From Oxalobacteraceae bacterium (GTDB lineage: Bacteria > Pseudomonadota > Gammaproteobacteria > Burkholderiales > Burkholderiaceae_D), in contig RGFZ01000017.1 of assembly GCA_010024875.1 (NCBI GenBank), forward strand, positions 1-55,586: a stretch of DNA of 55,586 bases, given 5' to 3'. The first letter of the stretch is position 1. The number at the start of each line of letters is the position of its first letter. The position numbers and the translations under genes are program-made. Below the pieces are notes generated by a model, which saw only the letters and a program-made list of their open reading frames with translations, made no database searches and was not told where the DNA came from. Positions 1 to 55,586 of this stretch are shown here, in pieces.

Positions 1-1063
1 TCCAGTTGAAGTAATACGCGTCTCCGTGCGATTTGCGATAACCGCGGACAAGAGCGATTCCCTCCTGCGCCGCTCTAGCCACGCCGGATGGATCACCAAT
101 GATTACCTGATACAGCTCTTGTGCTTTCGGCCCTAGTGTCGCGCCAATGAATGCATCAATCTGGGAAAAATAAGAAGCTGATTCCTCGGGGCCAGTAAAG
201 ATCAGCGGGAAGGGGAGCGCTTGGTTTTCCGGGTGCAGCAGGATCCCCAGCAGGTACAGGATTTCCTCTGCCGTGCCCACGCCGCCTGGGAAGACAATGA
301 TCGCATGACCGGTACGCACGAAGGCTTCAAGCCGTTTCTCAATATCCGGCAAGATGACGAGATTATTGACGATAGGATTTGGCGATTCCGCTGCGATGAT
401 GCCTGGTTCAGAAAAACCGAGATAGCGTCCACGGAAGATACGCTGTTTTGCATGGCCGATTGCTGCACCTTTCATCGGCCCCTTCATCGCACCCGGGCCG
501 CAGCCAGTACAAATATCCAAGCCGCGCAGCCCCAACTCATAGCCGACTCGCTTTGAGTAGTCGTATTCGCTGCGCGATATCGAGTGTCCACCCCAGCACA
601 CTACCAACTTGGGATCTTGCGCGCGCTGCATCACATCGGCATTGCGCAAGATATGAAATACAAAATCTGTCAGGAGCGCGCTGTCATTCTCGCCATTATG
701 TGGCGCTGGCCGCTCGCTCGCCGTGAAAAGAATATCGCGAAGTACCGCAAACAGATGCTCGCGAATACCGCGTATCATTTCGCCATCCACAAATGCCGAT
801 GCTGGCGCGCCCCGAATAAATAGCTTGATCCCACGTTCACGGTGTACGACCCGAATATCAAAGTCAGGGTAGCGCTCCATCAGCGCCTTGCCGTCGTCCA
901 GATAGTTGCCTGTGCTCAACACGGCCAGCGCACAATTACGGAAGCTCTGATAAAGGCCAGTCTGCCCTTGATCTAGCAGCCGGGCAATTTCTGCCTTTGA
1001 CAAAATGTCCAGCTTGCCTTCTGGCGAAATGATGCTGTCGATAACCGGATAGTCCATGCCCAT
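1..1063 (-). CDS. ppnN: Pyrimidine/purine nucleotide 5'-monophosphate nucleosidase PpnN (partial, C-terminus off window)
   Basis: Cytosolic LOG-fold enzyme that splits nucleoside 5'-monophosphates into base plus ribose 5-phosphate; in E. coli it is a (p)ppGpp target tuning purine salvage. Only the first 354 residues are in the window; E. coli PpnN has about 454, so the C-terminal helical part is cut off by the window edge, not by mutation. Seen: an N-terminal regulatory part, then VVCWGGHSI (about 154-162), ICTGCGPGAMKGPMKGA (about 184-200) and the LOG signature PGGVGTAEE (about 259-267). The residues after it also align well with E. coli PpnN from memory. The start is ATG at 1063, with a second in-frame ATG at 1057; a stop codon lies six codons upstream, and neither ATG has a clear ribosome site. 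It is divergent from the next gene. Confidence 0.93.
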   Translation of the reverse strand, partial: MGMDYPVIDSIISPEGKLDILSKAEIARLLDQGQTGLYQSFRNCALAVLSTGNYLDDGKALMERYPDFDIRVVHRERGIKLFIRGAPASAFVDGEMIRGIREHLFAVLRDILFTASERPAPHNGENDSALLTDFVFHILRNADVMQRAQDPKLVVCWGGHSISRSEYDYSKRVGYELGLRGLDICTGCGPGAMKGPMKGAAIGHAKQRIFRGRYLGFSEPGIIAAESPNPIVNNLVILPDIEKRLEAFVRTGHAIIVFPGGVGTAEEILYLLGILLHPENQALPFPLIFTGPEESASYFSQIDAFIGATLGPKAQELYQVIIGDPSGVARAAQEGIALVRGYRKSHGDAYYFNW

Positions 1064-1319
1064 CGAATAGCTGTTGATCTAGTCGTGATCTTACCTCGCG
1101 GCCTGTTAGTTCGCCGAACTGACAGGATTATCGGCTAGCGGCAGCGGCGTTACCCATATTCAAGAATCTTGATTTTCATCAATCGAATCACCTCAGAAAA
1201 TCACTGCCCAAGCATCATCATCGGGTGATCATCCGAGTTTGCGGTACTCCATGGAGTATCAGCGCTCGTAACAAGGCTGATCTTTGCCCGATGTCTGATT
1301 GTTTATTTCAGGACCGCAC

Positions 1320-3875
1320 GTGAACACCAATGACTCTCCACGTACCGCATCGCTGATCTCCGGCACAGTCAATTCGACGGTGGCGAACGCTGTGCCTTTA
1401 GAACAAATGCTAGCCTTGCTGCCTGATCTGGTATTTATCCATGATCTGCAGGAAGCGCGACATATCTACTGCAACTCGCGCCTGGAGGCAGTGCTGGGTC
1501 TAAGTACAGAAAAGTTTCTGAATTCAGGTTTTGGCGACGATCCCGAGCTGTTCCATCCGGATGATCGCGAACCGCTGCACGCATGGTCTGCGCGTCTGGG
1601 GAAGCTGAAGGATCATGAGATGGCTCAGATCGAATACCGCATGCGCCACGCGGACGGCCGCTGGCGCCGGCTTCGCGTGAGGGCGGCACCAGCGTTTCGT
1701 GATCCGCAAGGGATTCTTCGCCTACTGTCGTGCAGCATCACCGACATCACCGAGCAGACTCAAGCCGGGACGACGTTGCCTCAGCATAATGAGATTCTTC
1801 GGCTGATACTCAACAGCATGACCGAAGGCGTGATTGTCTGCGATCAGCACGGCAAGACCTTGATGGTCAACCGCTCGGCCGAGCGCATGCTGAAGCTGGA
1901 CGAGCCGCTGACGCGGCTGTCGCAGATCCGGCGTGCGCAAGCAGCTGAAACCAGAAAAAACGAGAGCTTTCGTCTGTGGCATCAGCACCCCCTGGTACGA
2001 GCACTGAACGGAGAGACGCTCTCGGATCAGGAACTGGCGCTGTACGACCGGCGGCGCGATCTAGCCGTGACGCTCAGCCACTCTGCAGCTCCGCTGAAAG
2101 ACAGTGAAGGAAAGATCATCGGTGCAGTGGATGTCTTTCGCGACGTGACCGAAAGCCACCGCGCATTACAGGAGCTTCAAAGAGCAGAGGAGCATTTCCG
2201 CTTGCTGGTTGAGGGCACGACGGATTATGCGATTTTCATGCTGGACGGAACAGGACATATTGTCAGTTGGAACCCCGGCGCCGAGCGCATACTAGGCTAT
2301 CGCAAGATGGAAATCGTGGGCAGTCATGTCTCCGTATTTTTCACCCCCGAAGACCAGGAAAAGGGCGAGCCCCAACGGCTACTGCGACAGGCCGCGCTCG
2401 ATGGACGCAGTGAAGAAGATAGCTGGCGTGTCAGAAAAGACGGCCAGCGGTTCTGGTGTACCGGTGCGATGGGTGCGCTGCATGACAGCGCAGGACGCGT
2501 ACAGGGTTTCGTTGAAATCATGCGCGACAACACTGAGCGACGACTGGCGGAACAGAATGCCTTCTTCCTGGCCAATCATGATCCGCTCACCGGCTTGCCC
2601 AACCGCGCCCGCTTCATGGAGCGGCTGCACGAGGCGCTTATCAATGCCGATCGCGACACCACACGGGTCGCAGTACTGCTGCTGGATCTGGATCGATTCA
2701 AATCGATCAATGATCACCTCGGCCATCATGCGGGTGACGAACTCTTGCGGCTGGTCGCGCAACGGTTGCTGCGCTGTGTGCGCGAGACGGATACCGTGGC
2801 GCGCCTCGGCGGTGACGAGTTTGTCGTTATTCTCACCCGACTGAAATCGCTGTCCGCCGCCGAGCTCATCGCGGAGAACATCGTTCGCGAACTGGGCCAA
2901 AACTACGAGATCGAGCATCAGCTCATCAAGAGTGGCGCATCGGTGGGCATCGCGATGTATCCGCAGGATGGGCAGGACACCGGCGAGCTGTTGCAAAAAG
3001 CCGACCTGGCCATGTACCGCGCCAAGGCAAGCGGACGAAACCGGTTTCGGGTGTTTGCACCGAGCATGCTCACCGAGGTGCAGTTACGCCAGACGCAAGA
3101 GGATCTGCTCAGACAGTCCGTCGAACAGGGTGACTTTGAGCTGGTCTATCAACCGCAGATCGATCTTCAAACGCTGGGCTTTGTCGCTGTCGAAGCCTTG
3201 CTACGTTGCCGCAATCAGGGGTTGATGACGCTGTCGGCCAAGGCCTTGATCGCGCTGGCCGAGGAAATCGGCGTAATCAATGACCTAGGCAACTGGGTAA
3301 TGCGCGCCGCCTGCATACAGATGGGCCGCTGGCGTGCAGCCGGGCTGCCGGAATTCCGGATCGCTGTCAATGTCTCCGCCGCACAGCTACTGGATCCTTT
3401 GTTTCCGGGGATGATGCGTTCCGCGTTGCAGGATGCCGCCCTGCCTCCGCGCCTTCTTGAGATCGAGGTCAACGAGAGCGCGCTAGTCTTGGTGAGGGAA
3501 GGGCAGAGCATGGTGCTCGACCACCTGAAGTCGATCGGCGTGTCGATTAGCATTGATGACTTTGGCACGGGTATTTCCACGCTGTCATTTCTGAAGGATT
3601 TTCCGGTCGATGTGCTCAAGCTCGACCCGGCGCTCATACGCAATCTGCCGCGCGATCGAGAGGATGCGGCCATCGTCTCTGCCATCGTCAAACTGGCGAA
3701 GGATTTGAATATCAAAGTCGTGGCCGAAGGTGTGGAGACGGTAGAACAATTGGGTTTCCTGCGTGGCACGACGTGCCACCGGGTCCAGGGCTATTTGTTC
3801 AGCGAACCCGTGCGCCCGGAAAAACTTGAGCAGCTACTGCAGAGCCGCCAGCAGCAGGGGCAAGTCTTCCATTAA
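1320..3875 (+). CDS. PAS-PAS-PAS-GGDEF-EAL cyclic-di-GMP synthase/phosphodiesterase
   Basis: Predicted dual-domain enzyme of c-di-GMP turnover. No membrane segment is visible, so it is probably cytosolic and sensing through its PAS domains. Order in the 851-residue protein: PAS/PAC about 30-148, PAS about 155-285, PAS/PAC about 290-410, GGDEF about 415-580, EAL about 595-845. The cyclase motif GGDEF (497-501) is intact, and an RxxD inhibitory site (RETD, 488-491) lies exactly five residues before it. The phosphodiesterase side has EAL (625-627), DDFGTG (746-751) and AEGVET (802-807), so both activities look possible. I chose GTG at 1320 because a GGA ribosome-binding core at 1311-1313 sits six bases upstream. 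A TTG at 1299 in the same frame would add seven residues but has no such site. Which activity dominates cannot be read from sequence. Confidence 0.9.
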   Translation: MNTNDSPRTASLISGTVNSTVANAVPLEQMLALLPDLVFIHDLQEARHIYCNSRLEAVLGLSTEKFLNSGFGDDPELFHPDDREPLHAWSARLGKLKDHEMAQIEYRMRHADGRWRRLRVRAAPAFRDPQGILRLLSCSITDITEQTQAGTTLPQHNEILRLILNSMTEGVIVCDQHGKTLMVNRSAERMLKLDEPLTRLSQIRRAQAAETRKNESFRLWHQHPLVRALNGETLSDQELALYDRRRDLAVTLSHSAAPLKDSEGKIIGAVDVFRDVTESHRALQELQRAEEHFRLLVEGTTDYAIFMLDGTGHIVSWNPGAERILGYRKMEIVGSHVSVFFTPEDQEKGEPQRLLRQAALDGRSEEDSWRVRKDGQRFWCTGAMGALHDSAGRVQGFVEIMRDNTERRLAEQNAFFLANHDPLTGLPNRARFMERLHEALINADRDTTRVAVLLLDLDRFKSINDHLGHHAGDELLRLVAQRLLRCVRETDTVARLGGDEFVVILTRLKSLSAAELIAENIVRELGQNYEIEHQLIKSGASVGIAMYPQDGQDTGELLQKADLAMYRAKASGRNRFRVFAPSMLTEVQLRQTQEDLLRQSVEQGDFELVYQPQIDLQTLGFVAVEALLRCRNQGLMTLSAKALIALAEEIGVINDLGNWVMRAACIQMGRWRAAGLPEFRIAVNVSAAQLLDPLFPGMMRSALQDAALPPRLLEIEVNESALVLVREGQSMVLDHLKSIGVSISIDDFGTGISTLSFLKDFPVDVLKLDPALIRNLPRDREDAAIVSAIVKLAKDLNIKVVAEGVETVEQLGFLRGTTCHRVQGYLFSEPVRPEKLEQLLQSRQQQGQVFH

Positions 3876-3925
3876 AGACACTATCAACACGGGGCCGTAC
3901 CTTACCTCGGACGCAAGATTCAGCA

Positions 3926-3949
3926 GGCGCTCCGGCAGCGGCGAGCGCC
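3926..3949. repeat. GC-rich hairpin downstream of the GGDEF-EAL gene
   Basis: The arms GGCGCTC (3926-3932) and GAGCGCC (3943-3949) can pair across a ten-base loop. A T-run (TTTTT near 3966-3970) lies about 16 bases further on, too far for a canonical intrinsic terminator. It may be a weak terminator or processing hairpin between the c-di-GMP gene and the pirin gene. Confidence 0.3.
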
Positions 3950-3999
3950 GAGGGCTACAATCCTGTTTTTGAGCGACAAGTGCACAGGAGAGCAAGACC

Positions 4000-4866
4000 A
4001 TGGCCAACACCGCGCCCCGCAAGCTGGAACGCATCATCAGCGCAATGAACACTTCTGACGGCGCTGGCGTGCGCCTGCGACGCAGTCTGGGCAGCAGCGA
4101 GGGCACGCGTCTCGATCCTTTCCTGATGCTGGATGAATTTTCTTCCGACAATCCCGGCGATTACATCGCCGGCTTTCCCTCGCATCCTCACCGTGGTTTT
4201 GAGACCGTCACCTACATTCTCGATGGCCATATGCGGCATGAGGATCATCTGGGCAATCAGGGCGACCTCAGAAGCGGCGGTGTGCAGTGGATGACCGCTG
4301 GCCGGGGCATCATTCATTCGGAGATGCCGCAACAGGAAGAGGGCAGGATGCGCGGCTTTCAGTTGTGGATCAATCTGCCCGCCAAAGAAAAAATGAAGCC
4401 GGCCGGCTACCGCGATATTCCCGCCGAAGAGATACCGGTGCATGAACTGCCTTCGGGCGGCCGTGTGAAGGTGATTGCCGGCACCTTGCCGGTCAATGGG
4501 CACACGATCGAGGGTCCGATCGCCGGCCTCACGACCGAGCCCATGTATCTGGATGTGCAGCTTCCCGCCGGCGCCTCATTCAGCGCGCCGATTCCAAGCG
4601 GCCTGAATGCGATGGCCTATGTATTCGAGGGTAATCTGCAGCTGGCTGGTGACACTCGCATGCTGCCCACGCACAGCGGCGCCGTGCTCACTGATGGAGA
4701 CTCCGTCGAATTCATCGCCGGGAGCAGCGGCGCGCGATTTCTTTTGCTGGCAGGACGCCCGCTGAATGAACCCATTGTGCAGTACGGACCTTTTGTGATG
4801 AACACCACCGCCGAGATCGAGCAAGCGGTCCGAGATTATCAGACCGGGCGTCTGACGGCGACCTGA
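4000..4866 (+). CDS. Pirin family protein (bicupin)
   Basis: Cytosolic iron-binding cupin of the pirin/YhhW family; some members oxidise quercetin, others act as redox-linked regulators. The N-terminal cupin carries the family metal-site pattern HPHRGFETVTY (about 61-71), followed by RHEDHLGN and GGVQWMTAGRGIIHSEMP (about 91-108), which supply the His and Glu metal ligands. The C-terminal half is the second, usually metal-free cupin. Length of 288 residues is normal. Start ATG 4000 has an AGGAG ribosome site at 3986-3990. The last 28 bases overlap, tail to tail, the end of the glycosyltransferase gene on the other strand. Substrate unknown. Confidence 0.92.
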   Translation: MANTAPRKLERIISAMNTSDGAGVRLRRSLGSSEGTRLDPFLMLDEFSSDNPGDYIAGFPSHPHRGFETVTYILDGHMRHEDHLGNQGDLRSGGVQWMTAGRGIIHSEMPQQEEGRMRGFQLWINLPAKEKMKPAGYRDIPAEEIPVHELPSGGRVKVIAGTLPVNGHTIEGPIAGLTTEPMYLDVQLPAGASFSAPIPSGLNAMAYVFEGNLQLAGDTRMLPTHSGAVLTDGDSVEFIAGSSGARFLLLAGRPLNEPIVQYGPFVMNTTAEIEQAVRDYQTGRLTAT

Positions 4867-5987
4867 GTCAGGGGCTGTGGTGGTGTCAGCGCTGCCATCG
4901 CAGCCTCGGCCATGCCGCGTGCGGCAGCATCGAAATGATAGGACTCCACCAGCAGCTCGGCATGCCGTCCGAAAGCGGTGCAGCGCGCCGGATGCTGCAA
5001 CAGGCGCAACGCACACGCTGTCCAGTCGTCAATATTCAGTTCTCTTACATAGCCATTCTTGCCGTCGATGATCAGCTCACCGGCCACGCCGGCCTGAGGC
5101 GTAACGATCACGGGCAGCCCTGCCGCGCAAGCTTCATTGGCCACCACACCCCAGACATCGGCGCGGGTCGGAAACAAGAAAATGCGCGCAGACTGGTACA
5201 AGCTGGGCAAATCCTCTTGTCGTGCGAAGCCATGGAAGTGCGTATCGACGAATGAGGCAATTTCGCTTGCCTGGGCTTTAAGCGATACCTCAAGGCTGCC
5301 GGAACCTACGAACATCAAGCGAGTTTTTCGGTTCATGATTCGGGCGCAGCGTTCGGCCACCTGCAGCGCAAATTCGGGCGCCTTGCCGGGCTCCAGCCGG
5401 CCGCACACAATGAAATCCCATGCTTTGGGTATCGTTTGCAATCGAGCCTGAAAGCGACCATTGTCCACGCACAGACATGATATGTGGCAGCGTCGCTCAT
5501 CCACGCCATAGCTGCGATACAGCGCCAGACCGCCTCTGCTGGCCGCGATCATCGCGGGCGCCCTGCGATAAACAAAGCGCCGCACGCGCCGGTGCAACTG
5601 ACTCAGGTGTTTTTCCGAATCTAGTGTGCCGTCAGTCATTGGCACATAGGCGCGACGGTGCAGCATCGTCCACAGCACAGCATACAAATGGGTAGGGTTG
5701 AAGCCATTGCCGATCACGACCTGCGGACTATAGCTTGTGAGGGCGAGCAGCACATCGGGGTTATTGTGAATATAGCGGCCGTCTACCGTGCGTATGCGCT
5801 CGTGCAGGAACACATGATCGAATTCCATGCGCGGCAGGTTCCACTGCCGGTTGGGCTCGCGTCGACAGCAGAAAATCACCCGCAGATCAATGCCGGGCAG
5901 CGCGGCGAGCCGGTTGAATACCGGAATACGGTAAGGAGGGGGCTCGTTAACGACCAGGGCGAGTCGGGGCATAGGGAAGGGCGGCAT
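4839..5987 (-). CDS. GT4-family glycosyltransferase (second of pair)
   Basis: GT-B fold sugar transferase of 382 residues, probably acting on a surface polysaccharide or glycolipid at the cytosolic face of the membrane. Seen: an N-terminal acceptor domain beginning RLALVVNEPPPYRIPVF, and a C-terminal nucleotide-sugar domain with VCGRLEPGKAPEFALQVAE, LMFVGSGSLEVSL and LFPTRADVWGVVANEACAAGLPVI. The usual E-x7-E pair of GT4 enzymes appears here as Asp-x7-Glu (DVWGVVANE), a conservative change at the first acid. The start overlaps the end of the upstream glycosyltransferase gene by 41 bases, so the two are an operon and probably translationally coupled; an ATG at 5972 is an alternative start. Donor and acceptor sugars are unknown. 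Confidence 0.85.
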   Translation of the reverse strand: MPPFPMPRLALVVNEPPPYRIPVFNRLAALPGIDLRVIFCCRREPNRQWNLPRMEFDHVFLHERIRTVDGRYIHNNPDVLLALTSYSPQVVIGNGFNPTHLYAVLWTMLHRRAYVPMTDGTLDSEKHLSQLHRRVRRFVYRRAPAMIAASRGGLALYRSYGVDERRCHISCLCVDNGRFQARLQTIPKAWDFIVCGRLEPGKAPEFALQVAERCARIMNRKTRLMFVGSGSLEVSLKAQASEIASFVDTHFHGFARQEDLPSLYQSARIFLFPTRADVWGVVANEACAAGLPVIVTPQAGVAGELIIDGKNGYVRELNIDDWTACALRLLQHPARCTAFGRHAELLVESYHFDAAARGMAEAAMAALTPPQPLTQVAVRRPV

Positions 5988-7164
5988 CAGAAAGGGCGGA
6001 CGGACCCGAGGGGGCAGCTCGGCTAGCCAGCGCCTCGTGATAGATGCGGATCATCTGCACGTAATTGGTCTCTGGCGTGTAGCGTTCCAAATAAACCTCG
6101 CGCGCAGCGCGTCCCATCGCCAGCATGGCCTCGGGATGCGTCTCGGCATACTCGATCGCCTGTGCCAGCGCGCGCGCATCACCGGGCGGCACCAGCAAAC
6201 CGGTATTGCCTTGCACGACGATTTCTTTCAGGCCGCCGTGTCGGCTGGCGATGACAGGCGTGCCACAGGCAAATGCCTCAATCGCGACCAAGCCAAAACT
6301 TTCGACGCCGGTGCTGGGCATGACGAGATAGGCCGCTTTGCGCAGCCGCGCCTGTAGCGTGGCAGATTGAAAAAAGCCCTGGTAACGCAGTCCCGGCGTG
6401 TTCTCGACCAGCCTTTGCAGCGGCCCTTTGCCGTATACATCGATCTCCACCGAGCGCAACTGCCTGACGGCTTCAGCGAGCGTATGAAGCCCCTTCTCTG
6501 CGGACAGTCTGCCAATGAACAAGCCACCACTGCGCTGCTGCCAGTCTGGCCGCTGATCGACTTCCACAAAGTTAGGCTTGATGCGTAGCTTATCGAACGG
6601 CAGACCGCCTGCGACGAACTTGTCCCGGCATAGCTGGTTCAGCACGATATAGCGAGCGACTTCCGTACGCCAAGTGCCGCGTAGCCGGTGCATCAGAATC
6701 ATGGCGGCAGTGATCGATGATTGAGACAAGGAATCTCGGTAACAACGATGAATGACAGCGCGCCACGGGAAATGCCCGATGCAAGCTTCGCACGAGTCTC
6801 CGTTTCGAAGCAACATCGCTTGGGGACACAACAGCCTGAAGTTATGCAGGGTCTGGACAACCGGTATGTTGAGTTGATGGGCCACCGCATACAGTGACGG
6901 TGAAATGATCGGAAAGGTATTGTGGGCGTGGATGAGGTCGGGTCCGAATGCTTTGTGTATGTGCCGGATATCTGCTTCGGTTTGCCGCGACCACAGCACG
7001 CCAATGACCGCGTCTTGCTTCTTCATTGATGCAAGCTCGCGGTTGTCGCGCGTGTAGAGTAGTACCCGATGCCCATGCCGGCGCAGCAGCGCCACTTCTG
7101 CATCGACCACCGTATCTTCGCCGCCGCGGTAGTGATAACGATTGTGCACGACGAGAATTTTCAT
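5947..7164 (-). CDS. GT4-family glycosyltransferase (first of pair)
   Basis: GT-B fold sugar transferase of 405 residues. Seen: N-terminal KILVVHNRYHYRGGEDTVVD and the DLIHAHNTFPIISPSLY stretch typical of GT4 acceptor domains. A Cys-containing insert follows (NGDSCEACIGHFPWRA, about 122-137), as found in capsule and O-antigen transferases. The C-terminal domain has LFIGRLSAEKGLHTLAEA, DVYGKGPLQ and the complete E-x7-E motif ESFGLVAIE followed by AFACGTPVIAS. It is the first gene of a two-gene unit with the overlapping GT4 gene downstream. No polymerase, flippase or sugar-nucleotide genes are nearby, so the polysaccharide cannot be named. The extreme C-terminus after about residue 385 is Ala/Pro/Ser-rich and probably not part of the fold. 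Confidence 0.88.
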   Translation of the reverse strand: MKILVVHNRYHYRGGEDTVVDAEVALLRRHGHRVLLYTRDNRELASMKKQDAVIGVLWSRQTEADIRHIHKAFGPDLIHAHNTFPIISPSLYAVAHQLNIPVVQTLHNFRLLCPQAMLLRNGDSCEACIGHFPWRAVIHRCYRDSLSQSSITAAMILMHRLRGTWRTEVARYIVLNQLCRDKFVAGGLPFDKLRIKPNFVEVDQRPDWQQRSGGLFIGRLSAEKGLHTLAEAVRQLRSVEIDVYGKGPLQRLVENTPGLRYQGFFQSATLQARLRKAAYLVMPSTGVESFGLVAIEAFACGTPVIASRHGGLKEIVVQGNTGLLVPPGDARALAQAIEYAETHPEAMLAMGRAAREVYLERYTPETNYVQMIRIYHEALASRAAPSGPSALSDAALPYAPTRPGR

Positions 7165-7285
7165 GTGCCGATCTTAGGCGAGCGGCTGCGCTCAGTATCG
7201 ACCTGGCTCAAGCAAGTCAGCTATCATCATCCACATGACCGATACGACCGTCATCTGTCTAACTATCATCAATCGGAGATGAAGC

Positions 7286-7969
7286 ATGAATCCATTCGCG
7301 CTCGACGAAAAACGCGTACTGCTGACGCAGGCGAACGACTTCATGGGCCCGGCTCTGCGGCAGGTATTCAGCGAGTTGGGTGCCGAGGTGATTTCCGATA
7401 ACGATGCGCTGGACCACCCCGCACGACCCGACGAGCTGATCAAAGAGGTAGGGCGGGTGGATGTACTGCTAGCCAATCTGGGCATTCCCGCGCCCTCCAC
7501 GCCGGCCGCCGATGTCACCGAAGATGAATGGCGTTCCGCATTCGCTCATATGGTCGACCCCTTGCAGCGCCTAGTGAAAGCCGTGCTGCCGCAGATGAGC
7601 GCGCGCGGCTCGGGGAAAATCATTCTGATCGGCAGCGCGTCGGCGTTGCGCGGCATTCGCCGTGCCTCTACCTACAGCGCCGCGCGTGGTGCGCAGCTAG
7701 CGTACATCCAGTCCGTGGGCGTAGAGCTCGCGGCCAAGAACGTGCAGGTCAATGCGATTGCGCAAAACTACGTGGATAACCCGACGTATTTTCCGGCTCA
7801 GGTTCAGGCCAACCCGGTATTTCAGGAAAAGCTCAAGCGCGAAGTGCCGCTGGGTCGATTGGTTTCGTCGCGAGAAGATGCCTTGTTCGCCGCGTATCTG
7901 GCGAGTTCTGCCGCCGATTGTTTTGTAGGACAAGTGTTTCCCGTGTGCGGTGGCTGGGTGCCGCGCTAA
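7286..7969 (+). CDS. Halohydrin dehalogenase-like short-chain dehydrogenase/reductase
   Basis: This is an SDR-fold protein of 227 residues, but not an ordinary NAD(P)H oxidoreductase. The glycine-rich cofactor motif is absent; in its place is T14-QAND-F19-M-G21, matching the T-x4-F/Y-x-G motif that marks the halide/nucleophile pocket of halohydrin dehalogenases. The catalytic set is S117-x12-Y130-x3-R134, with Arg where normal SDRs have Lys; this Ser-Tyr-Arg triad is the second hallmark of those enzymes. The C-terminal half (STYSAARG, QNYVDNPTYFP, PLGRL, GQVFPVCGGW) lines up with HheC as I remember it. Known family reaction: reversible conversion of vicinal haloalcohols to epoxides, with promiscuous ring opening by cyanide or azide. 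The physiological substrate is unknown. Start ATG 7286 has GGAG at 7275-7278. Confidence 0.82.
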   Translation: MNPFALDEKRVLLTQANDFMGPALRQVFSELGAEVISDNDALDHPARPDELIKEVGRVDVLLANLGIPAPSTPAADVTEDEWRSAFAHMVDPLQRLVKAVLPQMSARGSGKIILIGSASALRGIRRASTYSAARGAQLAYIQSVGVELAAKNVQVNAIAQNYVDNPTYFPAQVQANPVFQEKLKREVPLGRLVSSREDALFAAYLASSAADCFVGQVFPVCGGWVPR

Positions 7970-8026
7970 GGGTATCTGGGCAAGATAAAACGCGCATAAT
8001 TTGTATTATGTAAAATGACTTAGATC

Positions 8027-8124
8027 GTCGTTCCAGCGAAGGCCGGGATCAATGGCCGGTGGAAAACCCCGGCCCCCGTGTCACTGCCCAAGTGATCATG
8101 GATTCCGGCCTGCGCCGGACCGAC
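8027..8124. repeat. REP/BIME-like inverted repeat
   Basis: Two roughly 30-base arms, 8027-8056 and 8095-8124, are imperfect reverse complements of each other (core GTTCCAGCGAAGGCCGGGAT versus the complement of ATTCCGGCCTGCGCCGGAC), separated by about 38 bases. The composition and position, between a plus-strand gene end and a minus-strand gene end, are typical of extragenic palindromic elements dispersed in proteobacterial genomes. No second copy was noticed in this window. Confidence 0.6.
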
Positions 8125-8173
8125 CAATGTTGGGCCGGCATCGGCATGGCGCGCTTCAGCCGCTAACACCCCA

Positions 8174-8638
8174 TCATTTGATCGCTAGCGCCTTGCTCGC
8201 GCCGCCCGCCCGTTTGGGCAGTGACAACGAGAGCACGCCATTTTCATACCGGGCTTCCGCACCCTTATCGTCGATATCCTGCGGCAGGCTGAAACTACGG
8301 TATTGCTCGCCTGCGTAGCGCTCCCGGCGGACGAGTTTGCCTTCCTGCTTTTCTTCTTTTTCTTCCGCCGTCTGGGCGCGGATCGTCACTTGATTGCCCT
8401 CGATCGACACCTGAATATCTTCTTTTTTGACACCTGGAATATCGGCCTTGATGTCATATGCCTGATCGGATTCCTGCACATCCAGCCGGATACTGGGCTC
8501 AGCCTCGAAGCCTCGCAAGGAGGGCATCAGCGAGAATTCGCGCATCGCCTCCTCGAAATTACGAAAAGGATCCATGCGCAGCGGATCAAAACGGGCCAGA
8601 TCGCTGAACGGTGAGAGGCGGGTCAGTTGGCGTGCCAT
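8174..8638 (-). CDS. Hsp20/alpha-crystallin small heat-shock protein
   Basis: ATP-independent cytosolic holdase that binds unfolding proteins until Hsp70/Hsp100 can refold them. The protein has 154 residues, as expected for a class B bacterial sHSP. Seen: an N-terminal arm rich in Phe, Arg and Met, an alpha-crystallin domain from about residue 48 (SIRLDVQESDQAYDIKADIPGV) to about 146, and the conserved end motif YENGVLSLSLPK. A highly charged Glu/Lys loop (AEEKEEKQEGK, about 90-100) lies in the dimerisation region. The start is well supported by AAGGAGA six bases ahead of ATG 8638. It is on the same strand as the CBS-pair gene just upstream, so the two may be co-transcribed. Confidence 0.95.
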   Translation of the reverse strand: MARQLTRLSPFSDLARFDPLRMDPFRNFEEAMREFSLMPSLRGFEAEPSIRLDVQESDQAYDIKADIPGVKKEDIQVSIEGNQVTIRAQTAEEKEEKQEGKLVRRERYAGEQYRSFSLPQDIDDKGAEARYENGVLSLSLPKRAGGASKALAIK

Positions 8639-8678
8639 GACAATCTCCTTTAAAAGTAGTCCATAAAATCAGCGCAAA

Positions 8679-9131
8679 TCATTTTCTGAGCCGTCCTTCA
8701 GTCGTGATCTGCTCCGTCATCAGACACGCCAGCATCGACAACTCTCCCGCGAGCACGTTGAGCAAATCGTCCGAGGTGACCATGCCGAATAAACCCCCTG
8801 CCCGATTGACTACCGGCAGCCGGCGCACTCGTTTGCCGCGCATGATGCCCAGCGCCTCGGCCAGACTGGCATCCTCTTGCACGGTGGTCAGCGGTGTTGA
8901 CATGAGGTCTGACGCAGTGAACAGCCGGGCTTCGATGTCCAGCGCAATCGTCTCGACCAGAATGTCCCGGTCGGTGATGATGCCTATCGGTACGCGCTGC
9001 TCTTGCTGTTGCACGCCAATCACCACGACGTCGCCCACATGATGTCGGCGCATGAGTGCAGCAACTTCCGCAATGGGCGCGTCGGGTTCGCAGCAGATCA
9101 CATTTCTGTTGCAGTAGTCCCTGATGAACAT
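8679..9131 (-). CDS. CBS domain-pair protein
   Basis: Stand-alone CBS pair (Bateman module), which usually binds adenine nucleotides and regulates a partner protein. The protein has 150 residues. CBS1 spans about 8-62 (CCEPDAPIAEVAALMRRHHVGDVVVI, IGIITDRDILVE) and CBS2 about 75-130 (MSTPLTTVQEDASLAEALGIMRGKRVRRLPVV, GMVTSDDLL), each with the TDRD / TSDD ligand-site pattern. I chose ATG at 9131 because AAGGAG stands just ahead of it and the Bateman module begins immediately. The reading frame stays open upstream to 9434, but that part runs antisense to the neighbouring gene and has no domain. No effector domain is attached, so the partner is unknown. Confidence 0.9.
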   Translation of the reverse strand: MFIRDYCNRNVICCEPDAPIAEVAALMRRHHVGDVVVIGVQQQEQRVPIGIITDRDILVETIALDIEARLFTASDLMSTPLTTVQEDASLAEALGIMRGKRVRRLPVVNRAGGLFGMVTSDDLLNVLAGELSMLACLMTEQITTEGRLRK

Positions 9132-9228
9132 TGAGCTCCTTTCGGCAAGGCCTGCCGGATTGACAGCCGGCAGGTAATGGGAACACCATAGCTGTACACA
9201 CGAATTTTCCCGATCAGAAGGTGACACC

Positions 9229-9534
9229 ATGTCCGAGCAACGCCCCTCCTCTACCGATACCACCAATCTTGAGCGAATCTCCGTTCTAGTCTCTGATCTG
9301 GAACAAGAACTGTCCACAGCCCCACCTGATTCACCGAGAGTCATGGCATTGAAGGAAGAGTTGCTGCTGCTCCGCCGAACCTTGTCTGCCTCTGATGGTG
9401 AAGTGGAGCAGTTGCGGCGGCGACTGCATGGCACTCATGGCAAGCTGGATGATCTGGTCGCCAGTGTCGAGGGTGAGGTACTGAGAGATACGCCCTATCT
9501 GGCCGAGCTGGGCCGCATCCTCGGGCTGGTCTAA
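9229..9534 (+). CDS. Small coiled-coil protein of unknown function
   Basis: A 101-residue acidic protein I do not recognise. Heptad-like Leu and Glu spacing from about residue 13 to 75 (LERISVLVSDLEQEL, ALKEELLLLRRTL, EVEQLRRRL, KLDDLV) predicts a helical coiled coil, and it ends in TPYLAELGRILGLV. No signal peptide or membrane segment is visible. Its overall plan is similar to small helical DUF4404-type proteins, but I cannot confirm membership. An AAGGTG ribosome site precedes ATG 9229. It is divergent from the CBS-pair gene with 97 bases between the starts, and the next plus-strand gene begins 165 bases downstream. It is probably real, given the start signals and consistent heptads. Confidence 0.6.
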   Translation: MSEQRPSSTDTTNLERISVLVSDLEQELSTAPPDSPRVMALKEELLLLRRTLSASDGEVEQLRRRLHGTHGKLDDLVASVEGEVLRDTPYLAELGRILGLV

Positions 9535-9699
9535 GTCGCTGTCAATGCGTGCTTTCTTGCTTCCTCAATAAAAACCTCATCGACTGAGCAACTTCTTCAG
9601 CGCGCGCCTGTCCTACCGCAGCCGTGCGCAATCCTGTAATTCCCAAATCAGCGCTGACACTGCCCGGCCGCAGACAGCAGCACTTCAAGAAGCGTTCTC

Positions 9700-11646
9700 A
9701 TGCCTCATTTTCCTTCGCTTGCGCGCTCGCTCAAGAACGCGCATCTCCGTACGGCCTTGTTCGCATTGCTTCTGCTATGTGCAGTCATCATTTCCATCGA
9801 ACGCGCGCCGAAGCTAATCAAGCATTCCCCGGTGGTCTACAGCCAAGATGTTTCTCTGATCACTTCTTTGCCAACGCAGCGCGACCGGCTTGAATACCTG
9901 CTTCTGGCGCAGCCGCTGTCAGATTCTCCGCGCTATGTGATCAAGTACAAAGATCAGACCAAGCTTTTCTCAGTCAAAGTTCCCAGCACTACCCATGTCA
10001 ATCTCGAGCGCGAAGTGTTGCTCAGGGCCGGCATACCGTATGCGATCGCACAGCCCGAATGGCTGGCCACGCATGATGAGGTACTGCGCGATCAAGAGCC
10101 GTCGCAAAGCTTCTGGGGAAGCGCCACCGGTTTCATGGCTCACAATGCAATGGGCCTGTTGCTGCTTGTGATGATGGCTGCCGCGCTTAAGAAAAGCATG
10201 CCCGGTCTGGCGAGCGGCATCTCGCTAACCCGGCCAGAGAAGCTCAAAGGCAGCATGGATGATCTGATAGGCATGGAAGACATCAAGCGGGAGGTCGCGC
10301 ATCTGGCATCGATGATCCGTCATCGCGAACTATACAAGTTGCACAATATTGACAAGCCCTTTCATGTGATGCTGACTGGACCGGCAGGTACCGGCAAGAC
10401 CAAGCTCGCGGGCTATCTGGCCAAACAGCTTGATATTCCACTGATACAGGTATCGGGTTCCGGGCTGGAATCCGGCTTGGTCGGCGGCGGCTCGAAAGCA
10501 CTGAACGCAATCTACAAAAAAGCTTGCGCGCAAGGTCGCTGTCTGATCTTCATTGATGAGGCACAGAGCCTGTTCATGCCGCGTGGTCGCGGCGAGCGCA
10601 AGTGGGATGACGATACGTCGAACACGCTCCTTGGTCTACTGGATGGGATCAAGAGTGATGAGGGCAATGGAGTGATCTGGGTGGTGGCATCTAACTTTGA
10701 TGATGCCAACAGCGAGATGGACGAAGCGATGCTGCGCCGCTTTTCGGTAAAGATCAACTTCCGTCTGCCAAACAAAGCCGAGCGGCGAGCGCTACTCAGC
10801 GTTTTCTTGCGTCGCAAGGACAAGGCGGTGGTCGCCTGGGAGCAGCTGAATCTCGATTACGTCGCCGAGATCACATCGAATCTCTCCCCTGCCCTGCTGG
10901 AAAGCGTGGTCGATGGGGCCAGCATGATCGCGATTGAAGAAGGCTGCCAGATCGATACCGACCTGTTGTTCCGGGCGTTCGAACGGAGTGCCATCGGCCT
11001 GACCGACCGCGCCGCCAGCGCCGAAAAAGACAAGCAGCGCGAGCGTGTGGCGCTACACGAGCTGGGACATTTTTTCATGCAGATTGATCCGCTACTTAGG
11101 CAGGGAATGCCGTTGGACGAGGTGAAAACCAAATCAACACTGTTAAAGATCAGCACGGAATCCGTATCGAAGCTGGGCGCATTGGGCTATGTACTGTCAG
11201 CCATGCCGGATGCGGGCTTGCAGACGCTGGAAGAGCTGGAGCAGGATGTAATACAGCTGTATGGCGGTGTCGCGGCGGAGGAATTGTTCTATGGCGAACG
11301 TGGGATTTCTATCGGCAGCCAGAACGATATCCAGAAAGTAACCGCCCGCCTTGAGTTGATGGTCAACCAGCTATCGATGTATTCCCGCTCGAAGCTGGAC
11401 TACCGCCAGCTCAGGCACGATGGCGCGCCCGCCACCTCGGTGCGTGAGTTGGAACAGAAAGCAGATGAACTGTATGAGCATACACTCAAGGCAATGGCCA
11501 GCTACCAAGGCTGGATGATTCAGCTGAAGGATACGCTGATGGAGCGTTACGTGCTATCGAAAGACGAGGTATTTGATCTGCTAGCCTGCTTTCAGGCGGA
11601 TCAGTTCCTTCACCCGCAACTTGCGGAGGCTCGAGTCGCTACATAA
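9700..11646 (+). CDS. Divergent FtsH-like membrane AAA+ zinc protease (M41)
   Basis: Predicted inner-membrane ATP-driven protease of 648 residues with the FtsH plan: a transmembrane helix about 18-33, a periplasmic domain about 36-145, a second helix about 149-163, an AAA domain about 185-430 and an M41 peptidase about 440-635. Walker A is GPAGTGKT (227-234) and Walker B is LIFIDEA (282-288). The SRH is shortened to DEAMLRRF. The zinc site HELGH (453-457) and the third-ligand Asp543 in SIGSQNDIQ correspond to HEAGH and GASND of FtsH, so it should be an active protease. Oddities: the pore-loop aromatic of FtsH (FVG) is LVG here (260-262), and the sequence is far from housekeeping FtsH. The ribosome site before ATG 9700 is weak (AAGAAG). 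It is convergent with the effector-like operon. Substrate unknown. Confidence 0.87.
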   Translation: MPHFPSLARSLKNAHLRTALFALLLLCAVIISIERAPKLIKHSPVVYSQDVSLITSLPTQRDRLEYLLLAQPLSDSPRYVIKYKDQTKLFSVKVPSTTHVNLEREVLLRAGIPYAIAQPEWLATHDEVLRDQEPSQSFWGSATGFMAHNAMGLLLLVMMAAALKKSMPGLASGISLTRPEKLKGSMDDLIGMEDIKREVAHLASMIRHRELYKLHNIDKPFHVMLTGPAGTGKTKLAGYLAKQLDIPLIQVSGSGLESGLVGGGSKALNAIYKKACAQGRCLIFIDEAQSLFMPRGRGERKWDDDTSNTLLGLLDGIKSDEGNGVIWVVASNFDDANSEMDEAMLRRFSVKINFRLPNKAERRALLSVFLRRKDKAVVAWEQLNLDYVAEITSNLSPALLESVVDGASMIAIEEGCQIDTDLLFRAFERSAIGLTDRAASAEKDKQRERVALHELGHFFMQIDPLLRQGMPLDEVKTKSTLLKISTESVSKLGALGYVLSAMPDAGLQTLEELEQDVIQLYGGVAAEELFYGERGISIGSQNDIQKVTARLELMVNQLSMYSRSKLDYRQLRHDGAPATSVRELEQKADELYEHTLKAMASYQGWMIQLKDTLMERYVLSKDEVFDLLACFQADQFLHPQLAEARVAT

Positions 11647-11668
11647 ACCAAAAGCAGTTGGTGCGCAT

Positions 11669-11701
11669 AAAAAAAGTGGCCGGCCACATTCATCCGGCCA
11701 C
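11669..11701 (-). terminator. Intrinsic terminator of the effector-like operon
   Basis: GTGGCCGG (11676-11683) pairs with CCGGCCAC (11694-11701). Read on the minus strand, the hairpin is followed directly by seven T residues (11675-11669), which makes it a terminator for the minus-strand genes ending at 11711. In the plus direction the hairpin has no good T-run, though it may still help to end the protease transcript. Confidence 0.8.
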
Positions 11702-11710
11702 TTGCCGTCT

Positions 11711-13018
11711 TCAGGAATCAAAATACTTAATTGCATCATCAAAAAATGATGGCCATTCTCTCACCAGATGTTCCCGCAGTGTATTCGCGAATGCAGTCTG
11801 CAGCACCGATGGAGCGGCGTGCGCAGTATCCGCAGTGCTACTCTGCATGCCATTTGATGAGAGTTGCTTTACAGGCTTAAGCGCGTACGGATAAATTTGC
11901 CGTGTAATGAGCAAATCGAATGCGAGATTTCTGCGGGCGGTAAGTATTTGTTCTTTGCTCAGTTCCGGGTTTTTGGTTGCTTCCTGAACAAGTATCGTAT
12001 CGAGCTGCTTCCAAAACTCCAGCAATGCTGGCGGCAAATGGGATTGGTTGAATTTTCGACCAGCACCGAAAATCACATCGACACAAGCTTTAGCCTGAGT
12101 CATCACTGACTGATTCATCTGCTCCTTTAACGCGTTGCTACTGTCCACCTCGCCCGCCGTCAATTGAGCAAAATCGATCGCAGCGAGTTCAGGGTGGCTA
12201 TCGAGGATAATTTTCAGCATGGCGACCATGGTTTTTCCTGCGCTACTCTGACTCATATGGTTTGCGAGTGCTGAGTTCAGCAAAGAATTCAGCATCACTT
12301 TGCCGTCACGCGTCGACGGTGGCGCCAACGGGCGAAGTACATCAGGAAGTGCCGTGGCATCGATTTTTCCATCTGTTCTTCCCAATGAATTAATCTTTGC
12401 TACAGTCAGTTTTCCGTATTGTCCATCCTTGGAATGAGATGATGATTTCAGTAACTGGTTGATCCACAGGTCAGCCAGCGCATCCATTTGTTCTGATGGT
12501 GGCTGCTTCAGGCTGACCGTATTCGGAGGCGCGCTCAGACGCTGAGATGGCAGCTTTTGCACAGAAGTCATTTGAGGTGACGCATCTGCATTAGTTGTCG
12601 CCGAAGTAACGGTCTGCGTGATAGTCGTATTGCGGGAAGCGGTCGGCGATTCAATTTGATGTCGGCGCGTTGACTTCACCTCATGTTCGCTGCGTGGTGA
12701 TCGGGGAGATTTCATGAGATGTGGCGAGTCACCGGATTCGACAGATGATCCCATTGATCTTATCCGCAGAGCGGGCAGACTTGCGGGCGATTTAAACTGC
12801 GTAACCGGGCTACCATCTGGCATTGGTACTGGAGTCGGCGTGGTATCGGCCAATGTCACTTTCTTTTTCTCGGGTGAGCGCATGACAGGCATTGACTGAT
12901 GCTTTTTCGCAGAAGATGAGGATTTTCCTCCCGAATCGGATGATGAACTGAGTAAATTTTTTTCTGAAATTTGATGGCTTGGCTGATAATTTAAAGGAAT
13001 ATCATTGCTTGATAACAT
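11711..13018 (-). CDS. Ser/Pro-rich protein with helical C-terminal domain; candidate type III effector
   Basis: Not recognised. The protein has 435 residues. About residues 1-180 are low-complexity (Ser, Pro, Thr, Lys; for example SSSDSGGKSSSS and SPRSPRSEHEVKS) with no signal peptide. About 185-435 look like a folded, mainly helical domain (LADLWINQLLK, VMLNSLLNSALANHM, ILTARRNLAFDLLITRQIYPYALK). A disordered Ser-rich N-terminus plus a compact C-terminal domain is the usual plan of type III secreted effectors, and CesT-type chaperone genes lie 6 kb away; secretion is inference. The start is ATG 13018 with AGAGA before it; a TTG at 13039 in the same frame is less likely. It sits 17 bases after the preceding gene, as an operon, and ends at an intrinsic terminator. 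The region is A/T-richer than its surroundings. Confidence 0.7.
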   Translation of the reverse strand: MLSSNDIPLNYQPSHQISEKNLLSSSSDSGGKSSSSAKKHQSMPVMRSPEKKKVTLADTTPTPVPMPDGSPVTQFKSPASLPALRIRSMGSSVESGDSPHLMKSPRSPRSEHEVKSTRRHQIESPTASRNTTITQTVTSATTNADASPQMTSVQKLPSQRLSAPPNTVSLKQPPSEQMDALADLWINQLLKSSSHSKDGQYGKLTVAKINSLGRTDGKIDATALPDVLRPLAPPSTRDGKVMLNSLLNSALANHMSQSSAGKTMVAMLKIILDSHPELAAIDFAQLTAGEVDSSNALKEQMNQSVMTQAKACVDVIFGAGRKFNQSHLPPALLEFWKQLDTILVQEATKNPELSKEQILTARRNLAFDLLITRQIYPYALKPVKQLSSNGMQSSTADTAHAAPSVLQTAFANTLREHLVREWPSFFDDAIKYFDS

Positions 13019-13035
13019 GACTGAATCTCTCTTTA

Positions 13036-13812
13036 TCAAAGTGCTTTTTCTTCAGAATCAATAGAAATTTGATCGCCGGAAGTTAGGCCAGATGCCTGGC
13101 CGAGAATATTGGCTGTCGTTGTTACTGACAAAGGCATTACGCTTGATCTAGTGGTTGTGGTGGTGGTTGTGGTGGTCGTTGTGGTCGTAGTCGGTGAGCT
13201 AGTTGCAGTTGTTGTCGTCACTACGGGAGCTTCCTCCTCGTAGTTAAAGGTTTCTATCACGGCTTGATGGATGACAGTTTGATCACCGAAGTTCGATATA
13301 TCCTTCGCTGATTCACTAACCCACTGCTGTGCAAGGCCTGCATCAAATGTAACTGTTCTTCGATTGATACGATCATCGGTATCGGTACCTACTTTTTCAT
13401 GAAGACTTTGAGTAATGGCTAGTTCTATCGCACTTTCTCTTTGTCGTGGCGTTGTCAACATTGGCAGCGTATTTCTTGGGCTGCTTGGAAAAATTTCTGG
13501 CTTAGGTCCTGGCGCTCCAATTCTTGTTGAAGATTGAGCAGAGTGACCATCACTTGGCGGTGAGTGCGGCAATACACTACTGCTGTCCTGGGTGGTAAAT
13601 TTTATCTGCAATCTTGGCACCTTTGCGCCACTGCTTTGGATACTAGGATCATTTGATTTTTCTTTTTCTACCTCTTTGTTTTGCTGTGAGATTCCCTCTC
13701 TGTGTACATCATCTCTGCCAGAGGTATTGGCTTTCCCTTGGTCAGATATGTCAGGATAATCATTCGATGAAGAGTGGTAGCCTGATGAAAAATTGAGATC
13801 TGGTTTAGCCAT
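13036..13812 (-). CDS. Ser/Thr-rich low-complexity protein with a poly-Thr tract; candidate secreted effector
   Basis: Not recognised. The protein has 258 residues, predicted mostly disordered, rich in Ser, Thr, Asp and Gln, with no signal peptide or membrane helix. A moderately ordered patch lies about 120-200 (RQRESAIELAITQSLHEKV, FDAGLAQQWVSESAKDISNFG). It is followed by VVTTTTATSSP and a run of 14 Thr codons. It is first in a two-gene unit with the 435-residue protein and starts 95 bases after the end of dnaE2 on the same strand, so read-through from the SOS operon is possible. The ribosome site is weak (GGGA). The composition resembles that of type III effectors, which is suggestive only. 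Confidence 0.6.
   Translation of the reverse strand: MAKPDLNFSSGYHSSSNDYPDISDQGKANTSGRDDVHREGISQQNKEVEKEKSNDPSIQSSGAKVPRLQIKFTTQDSSSVLPHSPPSDGHSAQSSTRIGAPGPKPEIFPSSPRNTLPMLTTPRQRESAIELAITQSLHEKVGTDTDDRINRRTVTFDAGLAQQWVSESAKDISNFGDQTVIHQAVIETFNYEEEAPVVTTTTATSSPTTTTTTTTTTTTTTRSSVMPLSVTTTANILGQASGLTSGDQISIDSEEKAL
13150..13191 (-). repeat. Fourteen consecutive threonine codons
   Basis: A simple ACN-triplet run inside the effector-like gene encodes 14 Thr in a row. Codons are mixed (ACC most common, with ACA, ACG and ACT), so the DNA is only imperfectly repetitive. It could expand or shrink in whole codons without breaking the frame. Confidence 0.85.
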
Positions 13813-13907
13813 GATTTTCCCGCAGTAAGTTGAATCGATGTGTGATAGGACTGCGGCTATGTAACCTCTCCGACCTGATGGTTCTAATCAATATTTACAG
13901 AATATCA

Positions 13908-16900
13908 CTACGTGAAATCTCTGCTTCCGATGGTTAGCGTACCTAGTAGTGAAGACAAATCGAGTAGCCGTTTAGCGATCAAATGATTCACATTGTTTTC
14001 TGTCTGCCATATTCCATAGACAGCAAGTAATGAAGCATTTAAAAGCTCATGCCGTTGTTGTTCGATCAGCGAAGGCCAGACAATGACATTCACATTGCCG
14101 GTTTCGTCTTCCAGCGTGACGAATATCGTTCCTTTGGCGGTGGCTGGTCGCTGGCGCACTGTGACAATGCCGCACGCACGTGCGAATTGTCCTTGCTGAT
14201 AGGTTCTCAATATTTCTGCTGTCATGAACCGTTTATCGAGCAACTGTTTGCGCAAGAAGCTCAGCGGATGACGACCTAGCGTCAGCCCAAGTGTGCGATA
14301 GTCGCTCACTGTTTGATCGAGGTCTGAGGGTGGGGGTAAATGAATAATTTCAGGCTCTGGCAACGCACCTCTGAGCAAGCCTTTGCCGGGTGCTGCAGTC
14401 GCTGCCTGCCACAGTGCTTCACGTCGATGACCTGCGAGATTTTTTAGTGCGTCGGCAGCAGCCAGCGCTTGGATATCTGCAGTAGACAATGATGCGCGCA
14501 AGGCCAGATCGCGCAGATCGGAAAATGGCTGCACTGCCCTCGCCTCTTCAATACGCCATGCAGCTTCCTGCGGCAAGCCGCGCACGAGGTTCATGCCCAA
14601 CCTGACCGCAGGTTGAGCATTTTCGGCGAGTTCAAGTGTCGCTTCCCAGTCGCTCCAGAGGACATCGACAGCGCGCACCTCTACCCCATGCCGACGCGCA
14701 TCCTGCACCAGTTGAGAAGGTGAATAAAATCCCATCGGCTGGCTATTGAGCAACGCCGCCAGAAAAGCGGCCGGTTGATGGCATTTCAGCCAGGCGCTGG
14801 CATACGCGAGCAAGGCAAAGCTGGCGGCATGGCTTTCAGGGAAACCGTATTCGGCAAAACCCTGTATCTGCGCATAGATGGCTTCAGCAAATTCGCGTGT
14901 ATAGCCACGCTCGCGCATACCGTGGATAAGTTTGTCATGAAATTTTTCTAGTCCGCCTTTACGCTTCCAGGCTGCCATCGCACGCCGTAACTGATCGGCT
15001 TCGCCTGCGGTGAAGCCAGCCGCGAGCATGGCGATCTGCATCACCTGTTCTTGAAAGATAGGAACGCCTAGCGTGCGCGACAAGGCGGATTCCATATCGG
15101 CGCTGGGATAAACAATCGGCTCCAGACCTTGCCGGCGTCTCAGATACGGATGGATCATTCCACCCTGTATGGGGCCGGGGCGGATGATTGCCACCTCGAT
15201 GACCAGATCGTAGAAAGTACGCGGTCTCAAGCGTGGCAGCATGCTCATCTGCGCACGGCTCTCAATCTGAAATACGCCTATCGTGTCGGCACGGCTGATC
15301 ATGTCGTATGTCGCCGTATCTTCAGCGGGTATGTCAGATAGGGTGAATACCTCGCCGCGCTGTTCGGAAATCATGTCCAGCGCGCGGCGCATGGCCGAGA
15401 GCATACCCAGCGCGAGTATGTCGACCTTCAGTAAGCCGAGTACATCCAGATCGTCTTTGTCCCACTGTATAACGCTGCGACCTTCCATCGCCGCTTTTTC
15501 GATGGGTACCAACCGCGACAACTTGTCACGCGCGATCACAAATCCACCCGGATGCTGGGATAAATGCCGGGGAAAGCCGATCAGTGTTGTCGTCAGTTCC
15601 TGCCACTGCTTTGACAAGGGCGATTCGGGGTCTAGTCCCGCTTCGCTGAAGCGCTCTCCCAATGCCTCGCGGCTGTCCCACCAGCGATGGGATTTCGCCA
15701 GCCGGTCAATGAGTCCGAGATCGATGCCCAGTGTCTTGCCCGTATCGCGCAGGGCGCTGCGTGGCCGATAAGTGATGACAACACCGGTCAGTGCCGCGCG
15801 ATGCCGGCCATATTTTTCATAGATGTACTGAATGATTTCTTCGCGCCGCTGGTGTTCGAAATCGACATCAATGTCAGGGGGCTCGTTACGTTCTTTGGAG
15901 ATGAAGCGCTCGAACAGCAGATTGCTACGTGCCGGGTCGACTTCGGTAATGCCCAGGCAATAGCAGACTGCAGAATTCGCTGCTGACCCCCTGCCCTGGC
16001 ACAGGATGTGCCGGTTTCGGGCAAAAGAAACAATGTCATACACTGTGAGGAAGTAAGGCTCATAGGCCATCTCTGCGATCAGTGTCAGCTCATGCTCGAT
16101 CTGCTGCTGCACCGGCGCCGGTATGCCTTTCGGAAAGCGACGGTGCGCACCCACCCAGGTTTGCTCTCGCAGATAACTGGAGGGCGTATAACCTTCGGGC
16201 ACCAGTTCATCCGGATACTCATAGCGCAGGCTATCCAGCGAGAAGTTGCACAGCCTGGCGATCGCCATGGTCTCGGCGAGTGCCTCCTCCGGATACAAGT
16301 TTGCCAATCGCAAGCGCGAACGCAGATGCTGCTCGGCATTCGGGAACAAGCGCTTTCCGCATTCAGCCAGCGGCTTGCCGGCACGGATCGCTATCAATAC
16401 ATCTTGCAAGCGCTTGCGTGAGCGCAGATGCATGCACACATCCCCAGTGGCGGCGATACGCAAGCCGTTCAGCGCAGCCGCCTGAAACACGCTTGCCTTG
16501 TGCTGCTCATCCTGCCCGCGATGCAGCAGGGTCAGTGCGATGCGCGCGCGCTCGCCAAACGCTGCTGTCATCCATGCGGCCTGTCGGTGCAATGTCGGCA
16601 TATCGACACCGTAATCCGGCGCCAGCAGCAGCAGACAATCCGGTAGCCCGCGCAGATGCGCATGCCCTATAGCAGGGTCAGAGAAATCTTCTTGCGTCAG
16701 CCGATAGTGGCCTTTCTCTGCGCGCCCCCTGCCCAGCGTGATCAGCTCGCACAGATTGCCGTAGCCATTACGGTTCATCGCAAGCGCAATGAGTCGCAGA
16801 TCGCCCGCGTCATGATGAACTCGGAACTGACTGCCAATGATCAGCGCCATCCCTTGCCGCTTTGCCTCGGTATGCGCGCGCACTATGCCTGCCACCGAGC

Positions 16901-17045
16901 ATTCATCGGTGATTGCGATCGCACCATAATCCAGCGCAGCAGCGCGCGCGACCAGTTCTTCCGGATGTGAGGCGCCGCACAAAAAGCTGAAGTTCGAGAC
17001 GCACTGAAGCTCGGCGTAAGCAGGTAGACCGCGGTTGGCAAACAT
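13908..17045 (-). CDS. dnaE2: Error-prone DNA polymerase DnaE2 (ImuC)
   Basis: Catalytic subunit of the SOS translesion mutasome; with ImuA and ImuB it copies damaged DNA at the cost of mutations. Its 1045 residues are normal for DnaE2. Seen: an N-terminal PHP domain opening YAELQCVSNFSFLCGASHPEEL, the C-family palm with catalytic acids in PPDIDVDFEHQRREE (389-403), QGRGSAANSAVCYCLGIT (350-367), and a third acid region near WDKDDLDVLGLLKVDIL. Finger segments include RPGPIQGGMIHPYLRRR, and an OB-fold lies near the C-terminus (GIVTVRQRPATAKGTIFVTLEDETGNVNVIVWP). The start is ten bases after the imuB stop, so the three genes form one LexA-controlled operon. Confidence 0.97.
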   Translation of the reverse strand: MFANRGLPAYAELQCVSNFSFLCGASHPEELVARAAALDYGAIAITDECSVAGIVRAHTEAKRQGMALIIGSQFRVHHDAGDLRLIALAMNRNGYGNLCELITLGRGRAEKGHYRLTQEDFSDPAIGHAHLRGLPDCLLLLAPDYGVDMPTLHRQAAWMTAAFGERARIALTLLHRGQDEQHKASVFQAAALNGLRIAATGDVCMHLRSRKRLQDVLIAIRAGKPLAECGKRLFPNAEQHLRSRLRLANLYPEEALAETMAIARLCNFSLDSLRYEYPDELVPEGYTPSSYLREQTWVGAHRRFPKGIPAPVQQQIEHELTLIAEMAYEPYFLTVYDIVSFARNRHILCQGRGSAANSAVCYCLGITEVDPARSNLLFERFISKERNEPPDIDVDFEHQRREEIIQYIYEKYGRHRAALTGVVITYRPRSALRDTGKTLGIDLGLIDRLAKSHRWWDSREALGERFSEAGLDPESPLSKQWQELTTTLIGFPRHLSQHPGGFVIARDKLSRLVPIEKAAMEGRSVIQWDKDDLDVLGLLKVDILALGMLSAMRRALDMISEQRGEVFTLSDIPAEDTATYDMISRADTIGVFQIESRAQMSMLPRLRPRTFYDLVIEVAIIRPGPIQGGMIHPYLRRRQGLEPIVYPSADMESALSRTLGVPIFQEQVMQIAMLAAGFTAGEADQLRRAMAAWKRKGGLEKFHDKLIHGMRERGYTREFAEAIYAQIQGFAEYGFPESHAASFALLAYASAWLKCHQPAAFLAALLNSQPMGFYSPSQLVQDARRHGVEVRAVDVLWSDWEATLELAENAQPAVRLGMNLVRGLPQEAAWRIEEARAVQPFSDLRDLALRASLSTADIQALAAADALKNLAGHRREALWQAATAAPGKGLLRGALPEPEIIHLPPPSDLDQTVSDYRTLGLTLGRHPLSFLRKQLLDKRFMTAEILRTYQQGQFARACGIVTVRQRPATAKGTIFVTLEDETGNVNVIVWPSLIEQQRHELLNASLLAVYGIWQTENNVNHLIAKRLLDLSSLLGTLTIGSRDFT

Positions 17046-17054
17046 GATCGCTGC

Positions 17055-18536
17055 TTAGGCAAACAGTCCGTGCAGATACCAGCGCGCGCTGCCCGCATCA
17101 CGCTCGCGATAGATCCAGTAGCAAGCGCCCTCCCCGCCTTGTGCCACGAAGTAATCGCGCATCACCAGCGGCTCATCCCACCAGCCAGTTTCGATCCGCT
17201 CCGGGCCCAGCAGGAGCCTGAGCGGCGAGCCATAAAAGGGATGGTCGCCCTGCATGCGCAGCGTCAGCGGTTCTTCAAGCAGCCAGAAAGGACGTTCGGC
17301 AAAGCTATCGTCTGCGACCTCGCGCGGTCTAGACTTTGCATTGATCGCACGCTGCCACTGATTGGCAACTTCAGGCCGGTGATCTTCATGCAAGCAAGGT
17401 AGCTGCACCGCATCGGGCCCCAGCCGGGCAACCAGCAGTTCGAGAAGACGTTTGTAGTCTTCGGGCGTGCCGCCCGGTTCGGGGAACAGCTGCTCACTGG
17501 GTGCTACACGGTCGGCCAGCTGCGTCGCCGTCAGCGACAATCCAATTGCTGGGCAAGGCAGCGTCAATCGCTCGAGGCGTTCTTTGAATAGCCGCAGCAG
17601 ATGTGGCGCTTCCCATGCGGGTTCGGCCAGCGTGATGTGGATAGCACTGGGCTCGCGTTGGGTGCGACCGGGGCGCTCTCTTTCATGCGCAATCGAGAGG
17701 TGGCATGCCGCCACGGCCTGCTGTCGCGCCGCCAGCCATCCGGTCAGCTGCAGTAGCAATCGCTGCGTCGCCGATAACAGCTGCGCAGCTTGTTCGATAC
17801 GATAGGGCAGCTCCAGCGATGCGCTGAAGGTCTTGGGCGCGACGATCCAATCGAACAGTTCGGGGGCTTCGCCGTAAGCACGGTCGAGACTTTCGATCAG
17901 CACTGCATCGGTGCGCCGTCGCAGGCCGGCGCGTGGCAGGCGACGCACATCTGCCAGTGTGCGGCAACCCAGTTCTTCGAGCCATGAGGCATACACCCGC
18001 GCTGCGGGCAGTACTCGGAAAGATATCCTGTCCAGCAGTCGCTTCATGCTGTGCAGTTGCACGACGCGACGCCGATGGCCGCGCTGGTGCGCAAACAGCC
18101 AGGCTGCCTGCGCCGTCGGCGCCATGCCCAGCCTGACGGAAAATCCTAGCGCATGAATGCTGTCGCGCACGCGACGGCACAGTGGCAAGCGCCCGCCGAA
18201 CGCAGACAGGCTCGCGCTGACGTCCATCAGCAGTGTCGCTTCCTCTACCAGTGCGAGTTCCGGTGTGTATTGCAGCAAGGCCAGCGCGACAGCATCGAGT
18301 GCTTCCTGCTCGCGATCCGGTACGCGTGGCATCAAAAGAACTTCTGGAGCGATCGTCATCGCGCTAGCTTGGCGCATGCCAATGCGTAATCCCTGTGCGC
18401 TAGCCAGCGGCGTGAGCGCCATCACCTGCGATGCCTCGGTGACAGCGATAGCCAATGGCTCACACCAGCGCGGGCGCAGTGCCTGCAGCGGCAGCTGGGG
18501 TAGCCAGACGGCGATCCATGAACGCATTGAGCGCAT
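17055..18536 (-). CDS. imuB: ImuB, Y-family polymerase-like mutasome adaptor
   Basis: ImuB bridges DnaE2, ImuA and the sliding clamp during SOS translesion synthesis. The 493-residue protein has the Y-family fold, but its N-terminus (SWIAVWLPQLPLQAL) lacks the Asp/Glu metal ligands of active DinB polymerases, as expected for ImuB. A likely clamp-binding peptide, SEQLFPE (347-353), sits where ImuB proteins carry their clamp motif. The protein ends in the family-typical WYLHGLFA. The start ATG at 18536 (alternative 18527) lies 77 bases inside the end of imuA in another frame. The reading frame stays open much further upstream, but that part lies over imuA and is not coding. Followed closely by dnaE2. 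Confidence 0.93.
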   Translation of the reverse strand: MRSMRSWIAVWLPQLPLQALRPRWCEPLAIAVTEASQVMALTPLASAQGLRIGMRQASAMTIAPEVLLMPRVPDREQEALDAVALALLQYTPELALVEEATLLMDVSASLSAFGGRLPLCRRVRDSIHALGFSVRLGMAPTAQAAWLFAHQRGHRRRVVQLHSMKRLLDRISFRVLPAARVYASWLEELGCRTLADVRRLPRAGLRRRTDAVLIESLDRAYGEAPELFDWIVAPKTFSASLELPYRIEQAAQLLSATQRLLLQLTGWLAARQQAVAACHLSIAHERERPGRTQREPSAIHITLAEPAWEAPHLLRLFKERLERLTLPCPAIGLSLTATQLADRVAPSEQLFPEPGGTPEDYKRLLELLVARLGPDAVQLPCLHEDHRPEVANQWQRAINAKSRPREVADDSFAERPFWLLEEPLTLRMQGDHPFYGSPLRLLLGPERIETGWWDEPLVMRDYFVAQGGEGACYWIYRERDAGSARWYLHGLFA

Positions 18537-19200
18537 GACCAGACTCTTGACGAGAAGAAAGACGCGGCCACTGCAGCAACAGTGGCGCAGCACACGAAGG
18601 ACCGCGACGCTTGAGCACATCGATGCGCAAGCCTTCCGGATGAGGCCGCAGCGCAAGCCGCAGTGGCGCTGGCGATGGCGCATCGGCCATCGCCAGCGGT
18701 CGTAGTACCCAGCACAACATATCCGATGCCTGTGCAGCCATGTGCAAGCGGCGCAGTGCTTCAGTGCGCACGGCACCCTGCCATAGCAACAATGCCCCGC
18801 AGCTGCCGTTGCGTAGAACCTGCTCTGCGCTCCACAGCACATCTGACAAGCGTGAAGCGCGTATCCACAGCATGCGTTCAGGTGGCAATCCTCGCGCACG
18901 CAAACCGGATAGTTGAGGCAGGTGTGGTGGCTGAAGCAAGGCAATACGCTGCCCGGCCAAACGTTGCAGCGCCGGCAGCAACAAGCGCATTTCACCAATG
19001 CCGTTCTGCTGCAACAGCAATTCAATCAGCCCGCGACGCGACCAGCCGCCGCCAGGTAGCAATTCATCCAGCGGCGGATAGCCGCTGGGAGTCACGCCTG
19101 CGCAGCCCGATGCCATCGCACCGCCCCGCCAGACGAGGCCGGCCAGGCTGGAAGGCAGAGATGACGAGGCTGCCGGCACCGTAAGTACGGAGTCGGACAT
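18460..19200 (-). CDS. imuA: ImuA, SOS mutasome RecA-like accessory protein
   Basis: First gene of the LexA-regulated imuA-imuB-dnaE2 cassette. ImuA is a RecA/SulA-like protein that interacts with ImuB and RecA. The protein has 246 residues. Seen: GYPPLDELLPGGGWSRRGLIELL (about 40-62), the ImuA signature where RecA would have its Walker A region, and a core RIALLQPPHLPQLSGLRARGLPPERMLWIRA. The canonical P-loop is absent, as usual in ImuA. Its last 77 bases overlap imuB. No strong ribosome site precedes ATG 19200. A LexA operator lies 45-60 bases upstream. Confidence 0.92.
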   Translation of the reverse strand: MSDSVLTVPAASSSLPSSLAGLVWRGGAMASGCAGVTPSGYPPLDELLPGGGWSRRGLIELLLQQNGIGEMRLLLPALQRLAGQRIALLQPPHLPQLSGLRARGLPPERMLWIRASRLSDVLWSAEQVLRNGSCGALLLWQGAVRTEALRRLHMAAQASDMLCWVLRPLAMADAPSPAPLRLALRPHPEGLRIDVLKRRGPSCAAPLLLQWPRLSSRQESGHALNAFMDRRLATPAAAAGTAPALV

Positions 19201-19244
19201 GGTATCGTGTTGCTTTTATGGAATTTGTTCGGTTAACGAAATTA

Positions 19245-19260
19245 CTGTACAAATATACAG
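19245..19260 (-). promoter_or_regulatory. LexA operator (SOS box) of the imuA-imuB-dnaE2 operon
   Basis: CTGTACAAATATACAG is a perfect CTGT-N8-ACAG box, and the flanks extend it to TA...TA symmetry close to the E. coli consensus. It lies 45 bases upstream of imuA, a position where bound LexA would block the promoter. The operon should therefore be induced by DNA damage. Confidence 0.92.
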
Positions 19261-19410
19261 TAATTTTTGAGATGTGAGAATTGCTGCCTAGGAAGCATTG
19301 ATTGGATAGCGCTTTCAGCTAGGTTAGTTGCGACAAGCCCTCGATTTTGTACGGTCCCGCGTCGAACCGTTAGCTGACTCGCCATGAAACGTGGATTTAT
19401 TCAACGTCCC

Positions 19411-19878
19411 CTATGCATGAAACTGCAAAGTATCTGCCCCCATCCCCGGTAAAGGCGGCGCAGCCTGACTATCAGCACTAGCGACATAGCTTTTCCATGA
19501 GCGGGAAATATTTGCAAAGTCTGCGAGTCCTTGTTGCAAGCTCCCCAGCAGTAATCCATCAAGACAGATTTCTGTACTGATGATGAGCTCTCCCTTCGGT
19601 CCGGCGAGGCCGATTTTTACGCCACCGGTATCTCGCCACAGCAGGTTGTAGCAAAGCAGGGTCTCGTAGATAGGCAGCTGTAATCTGTCGCTGGCACTTC
19701 CCAGCTCGGCAGACAGCACCATGCGGCCGGGATCCTCGGCAGACTCGATGATCACGACGGTTTCATCTGAAAACTGTATTGCCCAGCTAGGCTCTTCCGT
19801 CTGAACCACGGCATCAATATCTGGCGTATTGGGACCTAGCTCTTGCATCAACTGCTGGATTTTTTCTGTACTTGTCAT
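19411..19878 (-). CDS. CesT-family type III secretion chaperone (paralogue B)
   Basis: Small acidic protein of 155 residues with the CesT/SycE-type chaperone pattern: an N-terminal helix (EKIQQLMQELG), a twisted beta segment (SWAIQFSDETVVIIESAEDPGRMVLSAELG), the core helix YETLLCYNLLWRDTGGVKIGL, and a C-terminal helix QQGLADFANISRSWKSYVA. Such proteins dimerise and hold one effector in a secretion-ready state in the cytosol. It is clearly paralogous to the chaperone encoded at 20198-20665 (shared YETLLCYNLLW-DTGGVK core), indicating a local duplication. It is last in a three-gene unit. Its ribosome site is weak (GAGA), so coupling to the upstream 71-residue gene is likely. No T3SS apparatus gene is in the window. 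Cognate substrate unknown. Confidence 0.82.
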   Translation of the reverse strand: MTSTEKIQQLMQELGPNTPDIDAVVQTEEPSWAIQFSDETVVIIESAEDPGRMVLSAELGSASDRLQLPIYETLLCYNLLWRDTGGVKIGLAGPKGELIISTEICLDGLLLGSLQQGLADFANISRSWKSYVASADSQAAPPLPGMGADTLQFHA

Positions 19879-19948
19879 CTGATGTCTCGGTGAAATCGTG
19901 CTTGCTCATGAGCCTCGCAAGTCACTGGTTTTTATCTGCGGTAAAAGA

Positions 19949-20164
19949 TCAGTCGTGGCTACCGTTTGTGCTATTTATCATGGGTTTGACTGCAGCATAA
20001 AAACCTGCCATTCGATTGACATGCGCAGTCAGCATAGTCATTTTGCTCTCGTCACCGTACACGATTCGGATAGCATTGCCGCCATTGATCTGCGGTTTTT
20101 TTACAGAAGACTCGCCACTGACTTGTGGCAACGAAGAGGAATTTCCTACTGAACTAAGATTCAT
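19949..20164 (-). CDS. 71-residue Ser-rich protein between two CesT-type chaperones
   Basis: Not recognised. The N-terminal third is Ser/Asn-rich (MNLSSVGNSSSLPQVSGESS) with no hydrophobic signal peptide. It is followed by a short beta-like stretch (NAIRIVYGDESKMTML) and a helical tail (AHVNRMAGFYAAVKPMIN). A strong AGGAG ribosome site six bases before ATG 20164 and the tight fit between two chaperone genes on the same strand argue that it is real. A Ser-rich start without a Sec signal next to CesT-type chaperones suggests a small type III substrate. It could equally be a regulator or a co-chaperone. Low-GC composition like its neighbours. Confidence 0.65.
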   Translation of the reverse strand: MNLSSVGNSSSLPQVSGESSVKKPQINGGNAIRIVYGDESKMTMLTAHVNRMAGFYAAVKPMINSTNGSHD

Positions 20165-20197
20165 GACTTCTCCTGTCGATTTACGAGAGTTATCACT

Positions 20198-20665
20198 TCA
20201 GGCACCCAGATGCAGCATATCCATGGGACCAGGGATATGGCCCGCAGGCTGCTCGCTCTCTCCCATGACGTAAACGCTCCAGATTTGCGCAATACTGGCG
20301 AAATTCGACAATACCGTCTGAAGCTCATTCAGGTTGAGCTCTGAGGTATGTAGTTCATACAGCAATATCAACTCTCCGCCGGGTCCGGCCAGCGCCATTT
20401 TTACGCCGCCGGTATCTTTCCATAAAAGGTTGTAGCAGAGCAAAGTTTCATAAACAGAGAGCTGCATTTTTTCAGAGGGCATGCCCAGCATCGCAGATAG
20501 AACCACGCGATCGGGCCGATCCGCCCACTCGAGCATCACAATAGATTGATCTTCGAATTGAATGGCCCAGTTTTTTTCTTCGCTTTGAATGACGGCTTCG
20601 ATATCGGGCATATTGGGTCCGATTTCTTCCATCATGATCTGCATTCTCTCCAAACTACTAGCCAT
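20198..20665 (-). CDS. CesT-family type III secretion chaperone (paralogue A)
   Basis: A 155-residue protein sharing the whole plan of the paralogue at 19411-19878: MEEIGPNMPDIEAVIQSEE, WAIQFEDQSIVMLEWADRPDRVVLSAMLG, the core YETLLCYNLLWKDTGGVKMAL, and a closing helix LSNFASIAQIWSVYVMG. The CesT/Tir chaperone family binds the N-terminal region of a type III effector as a dimer. AAGGAG six bases before ATG 20665 supports the start. It is first in the unit chaperone A - 71-residue protein - chaperone B, reading away from the prkA operon. The A/T-rich 327 bases upstream hold its promoter. I cannot tell which protein it serves; the low-complexity proteins at 11.7-13.8 kb are the nearest candidates. 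Confidence 0.82.
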   Translation of the reverse strand: MASSLERMQIMMEEIGPNMPDIEAVIQSEEKNWAIQFEDQSIVMLEWADRPDRVVLSAMLGMPSEKMQLSVYETLLCYNLLWKDTGGVKMALAGPGGELILLYELHTSELNLNELQTVLSNFASIAQIWSVYVMGESEQPAGHIPGPMDMLHLGA

Positions 20666-20992
20666 GCCCGCTCCTTTCGATCAACTGACCTTTTCTGGTT
20701 CTGCGAGCTATGTAAATCTAAGCAACAAACAGTTCCTTTTTTTATTGAAACGCAAAAAAAATCACCGTTTCATGAGCATTTTTCTTGAAAAATTCTCACT
20801 CGCATCGAGCGACATTGACTATGGTTTTCTTATTGCATATTGATGTATGGAAAATTTCTTGAGTGCAAACATTGCACCATTACACCATGGCACCAGTGAA
20901 GCTTTCTGCTGGAAGTTTGTCATGCGATGCGAACCCCAGCGACTATTGCATTGTCCACCTCTTATGAATCGCTCAATGATAGAGGGGGAGGC
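20666..20992. other. Divergent intergenic region, A/T-rich
   Basis: These 327 bases separate the chaperone operon (minus) from prkA (plus). No gene was found: the short frames here have no ribosome site and no protein pattern. The region is strongly A/T-rich with A- and T-tracts near 20737-20765. It contains the candidate sigma-54 promoter listed separately. I looked for HrpL-type (GGAACC-N16-CCAC) and HrpB-type (TTCG-N16-TTCG) boxes and did not find a convincing one. Confidence 0.6.
20888..20904 (+). promoter_or_regulatory. Candidate sigma-54 promoter of the prkA operon
   Basis: TGGCAC at 20888-20893 matches the -24 element exactly, and a GC at 20901-20902 falls at the required 12-base distance from the GG. 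The -12 element is otherwise poor (AAGCT instead of TTGCT). It lies about 90 bases before the prkA start. E. coli yeaGH, the homologous genes, is known to be sigma-54/NtrC controlled, which adds weight; the sequence match alone is modest. Confidence 0.35.
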
Positions 20993-22942
20993 ATGGATGA
21001 AAATAATGATCAGGTGAATGAAAATCAGCAGGAACATTTCCTGCGTAGCCTGGAAGCCTTTACCCGCGATCACAAAGCATCGCACTGGGCCGGGACCCTA
21101 TCATCTTTTCTGTCGGAGATACTTCCCGCAGATCCCAAGGGGGTAGTTCGCAGTTCTCATCAATACATCTGGGACATGATCCGCTGGACCCGGTGCGAAA
21201 ATGCAGAGGGACAATTGCGTACTCGCCTCTTCTCTGAAGAACTTTTCGGGATGGATGAGGCGATAGAGCGAGTGGTTGATTATTTCAAGGCTGCCGCCGC
21301 CGGATCGGAGGTCGGCCGTCGGCTGCTGCTGTTACTGGGGCCGCCTTCAGGTGGCAAGTCAACCCTGGTCATTCTGCTCAAGCGGGGACTGGAAGAATAC
21401 AGCTATACCGATGCGGGCGCACTGTATGGCATACAAGGTTGTCCCGTGCATGAATCACCGCTTCATCTGATACCGCATAGCTTGCGCCCCAACTTTCGTG
21501 AGACCTATGGGGTAGATATCCATGGCGAGGCTTGCCCCCACTGCCGTCTGCGTCTGGAGCACCAGTTTAAAGGCGATTTTTTGCAAATGCCGGTCGAGCG
21601 CGTCTTCATCTCTGAAGCGGGTCGCAGTGGTATTGGTACCTATGCGCCGCATGACCCAACCACAGCCGATCTCGCCGATCTGGTGGGCTCGGTCGATCTG
21701 TCCAAGGTGGCCGAGTTTGGTGATGAGGGCGACCCGCGAGCCTGGTCTTGGTCAGGCGCGGTCTACGCCGCCAGCCGAGGCATACTGGAGATGATAGAAA
21801 TACTGAAGGTAAAGCGAGAATTCCTGTACCTATTACTGACGCTGACCCAGGAAAAAAATGTCAAAGTCTCCCGCTTCCCGCTGATTTATTTGGACGAGAC
21901 CATTCTGGCGCATACCAATCTAGCTGAATTCCGCAAATTTCTGCAAGAGAGTGAAAATGAGGCGCTGCTCGACCGGATGGTAATCATCCAGGTTCCTTAC
22001 ACGCTTAACTTTCGGGATGAAGCAAGGATTTATAAAAAGCTGATCTCCTCGGCAGCGCCTGCATTCCGTGAAGTACATCTGGATCCGCATGTGCTGCATG
22101 CGGCTGCAGTATTTGCAATCCTCACGCGACTCAGTGAAGCGGAAGAAAAGGACCAGGAACTAGCCAAAAGAGTCCGTATTTTTGCCAGCGAAGATATCGA
22201 AGGTATCAGCCGATCTGATGCGGAACGTGTGCGGCAGAAAATGCCTGAGGAAGGACTGGGCGGTGTATCACCCCGCTTCGTGATCAATGCCTTGTCCAAC
22301 GCGATCATCCAGTCAGATTCACACAGCCTGACCACTATGGATATTCTTCTCTCTCTGAAAGATGGAATCGAGAATGATGCGCGTATCGATCCAAAGAAAA
22401 AGCGACGATGGATTGATTACCTCGTACTTGCGCGTAAATATTTCTATAACCGGTGGGTCAAAGAAGACGTTCACAAGGCACTGTTTGTATCGTTTGAGCA
22501 GGAGGCTCAGGATTTGCTGGACAAGTACCTCGACGAAGTCGAGGCGACACTGGATAACCGTCAGATAAGTGACCCGATCACCAATGAAGAGCGGCGGCCG
22601 GACGAGCGTTTTCTGCGTACGGTAGAAGAAAAGATTCATATCTCTGATTCAGGAAAACAATCCTTCCGGCAGGAAGTAGTACGTAAGGCGATGGGTGCCT
22701 ACAAGCGCGGCGAGAAATTCACGTTGGACAGCCATGCGCAGCTGCACGATGCTGTCCAGCAGTATCTTTTCGAGCAGCGGCGTGATGTACTCCGACTGGT
22801 GAGTTCAAGCAGCCGTCCCGACGACGAAGTCCGCCAAAAAATCTCCGTCGTAGAGCAACGACTGGTGGATGAGTATCACTATGATAACCACAGTGCGCGT
22901 GAGGCACTGAACTATGTGACGACCCTATTGGCCCAGGAGTGA
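20993..22942 (+). CDS. prkA: PrkA family serine protein kinase (YeaG)
   Basis: AAA-type stress kinase of 649 residues (E. coli YeaG has 644) involved in starvation and stress adaptation. Seen: an N-terminal PrkA AAA domain with P-loop GPPSGGKS (116-123), Cys/His-containing CPHCRLRLEHQF, VFISEAGRSGIGTYAPHDP, a YLDETILAHTN segment with acidic residues, and a C-terminal PrkA kinase-like domain with many charged helices. Start: ATG 20993 has a strong GGGGGAGG site immediately upstream; an in-frame ATG at 20927 lacks one and would add 22 unrelated residues. First gene of the prkA - DUF444 - spoVR operon. Confidence 0.95.
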   Translation: MDENNDQVNENQQEHFLRSLEAFTRDHKASHWAGTLSSFLSEILPADPKGVVRSSHQYIWDMIRWTRCENAEGQLRTRLFSEELFGMDEAIERVVDYFKAAAAGSEVGRRLLLLLGPPSGGKSTLVILLKRGLEEYSYTDAGALYGIQGCPVHESPLHLIPHSLRPNFRETYGVDIHGEACPHCRLRLEHQFKGDFLQMPVERVFISEAGRSGIGTYAPHDPTTADLADLVGSVDLSKVAEFGDEGDPRAWSWSGAVYAASRGILEMIEILKVKREFLYLLLTLTQEKNVKVSRFPLIYLDETILAHTNLAEFRKFLQESENEALLDRMVIIQVPYTLNFRDEARIYKKLISSAAPAFREVHLDPHVLHAAAVFAILTRLSEAEEKDQELAKRVRIFASEDIEGISRSDAERVRQKMPEEGLGGVSPRFVINALSNAIIQSDSHSLTTMDILLSLKDGIENDARIDPKKKRRWIDYLVLARKYFYNRWVKEDVHKALFVSFEQEAQDLLDKYLDEVEATLDNRQISDPITNEERRPDERFLRTVEEKIHISDSGKQSFRQEVVRKAMGAYKRGEKFTLDSHAQLHDAVQQYLFEQRRDVLRLVSSSSRPDDEVRQKISVVEQRLVDEYHYDNHSAREALNYVTTLLAQE

Positions 22943-22981
22943 GCCAAGATCATACTGAGCAATATGACGATATGAGAGCCC

Positions 22982-24154
22982 ATGATGAGCGTCCATAGCA
23001 CGATTTCTTCAAGTTCACCTTGGTACGAATTATTCTCTCGCGGTTCTCGTGACTGGCTACGTCACAATGAAAAAATACGCGAGAGCGTTCAGAAAAATTT
23101 GCCAGATCTAGTTGCCGGACCCGATCTAATTACTGATTCGGAAAACAGGACCGTGCATGTGCCGGTACGCCTGCTGGAACATGCGCGTTTCCGACTAGCC
23201 GATACGAATGCCGGACATACGCCGTATGTCGGACAGGGTCAGGGACGACCCGGCGACATACTCAGACCAGCGCATACGGACAAGGAGAGCGATGGTTCTC
23301 AGGGCGATAACAGTGAGGGTGAAGTTCGTATGCTGCTCGAGTTAAAGGTGGACGATATCTGCGACTGGCTATGGGGTGAGCTGAATCTTCCAGACTTGCA
23401 ATTGAAAACACGTCCGAACTTGCAGGAAGACGAATTCATTCGAGAAGGCTGGGATAGGCATGGCGCACGCGCTCGGTTGGATAGACGCCGCACGGTGAGA
23501 GAAGCCGTCAAGCGGCGTGCGGCACAGCAGAATCCTGTGCCGTTCTCCAATGAAGATTTGCGCTACCGGCAGCTAGTGCATAAAAAGCGTCCGGCAACTA
23601 ATGCTGTTGTGCTGTTTGCGTTGGATGTATCAGCCAGCATGACGGATGCTGAGCGCAAACTTGCGAAGACTTTTTTCTTCTTTGTGCTGCAAGGCATACG
23701 CCGAAAATATGGCAAGGTAGAGATACGATTTCTGGCCCACACCACCCAAGCCTGGGAGTTCTCTGAACCAGATTTTTTTCAAGTTACTGGTACTGGCGGT
23801 ACAGGCGCATCGACCGTATTCGCGCTAGCTACGCAAATGATCGAGACTGAGTATGACTCTTCTCACTATAATATTTATTTTTTCTATGCATCGGACGGAG
23901 ATAATTTTACCGAAGACCGAAACGCTGCCATGAATGCACTCACCCGAGTGGCATCACTGGTAAATTTTATCGGGTATGTGGAGACCGTACCCGGAAGTTC
24001 GCGGGTCACGGAAACTGAGATGCACATGATATGTAATCAGCTTGAACAATCGGGTGCATCGTTAGGAAGTTGTGTACTGAATCAGCCAGAAGATGTATGG
24101 AAGGCTATAAGAAAATTTTTCGTTCATAAAATAGCTGAGACGGAGAATTTTTAA
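22982..24154 (+). CDS. DUF444 (YeaH/YhbH) von Willebrand A-like protein
   Basis: Almost invariable genomic partner of PrkA and SpoVR; in Bacillus the homologue is linked to sporulation, in enterics to stress response. Its biochemical role is unknown. The protein has 390 residues. Seen: an N-terminal basic region (SRDWLRHNEKIRESVQKNLPD), a Gly/Gln stretch (VGQGQGRPGD, about 83-92), and from about 200 a VWA-like domain with the metal-site motif DVSASM (215-220). A second VWA-like element is FYASDGDNF. The stop and the spoVR start share one base (TAATG), showing tight coupling. Start ATG 22982 has only a weak GAGAG; the next ATG is one codon on. Confidence 0.93.
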   Translation: MMSVHSTISSSSPWYELFSRGSRDWLRHNEKIRESVQKNLPDLVAGPDLITDSENRTVHVPVRLLEHARFRLADTNAGHTPYVGQGQGRPGDILRPAHTDKESDGSQGDNSEGEVRMLLELKVDDICDWLWGELNLPDLQLKTRPNLQEDEFIREGWDRHGARARLDRRRTVREAVKRRAAQQNPVPFSNEDLRYRQLVHKKRPATNAVVLFALDVSASMTDAERKLAKTFFFFVLQGIRRKYGKVEIRFLAHTTQAWEFSEPDFFQVTGTGGTGASTVFALATQMIETEYDSSHYNIYFFYASDGDNFTEDRNAAMNALTRVASLVNFIGYVETVPGSSRVTETEMHMICNQLEQSGASLGSCVLNQPEDVWKAIRKFFVHKIAETENF

Positions 24155-25548
24155 TGGAAAATATCTGCGCTGAATTAACCTGCTATGCGGATAAGATGGA
24201 AAGTCTCGCTGAAAAGCTCGGGCTGGATTACTTCCCGATCAACTTCGAGGTCGTGCCGAATAATTTCATGAACGAGATTGCAGTATACGGTTTGCCGGTC
24301 AGGATGCCACATTGGTCATTCGGAATTCGCTACATACACCAGCTGATACGTCAGGGTATGGGACATTCGCGGATCTTCGAGGTAATGTTTCCCGGTGATC
24401 CTTGTCATGCCTACCTGGTACGAGACAATACGATCGCAGAAAATACGCTGGTCGTTGCGCACGTGATTGGTCATGCTGATTTTGCAAAAAATAATGTGTT
24501 GTTCTCCCGTTTCATGCGCATGGCAGGTGGCCATATTCTTGAACAGGCGGCAGAACGTGCACATAATATAAAACTTGCGCTGGAACAACATGGTCAGCAG
24601 CGTGTGGAAGCCATTCTGGATGCGGCGCTGGCGCTTGAGCCTCATATTGATACGAATCAGGCATTGCACCGGAGCGGATATGAAGCAACAATCCGACGAG
24701 CAGGGCCGAGCTCATTCATCCCACAAGATTCGTTCTCAAGGAAATTCGGTCGACTGCCTGGCGAGTGCGTCCCGATAGACAGCGCACCCGAGGATACCTC
24801 CCGGCCTCACTTCCCTCCTCAGCCGGAGTACGATTTGTTATGGTTCATCGCCCATCATGCACCTGAGCTTGAAGGGTGGGAACGCGATATCTTCCTTGCA
24901 GTCAGGGAGGAGTCATTTTATTTTTATCCAGTATTTGCCTGCCAGATCATGAATGAGGGTTGGGCTTCGTACTGGCATGCGCGGCTGCTGCGCGAAGCAG
25001 ATTTTTTACCGGATGAGTTATATCTTTCGGCTGCCAAGGCGCACTCGGATGTCGTGCGGCCTTTCGCAGGAGACCATCAGATGGCATTGGCGGTCAATCC
25101 CTATCATCTGGGTTTCTCTATTTGGGAGGCACTGATTGAGAAACACGGCATTGACGCTGCGCGCAATATCTGTAGGGAAGAGGATGATTTCGGTTTTGTG
25201 CGAAATTATCTGACTGAAGACCTTGCAGAAAAACTCGGCTTATTCGTCTTTGAGGCTGATGCTGGAGGGGGAATTCGTATCCTGGCGAACGATATCCATG
25301 CGGTTCGGGAAACCATCCTGGCGCCACGTTTCAACTACGGAGCCCCAAGAATCGCAGTCAGTCGAATGCACATGGATGGACGTCTGGATTTGACGCATGA
25401 GTGTCAGAGTGATCGGCGGGGTCTGGATCTGAGTCGAGCAGAGCGCGTACTCGATTATATAGCCCGAATCTGGCGTCGCCCGGTGAGTCTTCAGACTGTC
25501 GGCAGTGACGGCAATCCCAGAATGATCAGCAGTCATCCTATATCCTGA
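24154..25548 (+). CDS. SpoVR family protein (YcgB)
   Basis: Conserved cytosolic protein of 464 residues found with PrkA and DUF444; needed for the spore cortex in Bacillus, with an undefined stress role in non-sporulating bacteria. Seen: YFPINFEVVPNNFMNEIAVYGLPVRMPHWSFG (about 26-57), LVVAHVIGHADFAKNN (about 98-113), HHAPELEGWERDIFLAVREESFYFYPV, and the family signature IMNEGWASYWHARLL (about 266-280). All of the conserved His/Glu/Asp-rich stretches appear present. It ends about 70 bases before the convergent pilus operon. Confidence 0.95.
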   Translation: MENICAELTCYADKMESLAEKLGLDYFPINFEVVPNNFMNEIAVYGLPVRMPHWSFGIRYIHQLIRQGMGHSRIFEVMFPGDPCHAYLVRDNTIAENTLVVAHVIGHADFAKNNVLFSRFMRMAGGHILEQAAERAHNIKLALEQHGQQRVEAILDAALALEPHIDTNQALHRSGYEATIRRAGPSSFIPQDSFSRKFGRLPGECVPIDSAPEDTSRPHFPPQPEYDLLWFIAHHAPELEGWERDIFLAVREESFYFYPVFACQIMNEGWASYWHARLLREADFLPDELYLSAAKAHSDVVRPFAGDHQMALAVNPYHLGFSIWEALIEKHGIDAARNICREEDDFGFVRNYLTEDLAEKLGLFVFEADAGGGIRILANDIHAVRETILAPRFNYGAPRIAVSRMHMDGRLDLTHECQSDRRGLDLSRAERVLDYIARIWRRPVSLQTVGSDGNPRMISSHPIS

Positions 25549-25559
25549 TTGATCGTATC

Positions 25560-25599
25560 GAACAGGGTCATTGACTTACTATAAACTTTAAACCTGTTC
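25560..25599. repeat. Inverted repeat between convergent spoVR and the pilus operon
   Basis: GAACAGG (25560-25566) and CCTGTTC (25593-25599) are perfect complements around a 26-base A/T-rich loop. It lies between two convergent gene ends, where a bidirectional transcription end is expected. The long loop and missing T-run make it a weak terminator candidate. Confidence 0.3.
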
Positions 25600-25621
25600 A
25601 GCGACTCTTCAACCGAAAATT

Positions 25622-26074
25622 TCAGTAGCTGAGCTGCAGATTGACGAATCCTCGGTATTGTCCGACCCCTGCCGTTCTTTGGTTCGGAGGTATCCTTCCG
25701 TACAAGACGATGCTGAATGTCTTTGCGCCAAAATTTACAGCATACACCGGAACACTCATATCGCTAGTCAACGGAATACTTCGTGCAGGATCAATGAAAA
25801 AGCTCATACGAAGAATATCGCCAACATTGTTTTTGAGCTGGTAGCCAAAGGCTTCGGAGCCCGCTTGCATTGATACGCGAACATGCAACCGGTTTCCCTG
25901 GAATGCAGGTGCGCAAGAAAAATCAATGACGGTTTCTATATCCTGCGGCTGAGAATCTAATGGAAAATAAGCAGAAAATACCAATCTGGGCGTGCTGATT
26001 GGGTAGCAGGACTCAGCCCATGACGCACTTGAGCTGCTGGCTAATAAAATTGCACAAATAAATTTACGTATCAT
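25622..26074 (-). CDS. CsuE-like spore coat U (SCPU) domain tip pilin
   Basis: Last gene of a Csu-type (archaic, sigma-clade) chaperone-usher pilus operon; by analogy with CsuE it would cap the fibre as tip adhesin. The protein has 150 residues with a signal peptide MIRKFICAILLASSSSASWA. The SCPU domain shows conserved Cys after the signal (ESCYPI) and in DFSCAP, and ends IVLYGRIPPNQRTAGVGQYRGFVNLQLSY. CsuE of Acinetobacter is two-domain and much longer; this one has a single SCPU domain. The start is ATG 26074, overlapping the usher stop as ATGA; an upstream in-frame GTG at 26092 is less likely because it precedes the signal peptide. Confidence 0.82.
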   Translation of the reverse strand: MIRKFICAILLASSSSASWAESCYPISTPRLVFSAYFPLDSQPQDIETVIDFSCAPAFQGNRLHVRVSMQAGSEAFGYQLKNNVGDILRMSFFIDPARSIPLTSDMSVPVYAVNFGAKTFSIVLYGRIPPNQRTAGVGQYRGFVNLQLSY

Positions 26075-28452
26075 TTGCTTTGGTCCTGACACGCAAACTC
26101 ACCCAGATAGGGAATAATTTCATCGGATGGTAAGTATGGAATACTGACTTCGCAACGCCGATCGGCCCATATAATCTCGAGCACATTGTCGGCCGATAGA
26201 CCTTCTACATAGGCAATCCCATCACGCCCGACCGCAAATGATGTTTCCACTCCGCGCAATCTGACCGAAGCCCCTGCAGGAATATCAGTCCCCTTGCTGT
26301 CAACTACGTGCAGGGTAGCCGCCCGGACTTTTTTTACTGCAAAGTTGATCACGACACCGCTTCGCCATCCCGGAGCGGGTTTTGCGATTAGCTGATCGAT
26401 TCGCATATCGATGGGCAGATCAGACTGCTCGAGAGATACATGATTGAGAACATAAGGCCTCAGCCTGGGCAGTAATGCGTAACCATCACTATCAGTACGT
26501 GTGCTGAATTGATTATCTACATAAACCCTTGCATTCTGTACTCCCGGCAAATGCACTAGACCGTAGCTTCCAGCTATCCGTCGGGTTGGAAACCATCGTT
26601 CGCTCATCCTAACTAGCGCTCCTGAAACACCGATTCTTGCACTACTCTCGCCTCGAAAACTGGCAGCCTCTGCAGTCACTGCACCGTAGGCATTCTGTGC
26701 AAGAATCGCTGCTTGCTGTGCTGCATTCGCGGCAGCTTGAAGCCGCCAGCCGATACCTTCGCCATAAGGACTATTTTTCTGTGCCTGTAGTACCGTGGTA
26801 TCAGAGGATCTTTGATGAGATATTTGAGAAAGACTGGCGCTGATGTCGCCACCGATGGGAATACTCCAGAATACGCTGATCGCATAGTTATTTTCAGTAC
26901 TACGTGATTGCAATGCACTGATAATCACGCTTCCCAGTCTGGAAGCTGGTGTGCTGAAGCTAGCGCTGATGATTTCCAATGCCTCGCCAAGCACGCGCTG
27001 CTGCCGGGTATACGATAACCCCAGCGTACCCATTTCCTCGAACCGGTAGCTTGCGAATGCCGTATCCAATGCGCGCAGTCTGAACAAAGGATCGACACCA
27101 AGCTGACGATAACTCGAATCCGCTCGTTCGGAACGTAACGCAAACGACGCTTGCCTGCTTCGTCGTTCAAAGCTGGCGGCGAAGTTCGTGCCGCTGCCGT
27201 CCTGATCATGCGACATACCCACTGCCAGTGAGGCAACACCCACGCCGGGGAATGCTACCGCTCCGCTACCCAGTAACTCCCCAAGACCGCCGGCAGCCAG
27301 ACTGGATCCGACTTCCAGAGTTAATGAGTTACTGATGCCCCGTCGATAAGCACCTGATACGAAAAGCTTTTCATAATGATCATCTGGTAACGCATAATTG
27401 CGTCTGAGTTTTCCGACTTCAAAAGAGTAGTCCGACAGGCCGGGCGCCAGTAATGCCGCGCTCGAGTAGAATCGCCCGCTGACAAGTTCCTCTCTACCTG
27501 CAATATCCCGAACTCTGAGCAGCACTTCCCCATCGCCAATGACAATCGGTGCCGTCGTAATCGAGAATGGCCCGGGTGGTAGTGCGGTGCTGTTTTGCAG
27601 CACGTTGTTTACATAAATTTCTGCAGTCGATGGCAGAGCGGCTTGCCCACTTAGTGTCGGTACGGGCATCGTCACCATACCGGGTCGCATACGAAAGTCT
27701 GTCGCCAGTTGAATGCCACCGAACCGTAATGGCCTACCAATCGACGTTGCTGGTCGAGTGATGGAATCTCCGAGTCGCAGCACGGTCATGTCTGATGGTG
27801 AGTCTTGGGTATAACTCGTTTCTAATCGCATGAATCGATGCGACTCATCATTGCCAACGCCAGCCACATTAAGTAACGCAATTCCTTTTCCCACGGCTAT
27901 GCCAAATTCGGAGAAAATGCTTTCTGAATGAAACGAGGAACCTCTTGTCATTGAAAGGTCGTAGTTGACAAACAGACCTTCGGATGCCGAGAAATCTCCC
28001 GATTGATACTTGGGTTGAACCGCAAGCTGATTGGTATCAAATACGGATGCATCGAAAATGATATCAAGTGATTGGGTACGCTCGTCGAATGTCAACGATA
28101 CGATTTTTAGTAGTGTGAGGGGCGCGTAGACGATTCCGTCTTCAATAAGCATTTCGCTTTGAACTGGCAAACGGATTTGAAATTTTGATAATAAGTTGGC
28201 AGGTATGAGCCAACTACCCTGATCATCTCGCATCATGATCACGGCTGCATCTGCCGATTGTCCATTGATTGACACGTTGATCAGATGAGGAGCAAGAGCG
28301 ATGATCTTTCTCGGGATGGGCTTTGTATCAAAATCTGCAGAAACCGCCGGAGTTGCTGACAACACGAGAAAAATAAAACTTACACTAGACCAGCATGCCC
28401 ATTCGATTAACCAGCTGAATTTGATTGAATTATGGGGGAATTGACTTCGCAT
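26071..28452 (-). CDS. Csu-type outer-membrane usher protein (CsuD-like)
   Basis: Outer-membrane pore of 793 residues that receives chaperone-subunit complexes and threads the growing pilus. Seen: a hydrophobic signal segment (about 13-38), an N-terminal periplasmic domain (LINVSINGQSADAAVIMMRDDQGSWLIPANLL), a 24-strand barrel region with alternating aromatic strands (RFGGIQLATDFRMRPGMVTMPVPTLSGQAALPSTAEIYVNN, the usher signature), a plug region (PGPFSITTAPIVIGDGEVLLRVRD), and a C-terminal domain with CEVSIPYLPSDEIIPYLGEFAC bearing the usual disulphide. It starts 23 bases inside the chaperone gene and ends overlapping the tip pilin gene. Confidence 0.93.
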   Translation of the reverse strand: MRSQFPHNSIKFSWLIEWACWSSVSFIFLVLSATPAVSADFDTKPIPRKIIALAPHLINVSINGQSADAAVIMMRDDQGSWLIPANLLSKFQIRLPVQSEMLIEDGIVYAPLTLLKIVSLTFDERTQSLDIIFDASVFDTNQLAVQPKYQSGDFSASEGLFVNYDLSMTRGSSFHSESIFSEFGIAVGKGIALLNVAGVGNDESHRFMRLETSYTQDSPSDMTVLRLGDSITRPATSIGRPLRFGGIQLATDFRMRPGMVTMPVPTLSGQAALPSTAEIYVNNVLQNSTALPPGPFSITTAPIVIGDGEVLLRVRDIAGREELVSGRFYSSAALLAPGLSDYSFEVGKLRRNYALPDDHYEKLFVSGAYRRGISNSLTLEVGSSLAAGGLGELLGSGAVAFPGVGVASLAVGMSHDQDGSGTNFAASFERRSRQASFALRSERADSSYRQLGVDPLFRLRALDTAFASYRFEEMGTLGLSYTRQQRVLGEALEIISASFSTPASRLGSVIISALQSRSTENNYAISVFWSIPIGGDISASLSQISHQRSSDTTVLQAQKNSPYGEGIGWRLQAAANAAQQAAILAQNAYGAVTAEAASFRGESSARIGVSGALVRMSERWFPTRRIAGSYGLVHLPGVQNARVYVDNQFSTRTDSDGYALLPRLRPYVLNHVSLEQSDLPIDMRIDQLIAKPAPGWRSGVVINFAVKKVRAATLHVVDSKGTDIPAGASVRLRGVETSFAVGRDGIAYVEGLSADNVLEIIWADRRCEVSIPYLPSDEIIPYLGEFACQDQSK

Positions 28453-29239
28453 GCAATTCCAGCTTTCCGGTCGAAGTTTCAGCTCGGATCAGGAGAACAT
28501 CGGGTAAACGAATAGGGTTTTTGGTTTGTAGAGTTATCTTTTTTTTCTGACCAGCCAGTAAATAGATTTTTTTTTCCAGCGCTGCAAGTAATTCCTCTCT
28601 TTTATCTTCCGTGTGTATTGTTAAGTTGAGCAATTGCACATGGATGCGACCTGTATTAACCAGTTCGAGAGCAATTTGCTCAGTTGAGGTCATGCTTTGG
28701 GGGTCAATACGCACTTCGAGCGACTGATTCGCTTGGCCTGCTGGCCTCACGAAGACCGGCAGGCTGATGCGCAGCGCGAGCTGCAGACCCTGAAACCCCG
28801 GTTCTGGGGGTGGCGGTATCTCCTCGATGATCAGTCGATAAGCGCTTTCACTGGTCGAATCGATTTTTTTTATAAGTCCGATTCGAATGATCTGAGTAGC
28901 ACCCGCTTTCAGATTGAATATTTGCGGTGTGACAATGAGATCGCGCGTTGCTTTAAGCTGATCTTCACCCTCCTGCTGAGTCCATTGCATAGGATGCACC
29001 TGAACTGTGACGTTGGCTTTTCCTGAATTTGTTACGTGTAATACTTCCGATGTGGCAGATGGTGAAAGTTGGATCCGAACAGGATTGATGCTGAAAGATC
29101 CTGCCCACACCTCCGGGGCCTGACCGAGTGCGAGCAGCGCAAAGGTGAGCAGTATTTTCCACCAATTCGCTGCGGCGCCATGTGCGATCGTATCCCAGCC
29201 AGCATCGCTGGAAAATACTGAACTGGCTGGGGGAAACAT
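28430..29239 (-). CDS. Csu-type periplasmic pilus chaperone (CsuC-like)
   Basis: Immunoglobulin-fold periplasmic chaperone of 269 residues that folds pilins by donor-strand complementation. Seen: a signal segment WKILLTFALLALGQAPEVWA (about 27-46) behind an unusually long 26-residue leader, domain 1 (SFSINPVRIQLSPSATSEVLHVTNSGKANVTVQVHPMQW), the family motif YRLIIEEIPPPP in the F1-G1 region, then VFVRPAGQ and the second Ig domain. It follows the major pilin with no gap (the stop and start are two bases apart) and overlaps the usher by 23 bases. There is no separate ribosome site, so translation is probably coupled. A later start nearer the signal peptide cannot be excluded. Confidence 0.9.
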   Translation of the reverse strand: MFPPASSVFSSDAGWDTIAHGAAANWWKILLTFALLALGQAPEVWAGSFSINPVRIQLSPSATSEVLHVTNSGKANVTVQVHPMQWTQQEGEDQLKATRDLIVTPQIFNLKAGATQIIRIGLIKKIDSTSESAYRLIIEEIPPPPEPGFQGLQLALRISLPVFVRPAGQANQSLEVRIDPQSMTSTEQIALELVNTGRIHVQLLNLTIHTEDKREELLAALEKKIYLLAGQKKKITLQTKNPIRLPDVLLIRAETSTGKLELHAKSIPP

Positions 29240-29241
29240 TA

Positions 29242-29769
29242 TTAATAACTGACCGTTGCAGTCAGAGTATCTTTGTAATCACCAGCACTCACGTTCTGCT
29301 TCGCAGCGATGATGCCGCAGAGGTTATAGCTTTTGGCACTGGCGTCATTTGCGATTCCTGGCTTGAGTGCATCGCTTCCTGTGCCCCAGACAGTCAGAGA
29401 GCCCGCAGTGCATGGCGCACCAGCAGTATCGCCTGCTTTGTAGATCTGATAATCCAACGTACCAGAGCCATTCGTCATTTGGCGAATACCACTTGCGGCG
29501 ACGAGACCGCTGAGTTCAACGCCGATGACCGGGGTATTTTTTACGCAAGTTAAGGTAATTGAAGTGCTCGCCGTGGTGTCATTGTTATTGAGTGGATCAT
29601 ATTTTCCAAAGGCAAGTGAATTGGCACTGATTTCACAATTTGATTCTACTGTCGCACTGACCTCAACGGTGGCTGTCTTAAACTTTGGGGCTACTTGCGC
29701 ATGCGCGCCAAATGACAGTGTTGCTGCACAGATTGAAAAACCCAGCTTAATTACGATTTTTTTTACCAT
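29242..29769 (-). CDS. Csu-type major pilin with SCPU domain (CsuA/B-like)
   Basis: Predicted main structural subunit of the pilus, 175 residues. Signal peptide MVKKIVIKLGFSICAATLSFGAHA with AHA cleavage. The mature part begins QVAPKFKTATVEVSATVESNCEISANSLAFGKYDP, typical of SCPU pilins with a donor strand followed by the first Cys. It ends with the SCPU close YNLCGIIAAKQNVSAGDYKDTLTATVSY. AAGGA precedes ATG 29769, so this is the first gene of the operon major pilin - chaperone - usher - tip pilin. The family forms thin biofilm pili. CsuA and CsuB minor pilins are absent, giving a minimal four-gene set. Confidence 0.9.
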   Translation of the reverse strand: MVKKIVIKLGFSICAATLSFGAHAQVAPKFKTATVEVSATVESNCEISANSLAFGKYDPLNNNDTTASTSITLTCVKNTPVIGVELSGLVAASGIRQMTNGSGTLDYQIYKAGDTAGAPCTAGSLTVWGTGSDALKPGIANDASAKSYNLCGIIAAKQNVSAGDYKDTLTATVSY

Positions 29770-30290
29770 GATCTTTTCCTTTGTGATGTTGGAAGGGAGA
29801 TCAATTGTAGAATTTTAGAAAAAAAGTTTGCTGTAAATTTAATATTCTTTTTTGGAATACGATTATTCATTCCATTTTTTAATAAGTGGAATGAAAAATA
29901 AGAATGATGTGTGTGCGTAAAAAATTAAAATATGTTCCAAAGGAAAAAATACTGATTTTTAGTCGGAATAAAACAACAAAAATATTTGTCAATCTACAAC
30001 ACGTACTTTCAATAATGTACTGTTGGCTTTGATCACTCAGCAAACAATCAATGCCCGTCTGCAATCATTACCACACAGAAATTGTTTGGAATTCGTGTCG
30101 ATGCACTGAGTATCATGAGTACACATGATGTGCGCCAACCGATGTCACTGCGCACTATGGGGATGTGGACGATACGAGCTGTATCGTGGCCATCGCATGG
30201 CGCACGGAGCCGTCAAAAGACAGAAGCTAGGACAATTCCCGACAGAGATTTAGCGACAATTCTCCGTCAGGCAGGCTATGAAAATAATGT
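29770..30290. other. A/T-rich region upstream of the pilus operon, no gene found
   Basis: These 521 bases lie between the pilus operon start and the end of the FadB-type gene. The part 29810-30010 is very A/T-rich and must hold the pilus promoter. It contains a perfect 9-base inverted repeat, TTCATTCCA (29866-29874) and TGGAATGAA (29887-29895), about 100 bases upstream of the pilin start. The short frames present (for example 29879-30064 and 30082-30375) lack ribosome sites and family resemblance, and the latter runs antisense into the FadB-type gene. Confidence 0.6.
29866..29895. promoter_or_regulatory. Inverted repeat, candidate operator of the pilus operon
   Basis: Perfect arms TTCATTCCA and TGGAATGAA with a 12-base A/T spacer, centred about 110 bases before the major pilin start. 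There is no T-run after a GC stem, so it is not a terminator. A dimeric regulator binding site is possible, but no regulator gene is adjacent. Confidence 0.3.
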
Positions 30291-32369
30291 TCAGTTGAAT
30301 GTTTTACCCGCGCTAGCGAGTTTGCTCAGCAACGGAGCAGGAATCCACGCCTCCGGATGCCGACCTTTCGCATAACGGTGGATGGACATCAGCACATTGG
30401 GTAGGCCCACGGTGTCTGCGTAGAACATCGGACCACCTCGGAACAAGGGAAATCCATAACCGGTCAGATAGACCATGTCGATATCAGAAGCGCGAAGAGC
30501 AATACCTTCATCGAGGATCAGTGCGCCTTCATTCACCAGCGCGTACACTAGTCGTTCTACGATTTCTTGATCGCTGATTTTTCTGCGCTCTATGCCTAGA
30601 TCCTTCGAATGAGCGATGATCATCTGATTGACCTCATCAGACGGATAAGCCTTGCGATCCCCCGATTTGTAGTCATACCAACCCGCCGAGGTCTTTTGGC
30701 CAAATCGACCCTTCTCGCACAGCAGATCGGCAATCTTCGAATACGTGACATCGGGCTTCTCTACATATCGCCGTTTGCGGATGTACCAGCCGATGTCATT
30801 CCCGGCTAAATCGCTCATCCGAAATGGACCCATCGCAAAGCCGAATTTCTCAATAGCCTTGTCGACCTGCTCGGGCAGACAACCCTCTTCGAGAAGGAAG
30901 CCCGCCTGGCGAATATACTGCTCGACCATGCGGTTACCGATGAACCCATCGCAAACGCCAGAGACTACACCTGTCTTGCGTATGGTCTTCGCCAGCGCCA
31001 TGGTAGTGGCTAGCACGTCCTTGGCGGTCTTCGCTCCACGGACGATCTCGAGCAGCTTCATCACGTTAGCCGGACTAAAGAAATGGGTGCCGATCACATC
31101 CTGAGGGCGCTTGGTAAATGCCGCAATCTTGTCGATATCGAGTGTTGAGGTATTCGACGCGAGTATCGCCCCGGGCTTCATGACGTGGTCAAGCTTATTG
31201 AATACCGCCTCCTTGACGCCCATGTCTTCAAATACCGCTTCAATCACAATATCTGCCTGGCCAATATCGTCATAGGACAGGGTGCCGCTGATTAGCCCCA
31301 TGCGCTTGTCGAGTTGCTCCTGCGTCAGCTTGCCCTTTCGCATGCTGTTCTCGTAATTCTTGCGGATGGTGGCCAAACCTTTGTCGAGCGCTTCTTGCTT
31401 GGCCTCCAGTACCTTGACCGGTATGCCGGCGTTGGCAAAATTCATTGCAATACCGCCCCCCATCGTGCCCGCACCGATAACTGCGGCTGAGCGTATGGCG
31501 CGCAACAGCGTATCGGCGGGTACATCAGGAATCTTGGACGCCGCGCGCTCGCCAAAGAACGCATGCCGCAATGCCTTCGATTCGGTGGTCTGAACCAATT
31601 CGAGAAACAGATCACGCTCGACCTTCAGGCCGTCATCGAATTTCTTACTAACTGCGGCAGCGACCGCCTCCACGCATTTGAACGGTGCGGGGAAAGGGCC
31701 TGCCACCGCGCGTACAGTATTACGCGCAAATTGCAGATAGCCATCCGCATTGGGATACTGGATCTTGATGTCACGCACCTTGGGCAGCGGTCGCGCGTCG
31801 GCCACGCTACGGGCAAACGTCATCGCGCCTTCCAGCAGGTCACCGGTGATCATTTGATCGAACAACTTGGTACCCGCCAGTTTGTCGGACATCACAGGAT
31901 TGCCGGAAATGATCATGTTCAGCGCCGGCTCCAGCCCAAGGATGCGCGGCAAGCGTTGCGTGCCGCCAGCGCCGGGAAGGATGCCCAGCTTTACCTCGGG
32001 CAGAGCGATTTGGGCGCCCGCGACCGCGACCCGGTAATGGCAACCCAACGCCAGCTCAAGCCCGCCGCCCATGGCCACGCCGTGGATGGCGGCGATCACT
32101 GGCTTGCTGCTGTCTTCGACAATGCGAATGACAGTTTGCAGCCAAGGCTCCTGCAAGGCCTTGGGCGTGTTGAATTCGCGGATGTCAGCGCCACCGGAGA
32201 ACCCCTTGCCTTCGCCGATTATCACGATCGCCCTGATCGCATCATTGTCGATGGCGCGCTGTATGCCATCGACAATGCCTTTCCGGGTCTCATAGCCCAG
32301 ACCATTGACAGGAGGATTGTTCAGGGTAACGACGGCAATGTCACCTTGCTCGCGGTAAGTGGCGGTCAT
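30291..32369 (-). CDS. FadB/FadJ-type enoyl-CoA hydratase / 3-hydroxyacyl-CoA dehydrogenase
   Basis: Bifunctional beta-oxidation enzyme of 692 residues: it hydrates trans-2-enoyl-CoA and oxidises the 3-hydroxyacyl-CoA with NAD. The crotonase domain (1-190) has the oxyanion pattern GKGFSGGADIREF and both catalytic Glu in GGGLELALGCHYRVA and LPEVKLGILPGAGGTQRLPR. The dehydrogenase (about 293-580) has VIGAGTMGGGIAMNFANAG and THFFSPANVMKLLEIV with the catalytic His; a C-terminal helical repeat follows. It is shorter than E. coli FadB (729), as for the common beta-proteobacterial form. A GGAG site precedes ATG 32369. No thiolase gene is adjacent. It lies close to the acyl-CoA ligase/Liv cluster on the same strand, suggesting a linked catabolic role. 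Confidence 0.95.
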   Translation of the reverse strand: MTATYREQGDIAVVTLNNPPVNGLGYETRKGIVDGIQRAIDNDAIRAIVIIGEGKGFSGGADIREFNTPKALQEPWLQTVIRIVEDSSKPVIAAIHGVAMGGGLELALGCHYRVAVAGAQIALPEVKLGILPGAGGTQRLPRILGLEPALNMIISGNPVMSDKLAGTKLFDQMITGDLLEGAMTFARSVADARPLPKVRDIKIQYPNADGYLQFARNTVRAVAGPFPAPFKCVEAVAAAVSKKFDDGLKVERDLFLELVQTTESKALRHAFFGERAASKIPDVPADTLLRAIRSAAVIGAGTMGGGIAMNFANAGIPVKVLEAKQEALDKGLATIRKNYENSMRKGKLTQEQLDKRMGLISGTLSYDDIGQADIVIEAVFEDMGVKEAVFNKLDHVMKPGAILASNTSTLDIDKIAAFTKRPQDVIGTHFFSPANVMKLLEIVRGAKTAKDVLATTMALAKTIRKTGVVSGVCDGFIGNRMVEQYIRQAGFLLEEGCLPEQVDKAIEKFGFAMGPFRMSDLAGNDIGWYIRKRRYVEKPDVTYSKIADLLCEKGRFGQKTSAGWYDYKSGDRKAYPSDEVNQMIIAHSKDLGIERRKISDQEIVERLVYALVNEGALILDEGIALRASDIDMVYLTGYGFPLFRGGPMFYADTVGLPNVLMSIHRYAKGRHPEAWIPAPLLSKLASAGKTFN

Positions 32370-32482
32370 ACGCTTGTCTCCGGTAATTTTGTTCGATCAG
32401 GCCGCGCTCGTTTGGCGCCACGCCACATCTCGCATTATGGCGGGAAGTGCATCACTATAACTCAAAAAAGCACGATCGTATT

Positions 32483-33736
32483 TTAATTTCCGGCACGTTT
32501 CATTCTCAGCAGTGCACTACGTTGCTGATCCTCATGGTAGGCATAGTCAACCCGCCCTCCGCTCACCTTGCCGATCACGATCATGTTGTCAGTGATGGCG
32601 TCATGATCCTCGGCACTGAACGGGTCGTCATAACTCGTCACCACGCCCTGGTAGCGAAACTTCAAATTCTCCAACGCCGTACGTATCGCATCACCATCGA
32701 TTGAGCGCGCTTGTCGGATCGCGTGCGCGAGCAGATGCATGCCATCGTAACCCTGTGCGGCGCTCATCGGCGAGGGAATGAGTTCCGTCCTGAACATGCG
32801 CCGGTAGGCCAGCAAAAAACTGTTTTTCGCGGTCGATCCCGCATCCTGAATAAAAGTCTGTGGCATCAGGGCACCGTCACCGGCGGCGCCAGCAAGATCA
32901 ATGAAATTTCGCATCGACAAAGTCCAGCTGCCCATGAGCGGCGCTCGCCAGCCCGCCGCGCGCATCGCTTTCGCAATCGCTGCAAGTTCCGGCCCGATAC
33001 CCCATCCCACGATAGCCTGCGCGCCGGCTGCTCTGGCGTTTTTGATCAGGCTGCTCATGTCGCTCTCGCCAATCTTGAAACGAAATTGCGATACCAAGTC
33101 CAGGCCCGCCAGTCTGGCGTGCTCTGCGAATGCGGTCGCACCACTGTCGCCGTAGGGTGTGTTGTCCGCAAGTAGCGCTACCCGCATCATCGACTTTTTT
33201 TTGAGATCGGCGGCCAGCACGCGGGCCTCGAGATCCAACGTTGGCGACACTCGGAAAATATAGTTGGCAGCTGCCGCAGGCGGAGCAAATTTTCGCGTCA
33301 GCACGGGGCCAGTGGATACTGCGATGACCAAAGGAATCCTGGCTCGCTGATATTGGTCGATCGATGCCAGACCTACGCCAGTATTGACAATGCCTATCGT
33401 TGCCACCACCTTCGAACGCGTCAGCTCCTCGGCAATCTTTGCGCCAATTTTTTCATTCGCGGTATCGTCCCGCTCGATCAGTTCAACAGGAACGCCCTGG
33501 ATGCCTCCGGCGCTGTTAATTTCGTCGACCGCCAGTCTGACGCCATTGCGCATGCTCTCGCCCATTGGGCTGGAACCGCCAGTGAAAGGCCCGCTAAGAC
33601 CTATCCTCACCGTCTGTGCGTATGAAACACTTGCTGCCCCGTACAGGGTAATCAGCAGTACCAGGTAGTTCACAGTCTTTCTCTGTCGCGAAAGCCTGAG
33701 CACTGCTCGGAACAAGCGGCGGCACGCTGAAGTCAT
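32483..33736 (-). CDS. Liv-type ABC transporter substrate-binding protein (stand-alone)
   Basis: Periplasmic type I binding protein of 417 residues. An extended basic leader is followed by the hydrophobic signal LVLLITLYGAASVSYA (cleavage near residue 40). The mature protein opens QTVRIGLSGPFTGGSSPMGESMRNGVRLAVDEINSAGGIQGVPVELIERDD, a classic LivK-family start, and later has ATIGIVNTGVGLAS and AAQGYDGMHLLAHAI. An AAGGAG site precedes ATG 33736. An intrinsic terminator separates it from the Liv operon upstream, so it is expressed on its own promoter. It may serve the same permease with another ligand. The ligand cannot be read; many relatives bind aromatic or fatty carboxylates instead of amino acids. 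Confidence 0.9.
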   Translation of the reverse strand: MTSACRRLFRAVLRLSRQRKTVNYLVLLITLYGAASVSYAQTVRIGLSGPFTGGSSPMGESMRNGVRLAVDEINSAGGIQGVPVELIERDDTANEKIGAKIAEELTRSKVVATIGIVNTGVGLASIDQYQRARIPLVIAVSTGPVLTRKFAPPAAAANYIFRVSPTLDLEARVLAADLKKKSMMRVALLADNTPYGDSGATAFAEHARLAGLDLVSQFRFKIGESDMSSLIKNARAAGAQAIVGWGIGPELAAIAKAMRAAGWRAPLMGSWTLSMRNFIDLAGAAGDGALMPQTFIQDAGSTAKNSFLLAYRRMFRTELIPSPMSAAQGYDGMHLLAHAIRQARSIDGDAIRTALENLKFRYQGVVTSYDDPFSAEDHDAITDNMIVIGKVSGGRVDYAYHEDQQRSALLRMKRAGN

Positions 33737-33856
33737 CTCTGTCTCCTTGTGAAATCGATGAGCGCGAGTTTCCGGGCTATCGAAACGATCTGTCCAGAGC
33801 AGAGATTCGACTGTGGCGCAGAACCCACCTGCGACAAAGGTGATGACATCACCGAC

Positions 33857-33880
33857 AAAAAAGCCTGCAAGAAGCAGGCT
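33857..33880 (-). terminator. Intrinsic terminator after the Liv operon
   Basis: AGCCTGC (33862-33868) and GCAGGCT (33874-33880) form a seven-pair stem with a five-base loop. On the minus strand it is followed by a run of T residues (complement of the A-run at 33857-33862). It closes the operon ending with the binding protein gene at 33915 and insulates the next binding protein gene. Confidence 0.85.
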
Positions 33881-33914
33881 TGTAGTTCAGTGGGAGCTAC
33901 CCAATCAGCAGCGT

Positions 33915-35156
33915 TTATGAAGGACGCTTCATACTGCACGATGTGGGCTGCGCAGCGACATACGGCTCGACTTTCTGCTCTGTACGCCAGCCGTAGCCAG
34001 TATTTTCCTGATCGTACTTGACTTCCTTGCCATTCACCTTGATCCAGGTGCTGATGTACAAGGGCTGCTGAAGCTGATGATCGGTCTTGCGCATCTCCAC
34101 TTCGCCATTCAGCGACTTGAATTTTTGTCCTTCCATCGCAAACGCTACTTTGACCGGATCGGTTGACTTTGCCTGGGTCAGGCCTTTGGCCAGCAACTGG
34201 ATTGCCGAGTAGGTGGACGACGCATAGAAGTCATCACTGTATTTTTTCTTGAATGACTCGACGATATCCTTGCCGGTGGCGACTTCACTGTTCACGTTCC
34301 AGGTACCCACATTGCGTACATGATCGGCGGCGCTAGATCCCATCACCGTGGGCACACCCGTGGTGTAAGCGTAATACGTGTAGAACTTGGCCTTCAAATC
34401 AGACTCGCGTGCGGATTTCACCAGCAATGCTAAATCCGAACCCCAGTTGCCGGTAATGACGGTGTCTGCGCCGCTGGCGCTGATCTTGGCAACATAGGGA
34501 GCAAAATCCTTCACACTGCCGATTGGATGCAAATCATCGCCGACGATCTCGATATCCGGCCGCTTACGCTTGAGGTACTCTTTCGCCGCCCGAGTCACCT
34601 GCTGACCATGGGCGTAGTTTTGTCCGATGATGTAAACCTTTTTTACCGACTTGTCCTTGGACAGAAATGTGGTAAGCGCCTCCATCTTCATATCCGAATT
34701 CGCATCGAGGCGGAAATGCCAAAAGCTACATTTACTGTTGGTCAGGTCCGGGTCGACCGCCGCATAATTGAGGAACACGATCTCCTTGCCCGGGTTGCGC
34801 TCGTTGTGCTTGTTGATCGCATCAATCAGGGCCCCTGCCGCCCCCGAGCCATTGCCCTGAGCAATATAGCGATAGCCTTGATCGATGACGGTCTTGAGCA
34901 CCGTCAGCGATTCTTGTGGGCTGGCCTTGTTGTCGAAACCCGTGATCTCAAACGTATGACCAGGGGCCCATTTGTCGCGATTCGCGATCTCTGCAGAGAT
35001 CTGGAAGCTGCGGAAGGTGTTCTGTCCCACCGGCGCGAAAGGGCCTGATAAAGGATCAATAAAGGCGATCTTGATAGTGTCTGCCAGAGCAGCTACGGGA
35101 AGGATGGCGGAAGCCAGCATCAGGCCAGCCATCAAAGGGCGGTTCAGCGATTTCAT
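33915..35156 (-). CDS. Liv-type ABC transporter substrate-binding protein (operon member)
   Basis: Periplasmic binding protein of 413 residues, last gene of the operon acyl-CoA ligase - livH - livM - livG - livF. Signal peptide MKSLNRPLMAGLMLASAILPVAALA; the mature protein starts DTIKIAFIDPLSGPFAPVGQNTFRSFQIS. It belongs to a branch with long inserts (YIAQGNGSGAAGALIDAINKHN, FWHFRLDANSDMKMEAL) common in Burkholderiales. I chose ATG 35156 because AAGGAG sits five bases upstream and the signal peptide starts there; an ATG or GTG further up in the same frame would add a charged leader. Three 14-base tandem repeats lie just upstream. Ligand unknown; the operon partner suggests a carboxylic acid. 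Confidence 0.92.
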   Translation of the reverse strand: MKSLNRPLMAGLMLASAILPVAALADTIKIAFIDPLSGPFAPVGQNTFRSFQISAEIANRDKWAPGHTFEITGFDNKASPQESLTVLKTVIDQGYRYIAQGNGSGAAGALIDAINKHNERNPGKEIVFLNYAAVDPDLTNSKCSFWHFRLDANSDMKMEALTTFLSKDKSVKKVYIIGQNYAHGQQVTRAAKEYLKRKRPDIEIVGDDLHPIGSVKDFAPYVAKISASGADTVITGNWGSDLALLVKSARESDLKAKFYTYYAYTTGVPTVMGSSAADHVRNVGTWNVNSEVATGKDIVESFKKKYSDDFYASSTYSAIQLLAKGLTQAKSTDPVKVAFAMEGQKFKSLNGEVEMRKTDHQLQQPLYISTWIKVNGKEVKYDQENTGYGWRTEQKVEPYVAAQPTSCSMKRPS

Positions 35157-35181
35157 GGGTCTCCTTCGTTGCATATTCATT

Positions 35182-35223
35182 TTGATTGACAAGGGTTGAC
35201 GAACAAGGGTTGATGAACAAGGG
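35182..35223. repeat. Three tandem 14-base repeats between livF and the binding protein gene
   Basis: Three near-identical units, TTGATTGACAAGGG, TTGACGAACAAGGG and TTGATGAACAAGGG, stand head to tail at 35182-35195, 35196-35209 and 35210-35223. They fill most of the 77-base gap between the livF stop and the binding protein start. The copy number could vary by slippage and alter mRNA spacing or stability before the most highly expressed gene of such operons. Confidence 0.85.
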
Positions 35224-35233
35224 GCTCAGGGGT

Positions 35234-35935
35234 TTACACTTCCAGCCATTCTTTGCGCACGATAGCATCGCTGCTGAGTTCGGCAGGGGTTCCTTCGAAA
35301 ACGATGGCTCCCCTTCCCATGACATAGACACGCTGCGAAATTTCAAGCGCAATCGCCAGTTTCTGTTCGACCAGAAGCACCGAGATGCCGCGCTGCTTTA
35401 GCGCCTCCAGGTAGCCAGCGACCTGTTCGACGATCTTGGGCGCAAGCCCCTCGGTAGGCTCATCGATCATGATGAGATCTGGGTCGCCCATCAGCGTGCG
35501 GCACAGGGTAAGCATCTGCTGCTCGCCGCCTGACAGCACACCCGCCTGCGTATGCTGACGTTCGCGCAGCCTCGGGAACATCTGATACATGTCGTCGATG
35601 CCCCAGCGCGATAACTTTCCCTTTTTCTCGCCCAAAATAAGGTTCTGCTCCACGGTCAATGTAGGAAAAATATCCCGGTTCTCAGGAACATAACCCAAAC
35701 CGCAGTGCGCGATCCGATAGGCCGGCAGGCCCAGCACCTGCTGACCCTTGAACATCACCGACCCGGTTGCGCTGACCTGACCCATCACCGCTTTTACCGT
35801 TGTCGAACGACCCACACCGTTACGACCCAGCAAGCTGACAATTTCGCCCTCACCCACGATCAGGTTCACGCCGTGCAGCACATGGCTCTTGCCATAGTAG
35901 GCGTGCAGATCGCGTATCTCCAGCAGTGCGCTCAT
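35234..35935 (-). CDS. livF: LivF-type ABC ATPase with an Arg in Walker A
   Basis: One of two cytosolic ATPases of the Liv-type importer, 233 residues. Seen: Walker A region GRNGVGRST (37-45), Q-loop region, signature LSGGEQQML, Walker B LIMIDEPTEGLAP and H-loop-region LLVEQKLAIAL; LivF proteins have Gln rather than His at that last position. The oddity is Arg43 where the P-loop Lys is expected; the DNA codon is CGT, not a sequencing-type ambiguity between Lys codons. LivG in the same operon keeps its Lys, so this site may be hydrolytically weakened. The start overlaps the livG stop by four bases. Confidence 0.93.
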   Translation of the reverse strand: MSALLEIRDLHAYYGKSHVLHGVNLIVGEGEIVSLLGRNGVGRSTTVKAVMGQVSATGSVMFKGQQVLGLPAYRIAHCGLGYVPENRDIFPTLTVEQNLILGEKKGKLSRWGIDDMYQMFPRLRERQHTQAGVLSGGEQQMLTLCRTLMGDPDLIMIDEPTEGLAPKIVEQVAGYLEALKQRGISVLLVEQKLAIALEISQRVYVMGRGAIVFEGTPAELSSDAIVRKEWLEV

Positions 35936-36699
35936 GAGTGCTCCTGTGCGGGCGCATGACCACCGAGATACGCTTCCTGAACGCGTGCATTGTCGCGTAT
36001 CGCCACAGGAGTGTCGCAGGCGATGACTTCGCCATACACCACCACGGCGATGCGGTCAGCGACCCCAAAGACGACGCTCATGTCATGCTCGACCATCAAC
36101 AGCGTCTTGCCGACCGTGACTTGGCGTATCAGCTCGACCGCCTTGTCCGACTCCGATCGGCTCATGCCTGCAGTCGGCTCATCCAGCAAAATTACCTGCG
36201 CGCCCCCCGCTACGGTGATGCCGATCTCCAGCGCACGCTGCTCGGCATACGTCAACAAACCTGCTGGCGTGTCCCTCCGCCAGCCCAGCCCGATGGATTC
36301 CATCACCTGTTCGGCCAGTTCGCGGGCGTCTTTTAACGCGCTCAGCCTGTGCCAGAACGAGTACCGGTAGCCGAGCGACCACAACACCGCGCAACGGAGA
36401 TTTTCAAATACGGACAAACGATGAAAGATATTTGTGATCTGGAAGCTTCGAGACAAACCAAGGCGATTAATTCGGGAAGGCGCGAGACCGGCGATCTGAC
36501 GACCATTGAGCAAAATCTCACCGCTGCTCGGCGCAAACCGTCCGGAGATGAGATTGAACAATGTCGATTTGCCGGCACCGTTCGGTCCGATGATGGCGAC
36601 CCGCTCGCCGGGCTGAACAGAGAGGTTCACGCCGCGAATGATCTCGGCACTGCCGAACTGCTTGCGCACGTTTTTAAGATCGAGGGCAGGCGTCGTCAT
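35932..36699 (-). CDS. livG: LivG-type ABC ATPase
   Basis: Second cytosolic ATPase of the importer, 255 residues. It has an intact Walker A GPNGAGKST (about 38-46), the LivG-specific sequence LSRSFQITNIFHRLSVFENLRCAV, a signature-like stretch LLTYAEQRALEIGITVA (signature degenerate, as usual for LivG: TYAEQ in place of LSGGQ), Walker B VILLDEPTAGMS and H-loop LLMVEHDMSVVFG. ATGA overlaps at both ends link it to livM and livF. With LivF it would form the heterodimeric motor beneath LivH-LivM. Confidence 0.96.
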   Translation of the reverse strand: MTTPALDLKNVRKQFGSAEIIRGVNLSVQPGERVAIIGPNGAGKSTLFNLISGRFAPSSGEILLNGRQIAGLAPSRINRLGLSRSFQITNIFHRLSVFENLRCAVLWSLGYRYSFWHRLSALKDARELAEQVMESIGLGWRRDTPAGLLTYAEQRALEIGITVAGGAQVILLDEPTAGMSRSESDKAVELIRQVTVGKTLLMVEHDMSVVFGVADRIAVVVYGEVIACDTPVAIRDNARVQEAYLGGHAPAQEHS

Positions 36700-37985
36700 C
36701 CTCGCCCCCCTGCGGAGTGACGTTCAAGCGTGGCCTTTGCATCCTCCCAGACATCCAGAAACGCGCCTCGCAGCCGCAGAAAAAGCACGCCGCCGACAAG
36801 CAGCATGGAGATTGCGATCAGCCAGCCAGGTATCGAAGCGGCATCGACGTTCAATCCGAACAAATTCAGAGAAGTGCCATGTGCCGCGTCGAGCGATAAT
36901 CGATACGTCATCTCGATCAGCATCACGAACCCGGTCAGCGCAATGACCGCAGGTGCGGCAAGCCGCAGCATGGCCGGCAGCACACGCGGCATTAGTCCCT
37001 TGGAGACGAGGCGCAGGTTTATCACGATCAGGCTCGCCATGCCGCCCGGTGCGTACATTACCATCATGATGAAAAAAATCCCGAGATACAGCAACCAGGC
37101 CTTGGTGAATTCCGGCAGCATTACCGTCAGCAGCACCCCGACGATTGCGCCCAGCATCGGTCCAAAAAAGATCCCAATGCCACCGATAAAAGCAAACAAC
37201 AGCACGGCGCCAGAGCGAGCGGCACTGACATTCTCGGCGCTGACAATTTCAAAATTGATCGCGGTGAGTCCACCCGATATCCCCGCGAAAAAAGCGGACA
37301 GCATCAGCATCAGGAAGCGAACGCGCTGCGGGTCATAGCCTACGAATTCGGCGCGTTCCGGGTTGTCGCGCACAGCATTGGCGATACGTCCCAGTGGCGT
37401 ATGCGCTAGCGCGAACATTGCCGCAGTGCTGATGAACAGCCAGAAAGCGATCAGGTAGTAGACCTGTATCTGAGGACCGAAGCTAATCCCGAGAAAAGGC
37501 TGACCGAACACCCGATTGCCCGACACACCACCTTCGCCACCAAAGAAACCGGGAAACATCAGCGAGCATGCAAAGACCAGCTCGACGATACCCAAGGAAA
37601 TCATGGAGAAAGCGGTGCCGGATCGCTGAGTCGTGACATAACCGAACAGCGCGCCGAACAGCAGGCCAGCCACACCGCCGACGAGCGGCACCAGGGTCAG
37701 CGGCACCTGCAAAGCGCCACTGCTGGACAGATTGATCGCATGAATGGCGAAAAAAGCCCCAAGACCGGAATACACTGCGTGCCCGAAGGACAGCATGCCG
37801 CTCTGCCCCAGCAGCATGTTGTACGAAAGCGAAAAGATCATGATCGTGCCCATCAGCGACAGCAGGGACAAGCTGCTGCCCGAGCTGAATACCAGCGGTA
37901 CAAGGACCAGCGTCAGCGCAAAGCCGCTCCAAACCAACCAGCGGCCCAGATTGATAGGTGAGTAGCGGATGAGTCCGACGGGCAT
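36696..37985 (-). CDS. livM: LivM-type ABC permease
   Basis: Inner-membrane permease of 429 residues with about ten hydrophobic segments. It has the LivM family pattern SYNMLLGQSGMLSFGHAVYSGLGAFFAIHAI (about 54-84) and the ATPase-contact loop GRIANAVRDNPERAEFVGYDPQRVRFLMLMLSAFFAGISGGLTA (about 198-241). The C-terminus has a charged tail (FLDVWEDAKATLERHSAGGRG). It is longer than E. coli LivM because of an added segment around 330-400 containing two extra membrane helices. It starts two bases after the livH stop, with a GGGAG site inside livH, and overlaps livG by four bases. Confidence 0.95.
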   Translation of the reverse strand: MPVGLIRYSPINLGRWLVWSGFALTLVLVPLVFSSGSSLSLLSLMGTIMIFSLSYNMLLGQSGMLSFGHAVYSGLGAFFAIHAINLSSSGALQVPLTLVPLVGGVAGLLFGALFGYVTTQRSGTAFSMISLGIVELVFACSLMFPGFFGGEGGVSGNRVFGQPFLGISFGPQIQVYYLIAFWLFISTAAMFALAHTPLGRIANAVRDNPERAEFVGYDPQRVRFLMLMLSAFFAGISGGLTAINFEIVSAENVSAARSGAVLLFAFIGGIGIFFGPMLGAIVGVLLTVMLPEFTKAWLLYLGIFFIMMVMYAPGGMASLIVINLRLVSKGLMPRVLPAMLRLAAPAVIALTGFVMLIEMTYRLSLDAAHGTSLNLFGLNVDAASIPGWLIAISMLLVGGVLFLRLRGAFLDVWEDAKATLERHSAGGRG

Positions 37986-37987
37986 GC

Positions 37988-38935
37988 TCAGCTCTCCCTC
38001 TTGCCCATCAGGCCACGTGGTCGAAAGATCAGGACCAGCACCAGCAGCAAGTACGGCAGGATGGGGGCAATCTCGGACAGTGTCAGAGACAATAAGCGAT
38101 ACACCGGCAGTTCCGGACTTGGTGCGATGCCCACGCGCGCCAGTGGCCCGAGCAGCGACCAGTCGAGTGCGACGGCGAAGGTCTGCACCATACCGATCAG
38201 CAGCGATGCGAGGAATGCTCCGCCCAGTGAACCCATACCGCCCACGACCACGACCACAAAGATGATGCTGCCAACGGTCGCGGCCATCGCCGGCTCAGTC
38301 ACGAACGCATTGCCACCAATGACGCCAGCCAATCCGGCCAGCGCGCAGCCACCGCCAAATACCAGCATGAACACGCGCGGCACGTTGTGACCGAGAGCCT
38401 CGACTGTCTCGGGGTGCGTCAATGCTGCCTGTATGACCAAGCCGATGCGGCTGCGGGTCAGCAGCAGCCAAATCGCAACCACCATCAGCAGCGCCACTAG
38501 CATCATGAATCCCCGATAAGCGGGAAACGCCATCGTGAACAGGGAGAATAGCGGCCCGTCCAGCTCGGAAGGTATTTTGTAAGGTACCGCCGCGCGCCCC
38601 CAGACCAGCTGCACCAGCTCAGCAACGACATAAGAAAGACCAAAAGTGAACAGCAATTCGGAGACATGCCCATGCCTGTGCACGGCACGCAGCCCAAAAC
38701 GCTCGATCAGCGCGCCGGTTAGCCCGGTCAACAAGGGTGCGATGACCAGCGCTGGCCAGAACCCGAATTGCTGGCTGATCGCGTAACCGAAATAAGCGCC
38801 CAGCATATAAAAACTCGCATGGGCAAAATTCAGCACGCCCATCATGCTGAAAATCAGGGTGAGACCGGACGACAGCATGAACAGCAGCAGTCCGTAGCTC
38901 AGGCCGTTCAGCAGTGAAATGAGTGTGAATTCCAA
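37988..38935 (-). CDS. livH: LivH-type ABC permease
   Basis: Inner-membrane permease of 315 residues, pairing with LivM. Seen: LNGLSYGLLLFMLSSGLTLIFSMMGVLNFAHASFYMLGAYFGYAI at the N-terminus, the family hallmark, and the coupling loop TRSRIGLVIQAALTHPETVEALGHNVPRVFMLVFGGGCALAGLAGVIGG. It also carries the VVGGMGSLGGAFLASLLIGM end motif. It lies 66 bases after the acyl-CoA ligase gene on the same strand and two bases before livM, consistent with one operon. Confidence 0.95.
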   Translation of the reverse strand: MEFTLISLLNGLSYGLLLFMLSSGLTLIFSMMGVLNFAHASFYMLGAYFGYAISQQFGFWPALVIAPLLTGLTGALIERFGLRAVHRHGHVSELLFTFGLSYVVAELVQLVWGRAAVPYKIPSELDGPLFSLFTMAFPAYRGFMMLVALLMVVAIWLLLTRSRIGLVIQAALTHPETVEALGHNVPRVFMLVFGGGCALAGLAGVIGGNAFVTEPAMAATVGSIIFVVVVVGGMGSLGGAFLASLLIGMVQTFAVALDWSLLGPLARVGIAPSPELPVYRLLSLTLSEIAPILPYLLLVLVLIFRPRGLMGKRES

Positions 38936-39001
38936 GTCCCGAATTCCTGGCGCGAGATGCTGTTGGCGATGTCAGTGATTGTCGGCGATTGTCAGTAAAT
39001 A

Positions 39002-40654
39002 TCAGGCAGTCGGCAGCTTGTAATCCCGATAGGCTTCCCGGATTTTATTTTTCAGTATCTTTCCGGTGGCGCCGAGCGGCAAACTATCAGTAAACACTAC
39101 ATCATCTGGCGTCCACCACTTTGCTATTTTGCCCTCGTAAAAACTGAGCAGCTCGTCTTTACTGACTTCCATGCCAGGTTTCTTCACCACGACCAGCAAC
39201 GGACGTTCGTCCCATTTAGGATGTGCGACACCGATACAGGCTGCCTGGAGCACGGCGGGGTGCGCGACGGCGATGTTCTCGAGGTCGATACTGCCTATCC
39301 ATTCGCCGCCGGATTTGATCACGTCCTTGCTGCGATCGGTGATCTGCATGTAGCCTTCTTCGTCGATCACGGCCACGTCGCCGGTCGGGAACCAGCCATC
39401 CTGCAGCACCTGTCCCCCTTCATTTTTGAAATAGCCTTCAATGACCCAAGGACCTCTCACCAGCAGGTTACCGTAGGTCTTGCCATCCCAAGGCAGTTCC
39501 TTGCCATCGTCATCGACAATCTTCATATCAACGCCGAAAATTGCACGCCCCTGCTTTTCAAGGCGCGCTTGTTTCTCATCCTCAGAAAGGTGGACGTGTT
39601 TACCCGTCAGCGTGCAGCTCGTACCCAGTGGAGACATTTCAGTCATGCCCCATGCATGGACCACCTCCACACCGTACTCATTGCGCAGCGTCTTCATCAT
39701 GGCGGGCGGGCAGGCAGAGCCGCCGATCACAGTGCGTTTGAAGGTGGAGAATTTCAGGTTGTTCTGAGCGGTATAGGTCAGGAGTCCCAGCCAGACCGTC
39801 GGCACGCCGGCCGAGAAAGTGACGCCTTCCTGTTCGAACAATTCATAGATCGACTTGCCATCCAATGCCGGTCCGGGGAACACCATCTTGGCGCCGGTGA
39901 GCATCACCGAATACGGCAAGCCCCATGCATTCACATGGAACATCGGTACGACAGGCAGCACCACATCGCGCGCTGACACATTCAACGCGTCTGGCAGCGC
40001 CGATGCGTACGAGTGCAGCATGGTCGAGCGGTGCGAGTACAGCGCCCCTTTGGGATTACCGGTCGTGCCCGAGGTGTAGCACAGACTGGACGCTGAATTT
40101 TCATCAAATAGCGGCCATTCATATTCATCGCTGCTGGCACCGACCAGCTCTTCATAGCAGAGAAGATTCGGCACCTTAGAATCTGCCGGCATGCGATCGC
40201 GGTCACACATCATGACATAGGCCTTGATGGTCTTGGCCAGCGGCGCGATGGTCTCGATCACCGGAAGGAAATTCATGTCGAAAAAGAGATACTGGTCCTC
40301 GGCATGGTTAGCGATATAGGCTATCTGTTCCGGATGCAGTCGCGGGTTCAGCGTGTGCAGCACGGCGCCCGATCCGGAGACTGCGTAATACGCCTCCAGA
40401 TGGCGATAGCCATTCCACGCGAGGGTAGCGACCCGGTCGCCCATGCGGACGCCCAGCTTGTTCATCGCATTGGCTAGCTGCCGGGCGCGACGGTGACAGT
40501 CACGGTAGGTGTACCGATGGATATCTCCCTCAACCCGTCGCGACACGACCTCGGTCTCGCCGTAATATCGATCCGCGTGTTTGATCAAGCTTGAAATGAG
40601 CAACGGCTGGCTCATCATCCGACCCATCAAAGGGCTCTGGGCGTACTGCGTCAT
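39002..40654 (-). CDS. Acyl-CoA synthetase (AMP-forming), fatty-acid/DmdB type
   Basis: ANL-superfamily ligase of 550 residues that adenylates a carboxylic acid and transfers it to CoA. Seen: the AMP-binding P-loop YTSGTTGNPKGALYSHR (about 193-209), acyl-pocket region VPMFHVNAWGLPYSVMLTGAKMVFPG, the A5 motif AWGMTEMSPLG, A7 GWFPTGDVAVIDEEGYMQITDRSKDVIKSGGEWI, and the catalytic Lys in LPLGATGKILKNKIRE near the C-terminus. The family includes medium/long-chain and methylmercaptopropionate ligases; the exact acid cannot be read. It is first in the operon with livH-livM-livG-livF and a binding protein, which suggests uptake and activation of the same substrate. AGGAGA precedes ATG 40654. Confidence 0.93.
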   Translation of the reverse strand: MTQYAQSPLMGRMMSQPLLISSLIKHADRYYGETEVVSRRVEGDIHRYTYRDCHRRARQLANAMNKLGVRMGDRVATLAWNGYRHLEAYYAVSGSGAVLHTLNPRLHPEQIAYIANHAEDQYLFFDMNFLPVIETIAPLAKTIKAYVMMCDRDRMPADSKVPNLLCYEELVGASSDEYEWPLFDENSASSLCYTSGTTGNPKGALYSHRSTMLHSYASALPDALNVSARDVVLPVVPMFHVNAWGLPYSVMLTGAKMVFPGPALDGKSIYELFEQEGVTFSAGVPTVWLGLLTYTAQNNLKFSTFKRTVIGGSACPPAMMKTLRNEYGVEVVHAWGMTEMSPLGTSCTLTGKHVHLSEDEKQARLEKQGRAIFGVDMKIVDDDGKELPWDGKTYGNLLVRGPWVIEGYFKNEGGQVLQDGWFPTGDVAVIDEEGYMQITDRSKDVIKSGGEWIGSIDLENIAVAHPAVLQAACIGVAHPKWDERPLLVVVKKPGMEVSKDELLSFYEGKIAKWWTPDDVVFTDSLPLGATGKILKNKIREAYRDYKLPTA

Positions 40655-40902
40655 GATGTCTCCTGTCTCGTTTCTTTTTTAAGAGCAATTTTTGACGGGC
40701 GATTTTTGTGCGGGACTTATCCTTTAGTCAACGAATTTTCATCTTGCGCCGCAGCAATTTCTGGCCGTAATCCCGTATGCTGTTCGATCCGCTGACTGTT
40801 CGGTGAGCTGCGCGCTTCTCTGTCAAAATAAGGTTTGGTCTCCGCCCGCGTCGCCGACTTGGTCGACTTGATTCTCTCGAGCATCGTAACAGAAGCCTTT
40901 CG

Positions 40903-42408
40903 ATGAATTCCCCTGAATTGCCTTTTACTGCGCGGCAGCGCTTGAGCGAACTCGCGTTGGGGAATACCTTCGCTGATCTGCCACCCTCGTTCTACACCTT
41001 GCTGAACCCTACACCGCTGCCCTCGCCTTACCTAGTCTGCGGGAGCGAAGCGGCCGCTGCGCTGATCGGCCTCGACCCCGATGAGTTCAGCAGTGAAGAT
41101 TTTCTCCAGGTATTTTCCGGCAATGCCGTGCATGCGCATTCAAAGCCGCTGGCGGCTGTTTACTCGGGCCACCAGTTTGGCGTGTGGGCGGGCCAGCTGG
41201 GTGACGGCCGCGCGATTCTGCTCGGCGAGGCAAAGGCACCCTCGGAGCCGGGTGGCTCGCTGGAGTTGCAGCTCAAAGGGTCCGGCAAAACGCCTTACTC
41301 GCGCATGGGCGATGGCCGGGCCGTGCTGCGCTCCTCAATACGCGAATTTCTCTGTTCGGAGGCGATGGCCGGGCTGGGTATTCCAACCTCGCGCGCGCTG
41401 TGCGTGATCGGTTCGGACAGCCGCGTCATGCGCGAAATGCCGGAGAGCACTGCTGTGGTCACTCGCATGGCCCAGAGTTTCGTCCGCTTCGGCTCTTTCG
41501 AGCATTGGTTTTATCACCAACATCCAGAGTCGCTGAAAACACTGGCCGATTACGTGCTGGCACAAAGCTATCCTGAGCTGCGCGATGAGCCGCATCCCTA
41601 CAAAGCGCTGTTGAGGGAAGTGACGCGCCGCACCGCTGAACTGGTCGCGCAGTGGCAGGCCGTGGGTTTCATGCATGGCGTGCTGAATACCGACAACATG
41701 TCGATTCTTGGCATCACGCTGGACTACGGTCCCTTTGGATTCATGGAAGCCTATGATCCGGCACACATTTGCAATCACACCGATCAGCAGGGTCGCTATT
41801 CGTATCGCATGCAGCCACGTATTGGTGAATGGAATTGCTACGCACTCGGTCAGGCGATGGTGTCGCTGATCGGCGATGTCGATGAGGTGCATCAGGCGCT
41901 ATCTATTTACAAGCCTGCTTTCGATGCGCGCATGGCGGCACTATGGCAAGGCAAGCTTGGCCTGCGCGGCGTCATGGAAGGCGACGAAGCACTCCTTGAG
42001 CGCTTGCTGGAGATCCTCGCCACCAATCGGGTCGATTTTCCGCTGTTCTTCCGTCGTTTGTCCGATTTGAAGCGCGACGATCCGGGCGCAGATACCCCTC
42101 TACGTGATCTGTTCATGGATCGCCCAGCCTTTGATGCATGGTCAGTAGAATACCGGTTGAGATTGAGACAGGAGCATAGCAACGATACCGCGCGCAAGCT
42201 GAGCATGGACAGGGTGAATCCCAAATATGTACTGCGCAACTACCTGGCTCAGACGGCGATAGAAAAAGCCCAGCAAAAAGATTTTTCGGAAGTACAGCGG
42301 CTGCTAAAGATATTGCAGCACCCGTATGACGAACAGCCAGAGCACGACGATTATGCGACACTGCCGCCCGACTGGGCCGCGAATATCGAAGTCAGCTGCT
42401 CATCCTGA
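40903..42408 (+). CDS. selO: Protein adenylyltransferase SelO (YdiU)
   Basis: Pseudokinase-fold enzyme of 501 residues that transfers AMP to Ser, Thr or Tyr of target proteins, including redox proteins, in the cytosol. Seen: VYSGHQFGVWAGQLGDGRAILLGE (about 86-109), LQLKGSGKTPYSRMGDGRAVLRSSIREFL (about 121-149), LNTDNMSILGITLDYGPFGFMEAYDP (about 261-286) with the metal-binding Asn/Asp. The terminal peptide EVSCSS has Cys where eukaryotic SelO has selenocysteine. It heads a plus-strand group with msrB, fitting its role in oxidative stress. Start ATG 40903; the upstream 248 bases are a divergent promoter region shared with the acyl-CoA ligase operon. Confidence 0.96.
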   Translation: MNSPELPFTARQRLSELALGNTFADLPPSFYTLLNPTPLPSPYLVCGSEAAAALIGLDPDEFSSEDFLQVFSGNAVHAHSKPLAAVYSGHQFGVWAGQLGDGRAILLGEAKAPSEPGGSLELQLKGSGKTPYSRMGDGRAVLRSSIREFLCSEAMAGLGIPTSRALCVIGSDSRVMREMPESTAVVTRMAQSFVRFGSFEHWFYHQHPESLKTLADYVLAQSYPELRDEPHPYKALLREVTRRTAELVAQWQAVGFMHGVLNTDNMSILGITLDYGPFGFMEAYDPAHICNHTDQQGRYSYRMQPRIGEWNCYALGQAMVSLIGDVDEVHQALSIYKPAFDARMAALWQGKLGLRGVMEGDEALLERLLEILATNRVDFPLFFRRLSDLKRDDPGADTPLRDLFMDRPAFDAWSVEYRLRLRQEHSNDTARKLSMDRVNPKYVLRNYLAQTAIEKAQQKDFSEVQRLLKILQHPYDEQPEHDDYATLPPDWAANIEVSCSS

Positions 42409-42417
42409 GGACAAACG

Positions 42418-42822
42418 ATGAAGACCAAAGTCACTCGCAGTGATGAAGAATGGAAGGCCATGCTCGACCCGATGGAATATCAGGTCACTCGCCAAGCCGC
42501 TACCGAACGCGCATTCACAGGCCGCTACTGGGACCATCACGAAAAAGGGATTTACGCCTGCGTCTGCTGTGGCACGGCCTTGTTTGAATCGGACGCCAAA
42601 TTCGACTCAGGCTGCGGCTGGCCAAGCTATTTTCGGGCGCTCGATCCGGCAAATGTGATCGAACGCACGGACCGCAGCCACGGCATGATACGGACTGAGA
42701 TCTTGTGTGCAGTCTGCGATGCGCACCTCGGCCATGTATTTCCCGATGGCCCGCCACCCACCGGCCTGCGCTACTGCATCAATTCCGCTGCGCTGCGCTT
42801 CAGTGCCGATCACTCTGCATAA
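42418..42822 (+). CDS. msrB: Peptide-methionine (R)-S-oxide reductase MsrB
   Basis: Thioredoxin-dependent repair enzyme, 134 residues, reducing R-methionine sulfoxide in proteins; cytosolic, with no signal peptide. Zinc site of two CxxC pairs (C48-C51 and C97-C100) and catalytic Cys120 in [11 protein letters not shown]. The family core [11 protein letters not shown] and [16 protein letters not shown] are present. It begins nine bases after selO with a GAGGA site and ends six bases before yciB, so the genes are probably co-transcribed. Confidence 0.97.
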
Positions 42823-42828
42823 ACAGCG

Positions 42829-43395
42829 ATGAAACTTCTGTTCGACCTGTTCCCGGTGATTCTGTTTTTCGTTGTCTTTCGGCTCGCCGGCTCGAATCCC
42901 GAGGCGGCTCAGGCATTTGGAAGCCACTATCTTTCGGCCCTGGTGTCGGGCGGCGAGGTCACGCTGACTCAGGCACCCATACTGTTGGCGACCGCAGTCG
43001 CCATACTCGCTACCATCGGGCAGATCGGATGGTTACTGGCCAGACGCAAGCCGGTCGACAACATGCTCTGGGTGTCGCTGGTGATCATCGTACTCTTCGG
43101 CGGCGCAACGATTTATTTTCATGATGAGCAGTTCATCAAACTCAAACCGACCGTGCTGTACTGGTGCTTTGCGCTGGTACTGCTCGCCAGTCCGCTGCTA
43201 CTGAAAAAAAATCTGATAAAAGCCATGATGGGCAAACAACTCAGCCTGCCAGAGAACGTCTGGTCTCGGCTCAATCTCGCCTGGGGATTATTTTTCTCGC
43301 TGATGGGCGCGCTGAATCTTTACATCGCTGAACCGCGTGGAACGCATGCATCAGTTGCTGACGCTCGAGCTCTCGCCCGTGTCACTGAACATTGA
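42829..43395 (+). CDS. yciB: YciB/septation protein A homologue with replaced C-terminus (probably truncated)
   Basis: Inner-membrane protein linked to cell envelope maintenance and septation. Its 188 residues contain four hydrophobic segments. The family pattern is clear up to about residue 167: [90 protein letters not shown]. After NLYIA the family normally continues with about 30-35 residues (a motif like WVNFKLFG and a last membrane helix). Here a polar 21-residue tail ([21 protein letters not shown]) follows instead, encoded over the start of bolA. This looks like a deletion that fused the genes. It may be non-functional. Confidence 0.85.
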
Positions 43396-43609
43396 CGACG
43401 AGTCCGCGCTGCATGCCGGACATGCCGGTGCCGCTTCGGGCGGCGGACATTATCGGATTCGCATGATTTCAGAGCGCTTTGACGGGCTGGGCAAGCTTGG
43501 TCGCCATCGGCTAGTGTATGATTGCTTGCGCGAGATGATGCAGAAAGATATACACGCTCTCGCAATGACCTTGCTGACGCCGGCCGAGGCCGCTGCATCG
43601 GAAGCTTAA
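43337..43609 (+). CDS. bolA: BolA family protein with lost ATG start
   Basis: Small BolA/IbaG-type protein of about 90 residues that works with monothiol glutaredoxins in iron-sulphur handling and affects cell shape under stress. Seen: [51 protein letters not shown], with the conserved HAGHAGA and the RHRLVY helix. The start is uncertain: the usual BolA beginning M-N-R-(I/V)-E-R is found as L-N-R-V-E-R, with CTG (43328) where ATG is expected. I list GTG 43337 as the first plausible start; ATG 43346 is also possible. It overlaps yciB by 59 bases in another frame. See the finding on the junction. Confidence 0.85.
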
Positions 43610-43674
43610 ACACCGATCGGCAGCTGACTATGGCGCCGGCCGTTTTTTATCAACGACCCCCTAAATCCATAATT

Positions 43675-44454
43675 ATGATGAACCTGAAAACCGCTCGCCT
43701 GCTCGTGCTGCTGATGGCATCGGCCGGCCTGCCCGCGCTGGCGCAAAATGTCGCCGTGGTCAATGGCAAGGCAATCCCGACTTCGCGCGTCGATGTGATG
43801 GTCAAGCAGATGGTGCAGCAAGGCCAGCAGGACACGCCCGAAATGCGCTCGATGATCAAAGATGAACTGATCAACCGCGAAGTGCTTGCGCAGGAAGCCG
43901 ACAAGCAAGGCATCTCCGGCCGTGCCGACATCAAGAATCAGATCGAAATGGCCCGCCAATCCATCGTGATCCGTGCGATGGTTTCCGAGTACCTGACCAA
44001 GCACCCGGTCAAGGACGAAGACATGAAAGCCGAGTACGAAAAGGTAAAAGCCTCGAACAGCGGCAAGGAATATCACGCACGCCATATCCTGGTCGAAAAG
44101 GAAGACGACGCCAAGGCGATCATCAGTAAGCTGAAAGGCGGCGCCAAGTTTGAAGAACTGGCCAAATCCTCCAAAGATCCCGGCTCAGCCGAGCAAGGCG
44201 GCGATTTGGGCTGGGCACCGCCCGACGCCTTCGTGAAGCCTTTCTCCGAGGCCATGATTGCACTCAAGACGGGTGAATACACGCAGAACCCAGTCAAGTC
44301 GCAGTTCGGTTATCACGTGATCCGGCTGGAAGAGACGCGCGATGCGCAATTCCCTCCGTTTGAGGAAGTCAAAGGTCAGATCGGCGAATCGCTCCAGCAG
44401 CGTAAGCTGCAAGCTTTCCAGCAAGACCTTAAGAAGAAAGCGAAGATTCAGTAA
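43675..44454 (+). CDS. Periplasmic parvulin-type peptidyl-prolyl isomerase
   Basis: Foldase of 259 residues of the PpiC/SurA type. Signal peptide MMNLKTARLLVLLMASAGLPALA, then a SurA-like helical chaperone part (VNGKAIPTSRVDVMVKQMVQQ, MIKDELINREVLAQEADKQGI) and a parvulin domain about 130-225 with YHARHILVEKEDDAKAII, LAKSSKDPGSAEQGGDLGWAPPDAFVKPFSEAMIAL and FGYHVIRLEE. It probably helps outer-membrane or secreted protein folding, for example pilins. The start pair ATG-ATG is at 43675/43678 with only a weak ribosome site; the frame stays open upstream but that part is not coding-like. It ends 26 bases before a terminator. Confidence 0.94.
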   Translation: MMNLKTARLLVLLMASAGLPALAQNVAVVNGKAIPTSRVDVMVKQMVQQGQQDTPEMRSMIKDELINREVLAQEADKQGISGRADIKNQIEMARQSIVIRAMVSEYLTKHPVKDEDMKAEYEKVKASNSGKEYHARHILVEKEDDAKAIISKLKGGAKFEELAKSSKDPGSAEQGGDLGWAPPDAFVKPFSEAMIALKTGEYTQNPVKSQFGYHVIRLEETRDAQFPPFEEVKGQIGESLQQRKLQAFQQDLKKKAKIQ

Positions 44455-44480
44455 ACAGTTTGCTGGATTCAACGACGCAA

Positions 44481-44505
44481 AAACGCTCCCTCGGGAGCGT
44501 TTTTT
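44481..44505. terminator. Bidirectional intrinsic terminator between the parvulin gene and purL
   Basis: The stem AAACGCTCC / GGAGCGTTT with a CTCG loop is followed by TTTTTT in the plus direction and by a T-run (from the A-run at 44479-44483) in the minus direction. It lies between two convergent gene ends (44454 and 44531) and can end both transcripts. Confidence 0.9.
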
Positions 44506-44530
44506 ATGGCGGTGCTTTGAATGCGGTGCT

Positions 44531-47500
44531 TCAGCCCACCCATTTGCGCGCATTGCGGAACATGCGCATCCATGGGGCATCCTCGCCCCAACCTTCCGGA
44601 TGCCATGAGTGCTGCACTGTCCGAAATACCCGCTCCGCATGCGGCATCATCACTGTGAAGCGGCCATCCGCCGTGGTGACTGCCGTAATGCCAGACGGCG
44701 ATCCGTTAGGATTGAAAGGATAACGCTCAGTCGGCTGACCAAAGTTGTCCACGAAGCGCAAGGCCACCTGCACTTTCGTCGGATCACCCGTATGCGCAAA
44801 ATTTGCAAACCCTTCACCGTGCGCCACCGCAATCGGTGTACGCGTCCCCACCATGCCAGTAAAGAAAATCGAGGGTGATTCCGGTATCTCGACCATCGCG
44901 AAGCGCGCCTCGAACTGCTCGGACTGATTACGCGTGAACTTTGGCCAGTGCTCGGCACCGGGAATGATGGATTTCAGGCTGCTCATCATCTGGCAGCCAT
45001 TGCAGATACCTAGTGCGAACGTATCCTTGCGCTGGAAGAAGCCGGAGAACTGCGCCGACAAAGTCGGGTTGAACAGGATGGTCTTGGACCAGCCCTCACC
45101 GGCACCCAGCACATCACCGTATGAGAAACCGCCAACTGCGATCAAACCGGCGAAGTCCTTCAGCGATGCACGCCCGGCGATTAGATCGCTCATATGCACA
45201 TCAATCGCATCAAAGCCCGACTGATGCATCACATACGCGGTCTCGACATGCGAATTCACGCCTTGCTCGCGCAGGATCGCCACCCGGGGACGCGCGCCGG
45301 TCGCAATGAACGGTGCTGCCACATCCTCAGACGGATCGAAAGAAATCACCGGCTGCATGCCGGGATCTGATTCATCCAGCCAGCGGTCATAGTCAGCATC
45401 TGCACAAGCAGGATTGTCACGCAGGCGCGCCAGACGCCAGCTGGTCTCGCTCCACAGGCGGTGCAATACCGAACGCTTCTGGCTGTAGATGATCTTCGCG
45501 TCGCGTGTGAATTCGATCACGTCACGATCATTCGTCTTGCCAATGATGTGGCTGCAGGCGCCCAGGCCAAACTCTCGCAGCACATTCATTACCTCTGATT
45601 TTTCAGCGGCACGCACTTGCAGTACCGCGCCGAGTTCTTCATTAAACAGCGCCCGCAGCGTCAGGTCGTTGCGGCGCTCATCGACTTGGCTTGACCAGTT
45701 CTTGGAATCGCCCCAGTCGGTCGCATGCTCGCCCTCGGTCACCAGAATGTCGAGATTGACCGAGAGGCCCGTGTGACCGGCGAACGCCATCTCGCACAGC
45801 GTCGCGTATAGACCGCCATCGGAGCGGTCATGGTAAGCCAGCAGCTTGTGCTCGCGGTTGAGTCGCTGTACCGCATCGAAGAAGGCTTTCAAATCACTAG
45901 CCTCATCAAGATCGGGCACTTGATTGCCGAGCTGCTGAACCACCTGCGCCAGCGCTGAGGCGCCGAGGCGATTTTTACCGCGCCCGAGATCGATCAGAAT
46001 GAGCGAAGTCTCTCCCACATCGGTACGCAGCTGCGGCGTCAGCGAGCGCCGCACATCCGACACCGGCGCAAAGGATGACACGATCAGCGACACTGGCGAT
46101 ATCACCGCCTTGTCACCTTCGTCATCGCGCCAGGTAGTGCGCATCGACAAAGAATCCTTGCCGACCGGGATGCTGATACCCAGGGCCGGACACAGCTCCA
46201 TACCGACCGCCTTCACGGTATCGAACAGCGCCGCATCCTGCCCGGGCTGACCGCAGGCTGCCATCCAGTTCGCCGAAAGCTTGATGTCGGATAGCTCATT
46301 AATCGCTGCGGCGGCGATATTCGTGATTGCCTCACCGACGGCCATGCGACCCGAAGCCGGCGCATTTACCACTGCCAGCGGCGTACGCTCGCCCATCGCC
46401 ATCGCCTCGCCGAGATAGCCGATATGGCTCATGGTCGTCACCGCGCAATCCGCAACCGGAACTTGCCAAGGGCCGACCATCTGATCGCGCACCGTGTGTG
46501 CGCCGACCGTGCGGTCGCCTATCGTGATCAGGAAAGATTTGTCCGCAACGGAAGGCAGCTTCAGCACGCGCTCGGCGGCCTCTTCCAGCGAGATCCCGGT
46601 CAAGTCGAGCGGTATCGCAGTCTGCTGCATCCGCTTGACGTCGCGATGCATTTTCGGCGGCTTGCCCAGCAAGACATCCATTGGCATGTCGACCGGATAG
46701 TTGTCATGCTCAGGATCGATCACGCGCAGCTGTCGCTCTTCGGTCGCAATACCCACGACCGCAAACGGACAGCGCTCGCGCTCGCATAGCGAGCTGAACA
46801 GTGGCAGGCTGGACGGCGCAATCGCCATCACATACCTTTCCTGCGATTCATTGCTCCAGATTTCTTTTGGTGCCAGTCCGCTCTCTTCCAGATGCACCTT
46901 GCGCAGATCAAACACGGCGCCCCGTCCGGCATCATTGGTCAGCTCAGGGAAAGCATTCGACAGACCGCCCGCACCCACATCATGAATAGAGAGCACCGGG
47001 TTGTTGACACCCATCGCCCAGCAGGCATTGATCACTTCCTGCGCGCGGCGCTGCATCTCGGGATTGCCTCGCTGTACAGAGTCAAAATCCAGGTCGGCTG
47101 TGTTCGCGCCAGTTGCCATCGACGAAGCAGCACCGCCGCCCATGCCAATGCGCATGCCGGGACCGCCGAGTTGGATCAACAAGCTGCCGACTGGCAGCGC
47201 TTCTTTTTTAGTGTGTAGGCCAGAGATATTGCCCAAACCCCCGGCAATCATGATGGGCTTGTGATAGCCGTACACCGTACCGCCGACATTCTGCTCGTAG
47301 CTGCGGAAATAACCGGTCAGGTTCGGGCGGCCGAATTCGTTGTTGAATGCCGCGCCACCAATCGGGCCATCGATCATGATCTGCAGCGGCGACGCAATGC
47401 GTTCCGGCTTGCCGGTGATACCCGACATGCCTGCCTCTTTGCGCTGCGAAGGCGGAGCGTTCACATCGCGGGCATTCTCCCACTGGCGCACAGCATGTTG

Positions 47501-48544
47501 AATCATCAGGTTGGATACCGTGAAGCCGGTCAATCCGGCCTTAGGCTTGGCACCACGGCCGGTCGCGCCTTCATCGCGAATCTCGCCGCCGGCGCCGGTC
47601 GATGCGCCGGGAAACGGCGAAATCGCGGTCGGATGATTGTGCGTCTCGACCTTCATCAGGATGTGTGTCGGCTCGTCGCTGGTCTGGTACTGCCAGCCCT
47701 GATCGGCGCGCGCATAAAACCGCGTGACGTTTGCTCCCTCGATCACGGATGCATTATCAGCGTAGGCAACGATGGTGCCTCTAGGGTTAAGCTGATGCGT
47801 GTTACGGATCATCGCAAAGAGCGAGCGATCCTGCGGCTGCCCGTCGATGGTCCAATCAGCATTAAATATCTTGTGTCGACAGTGCTCACTGTTCGCCTGC
47901 GCAAACATCATCAATTCCACGTCGGTCGGGTTACGTCCGGCACGGTTGAATGCATCGAACAGATAATCGATTTCATCATCTGACAAGGCGAGGCCGAGCT
48001 GGACATTCGCGTTTTCCAGCGCCTGCCTGCCGTCTTTGATCATGTCGATATAGGCCAAGGGCTGCGGCTCCAGTTCGCGGAACAGTCCGGCGGCATCAGC
48101 GGTGTTGCGCACCACAGTCTCGGTCATGCGGTCGTGTAGCAGCGCGATGATCTCGGCGAGCTCGCCTGCGGCAAGCGTTTTTTTCCCGAGCAAGCCGGAT
48201 TTCAGCTGTACGAAGTAGCGAATACCTCGTTCGATCCGGTGCACATGGCGCATGCCACAGTTGTGCGCGATATCGGTGGCCTTGCTCGCCCAGGACGAGA
48301 TGGTGCCGATACGCGGTATGACGATGAACTGCTCGCCGGATTCTTCTCCGCTAAACGGTTGGCCATAAGTGAGCATGGCAGAAAGCTGCTGTTTTTCTTC
48401 CTCGCTCAGTCCGGAGGGCGCATCAATGAAGTGACAGAAGCGCCCGGAGATTCCGGTAATCGCCGGATTGACGTCTTTCAGTTGTGATAATAAACGCTGT
48501 AAACGGAAGCCTGACAGGGCGCTGGAGCCCGGAAGAGTGAGCAT
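44531..48544 (-). CDS. purL: Phosphoribosylformylglycinamidine synthase PurL
   Basis: Large single-chain FGAM synthase, 1337 residues, fourth step of purine synthesis: FGAR plus ATP plus glutamine gives FGAM. Seen: an N-terminal domain ([21 protein letters not shown]), linker and FGAM synthase domains with [51 protein letters not shown] and [15 protein letters not shown]. The C-terminal glutaminase has [13 protein letters not shown] and the Cys nucleophile in [13 protein letters not shown]. The start ATG 48544 opens [19 protein letters not shown], typical of beta-proteobacterial PurL. The frame runs open to 48706, but that leader is not conserved. It stands alone and divergent from the amidase gene. 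Confidence 0.97.
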
Positions 48545-48758
48545 GGCGAAGAAGCAGTTGGCGAGACGGGCTTTCCGGCGAAAAGTAAGGTGCGGCCCCG
48601 TGTTCTCGGGTTGAATCGGAGAGTGGCCATTATACCGCGCACACCTTGTTTGCCCGGTGGCTGGATCACAGACCGGCGACCCTGGGCCTGCGGCCCTCAG
48701 GCTCATGCTATCGTTGTCCGGGATAACAACCAGTTCGGTGCCCCAACCCTATCCCTCG

Positions 48759-50063
48759 ATGCCGATCACTTCGCTTAACACCCAAAACCGCCGCGAGCTG
48801 ATGCAGGCCAGCCTGGCCATCGCGCGTGACTCTTCCTCCGTCTTCACTCATCTGTATGTTGACGCGGCGCTGGCGGCTGCCGCGCACGCGGATGTGCTGC
48901 GGGTGACGGGTCAGCACAGTTCTGCACTGGCCGGGTTGTCGGTATCGGTGAAAGATTTGTTTGATGTGGCAGGTGAAACCACGCTGGCCGGATCGATCGC
49001 ATTGCGCGATGCGCCTCCCGCGGCATCGGATGCGGTCGTTGTCGCCCGCCTCCGCGCGGCAGGTGCGGCAATCATCGGCAAGACCAACATGACCGAGTTC
49101 GCTTACTCGGGCGTGGGCATCAACCCGCATCACGGCACACCGGCCAACCCGGCTGATCCGACGCGGATCCCAGGCGGTTCGTCATCGGGCGCAGCGGTGT
49201 CGGTCGCCATTGGCAGCTGTGTGGCCGCGATCGGGTCAGATACCGGTGGCTCCGTAAGGATACCGGCTGCCTTATGCGGGCTGGTGGGTTTCAAGCCCAC
49301 CATGCGCCGCGTGCCCGTGCGGGGCGCGCTACCGTTGGCGCCCTCGCTCGACTCCGTGGGGCCAATTGCAGCGACCGTCGATGATTGTCTGCTGATCGAT
49401 CGGGTGATCGCCGATGATCCACTCGATTTGCCCGCGGTGGAACTCGCCCAACTGAAGCTGGCCATCCCGGAAGATGTCGTGCTCGATGCAGTGGATAGTC
49501 AGGTGGCGAAGGCATTCACGGCCACCGTGTCGCGCCTCTCTGCTGCCGGTGCTCAGATCGTTGAAGTACCCATGCGGATGCTGGCTGAGGCAAAAGATCT
49601 TTATCTGATCTCACCCTACGAGGCCTACCCTTTTCACGAATCGCTTCTGTCCCAGCGCAAGCATGAATATGACCCTCGCGTTGTCTCGAGAATCTTGCTC
49701 GGTGCTGATGCGACGGACGAAGACAGAGACCGCTTGCGTCGCGCGCGCGAATCATGGCGCAAGGGACTGGAGGACCTTCTTGGCGGCTATGACGCGATGA
49801 TCATGCCCACGGTGCCCATCGTCGCCCCCAAGACCGAGGCGCTGCTCGCTTCCGACGACGCCTTTTTTGATGCCAATCGTCTGTTGCTGAGAAATACCTC
49901 AATCGTTAATCTCTTGGATGGTTGCGCGATCTCGCTACCGTGCCATCGCGAAGGTGATCTCCCAGTCGGTTTTTCGCTGGCGTCCTCGGCAATGAAAGAT
50001 GCCCGTATCGCCTCCATTGCCCGCCTCATGGAAGCGCTGCTTGCGCCATCTCGTCTCGGATGA
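48759..50063 (+). CDS. Amidase signature family protein
   Basis: Ser-cisSer-Lys amidase of about 434 residues. Catalytic elements with this start: Lys65 in SVSVKDLFD, the cis-Ser inside GGSSSGAAVSVA (about 139-150), and nucleophile Ser165 in SDTGGSVRIPAALCGLVGFKPT. The family includes GatA, AtzE/AtzF and aliphatic or aryl amidases; without a GatB/GatC neighbour and at this length a stand-alone carboxamide hydrolase is more likely than GatA. The start is uncertain: ATG 48759 gives the normal N-terminus, while ATG 48705 in frame would add 18 residues, and neither has a strong ribosome site. Its end overlaps the end of the convergent unknown gene by 38 bases. Confidence 0.9.
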   Translation: MPITSLNTQNRRELMQASLAIARDSSSVFTHLYVDAALAAAAHADVLRVTGQHSSALAGLSVSVKDLFDVAGETTLAGSIALRDAPPAASDAVVVARLRAAGAAIIGKTNMTEFAYSGVGINPHHGTPANPADPTRIPGGSSSGAAVSVAIGSCVAAIGSDTGGSVRIPAALCGLVGFKPTMRRVPVRGALPLAPSLDSVGPIAATVDDCLLIDRVIADDPLDLPAVELAQLKLAIPEDVVLDAVDSQVAKAFTATVSRLSAAGAQIVEVPMRMLAEAKDLYLISPYEAYPFHESLLSQRKHEYDPRVVSRILLGADATDEDRDRLRRARESWRKGLEDLLGGYDAMIMPTVPIVAPKTEALLASDDAFFDANRLLLRNTSIVNLLDGCAISLPCHREGDLPVGFSLASSAMKDARIASIARLMEALLAPSRLG

Positions 50064-50985
50064 GCCTCTGCCGTCGGTAGATCTTGTTGGCAAGCTGCTG
50101 CCCGTAGCGATCGCCGAGACCATACGCGCGTCGTGAATGATCGCGGTTCTCGAACACTGCCACCACTTCGTTCATACCGCAAGCGAGCCAATACCGGGAG
50201 GTCGCCTCCATTTGCGCCACGCTGTCGGGGGGGAACCTGCCTGAACCAAAATTGATGAATACCTTTCGATCATCGGTATCACTGAAAAATGCCTCGCCGC
50301 CTATCGCCGCCCAGCCGTTCACGGCAGGCAGCTGCGGATGGCCGCCGAATCCCCGCGCAGTGGTCGTACACGGCGTCAGCTCATGCAGAACATGAAGACC
50401 GTGCTGATCAATCAGGAAGAGGTATTTTCCGGCGCGCCGATCATAGGGACCGCGCAGCAATGGAGGCAACTTGCGCTCCCCGGGCAGCAGATCAATGATG
50501 AAGGCATTGAGTGCGCTGGGTGAACTGTCCAGCAGATTGGCGCCGGTCGCGGGTTTCAGCGGGCCAATCCCGAAAATGGCTGGATTGCCGGGCAAACTTG
50601 CAGGCAAGCGTTTTCCGGAGACCCTCTGCAGTTGAGCCAAACGATCCCGGTAAGCCATGGTCTCCGCTTCCAGCGCGTCCAGCGTATCGCTCTTGACGAT
50701 CTCTACCGACCAGGGGGGCGCGAAACTCGAGCCCGACGCTACATCAGCCGCCATCAATGCACGAATATCGACCTTCGATGCTTTTTCGCGCTCACGCTCC
50801 CAAGCTGCTATCTGTGACTCAAGAAACGCACAATACGATGGCGCGGGCTCGCCGGGTTTCCTGTACGACAGTGAACCTGGCGACACTCTGATGTGAGTCG
50901 GTTGATGACCTGTGTGAACGGGTGCGGGCGAAGCGGTGATCGTGCGCTGCCGGCGCAACGCGGATATTTTTCCAACGGCTTTCAT
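50026..50985 (-). CDS. Unrecognised protein with effector/toxin-like C-terminal region
   Basis: A 319-residue protein I cannot name. The N-terminal ~50 residues are basic and low-complexity (VGKISALRRQRTITASPAPVHTGHQPTHIRVSPGSLSYRKPGEPAPS) with no Sec signal; a helical, Glu/Arg-rich stretch follows (about 52-75 and 95-120). The C-terminal half (about 150-319) looks folded: KYLFLIDQHGLHVLHELTP, then GGHPQLPAVNGWAAIGGEAFFSD, KVFINFGSGRFPPDS and a helical tail. The order H-x-L ... GGEA ... INxGSGRFPP recalls a module (H ... AAGE ... NxSGHYxP) I know from C-termini of polymorphic toxins and effectors; the link is weak. Start ATG 50985 has AAGGA upstream; a TTG at 51090 in frame is unlikely. It overlaps the amidase gene end by 38 bases. 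Confidence 0.6.
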   Translation of the reverse strand: MKAVGKISALRRQRTITASPAPVHTGHQPTHIRVSPGSLSYRKPGEPAPSYCAFLESQIAAWEREREKASKVDIRALMAADVASGSSFAPPWSVEIVKSDTLDALEAETMAYRDRLAQLQRVSGKRLPASLPGNPAIFGIGPLKPATGANLLDSSPSALNAFIIDLLPGERKLPPLLRGPYDRRAGKYLFLIDQHGLHVLHELTPCTTTARGFGGHPQLPAVNGWAAIGGEAFFSDTDDRKVFINFGSGRFPPDSVAQMEATSRYWLACGMNEVVAVFENRDHSRRAYGLGDRYGQQLANKIYRRQRLIRDEMAQAALP

Positions 50986-51395
50986 GGCAAATGCTTCCTT
51001 CAATTTAAAATGTCGTATTGAGTCCGACCGACATTTCTTTTTTTGCAATTCGCATGCCAAACATATTCGGAGATCGAACTTTTTATTCAAAGGGCGATTT
51101 ATTTTTTTTGTGGCGTGCCAAATACACGGAGATCAATCCATGCACCATGTTAACGAGCGCAAAGAGTGCAGTCTGTTCAAATGCACCATGCAGATACCTT
51201 GATTGCTCCGGGTGTGGATTGTTTTAGCGCAGTTTTGCAGATACTCTAGAGGGCGTTGTTCAATTATTCCCCATGACAAATAGCACTCTCCCTACAAATT
51301 GAGTTAATCGAGCGGTTTTTCCTGAACTTGCAGGCACAGACCTGTCCCACGGCTACAGCAGACTGCCGTGAGGTTCTTCAACAAGCTGGAGTCCA
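50986..51395. other. Intergenic region between the unknown gene and dadA
   Basis: These 410 bases hold the divergent promoters. The first 150 bases are T-rich on the plus strand (for example near 51035-51045 and 51098-51108), unlike the flanking genes. Short frames in both directions lack ribosome sites and recognisable protein features. No operator, repeat or RNA structure stood out. Confidence 0.55.
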
Positions 51396-52652
51396 ATGCG
51401 CGTAGCTGTAATCGGTGGCGGTGTTATCGGTGTATGCACTGCCTATTATCTGGCGGAAGCCGGCCATGAAGTCGCGGTGATCGAGCGATATGGCAATGTG
51501 GCCCAGGAAGCCAGCTTCGGCAACCTGGACCTGATGGGCCCGTCCGGGCTGAGACTATGGGCCACTCCCGGCGCTCCCGGCCGCGTGCTTTCCATGCTTT
51601 TCCGGCCCGAATCATCTCTTGCCTTCAGCGCACGCTTTGAGCCCGCTATGTGGCGCTGGCTGAAGCGCTCGATCTCGGAAACCGCACTCGGACGCTACAA
51701 ACAGAACCAGCAACGGCTCTACCGTCTTGCCAGTTACAACCAGGAGCTAATGCAGCATCTGGTGCAGACGCATGATCTGGATTTCCAGCAGCGCAGTGGC
51801 ATGATGATCATGTTTCGCACTGCCAAAGAACTGGAGATGGCACTGCCCTACATGGAGCTGCTGGGGGAATTTGGCTGCCGTAATGAGTTACTCGATATCG
51901 ATGCCGCCCGCCAGCTGGAGCCAGCGCTGTCGGGGGAAACAAGCTTTCACTCGGCATTGCATGTGCCGGATGACTGGGCTGGCAACTGTCCGCTGTTCGT
52001 TAGGCAGCTCAAGGCACTGTCACAAGATAAAGGCGTGGAATTTCATTTCAATTGCGAGGTGCAGGCAATTCGCCCTGAACTAGGCGGCGTCAGCCTGCTG
52101 ATCGAGAACCGCCAGATCGATGCCGATGCCGTGGTGGTCGCAGCGGGCAGCGACAGCACGCGACTGCTCAAGGCTCTGGGCATCAGTCTTCCGGCCTACC
52201 CGGTTAAAGTGTATTCCGCATCGACAGCCATCCAAGAATTCGAGCTGGCGCCGGAGACTTCGCTGTTCGACGATACCTATCGCGTCGCCCTGACTCGTCT
52301 CGGCAAGCGGATTCGCATCGCCGGCTGCGCCGAGCTGGGCTCTTCCAATCTGGATCTTCATCAAAAGGCGATCAATACGCTGGTCAAGGTCGCGGATGAC
52401 TGGTTCCCGAACGCCGCCAATTACCGAACCGCGAATTTCTGGACCGGACCTGTGGCCATGCTGCCGGAAGGTGTGCCGCTACTGGGCGCGACCCGTTACC
52501 CTAATGTCTTCGTCAACGCCGGACAAGGCTCAGCATCATGGGCCATGGCCGCAGGCAGCGGCAAGCTGCTGGCCGACATGATCTCCGGTAGGCGAGCTGA
52601 AATCGATACCGACGGCCTCACACTGACCCGCTATGGCGACCGCATGCGCTGA
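51396..52652 (+). CDS. dadA: D-amino acid dehydrogenase, small subunit (DadA)
   Basis: FAD-dependent membrane-associated enzyme of 418 residues that oxidises D-amino acids, mainly D-alanine, to keto acids and passes electrons to the respiratory chain. Seen: N-terminal dinucleotide fold RVAVIGGGVIGVCTAYYLAEAGHEVAVIER, ASFGNLDLMGPSG, ADAVVVAAGSDSTRLLKALG, and the C-terminal FAD contact VNAGQGSASWAMAAGSGKLLADMISG. A GGAG site lies five bases before ATG 51396. The gene overlaps the NAD(P)HX repair gene by 20 bases. No alanine racemase (dadX) or Lrp-type regulator is adjacent. Confidence 0.93.
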   Translation: MRVAVIGGGVIGVCTAYYLAEAGHEVAVIERYGNVAQEASFGNLDLMGPSGLRLWATPGAPGRVLSMLFRPESSLAFSARFEPAMWRWLKRSISETALGRYKQNQQRLYRLASYNQELMQHLVQTHDLDFQQRSGMMIMFRTAKELEMALPYMELLGEFGCRNELLDIDAARQLEPALSGETSFHSALHVPDDWAGNCPLFVRQLKALSQDKGVEFHFNCEVQAIRPELGGVSLLIENRQIDADAVVVAAGSDSTRLLKALGISLPAYPVKVYSASTAIQEFELAPETSLFDDTYRVALTRLGKRIRIAGCAELGSSNLDLHQKAINTLVKVADDWFPNAANYRTANFWTGPVAMLPEGVPLLGATRYPNVFVNAGQGSASWAMAAGSGKLLADMISGRRAEIDTDGLTLTRYGDRMR

Positions 52653-54153
52653 TCGCGCACCTGACGGGCTCTACAGCATCTCCCAGATCCGGGCGATAGA
52701 ACAGACTGCGCTGGCAACCCTTCCCGAAGGTACGCTCATGCAACGCGCAGGCGCCGCCGTTGCCCGTGCGGCCAACCAACAGCTGATCAGCTCCTCGGAC
52801 GCACGGCTCCTGGTCGTCGCCGGCCCGGGCAACAATGGCGGCGATGCACTGGAAGCTGCCGCTCGGCTCGCCTGCGAAGGACATCAGGTGAGCATCGTGA
52901 TGCCACTGATGCCCGCCAATGCCTCGCCAGAGGTCCAGCGCGCGCTCGACAAGGCCCGTCAGAGCTCTGCTCGCTTCATCTCTTCGGAGTCACTGGCGCA
53001 CTCGGATGGATGGGATTTGCTCATCGATGGTCTGTTCGGCATTGGACTCACGCGTCCACTCGGTGGCGTGTTCGCGGCGCTGGCGGCTTACATGAATGCG
53101 CAGGCCTGTCCCTGTCTGGCCATCGATGTACCCAGTGGACTGGATGCTGATCACGGCAACGTCGTTGGCGGAACCACTGCAGTGGCCGTGTGTGCCAGCA
53201 CCACGGTCAGCTTTATTGCCGACAAGCCAGGTCTTCACACCGCAAAAGGACGAGATCACGCGGGCAACATCATCATCGACACGCTGGAGATCGATGCCTC
53301 GCTGTATCCAGCGCCGCTGGCACGACTAAGTCAGCCGGCCATGTTTCGACACCTGGCAACACCGCGCTCGCATGCGTCGCACAAGGGCAGCTATGGTGAT
53401 CTGTCGGTCATGGGCGGCGCCAGTGGCATGGGCGGTGCGGTACTGCTTGCGGCTCGCATGGGCGCGATGGCGGGCGCAGGACGCGTCTACGCCGGTTTCA
53501 TTGAGGCCGCGCCCGCGTTCGATCCGCTGCATCCCGAGTTGATGTGTCGCGATGCTGATACGCTGCCGCTATCTTCGGGCGCTGTGGTGGCGGGTCCCGG
53601 GCTCGGACAGTCGCGACACGCCCATGATGCGCTGGCTCGCGCGCTGGCCAGCAAGCTGCCGACAGTGCTCGACGCCGATGCGCTCAACCTGATTGCTGCC
53701 GAACCGGCATTGCAGCAGAAGACTCGCCTGCGTCGCGCGCCGACGCTGCTGACCCCTCATCCTTTGGAAGCTGCGCGATTACTCGGCACCAGCGCTGCCA
53801 GCATTCAGTCAGACCGGTTGGGCGCAGCGAGGGAGCTGGCGGCGTTTTTTTTGTCGACAGTGATACTCAAAGGGTCGGGTACCGTGATCGCCGATCACGA
53901 CGGACAGCTGGTGATCAACACCACAGGCAATCCGGCGCTGGCGACTGCCGGCACCGGCGATGTGCTTTCAGGACTGTGCGGCGCGCTGCTGGCTCAGCAC
54001 TGGCCGGTGTGGGAAGCTGCGCTGGCCGCCGTGTGGCTGCACGGTGCCGCAGCAGATAAGATGGTCAGCGAAGGGACAGGCCCGCGAGGACTCACCGCAG
54101 GCGAGCTGCTGACCAACATACGTTCATTGCTGAATCAGCTCGATCGCGGCTGA
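52633..54153 (+). CDS. nnr: Bifunctional NAD(P)HX epimerase / ADP-dependent dehydratase (YjeF type)
   Basis: Metabolite-repair enzyme of 506 residues that restores hydrated NADH and NADPH. The N-terminal YjeF domain (about 10-215) is the epimerase, with VVAGPGNNGGDALEAA, DLLIDGLFGIGLTRPLGG and AIDVPSGLDADHG. The C-terminal ribokinase-like domain (about 235-500) is the dehydratase, with HKGSYGDLSVMGGASGMGGAVLLAARMGA, LTPHPLEAARLLG, VILKGSGTVIADHDGQLVINTTGNPALATAGTGDVLSGLCGALLAQ. The start ATG 52633 lies inside the dadA end, so the two may be coupled. Its last 19 bases overlap the end of the convergent ybbA. Confidence 0.96.
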   Translation: MATACADRAPDGLYSISQIRAIEQTALATLPEGTLMQRAGAAVARAANQQLISSSDARLLVVAGPGNNGGDALEAAARLACEGHQVSIVMPLMPANASPEVQRALDKARQSSARFISSESLAHSDGWDLLIDGLFGIGLTRPLGGVFAALAAYMNAQACPCLAIDVPSGLDADHGNVVGGTTAVAVCASTTVSFIADKPGLHTAKGRDHAGNIIIDTLEIDASLYPAPLARLSQPAMFRHLATPRSHASHKGSYGDLSVMGGASGMGGAVLLAARMGAMAGAGRVYAGFIEAAPAFDPLHPELMCRDADTLPLSSGAVVAGPGLGQSRHAHDALARALASKLPTVLDADALNLIAAEPALQQKTRLRRAPTLLTPHPLEAARLLGTSAASIQSDRLGAARELAAFFLSTVILKGSGTVIADHDGQLVINTTGNPALATAGTGDVLSGLCGALLAQHWPVWEAALAAVWLHGAAADKMVSEGTGPRGLTAGELLTNIRSLLNQLDRG

Positions 54154-54845
54154 GCACTGTCTGCGACCAGCCGGCCTGCCGAGATGGTCAGCGTCCGTTC
54201 GCAACGCGCGGCAATCGACGGGTCATGTGTGACCAGCACCAGTGTCGATCCCTGCTCGCGGTTCAGCGTGAACATCAGCTCGATCACCGCCTCACCAGTG
54301 GCTGCGTCGAGGCTGCCGGTGGGTTCATCGGCCAGCAGCAGAGGCGGATCGGTCACGAAGGCACGGGCCAGCGCGACACGCTGCTGCTCACCGCCAGATA
54401 AAAATTTCGGATAGTGCCGCAATCTCTGCGCCAGCCCGACACGGGCCAGCATCTGCTCTGCTTTCTGGCGCGCGTGCGGATCAGCGCGCAGTTCGAGTGG
54501 CAGCATCACGTTTTCCAGCGCCGTCAGGTGAGAGAGCAACTGAAATGACTGGAAAACGAATCCCAGTTGCGACTTGCGAAGTGCTGCGCGGCCATCTTCA
54601 TCGAGTGCGTACAGATCTGTGCCATTAATTAGTACCTTGCCGGATGAAGGCAAATCCAACCCGGCCAGCAAGCCGAGTAGCGTTGATTTGCCCGAGCCCG
54701 ACGCACCCACCAGCGCGACCGTCGAGCCGGAGCGCACGGTAAAATGGATATCGTTAAGTATGGTCAGTTCGCCACTGGCATCGGCGACTCGCTTGGTGAG
54801 TCCGGTCACATCGATCAACGGCAGTGGCAGGGAGTTTTCGGGCAT
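54135..54845 (-). CDS. ybbA: YbbA-type ABC transporter ATPase (MacB/LolD family)
   Basis: Cytosolic ATPase of 236 residues for a mechanotransmission-type exporter. Walker A is GASGSGKST (about 47-55), Q-loop [22 protein letters not shown], signature [15 protein letters not shown], Walker [13 protein letters not shown] and H-loop LVTHDPSIA. Its membrane partner (YbbP, FtsX-like) would normally be next; the gene ahead is instead the divergent esterase tesA, the usual YbbA-TesA neighbour pair of proteobacteria. The start codon overlaps that of tesA in the palindrome CATG, so neither gene has its own untranslated leader outside the other. It overlaps the nnr end by 19 bases. Confidence 0.92.
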
Positions 54846-55581
54846 GCAGGATCAATCAGAAGAGGAACTGCGTTCAACAGAGCGTGCATTCAGATTCGCT
54901 GGCTTTAGCGCATTCAACACCATTCGCGCCACTCGCCGATTTTGCGCGTTGTTCTGTCACTCGGCACGTGGGCTGGTACTGGCCGCCCTGCTGGGTCCCG
55001 GGCTGCTTGCATCTGGCAGCGCGCATTCTGCAACAAAAACCGTGCTCGTGCTCGGCGACAGCCTGTCGGCAGAGTATGGGCTGCCGCGCGGGACTGGCTG
55101 GGTCAGTTTGCTCGAGAAACAACTGAGAGCGGAAAAGATTTCGTTTAGCGTGGTCAATGCCAGTATCAGCGGCGAGACGACTGCCGGCGGCAAGACCCGG
55201 CTGCCCGCTCTGCTGGAACAGCACAAGCCGGCGATCGTTATCCTCGAGCTAGGGGGCAATGATGGCTTGAGAGGCTTGTCTCTGGCTGCCACGCAATCCA
55301 ATCTGCGTGAGATGATCACGGCATCGACTGCCAGCAGTGCCAGGGTGCTCCTGGTTGGCATGCGCCTTCCACCCAACTATGGCGTGGATTACAGCAAACG
55401 CTTTGCCGCCATGTACCAGGGACTGGGCAGAGAAAAATCCGTCAAGCTGGTGCCGTTTATGCTGGAAGGACTGGAAGATACCGAGCAGTATTTCCAACCG
55501 GATCGGATTCATCCGAACCAGAAAGCGCAACCCATCATGCTCGACAATGTCTGGCCGGCACTGCGCACTTTGCTCAAATAA
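54844..55581 (+). CDS. tesA: SGNH-hydrolase arylesterase/thioesterase I (TesA)
   Basis: Periplasmic lipolytic esterase with thioesterase and lysophospholipase-type activity; 245 residues. A hydrophobic signal segment RGLVLAALLGPGLLASGSAHSA (about 42-63) follows an unusually long 41-residue polar leader. Catalytic blocks: GDSLSAEYGL with nucleophile Ser73, the Gly in NASISGETTAGG, GGND in LELGGNDGLRG and DRIHPNQKAQ supplying Asp and His. ATG 54844 is the first ATG near the divergent ybbA start; because the leader is long, the true start could lie downstream at a GTG or CTG. An AGGGAG motif about ten bases ahead supports ATG. The gene ends five bases before the window end. Confidence 0.9.
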   Translation: MQDQSEEELRSTERAFRFAGFSAFNTIRATRRFCALFCHSARGLVLAALLGPGLLASGSAHSATKTVLVLGDSLSAEYGLPRGTGWVSLLEKQLRAEKISFSVVNASISGETTAGGKTRLPALLEQHKPAIVILELGGNDGLRGLSLAATQSNLREMITASTASSARVLLVGMRLPPNYGVDYSKRFAAMYQGLGREKSVKLVPFMLEGLEDTEQYFQPDRIHPNQKAQPIMLDNVWPALRTLLK

Positions 55582-55586
55582 AAAAC

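Follow-up and report, generated by a model that had tools for sequence, protein, structure and literature searches.

A probable D-type halohydrin dehalogenase encoded by a stand-alone gene in an Oxalobacteraceae bacterium

The plus-strand gene at 7286..7969 of the analysed DNA (a stretch of 55,586 nucleotides, referred to as the window) encodes, with high confidence, a halohydrin dehalogenase (HHDH). It is an open reading frame of 227 residues with an ATG start. This identification is based on a PDB sequence search, motifs, a tree and a predicted fold, all of which bear out the original prediction of a probable HHDH. The best explanation overall, and a very probable one, is a cofactor-free D-type HHDH with an SDR fold, encoded by a stand-alone gene that has most likely been kept vertically. 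The gene is called hheD below.

In the PDB sequence search the best match was 7b73 (HheD2), with an E-value of 3.6e-93 over residues 1-225, which excludes chance likeness. Further matches were 8xxb (3.9e-83), HheB 4zd6 (6.8e-51) and 6a41, labelled 'dehalogenase' (2.5e-31). The A, C and G kinds of HHDH were found at approximately 1e-18 to 1e-21, intermixed with classical SDRs, of which 3uf0 was the best row of that appearance (5.1e-20). Because of this overlap, the assignment to the HHDHs is based on the D and B matches together with the motifs. Identity to the window protein was 63.8% for HheD2, 60.3% for 8xxb, 44.2% for HheB and 33.3% for 6a41, and 25-31% for three SDRs from the same genome. 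The predicted model, made for a single chain, has an SDR-type Rossmann fold and is nearest to solved HHDHs, which make up its first four structure matches; its active-site loops are poorly predicted, with residues 119-125, 161-163, 188-190 and 215-227 under pLDDT 50.

Two motifs were read in the open reading frame, with the spacing that had been predicted. Motif 1, T14-x4-F19-x-G21, is TQANDFMG at residues 14-21 (7325..7348, plus strand), follows the HHDH pattern T-x4-F/Y-x-G and is described as the nucleophile or halide pocket that replaces the SDR cofactor motif (PMC4989007). Motif 2, S117-x12-Y130-x3-R134, is SASALRGIRRASTYSAAR at residues 117-134 (7634..7687, plus strand) and contains the catalytic triad. 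The glycine-rich NAD(P) motif had been reported as missing, and this was confirmed on the window protein, where neither T-G-x3-G/A-x-G nor Y-x3-K is present and R134 occupies the K position of the latter. The three classical SDRs compared from this genome lack motifs 1 and 2, and all three carry Y-x3-K.

The six motif residues (T14, F19, G21, S117, Y130 and R134) are invariant in all 30 sequences of an alignment made from the window protein and 29 others chosen from 80 relative loci. Both motifs are kept in 91 of the 93 loci read, a set combining 80 and 13 loci from two collections in which the window is included, several genomes occur twice and seven minus-strand loci were skipped. The two failures (L012:1501-2184 and L029:2938-3621) have isoleucine for T14 and appear to be one locus present in both collections. 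Among 17 other loci of the genus both motifs were read in 16, and among 18 further loci in 17, the remaining one (L118) having alanine for G21. Of the exchanges made in HheC and HheG, T to S and G to A alone left activity that could be detected; two naturally occurring variants at the motif 1 threonine are already on record (PMC11976700). The protein with isoleucine may thus be impaired, though with a parallel among the reported natural variants.

A tree of 44 rows grouped the window protein with HheD2 and 8xxb, the latter a form of HheD8, in a 29-row fork (98/95), and the SDRs of the same genome were split off by a 100/98 branch. Beyond subtype D the tree contains HheB, an HheC-like stretch (5kvc) and 6a41, the named A, E, F and G enzymes being absent; HheB, 6a41, 5kvc and the SDRs sit on long branches and are unsure in their placement. 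HheB itself forms a long branch that joins four D-like rows (L113-L116, 55-59% identical to the window protein) just outside the D fork, and on these sequences the border between D and B is not clean. Additionally, four HHDH-like proteins (L109, L110, L111 and L112) from genus g29 of the same order, with genomes of 1.8-2.1 Mb, form a fork of their own outside the D fork; they are 41-47% identical to the window protein and carry motif 1 in the form TCxxKYMG.

Both direct neighbours of hheD lie on the opposite strand, and the gene therefore stands alone and is monocistronic. Upstream and divergent, at a distance of 121 bases, is a glycosyltransferase gene (5947..7164, minus strand; assigned by Pfam and found again beside hheD in relatives). 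Downstream and convergent is a gene for an HSP20 small heat-shock protein (8174..8638, minus strand; Pfam), also present in 6 of 83 compared hheD loci. A comparison of 18 upstream regions of hheD gave no clear common motif. At 7198-7227 there is one match resembling a promoter (0.6 expected), and the hheD coding region has three resembling terminators (1.3 expected); neither result carries meaning.

Further along, the window holds an FtsH-like AAA ATPase with a weak M41 peptidase match (9700-11646; found in 6 of the 83 loci, window included), two open reading frames without any Pfam family match (11711-13812) and two of the CesT (Tir chaperone) family (19411-20665). The open reading frames at 13908-19025 have Pfam marks of a protein of the DNA polymerase III alpha type and of an impB/mucB/samB protein, presumably an SOS mutagenesis cassette.

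The chemistry and substrate of the window protein are inferred from its homologues. S117 would hold the hydroxyl group of the substrate, and Y130, made more acidic by R134, would take the hydroxyl proton. The resulting alkoxide would displace the neighbouring halide to give an epoxide, and the halide would leave by way of the pocket that T14, F19 and G21 line. In the reverse direction the enzyme would open epoxides with halide or other small anions. For HHDH homologues a serine holding the hydroxyl, a tyrosine taking the proton with the aid of arginine, the displacement of halide and an anion pocket in place of the cofactor site are all described (PMC4989007).

HheC shares an operon with an epoxide hydrolase (PMC11976700), and two HHDH genes in an operon with an epoxide hydrolase are mentioned in the 2016 review (PMC4989007). 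In 2 of 80 relative loci, many of which are truncated at contig ends, the gene immediately preceding hheD on its strand is epoxide hydrolase-like. One (L046:6960-8681, record labelled Halopseudomonas xinjiangensis) is separated from hheD by 69 bases, and the other (L093:1422-3154, record labelled Pseudomonas) overlaps it by four bases; the arrangement in these two Pseudomonadaceae records, with the overlap in L093, is likely an operon. The L046 protein matched 'putative epoxide hydrolase EphA' (E 4.9e-78) and 'bifunctional epoxide hydrolase 2' (approximately E 1e-64) in the PDB, and shares 71% identity with the L093 protein. Pfam describes both merely as alpha/beta hydrolases, and the best NCBIfam row for L046 was a haloalkane dehalogenase subfamily at 85 bits against a cut-off of 265, so that we infer the epoxide hydrolase label from the PDB matches. 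The pairing fits a route from halohydrin through epoxide to diol, and these two loci give a direct hypothesis for D-type enzymes.

Two other loci (L042 and L052) have a partial match approximately 7.6 kb away. A separate arrangement was seen in genome G033 (L126:6908-11977), where hheD has a methionine-synthase-family gene on one side and an alpha/beta hydrolase gene on the other, followed by genes for L-threonate dehydrogenase and 3-oxo-tetronate kinase; the methionine-synthase-family gene had no relatives in the other loci searched.

The original prediction held that no halo-organic gene is nearby. This stands for the 40 other open reading frames of the window scanned with Pfam, none of which encodes an epoxide hydrolase or a haloalkane or haloacid dehalogenase, but not for the genome, where three proteins, all outside the window, exceed the cut-off of the haloacid dehalogenase (HAD) type II model. 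At least one HAD type II protein is found in all 21 genomes of the genus, compared with 2 of 14 control genomes and 109 of 300 genomes of the order; the model name alone does not prove haloacid activity. The window's genome also has a region (L136, G000:C174, approximately 3161-12666) with a P450, an aldo/keto reductase, two SDRs and a HAD type II protein within approximately 10 kb.

An EHN-type epoxide hydrolase had no match in the window's genome; within the genus the model gave short matches in 5 of 21 genomes, 3 of them over the cut-off. Beneath one of these short matches lies a protein (L127) that is a general alpha/beta hydrolase by Pfam, with relatives at E 1e-20 in 20 of the 21 genus genomes. 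The window's genome has two such relatives, one 28% identical over most of the length and one 40% identical over approximately 120 residues, and in five genomes (G003, G006, G008, G014 and G018) hheD shares its contig with a relative at a distance of 12-20 kb. The genome may therefore encode an epoxide-acting hydrolase. At E 1e-20 it gave no match to the L046 epoxide hydrolase-like protein of Pseudomonadaceae. A halogenase model matched in 1 of the 21 genus genomes, not the window's own.

Co-occurrence was evaluated across 300 genomes of the order, 26 of which bear an HHDH at E 1e-40, including four (L109-L112) outside the D fork and four more (L113-L116) beside the long HheB branch. HAD type II (E 1e-36) was found in 25 of the 26 HHDH genomes versus 84 of the 274 others, and EHN epoxide hydrolase (E 1e-10) in 18 versus 27. 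A P450 family used as control (E 1e-15) was found in 22 versus 71 and thus co-occurs with HHDH about as strongly; the Rieske family, present in 255 of 300 genomes, was too common to serve as a control. Counted by genus, with HHDH versus without, the numbers were 10/11 versus 51/123 for HAD type II, 6/11 versus 16/123 for EHN and 10/11 versus 45/123 for P450. When stratified by P450, the p values were 3e-7 (HAD type II) and 3e-9 (EHN) with genomes counted, and 0.058 and 0.0095 with genera counted, in a test where kinship is treated through genera only and genome size is left out. The co-occurrence of HHDH with HAD type II and EHN is no more than suggestive.

The natural role was left open in the original prediction, which is fair, as the 2016 review says the same of the family (PMC4989007). 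We give even chances to a stand-alone, vertically kept enzyme that would clear vicinal haloalcohols of natural origin or the corresponding epoxides. More tentative is the wider proposal that the genus keeps a D-type HHDH uncoupled from an epoxide hydrolase, in a normal but undescribed role on natural haloalcohols or epoxides and not in the breakdown of pollutants.

The strongest alternative, in itself unlikely, is that a D-type HHDH naturally opens an epoxide with a natural nucleophile, or carries out a related lyase-type step on an epoxide made by the cell. It would agree with the retention of hheD by 18 of 21 genus genomes, where no epoxide hydrolase was found next to it, and the review leaves room for other physiological functions of HHDHs (PMC4989007). 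However, the window protein keeps every motif residue of the true dehalogenases, HheD is paired with an epoxide hydrolase-like gene in the two relatives described above, and detoxification and degradation of haloalcohols is the natural function presumed for HHDHs (PMC11536340).

The classical A, B and C enzymes were obtained from strains that had been enriched on haloalcohols or epihalohydrins (PMC4989007). That hheD in the window is a recent catabolic acquisition driven by haloalcohol pollution is very improbable. This reading is compatible with the patchy distribution outside the genus. At E 1e-40 the gene was present in 26 of 300 genomes from the order, representing 11 of 134 genera; of 11 genomes that belong to the same family but to other genera, 1 carried it. 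Within the genus the picture is different. At the same threshold hheD is present once in each of the 18 genomes (own included), among them 13 of the 14 good ones, and is absent from G004 (94% complete), G010 (88%) and G011 (75%), and the sequences diverge by up to 31%. The close relatives are metagenome-assembled genomes that carry the labels Oxalobacteraceae, Burkholderiaceae, Burkholderiales or Polynucleobacter, and the names of some resemble those of ponds or lakes; such labels suggest a freshwater betaproteobacterium. A copy with 70% identity (L038) occurs in Noviherbaspirillum denitrificans TSA40, a cultivated relative.

Neighbouring genes are also shared, mainly within the genus. The next most common gene families around hheD, a glycosyltransferase, a CBS protein and a pirin, occur in 17, 14 and 13 of the 83 loci and, among the rows listed, nearly all come from the window's genus. 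These common neighbours point to no pathway, and a pathway partner suggested by gene neighbourhood was rejected.

Furthermore, close pairs have low dN/dS: 0.044-0.075 in seven genus pairs above 85% identity, in none of which the window takes part. Compared with ten others, the window gene gave 0.051-0.173 in five cases (dS mostly above 1) and saturation in five, the calculation using 11 of the 18 genus sequences with seven skipped by strand. Judged by these ratios, hheD is under purifying selection in the genus. Compared with five neighbouring genes of the window, its G+C (0.607) and GC3 (0.700) lie at the upper end. Taken together, distribution, genus-shared neighbours, dN/dS and base composition speak for a useful gene that has long been kept, and a genus in which hheD is near-universal is a good place for testing its natural role.

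An ordinary NAD(P)-dependent SDR with motifs that are merely HHDH-like is hardly credible: Pfam gave only SDR families for the window protein (adh_short_C2, E 3.4e-30) and the best 25 of 184 matching NCBIfam models are all reductases or dehydrogenases, but these 25 are all far below their cut-offs, SDR names are expected since neither Pfam nor NCBIfam returned an HHDH model, and against this reading stand the R for K in Y-x3-K, the missing glycine-rich motif, the 64% whole-length identity to HheD2 and the place in the tree.

The window protein is, by tree and identity, a member of subtype D. In print, HheD19-38 are given 57-95% identity to the verified HheD to HheD6 (PMC4989007), and the values for HheD2 and 8xxb fall inside this range. 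A new subtype had been considered possible from a length below that of HheC. It was rejected, as the window protein groups with HheD2 and HheD8 and its length is ordinary: the HheB chain also has 227 residues, and HheD2 is described as having 230 (PMC5892878). The window gene is one more enzyme in a well-populated subtype, and D-kind HHDHs of the Pseudomonas pertucinogena lineage are already in print (PMC6922532).

The closest known enzyme, HheD2 from a gammaproteobacterium, shares subtype, motifs and fold with the window protein and is of similar length, whereas its host belongs to a different group. HheD8 has the same motifs and falls in the same supported fork, though in another branch of it than the window's genus; its identity refers to a mutant chain, as 8xxb, by its description in the structure library, carries the three substitutions A69F/M124P/R127G and contains chloride. 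HheB of Corynebacterium sp. N-1074 differs in subtype and has tyrosine for phenylalanine in motif 1. The 5kvc chain, which we take to be HheC-like, has the same Ser-Tyr-Arg triad and is 34.4% identical over a stretch of 180 residues. HheC of Agrobacterium radiobacter AD1 has, by the published descriptions, the same motif pattern as the window protein, but differs in its 254 residues and its C-terminal extension, which no other HHDH structure covered by the 2016 review had (PMC4989007).
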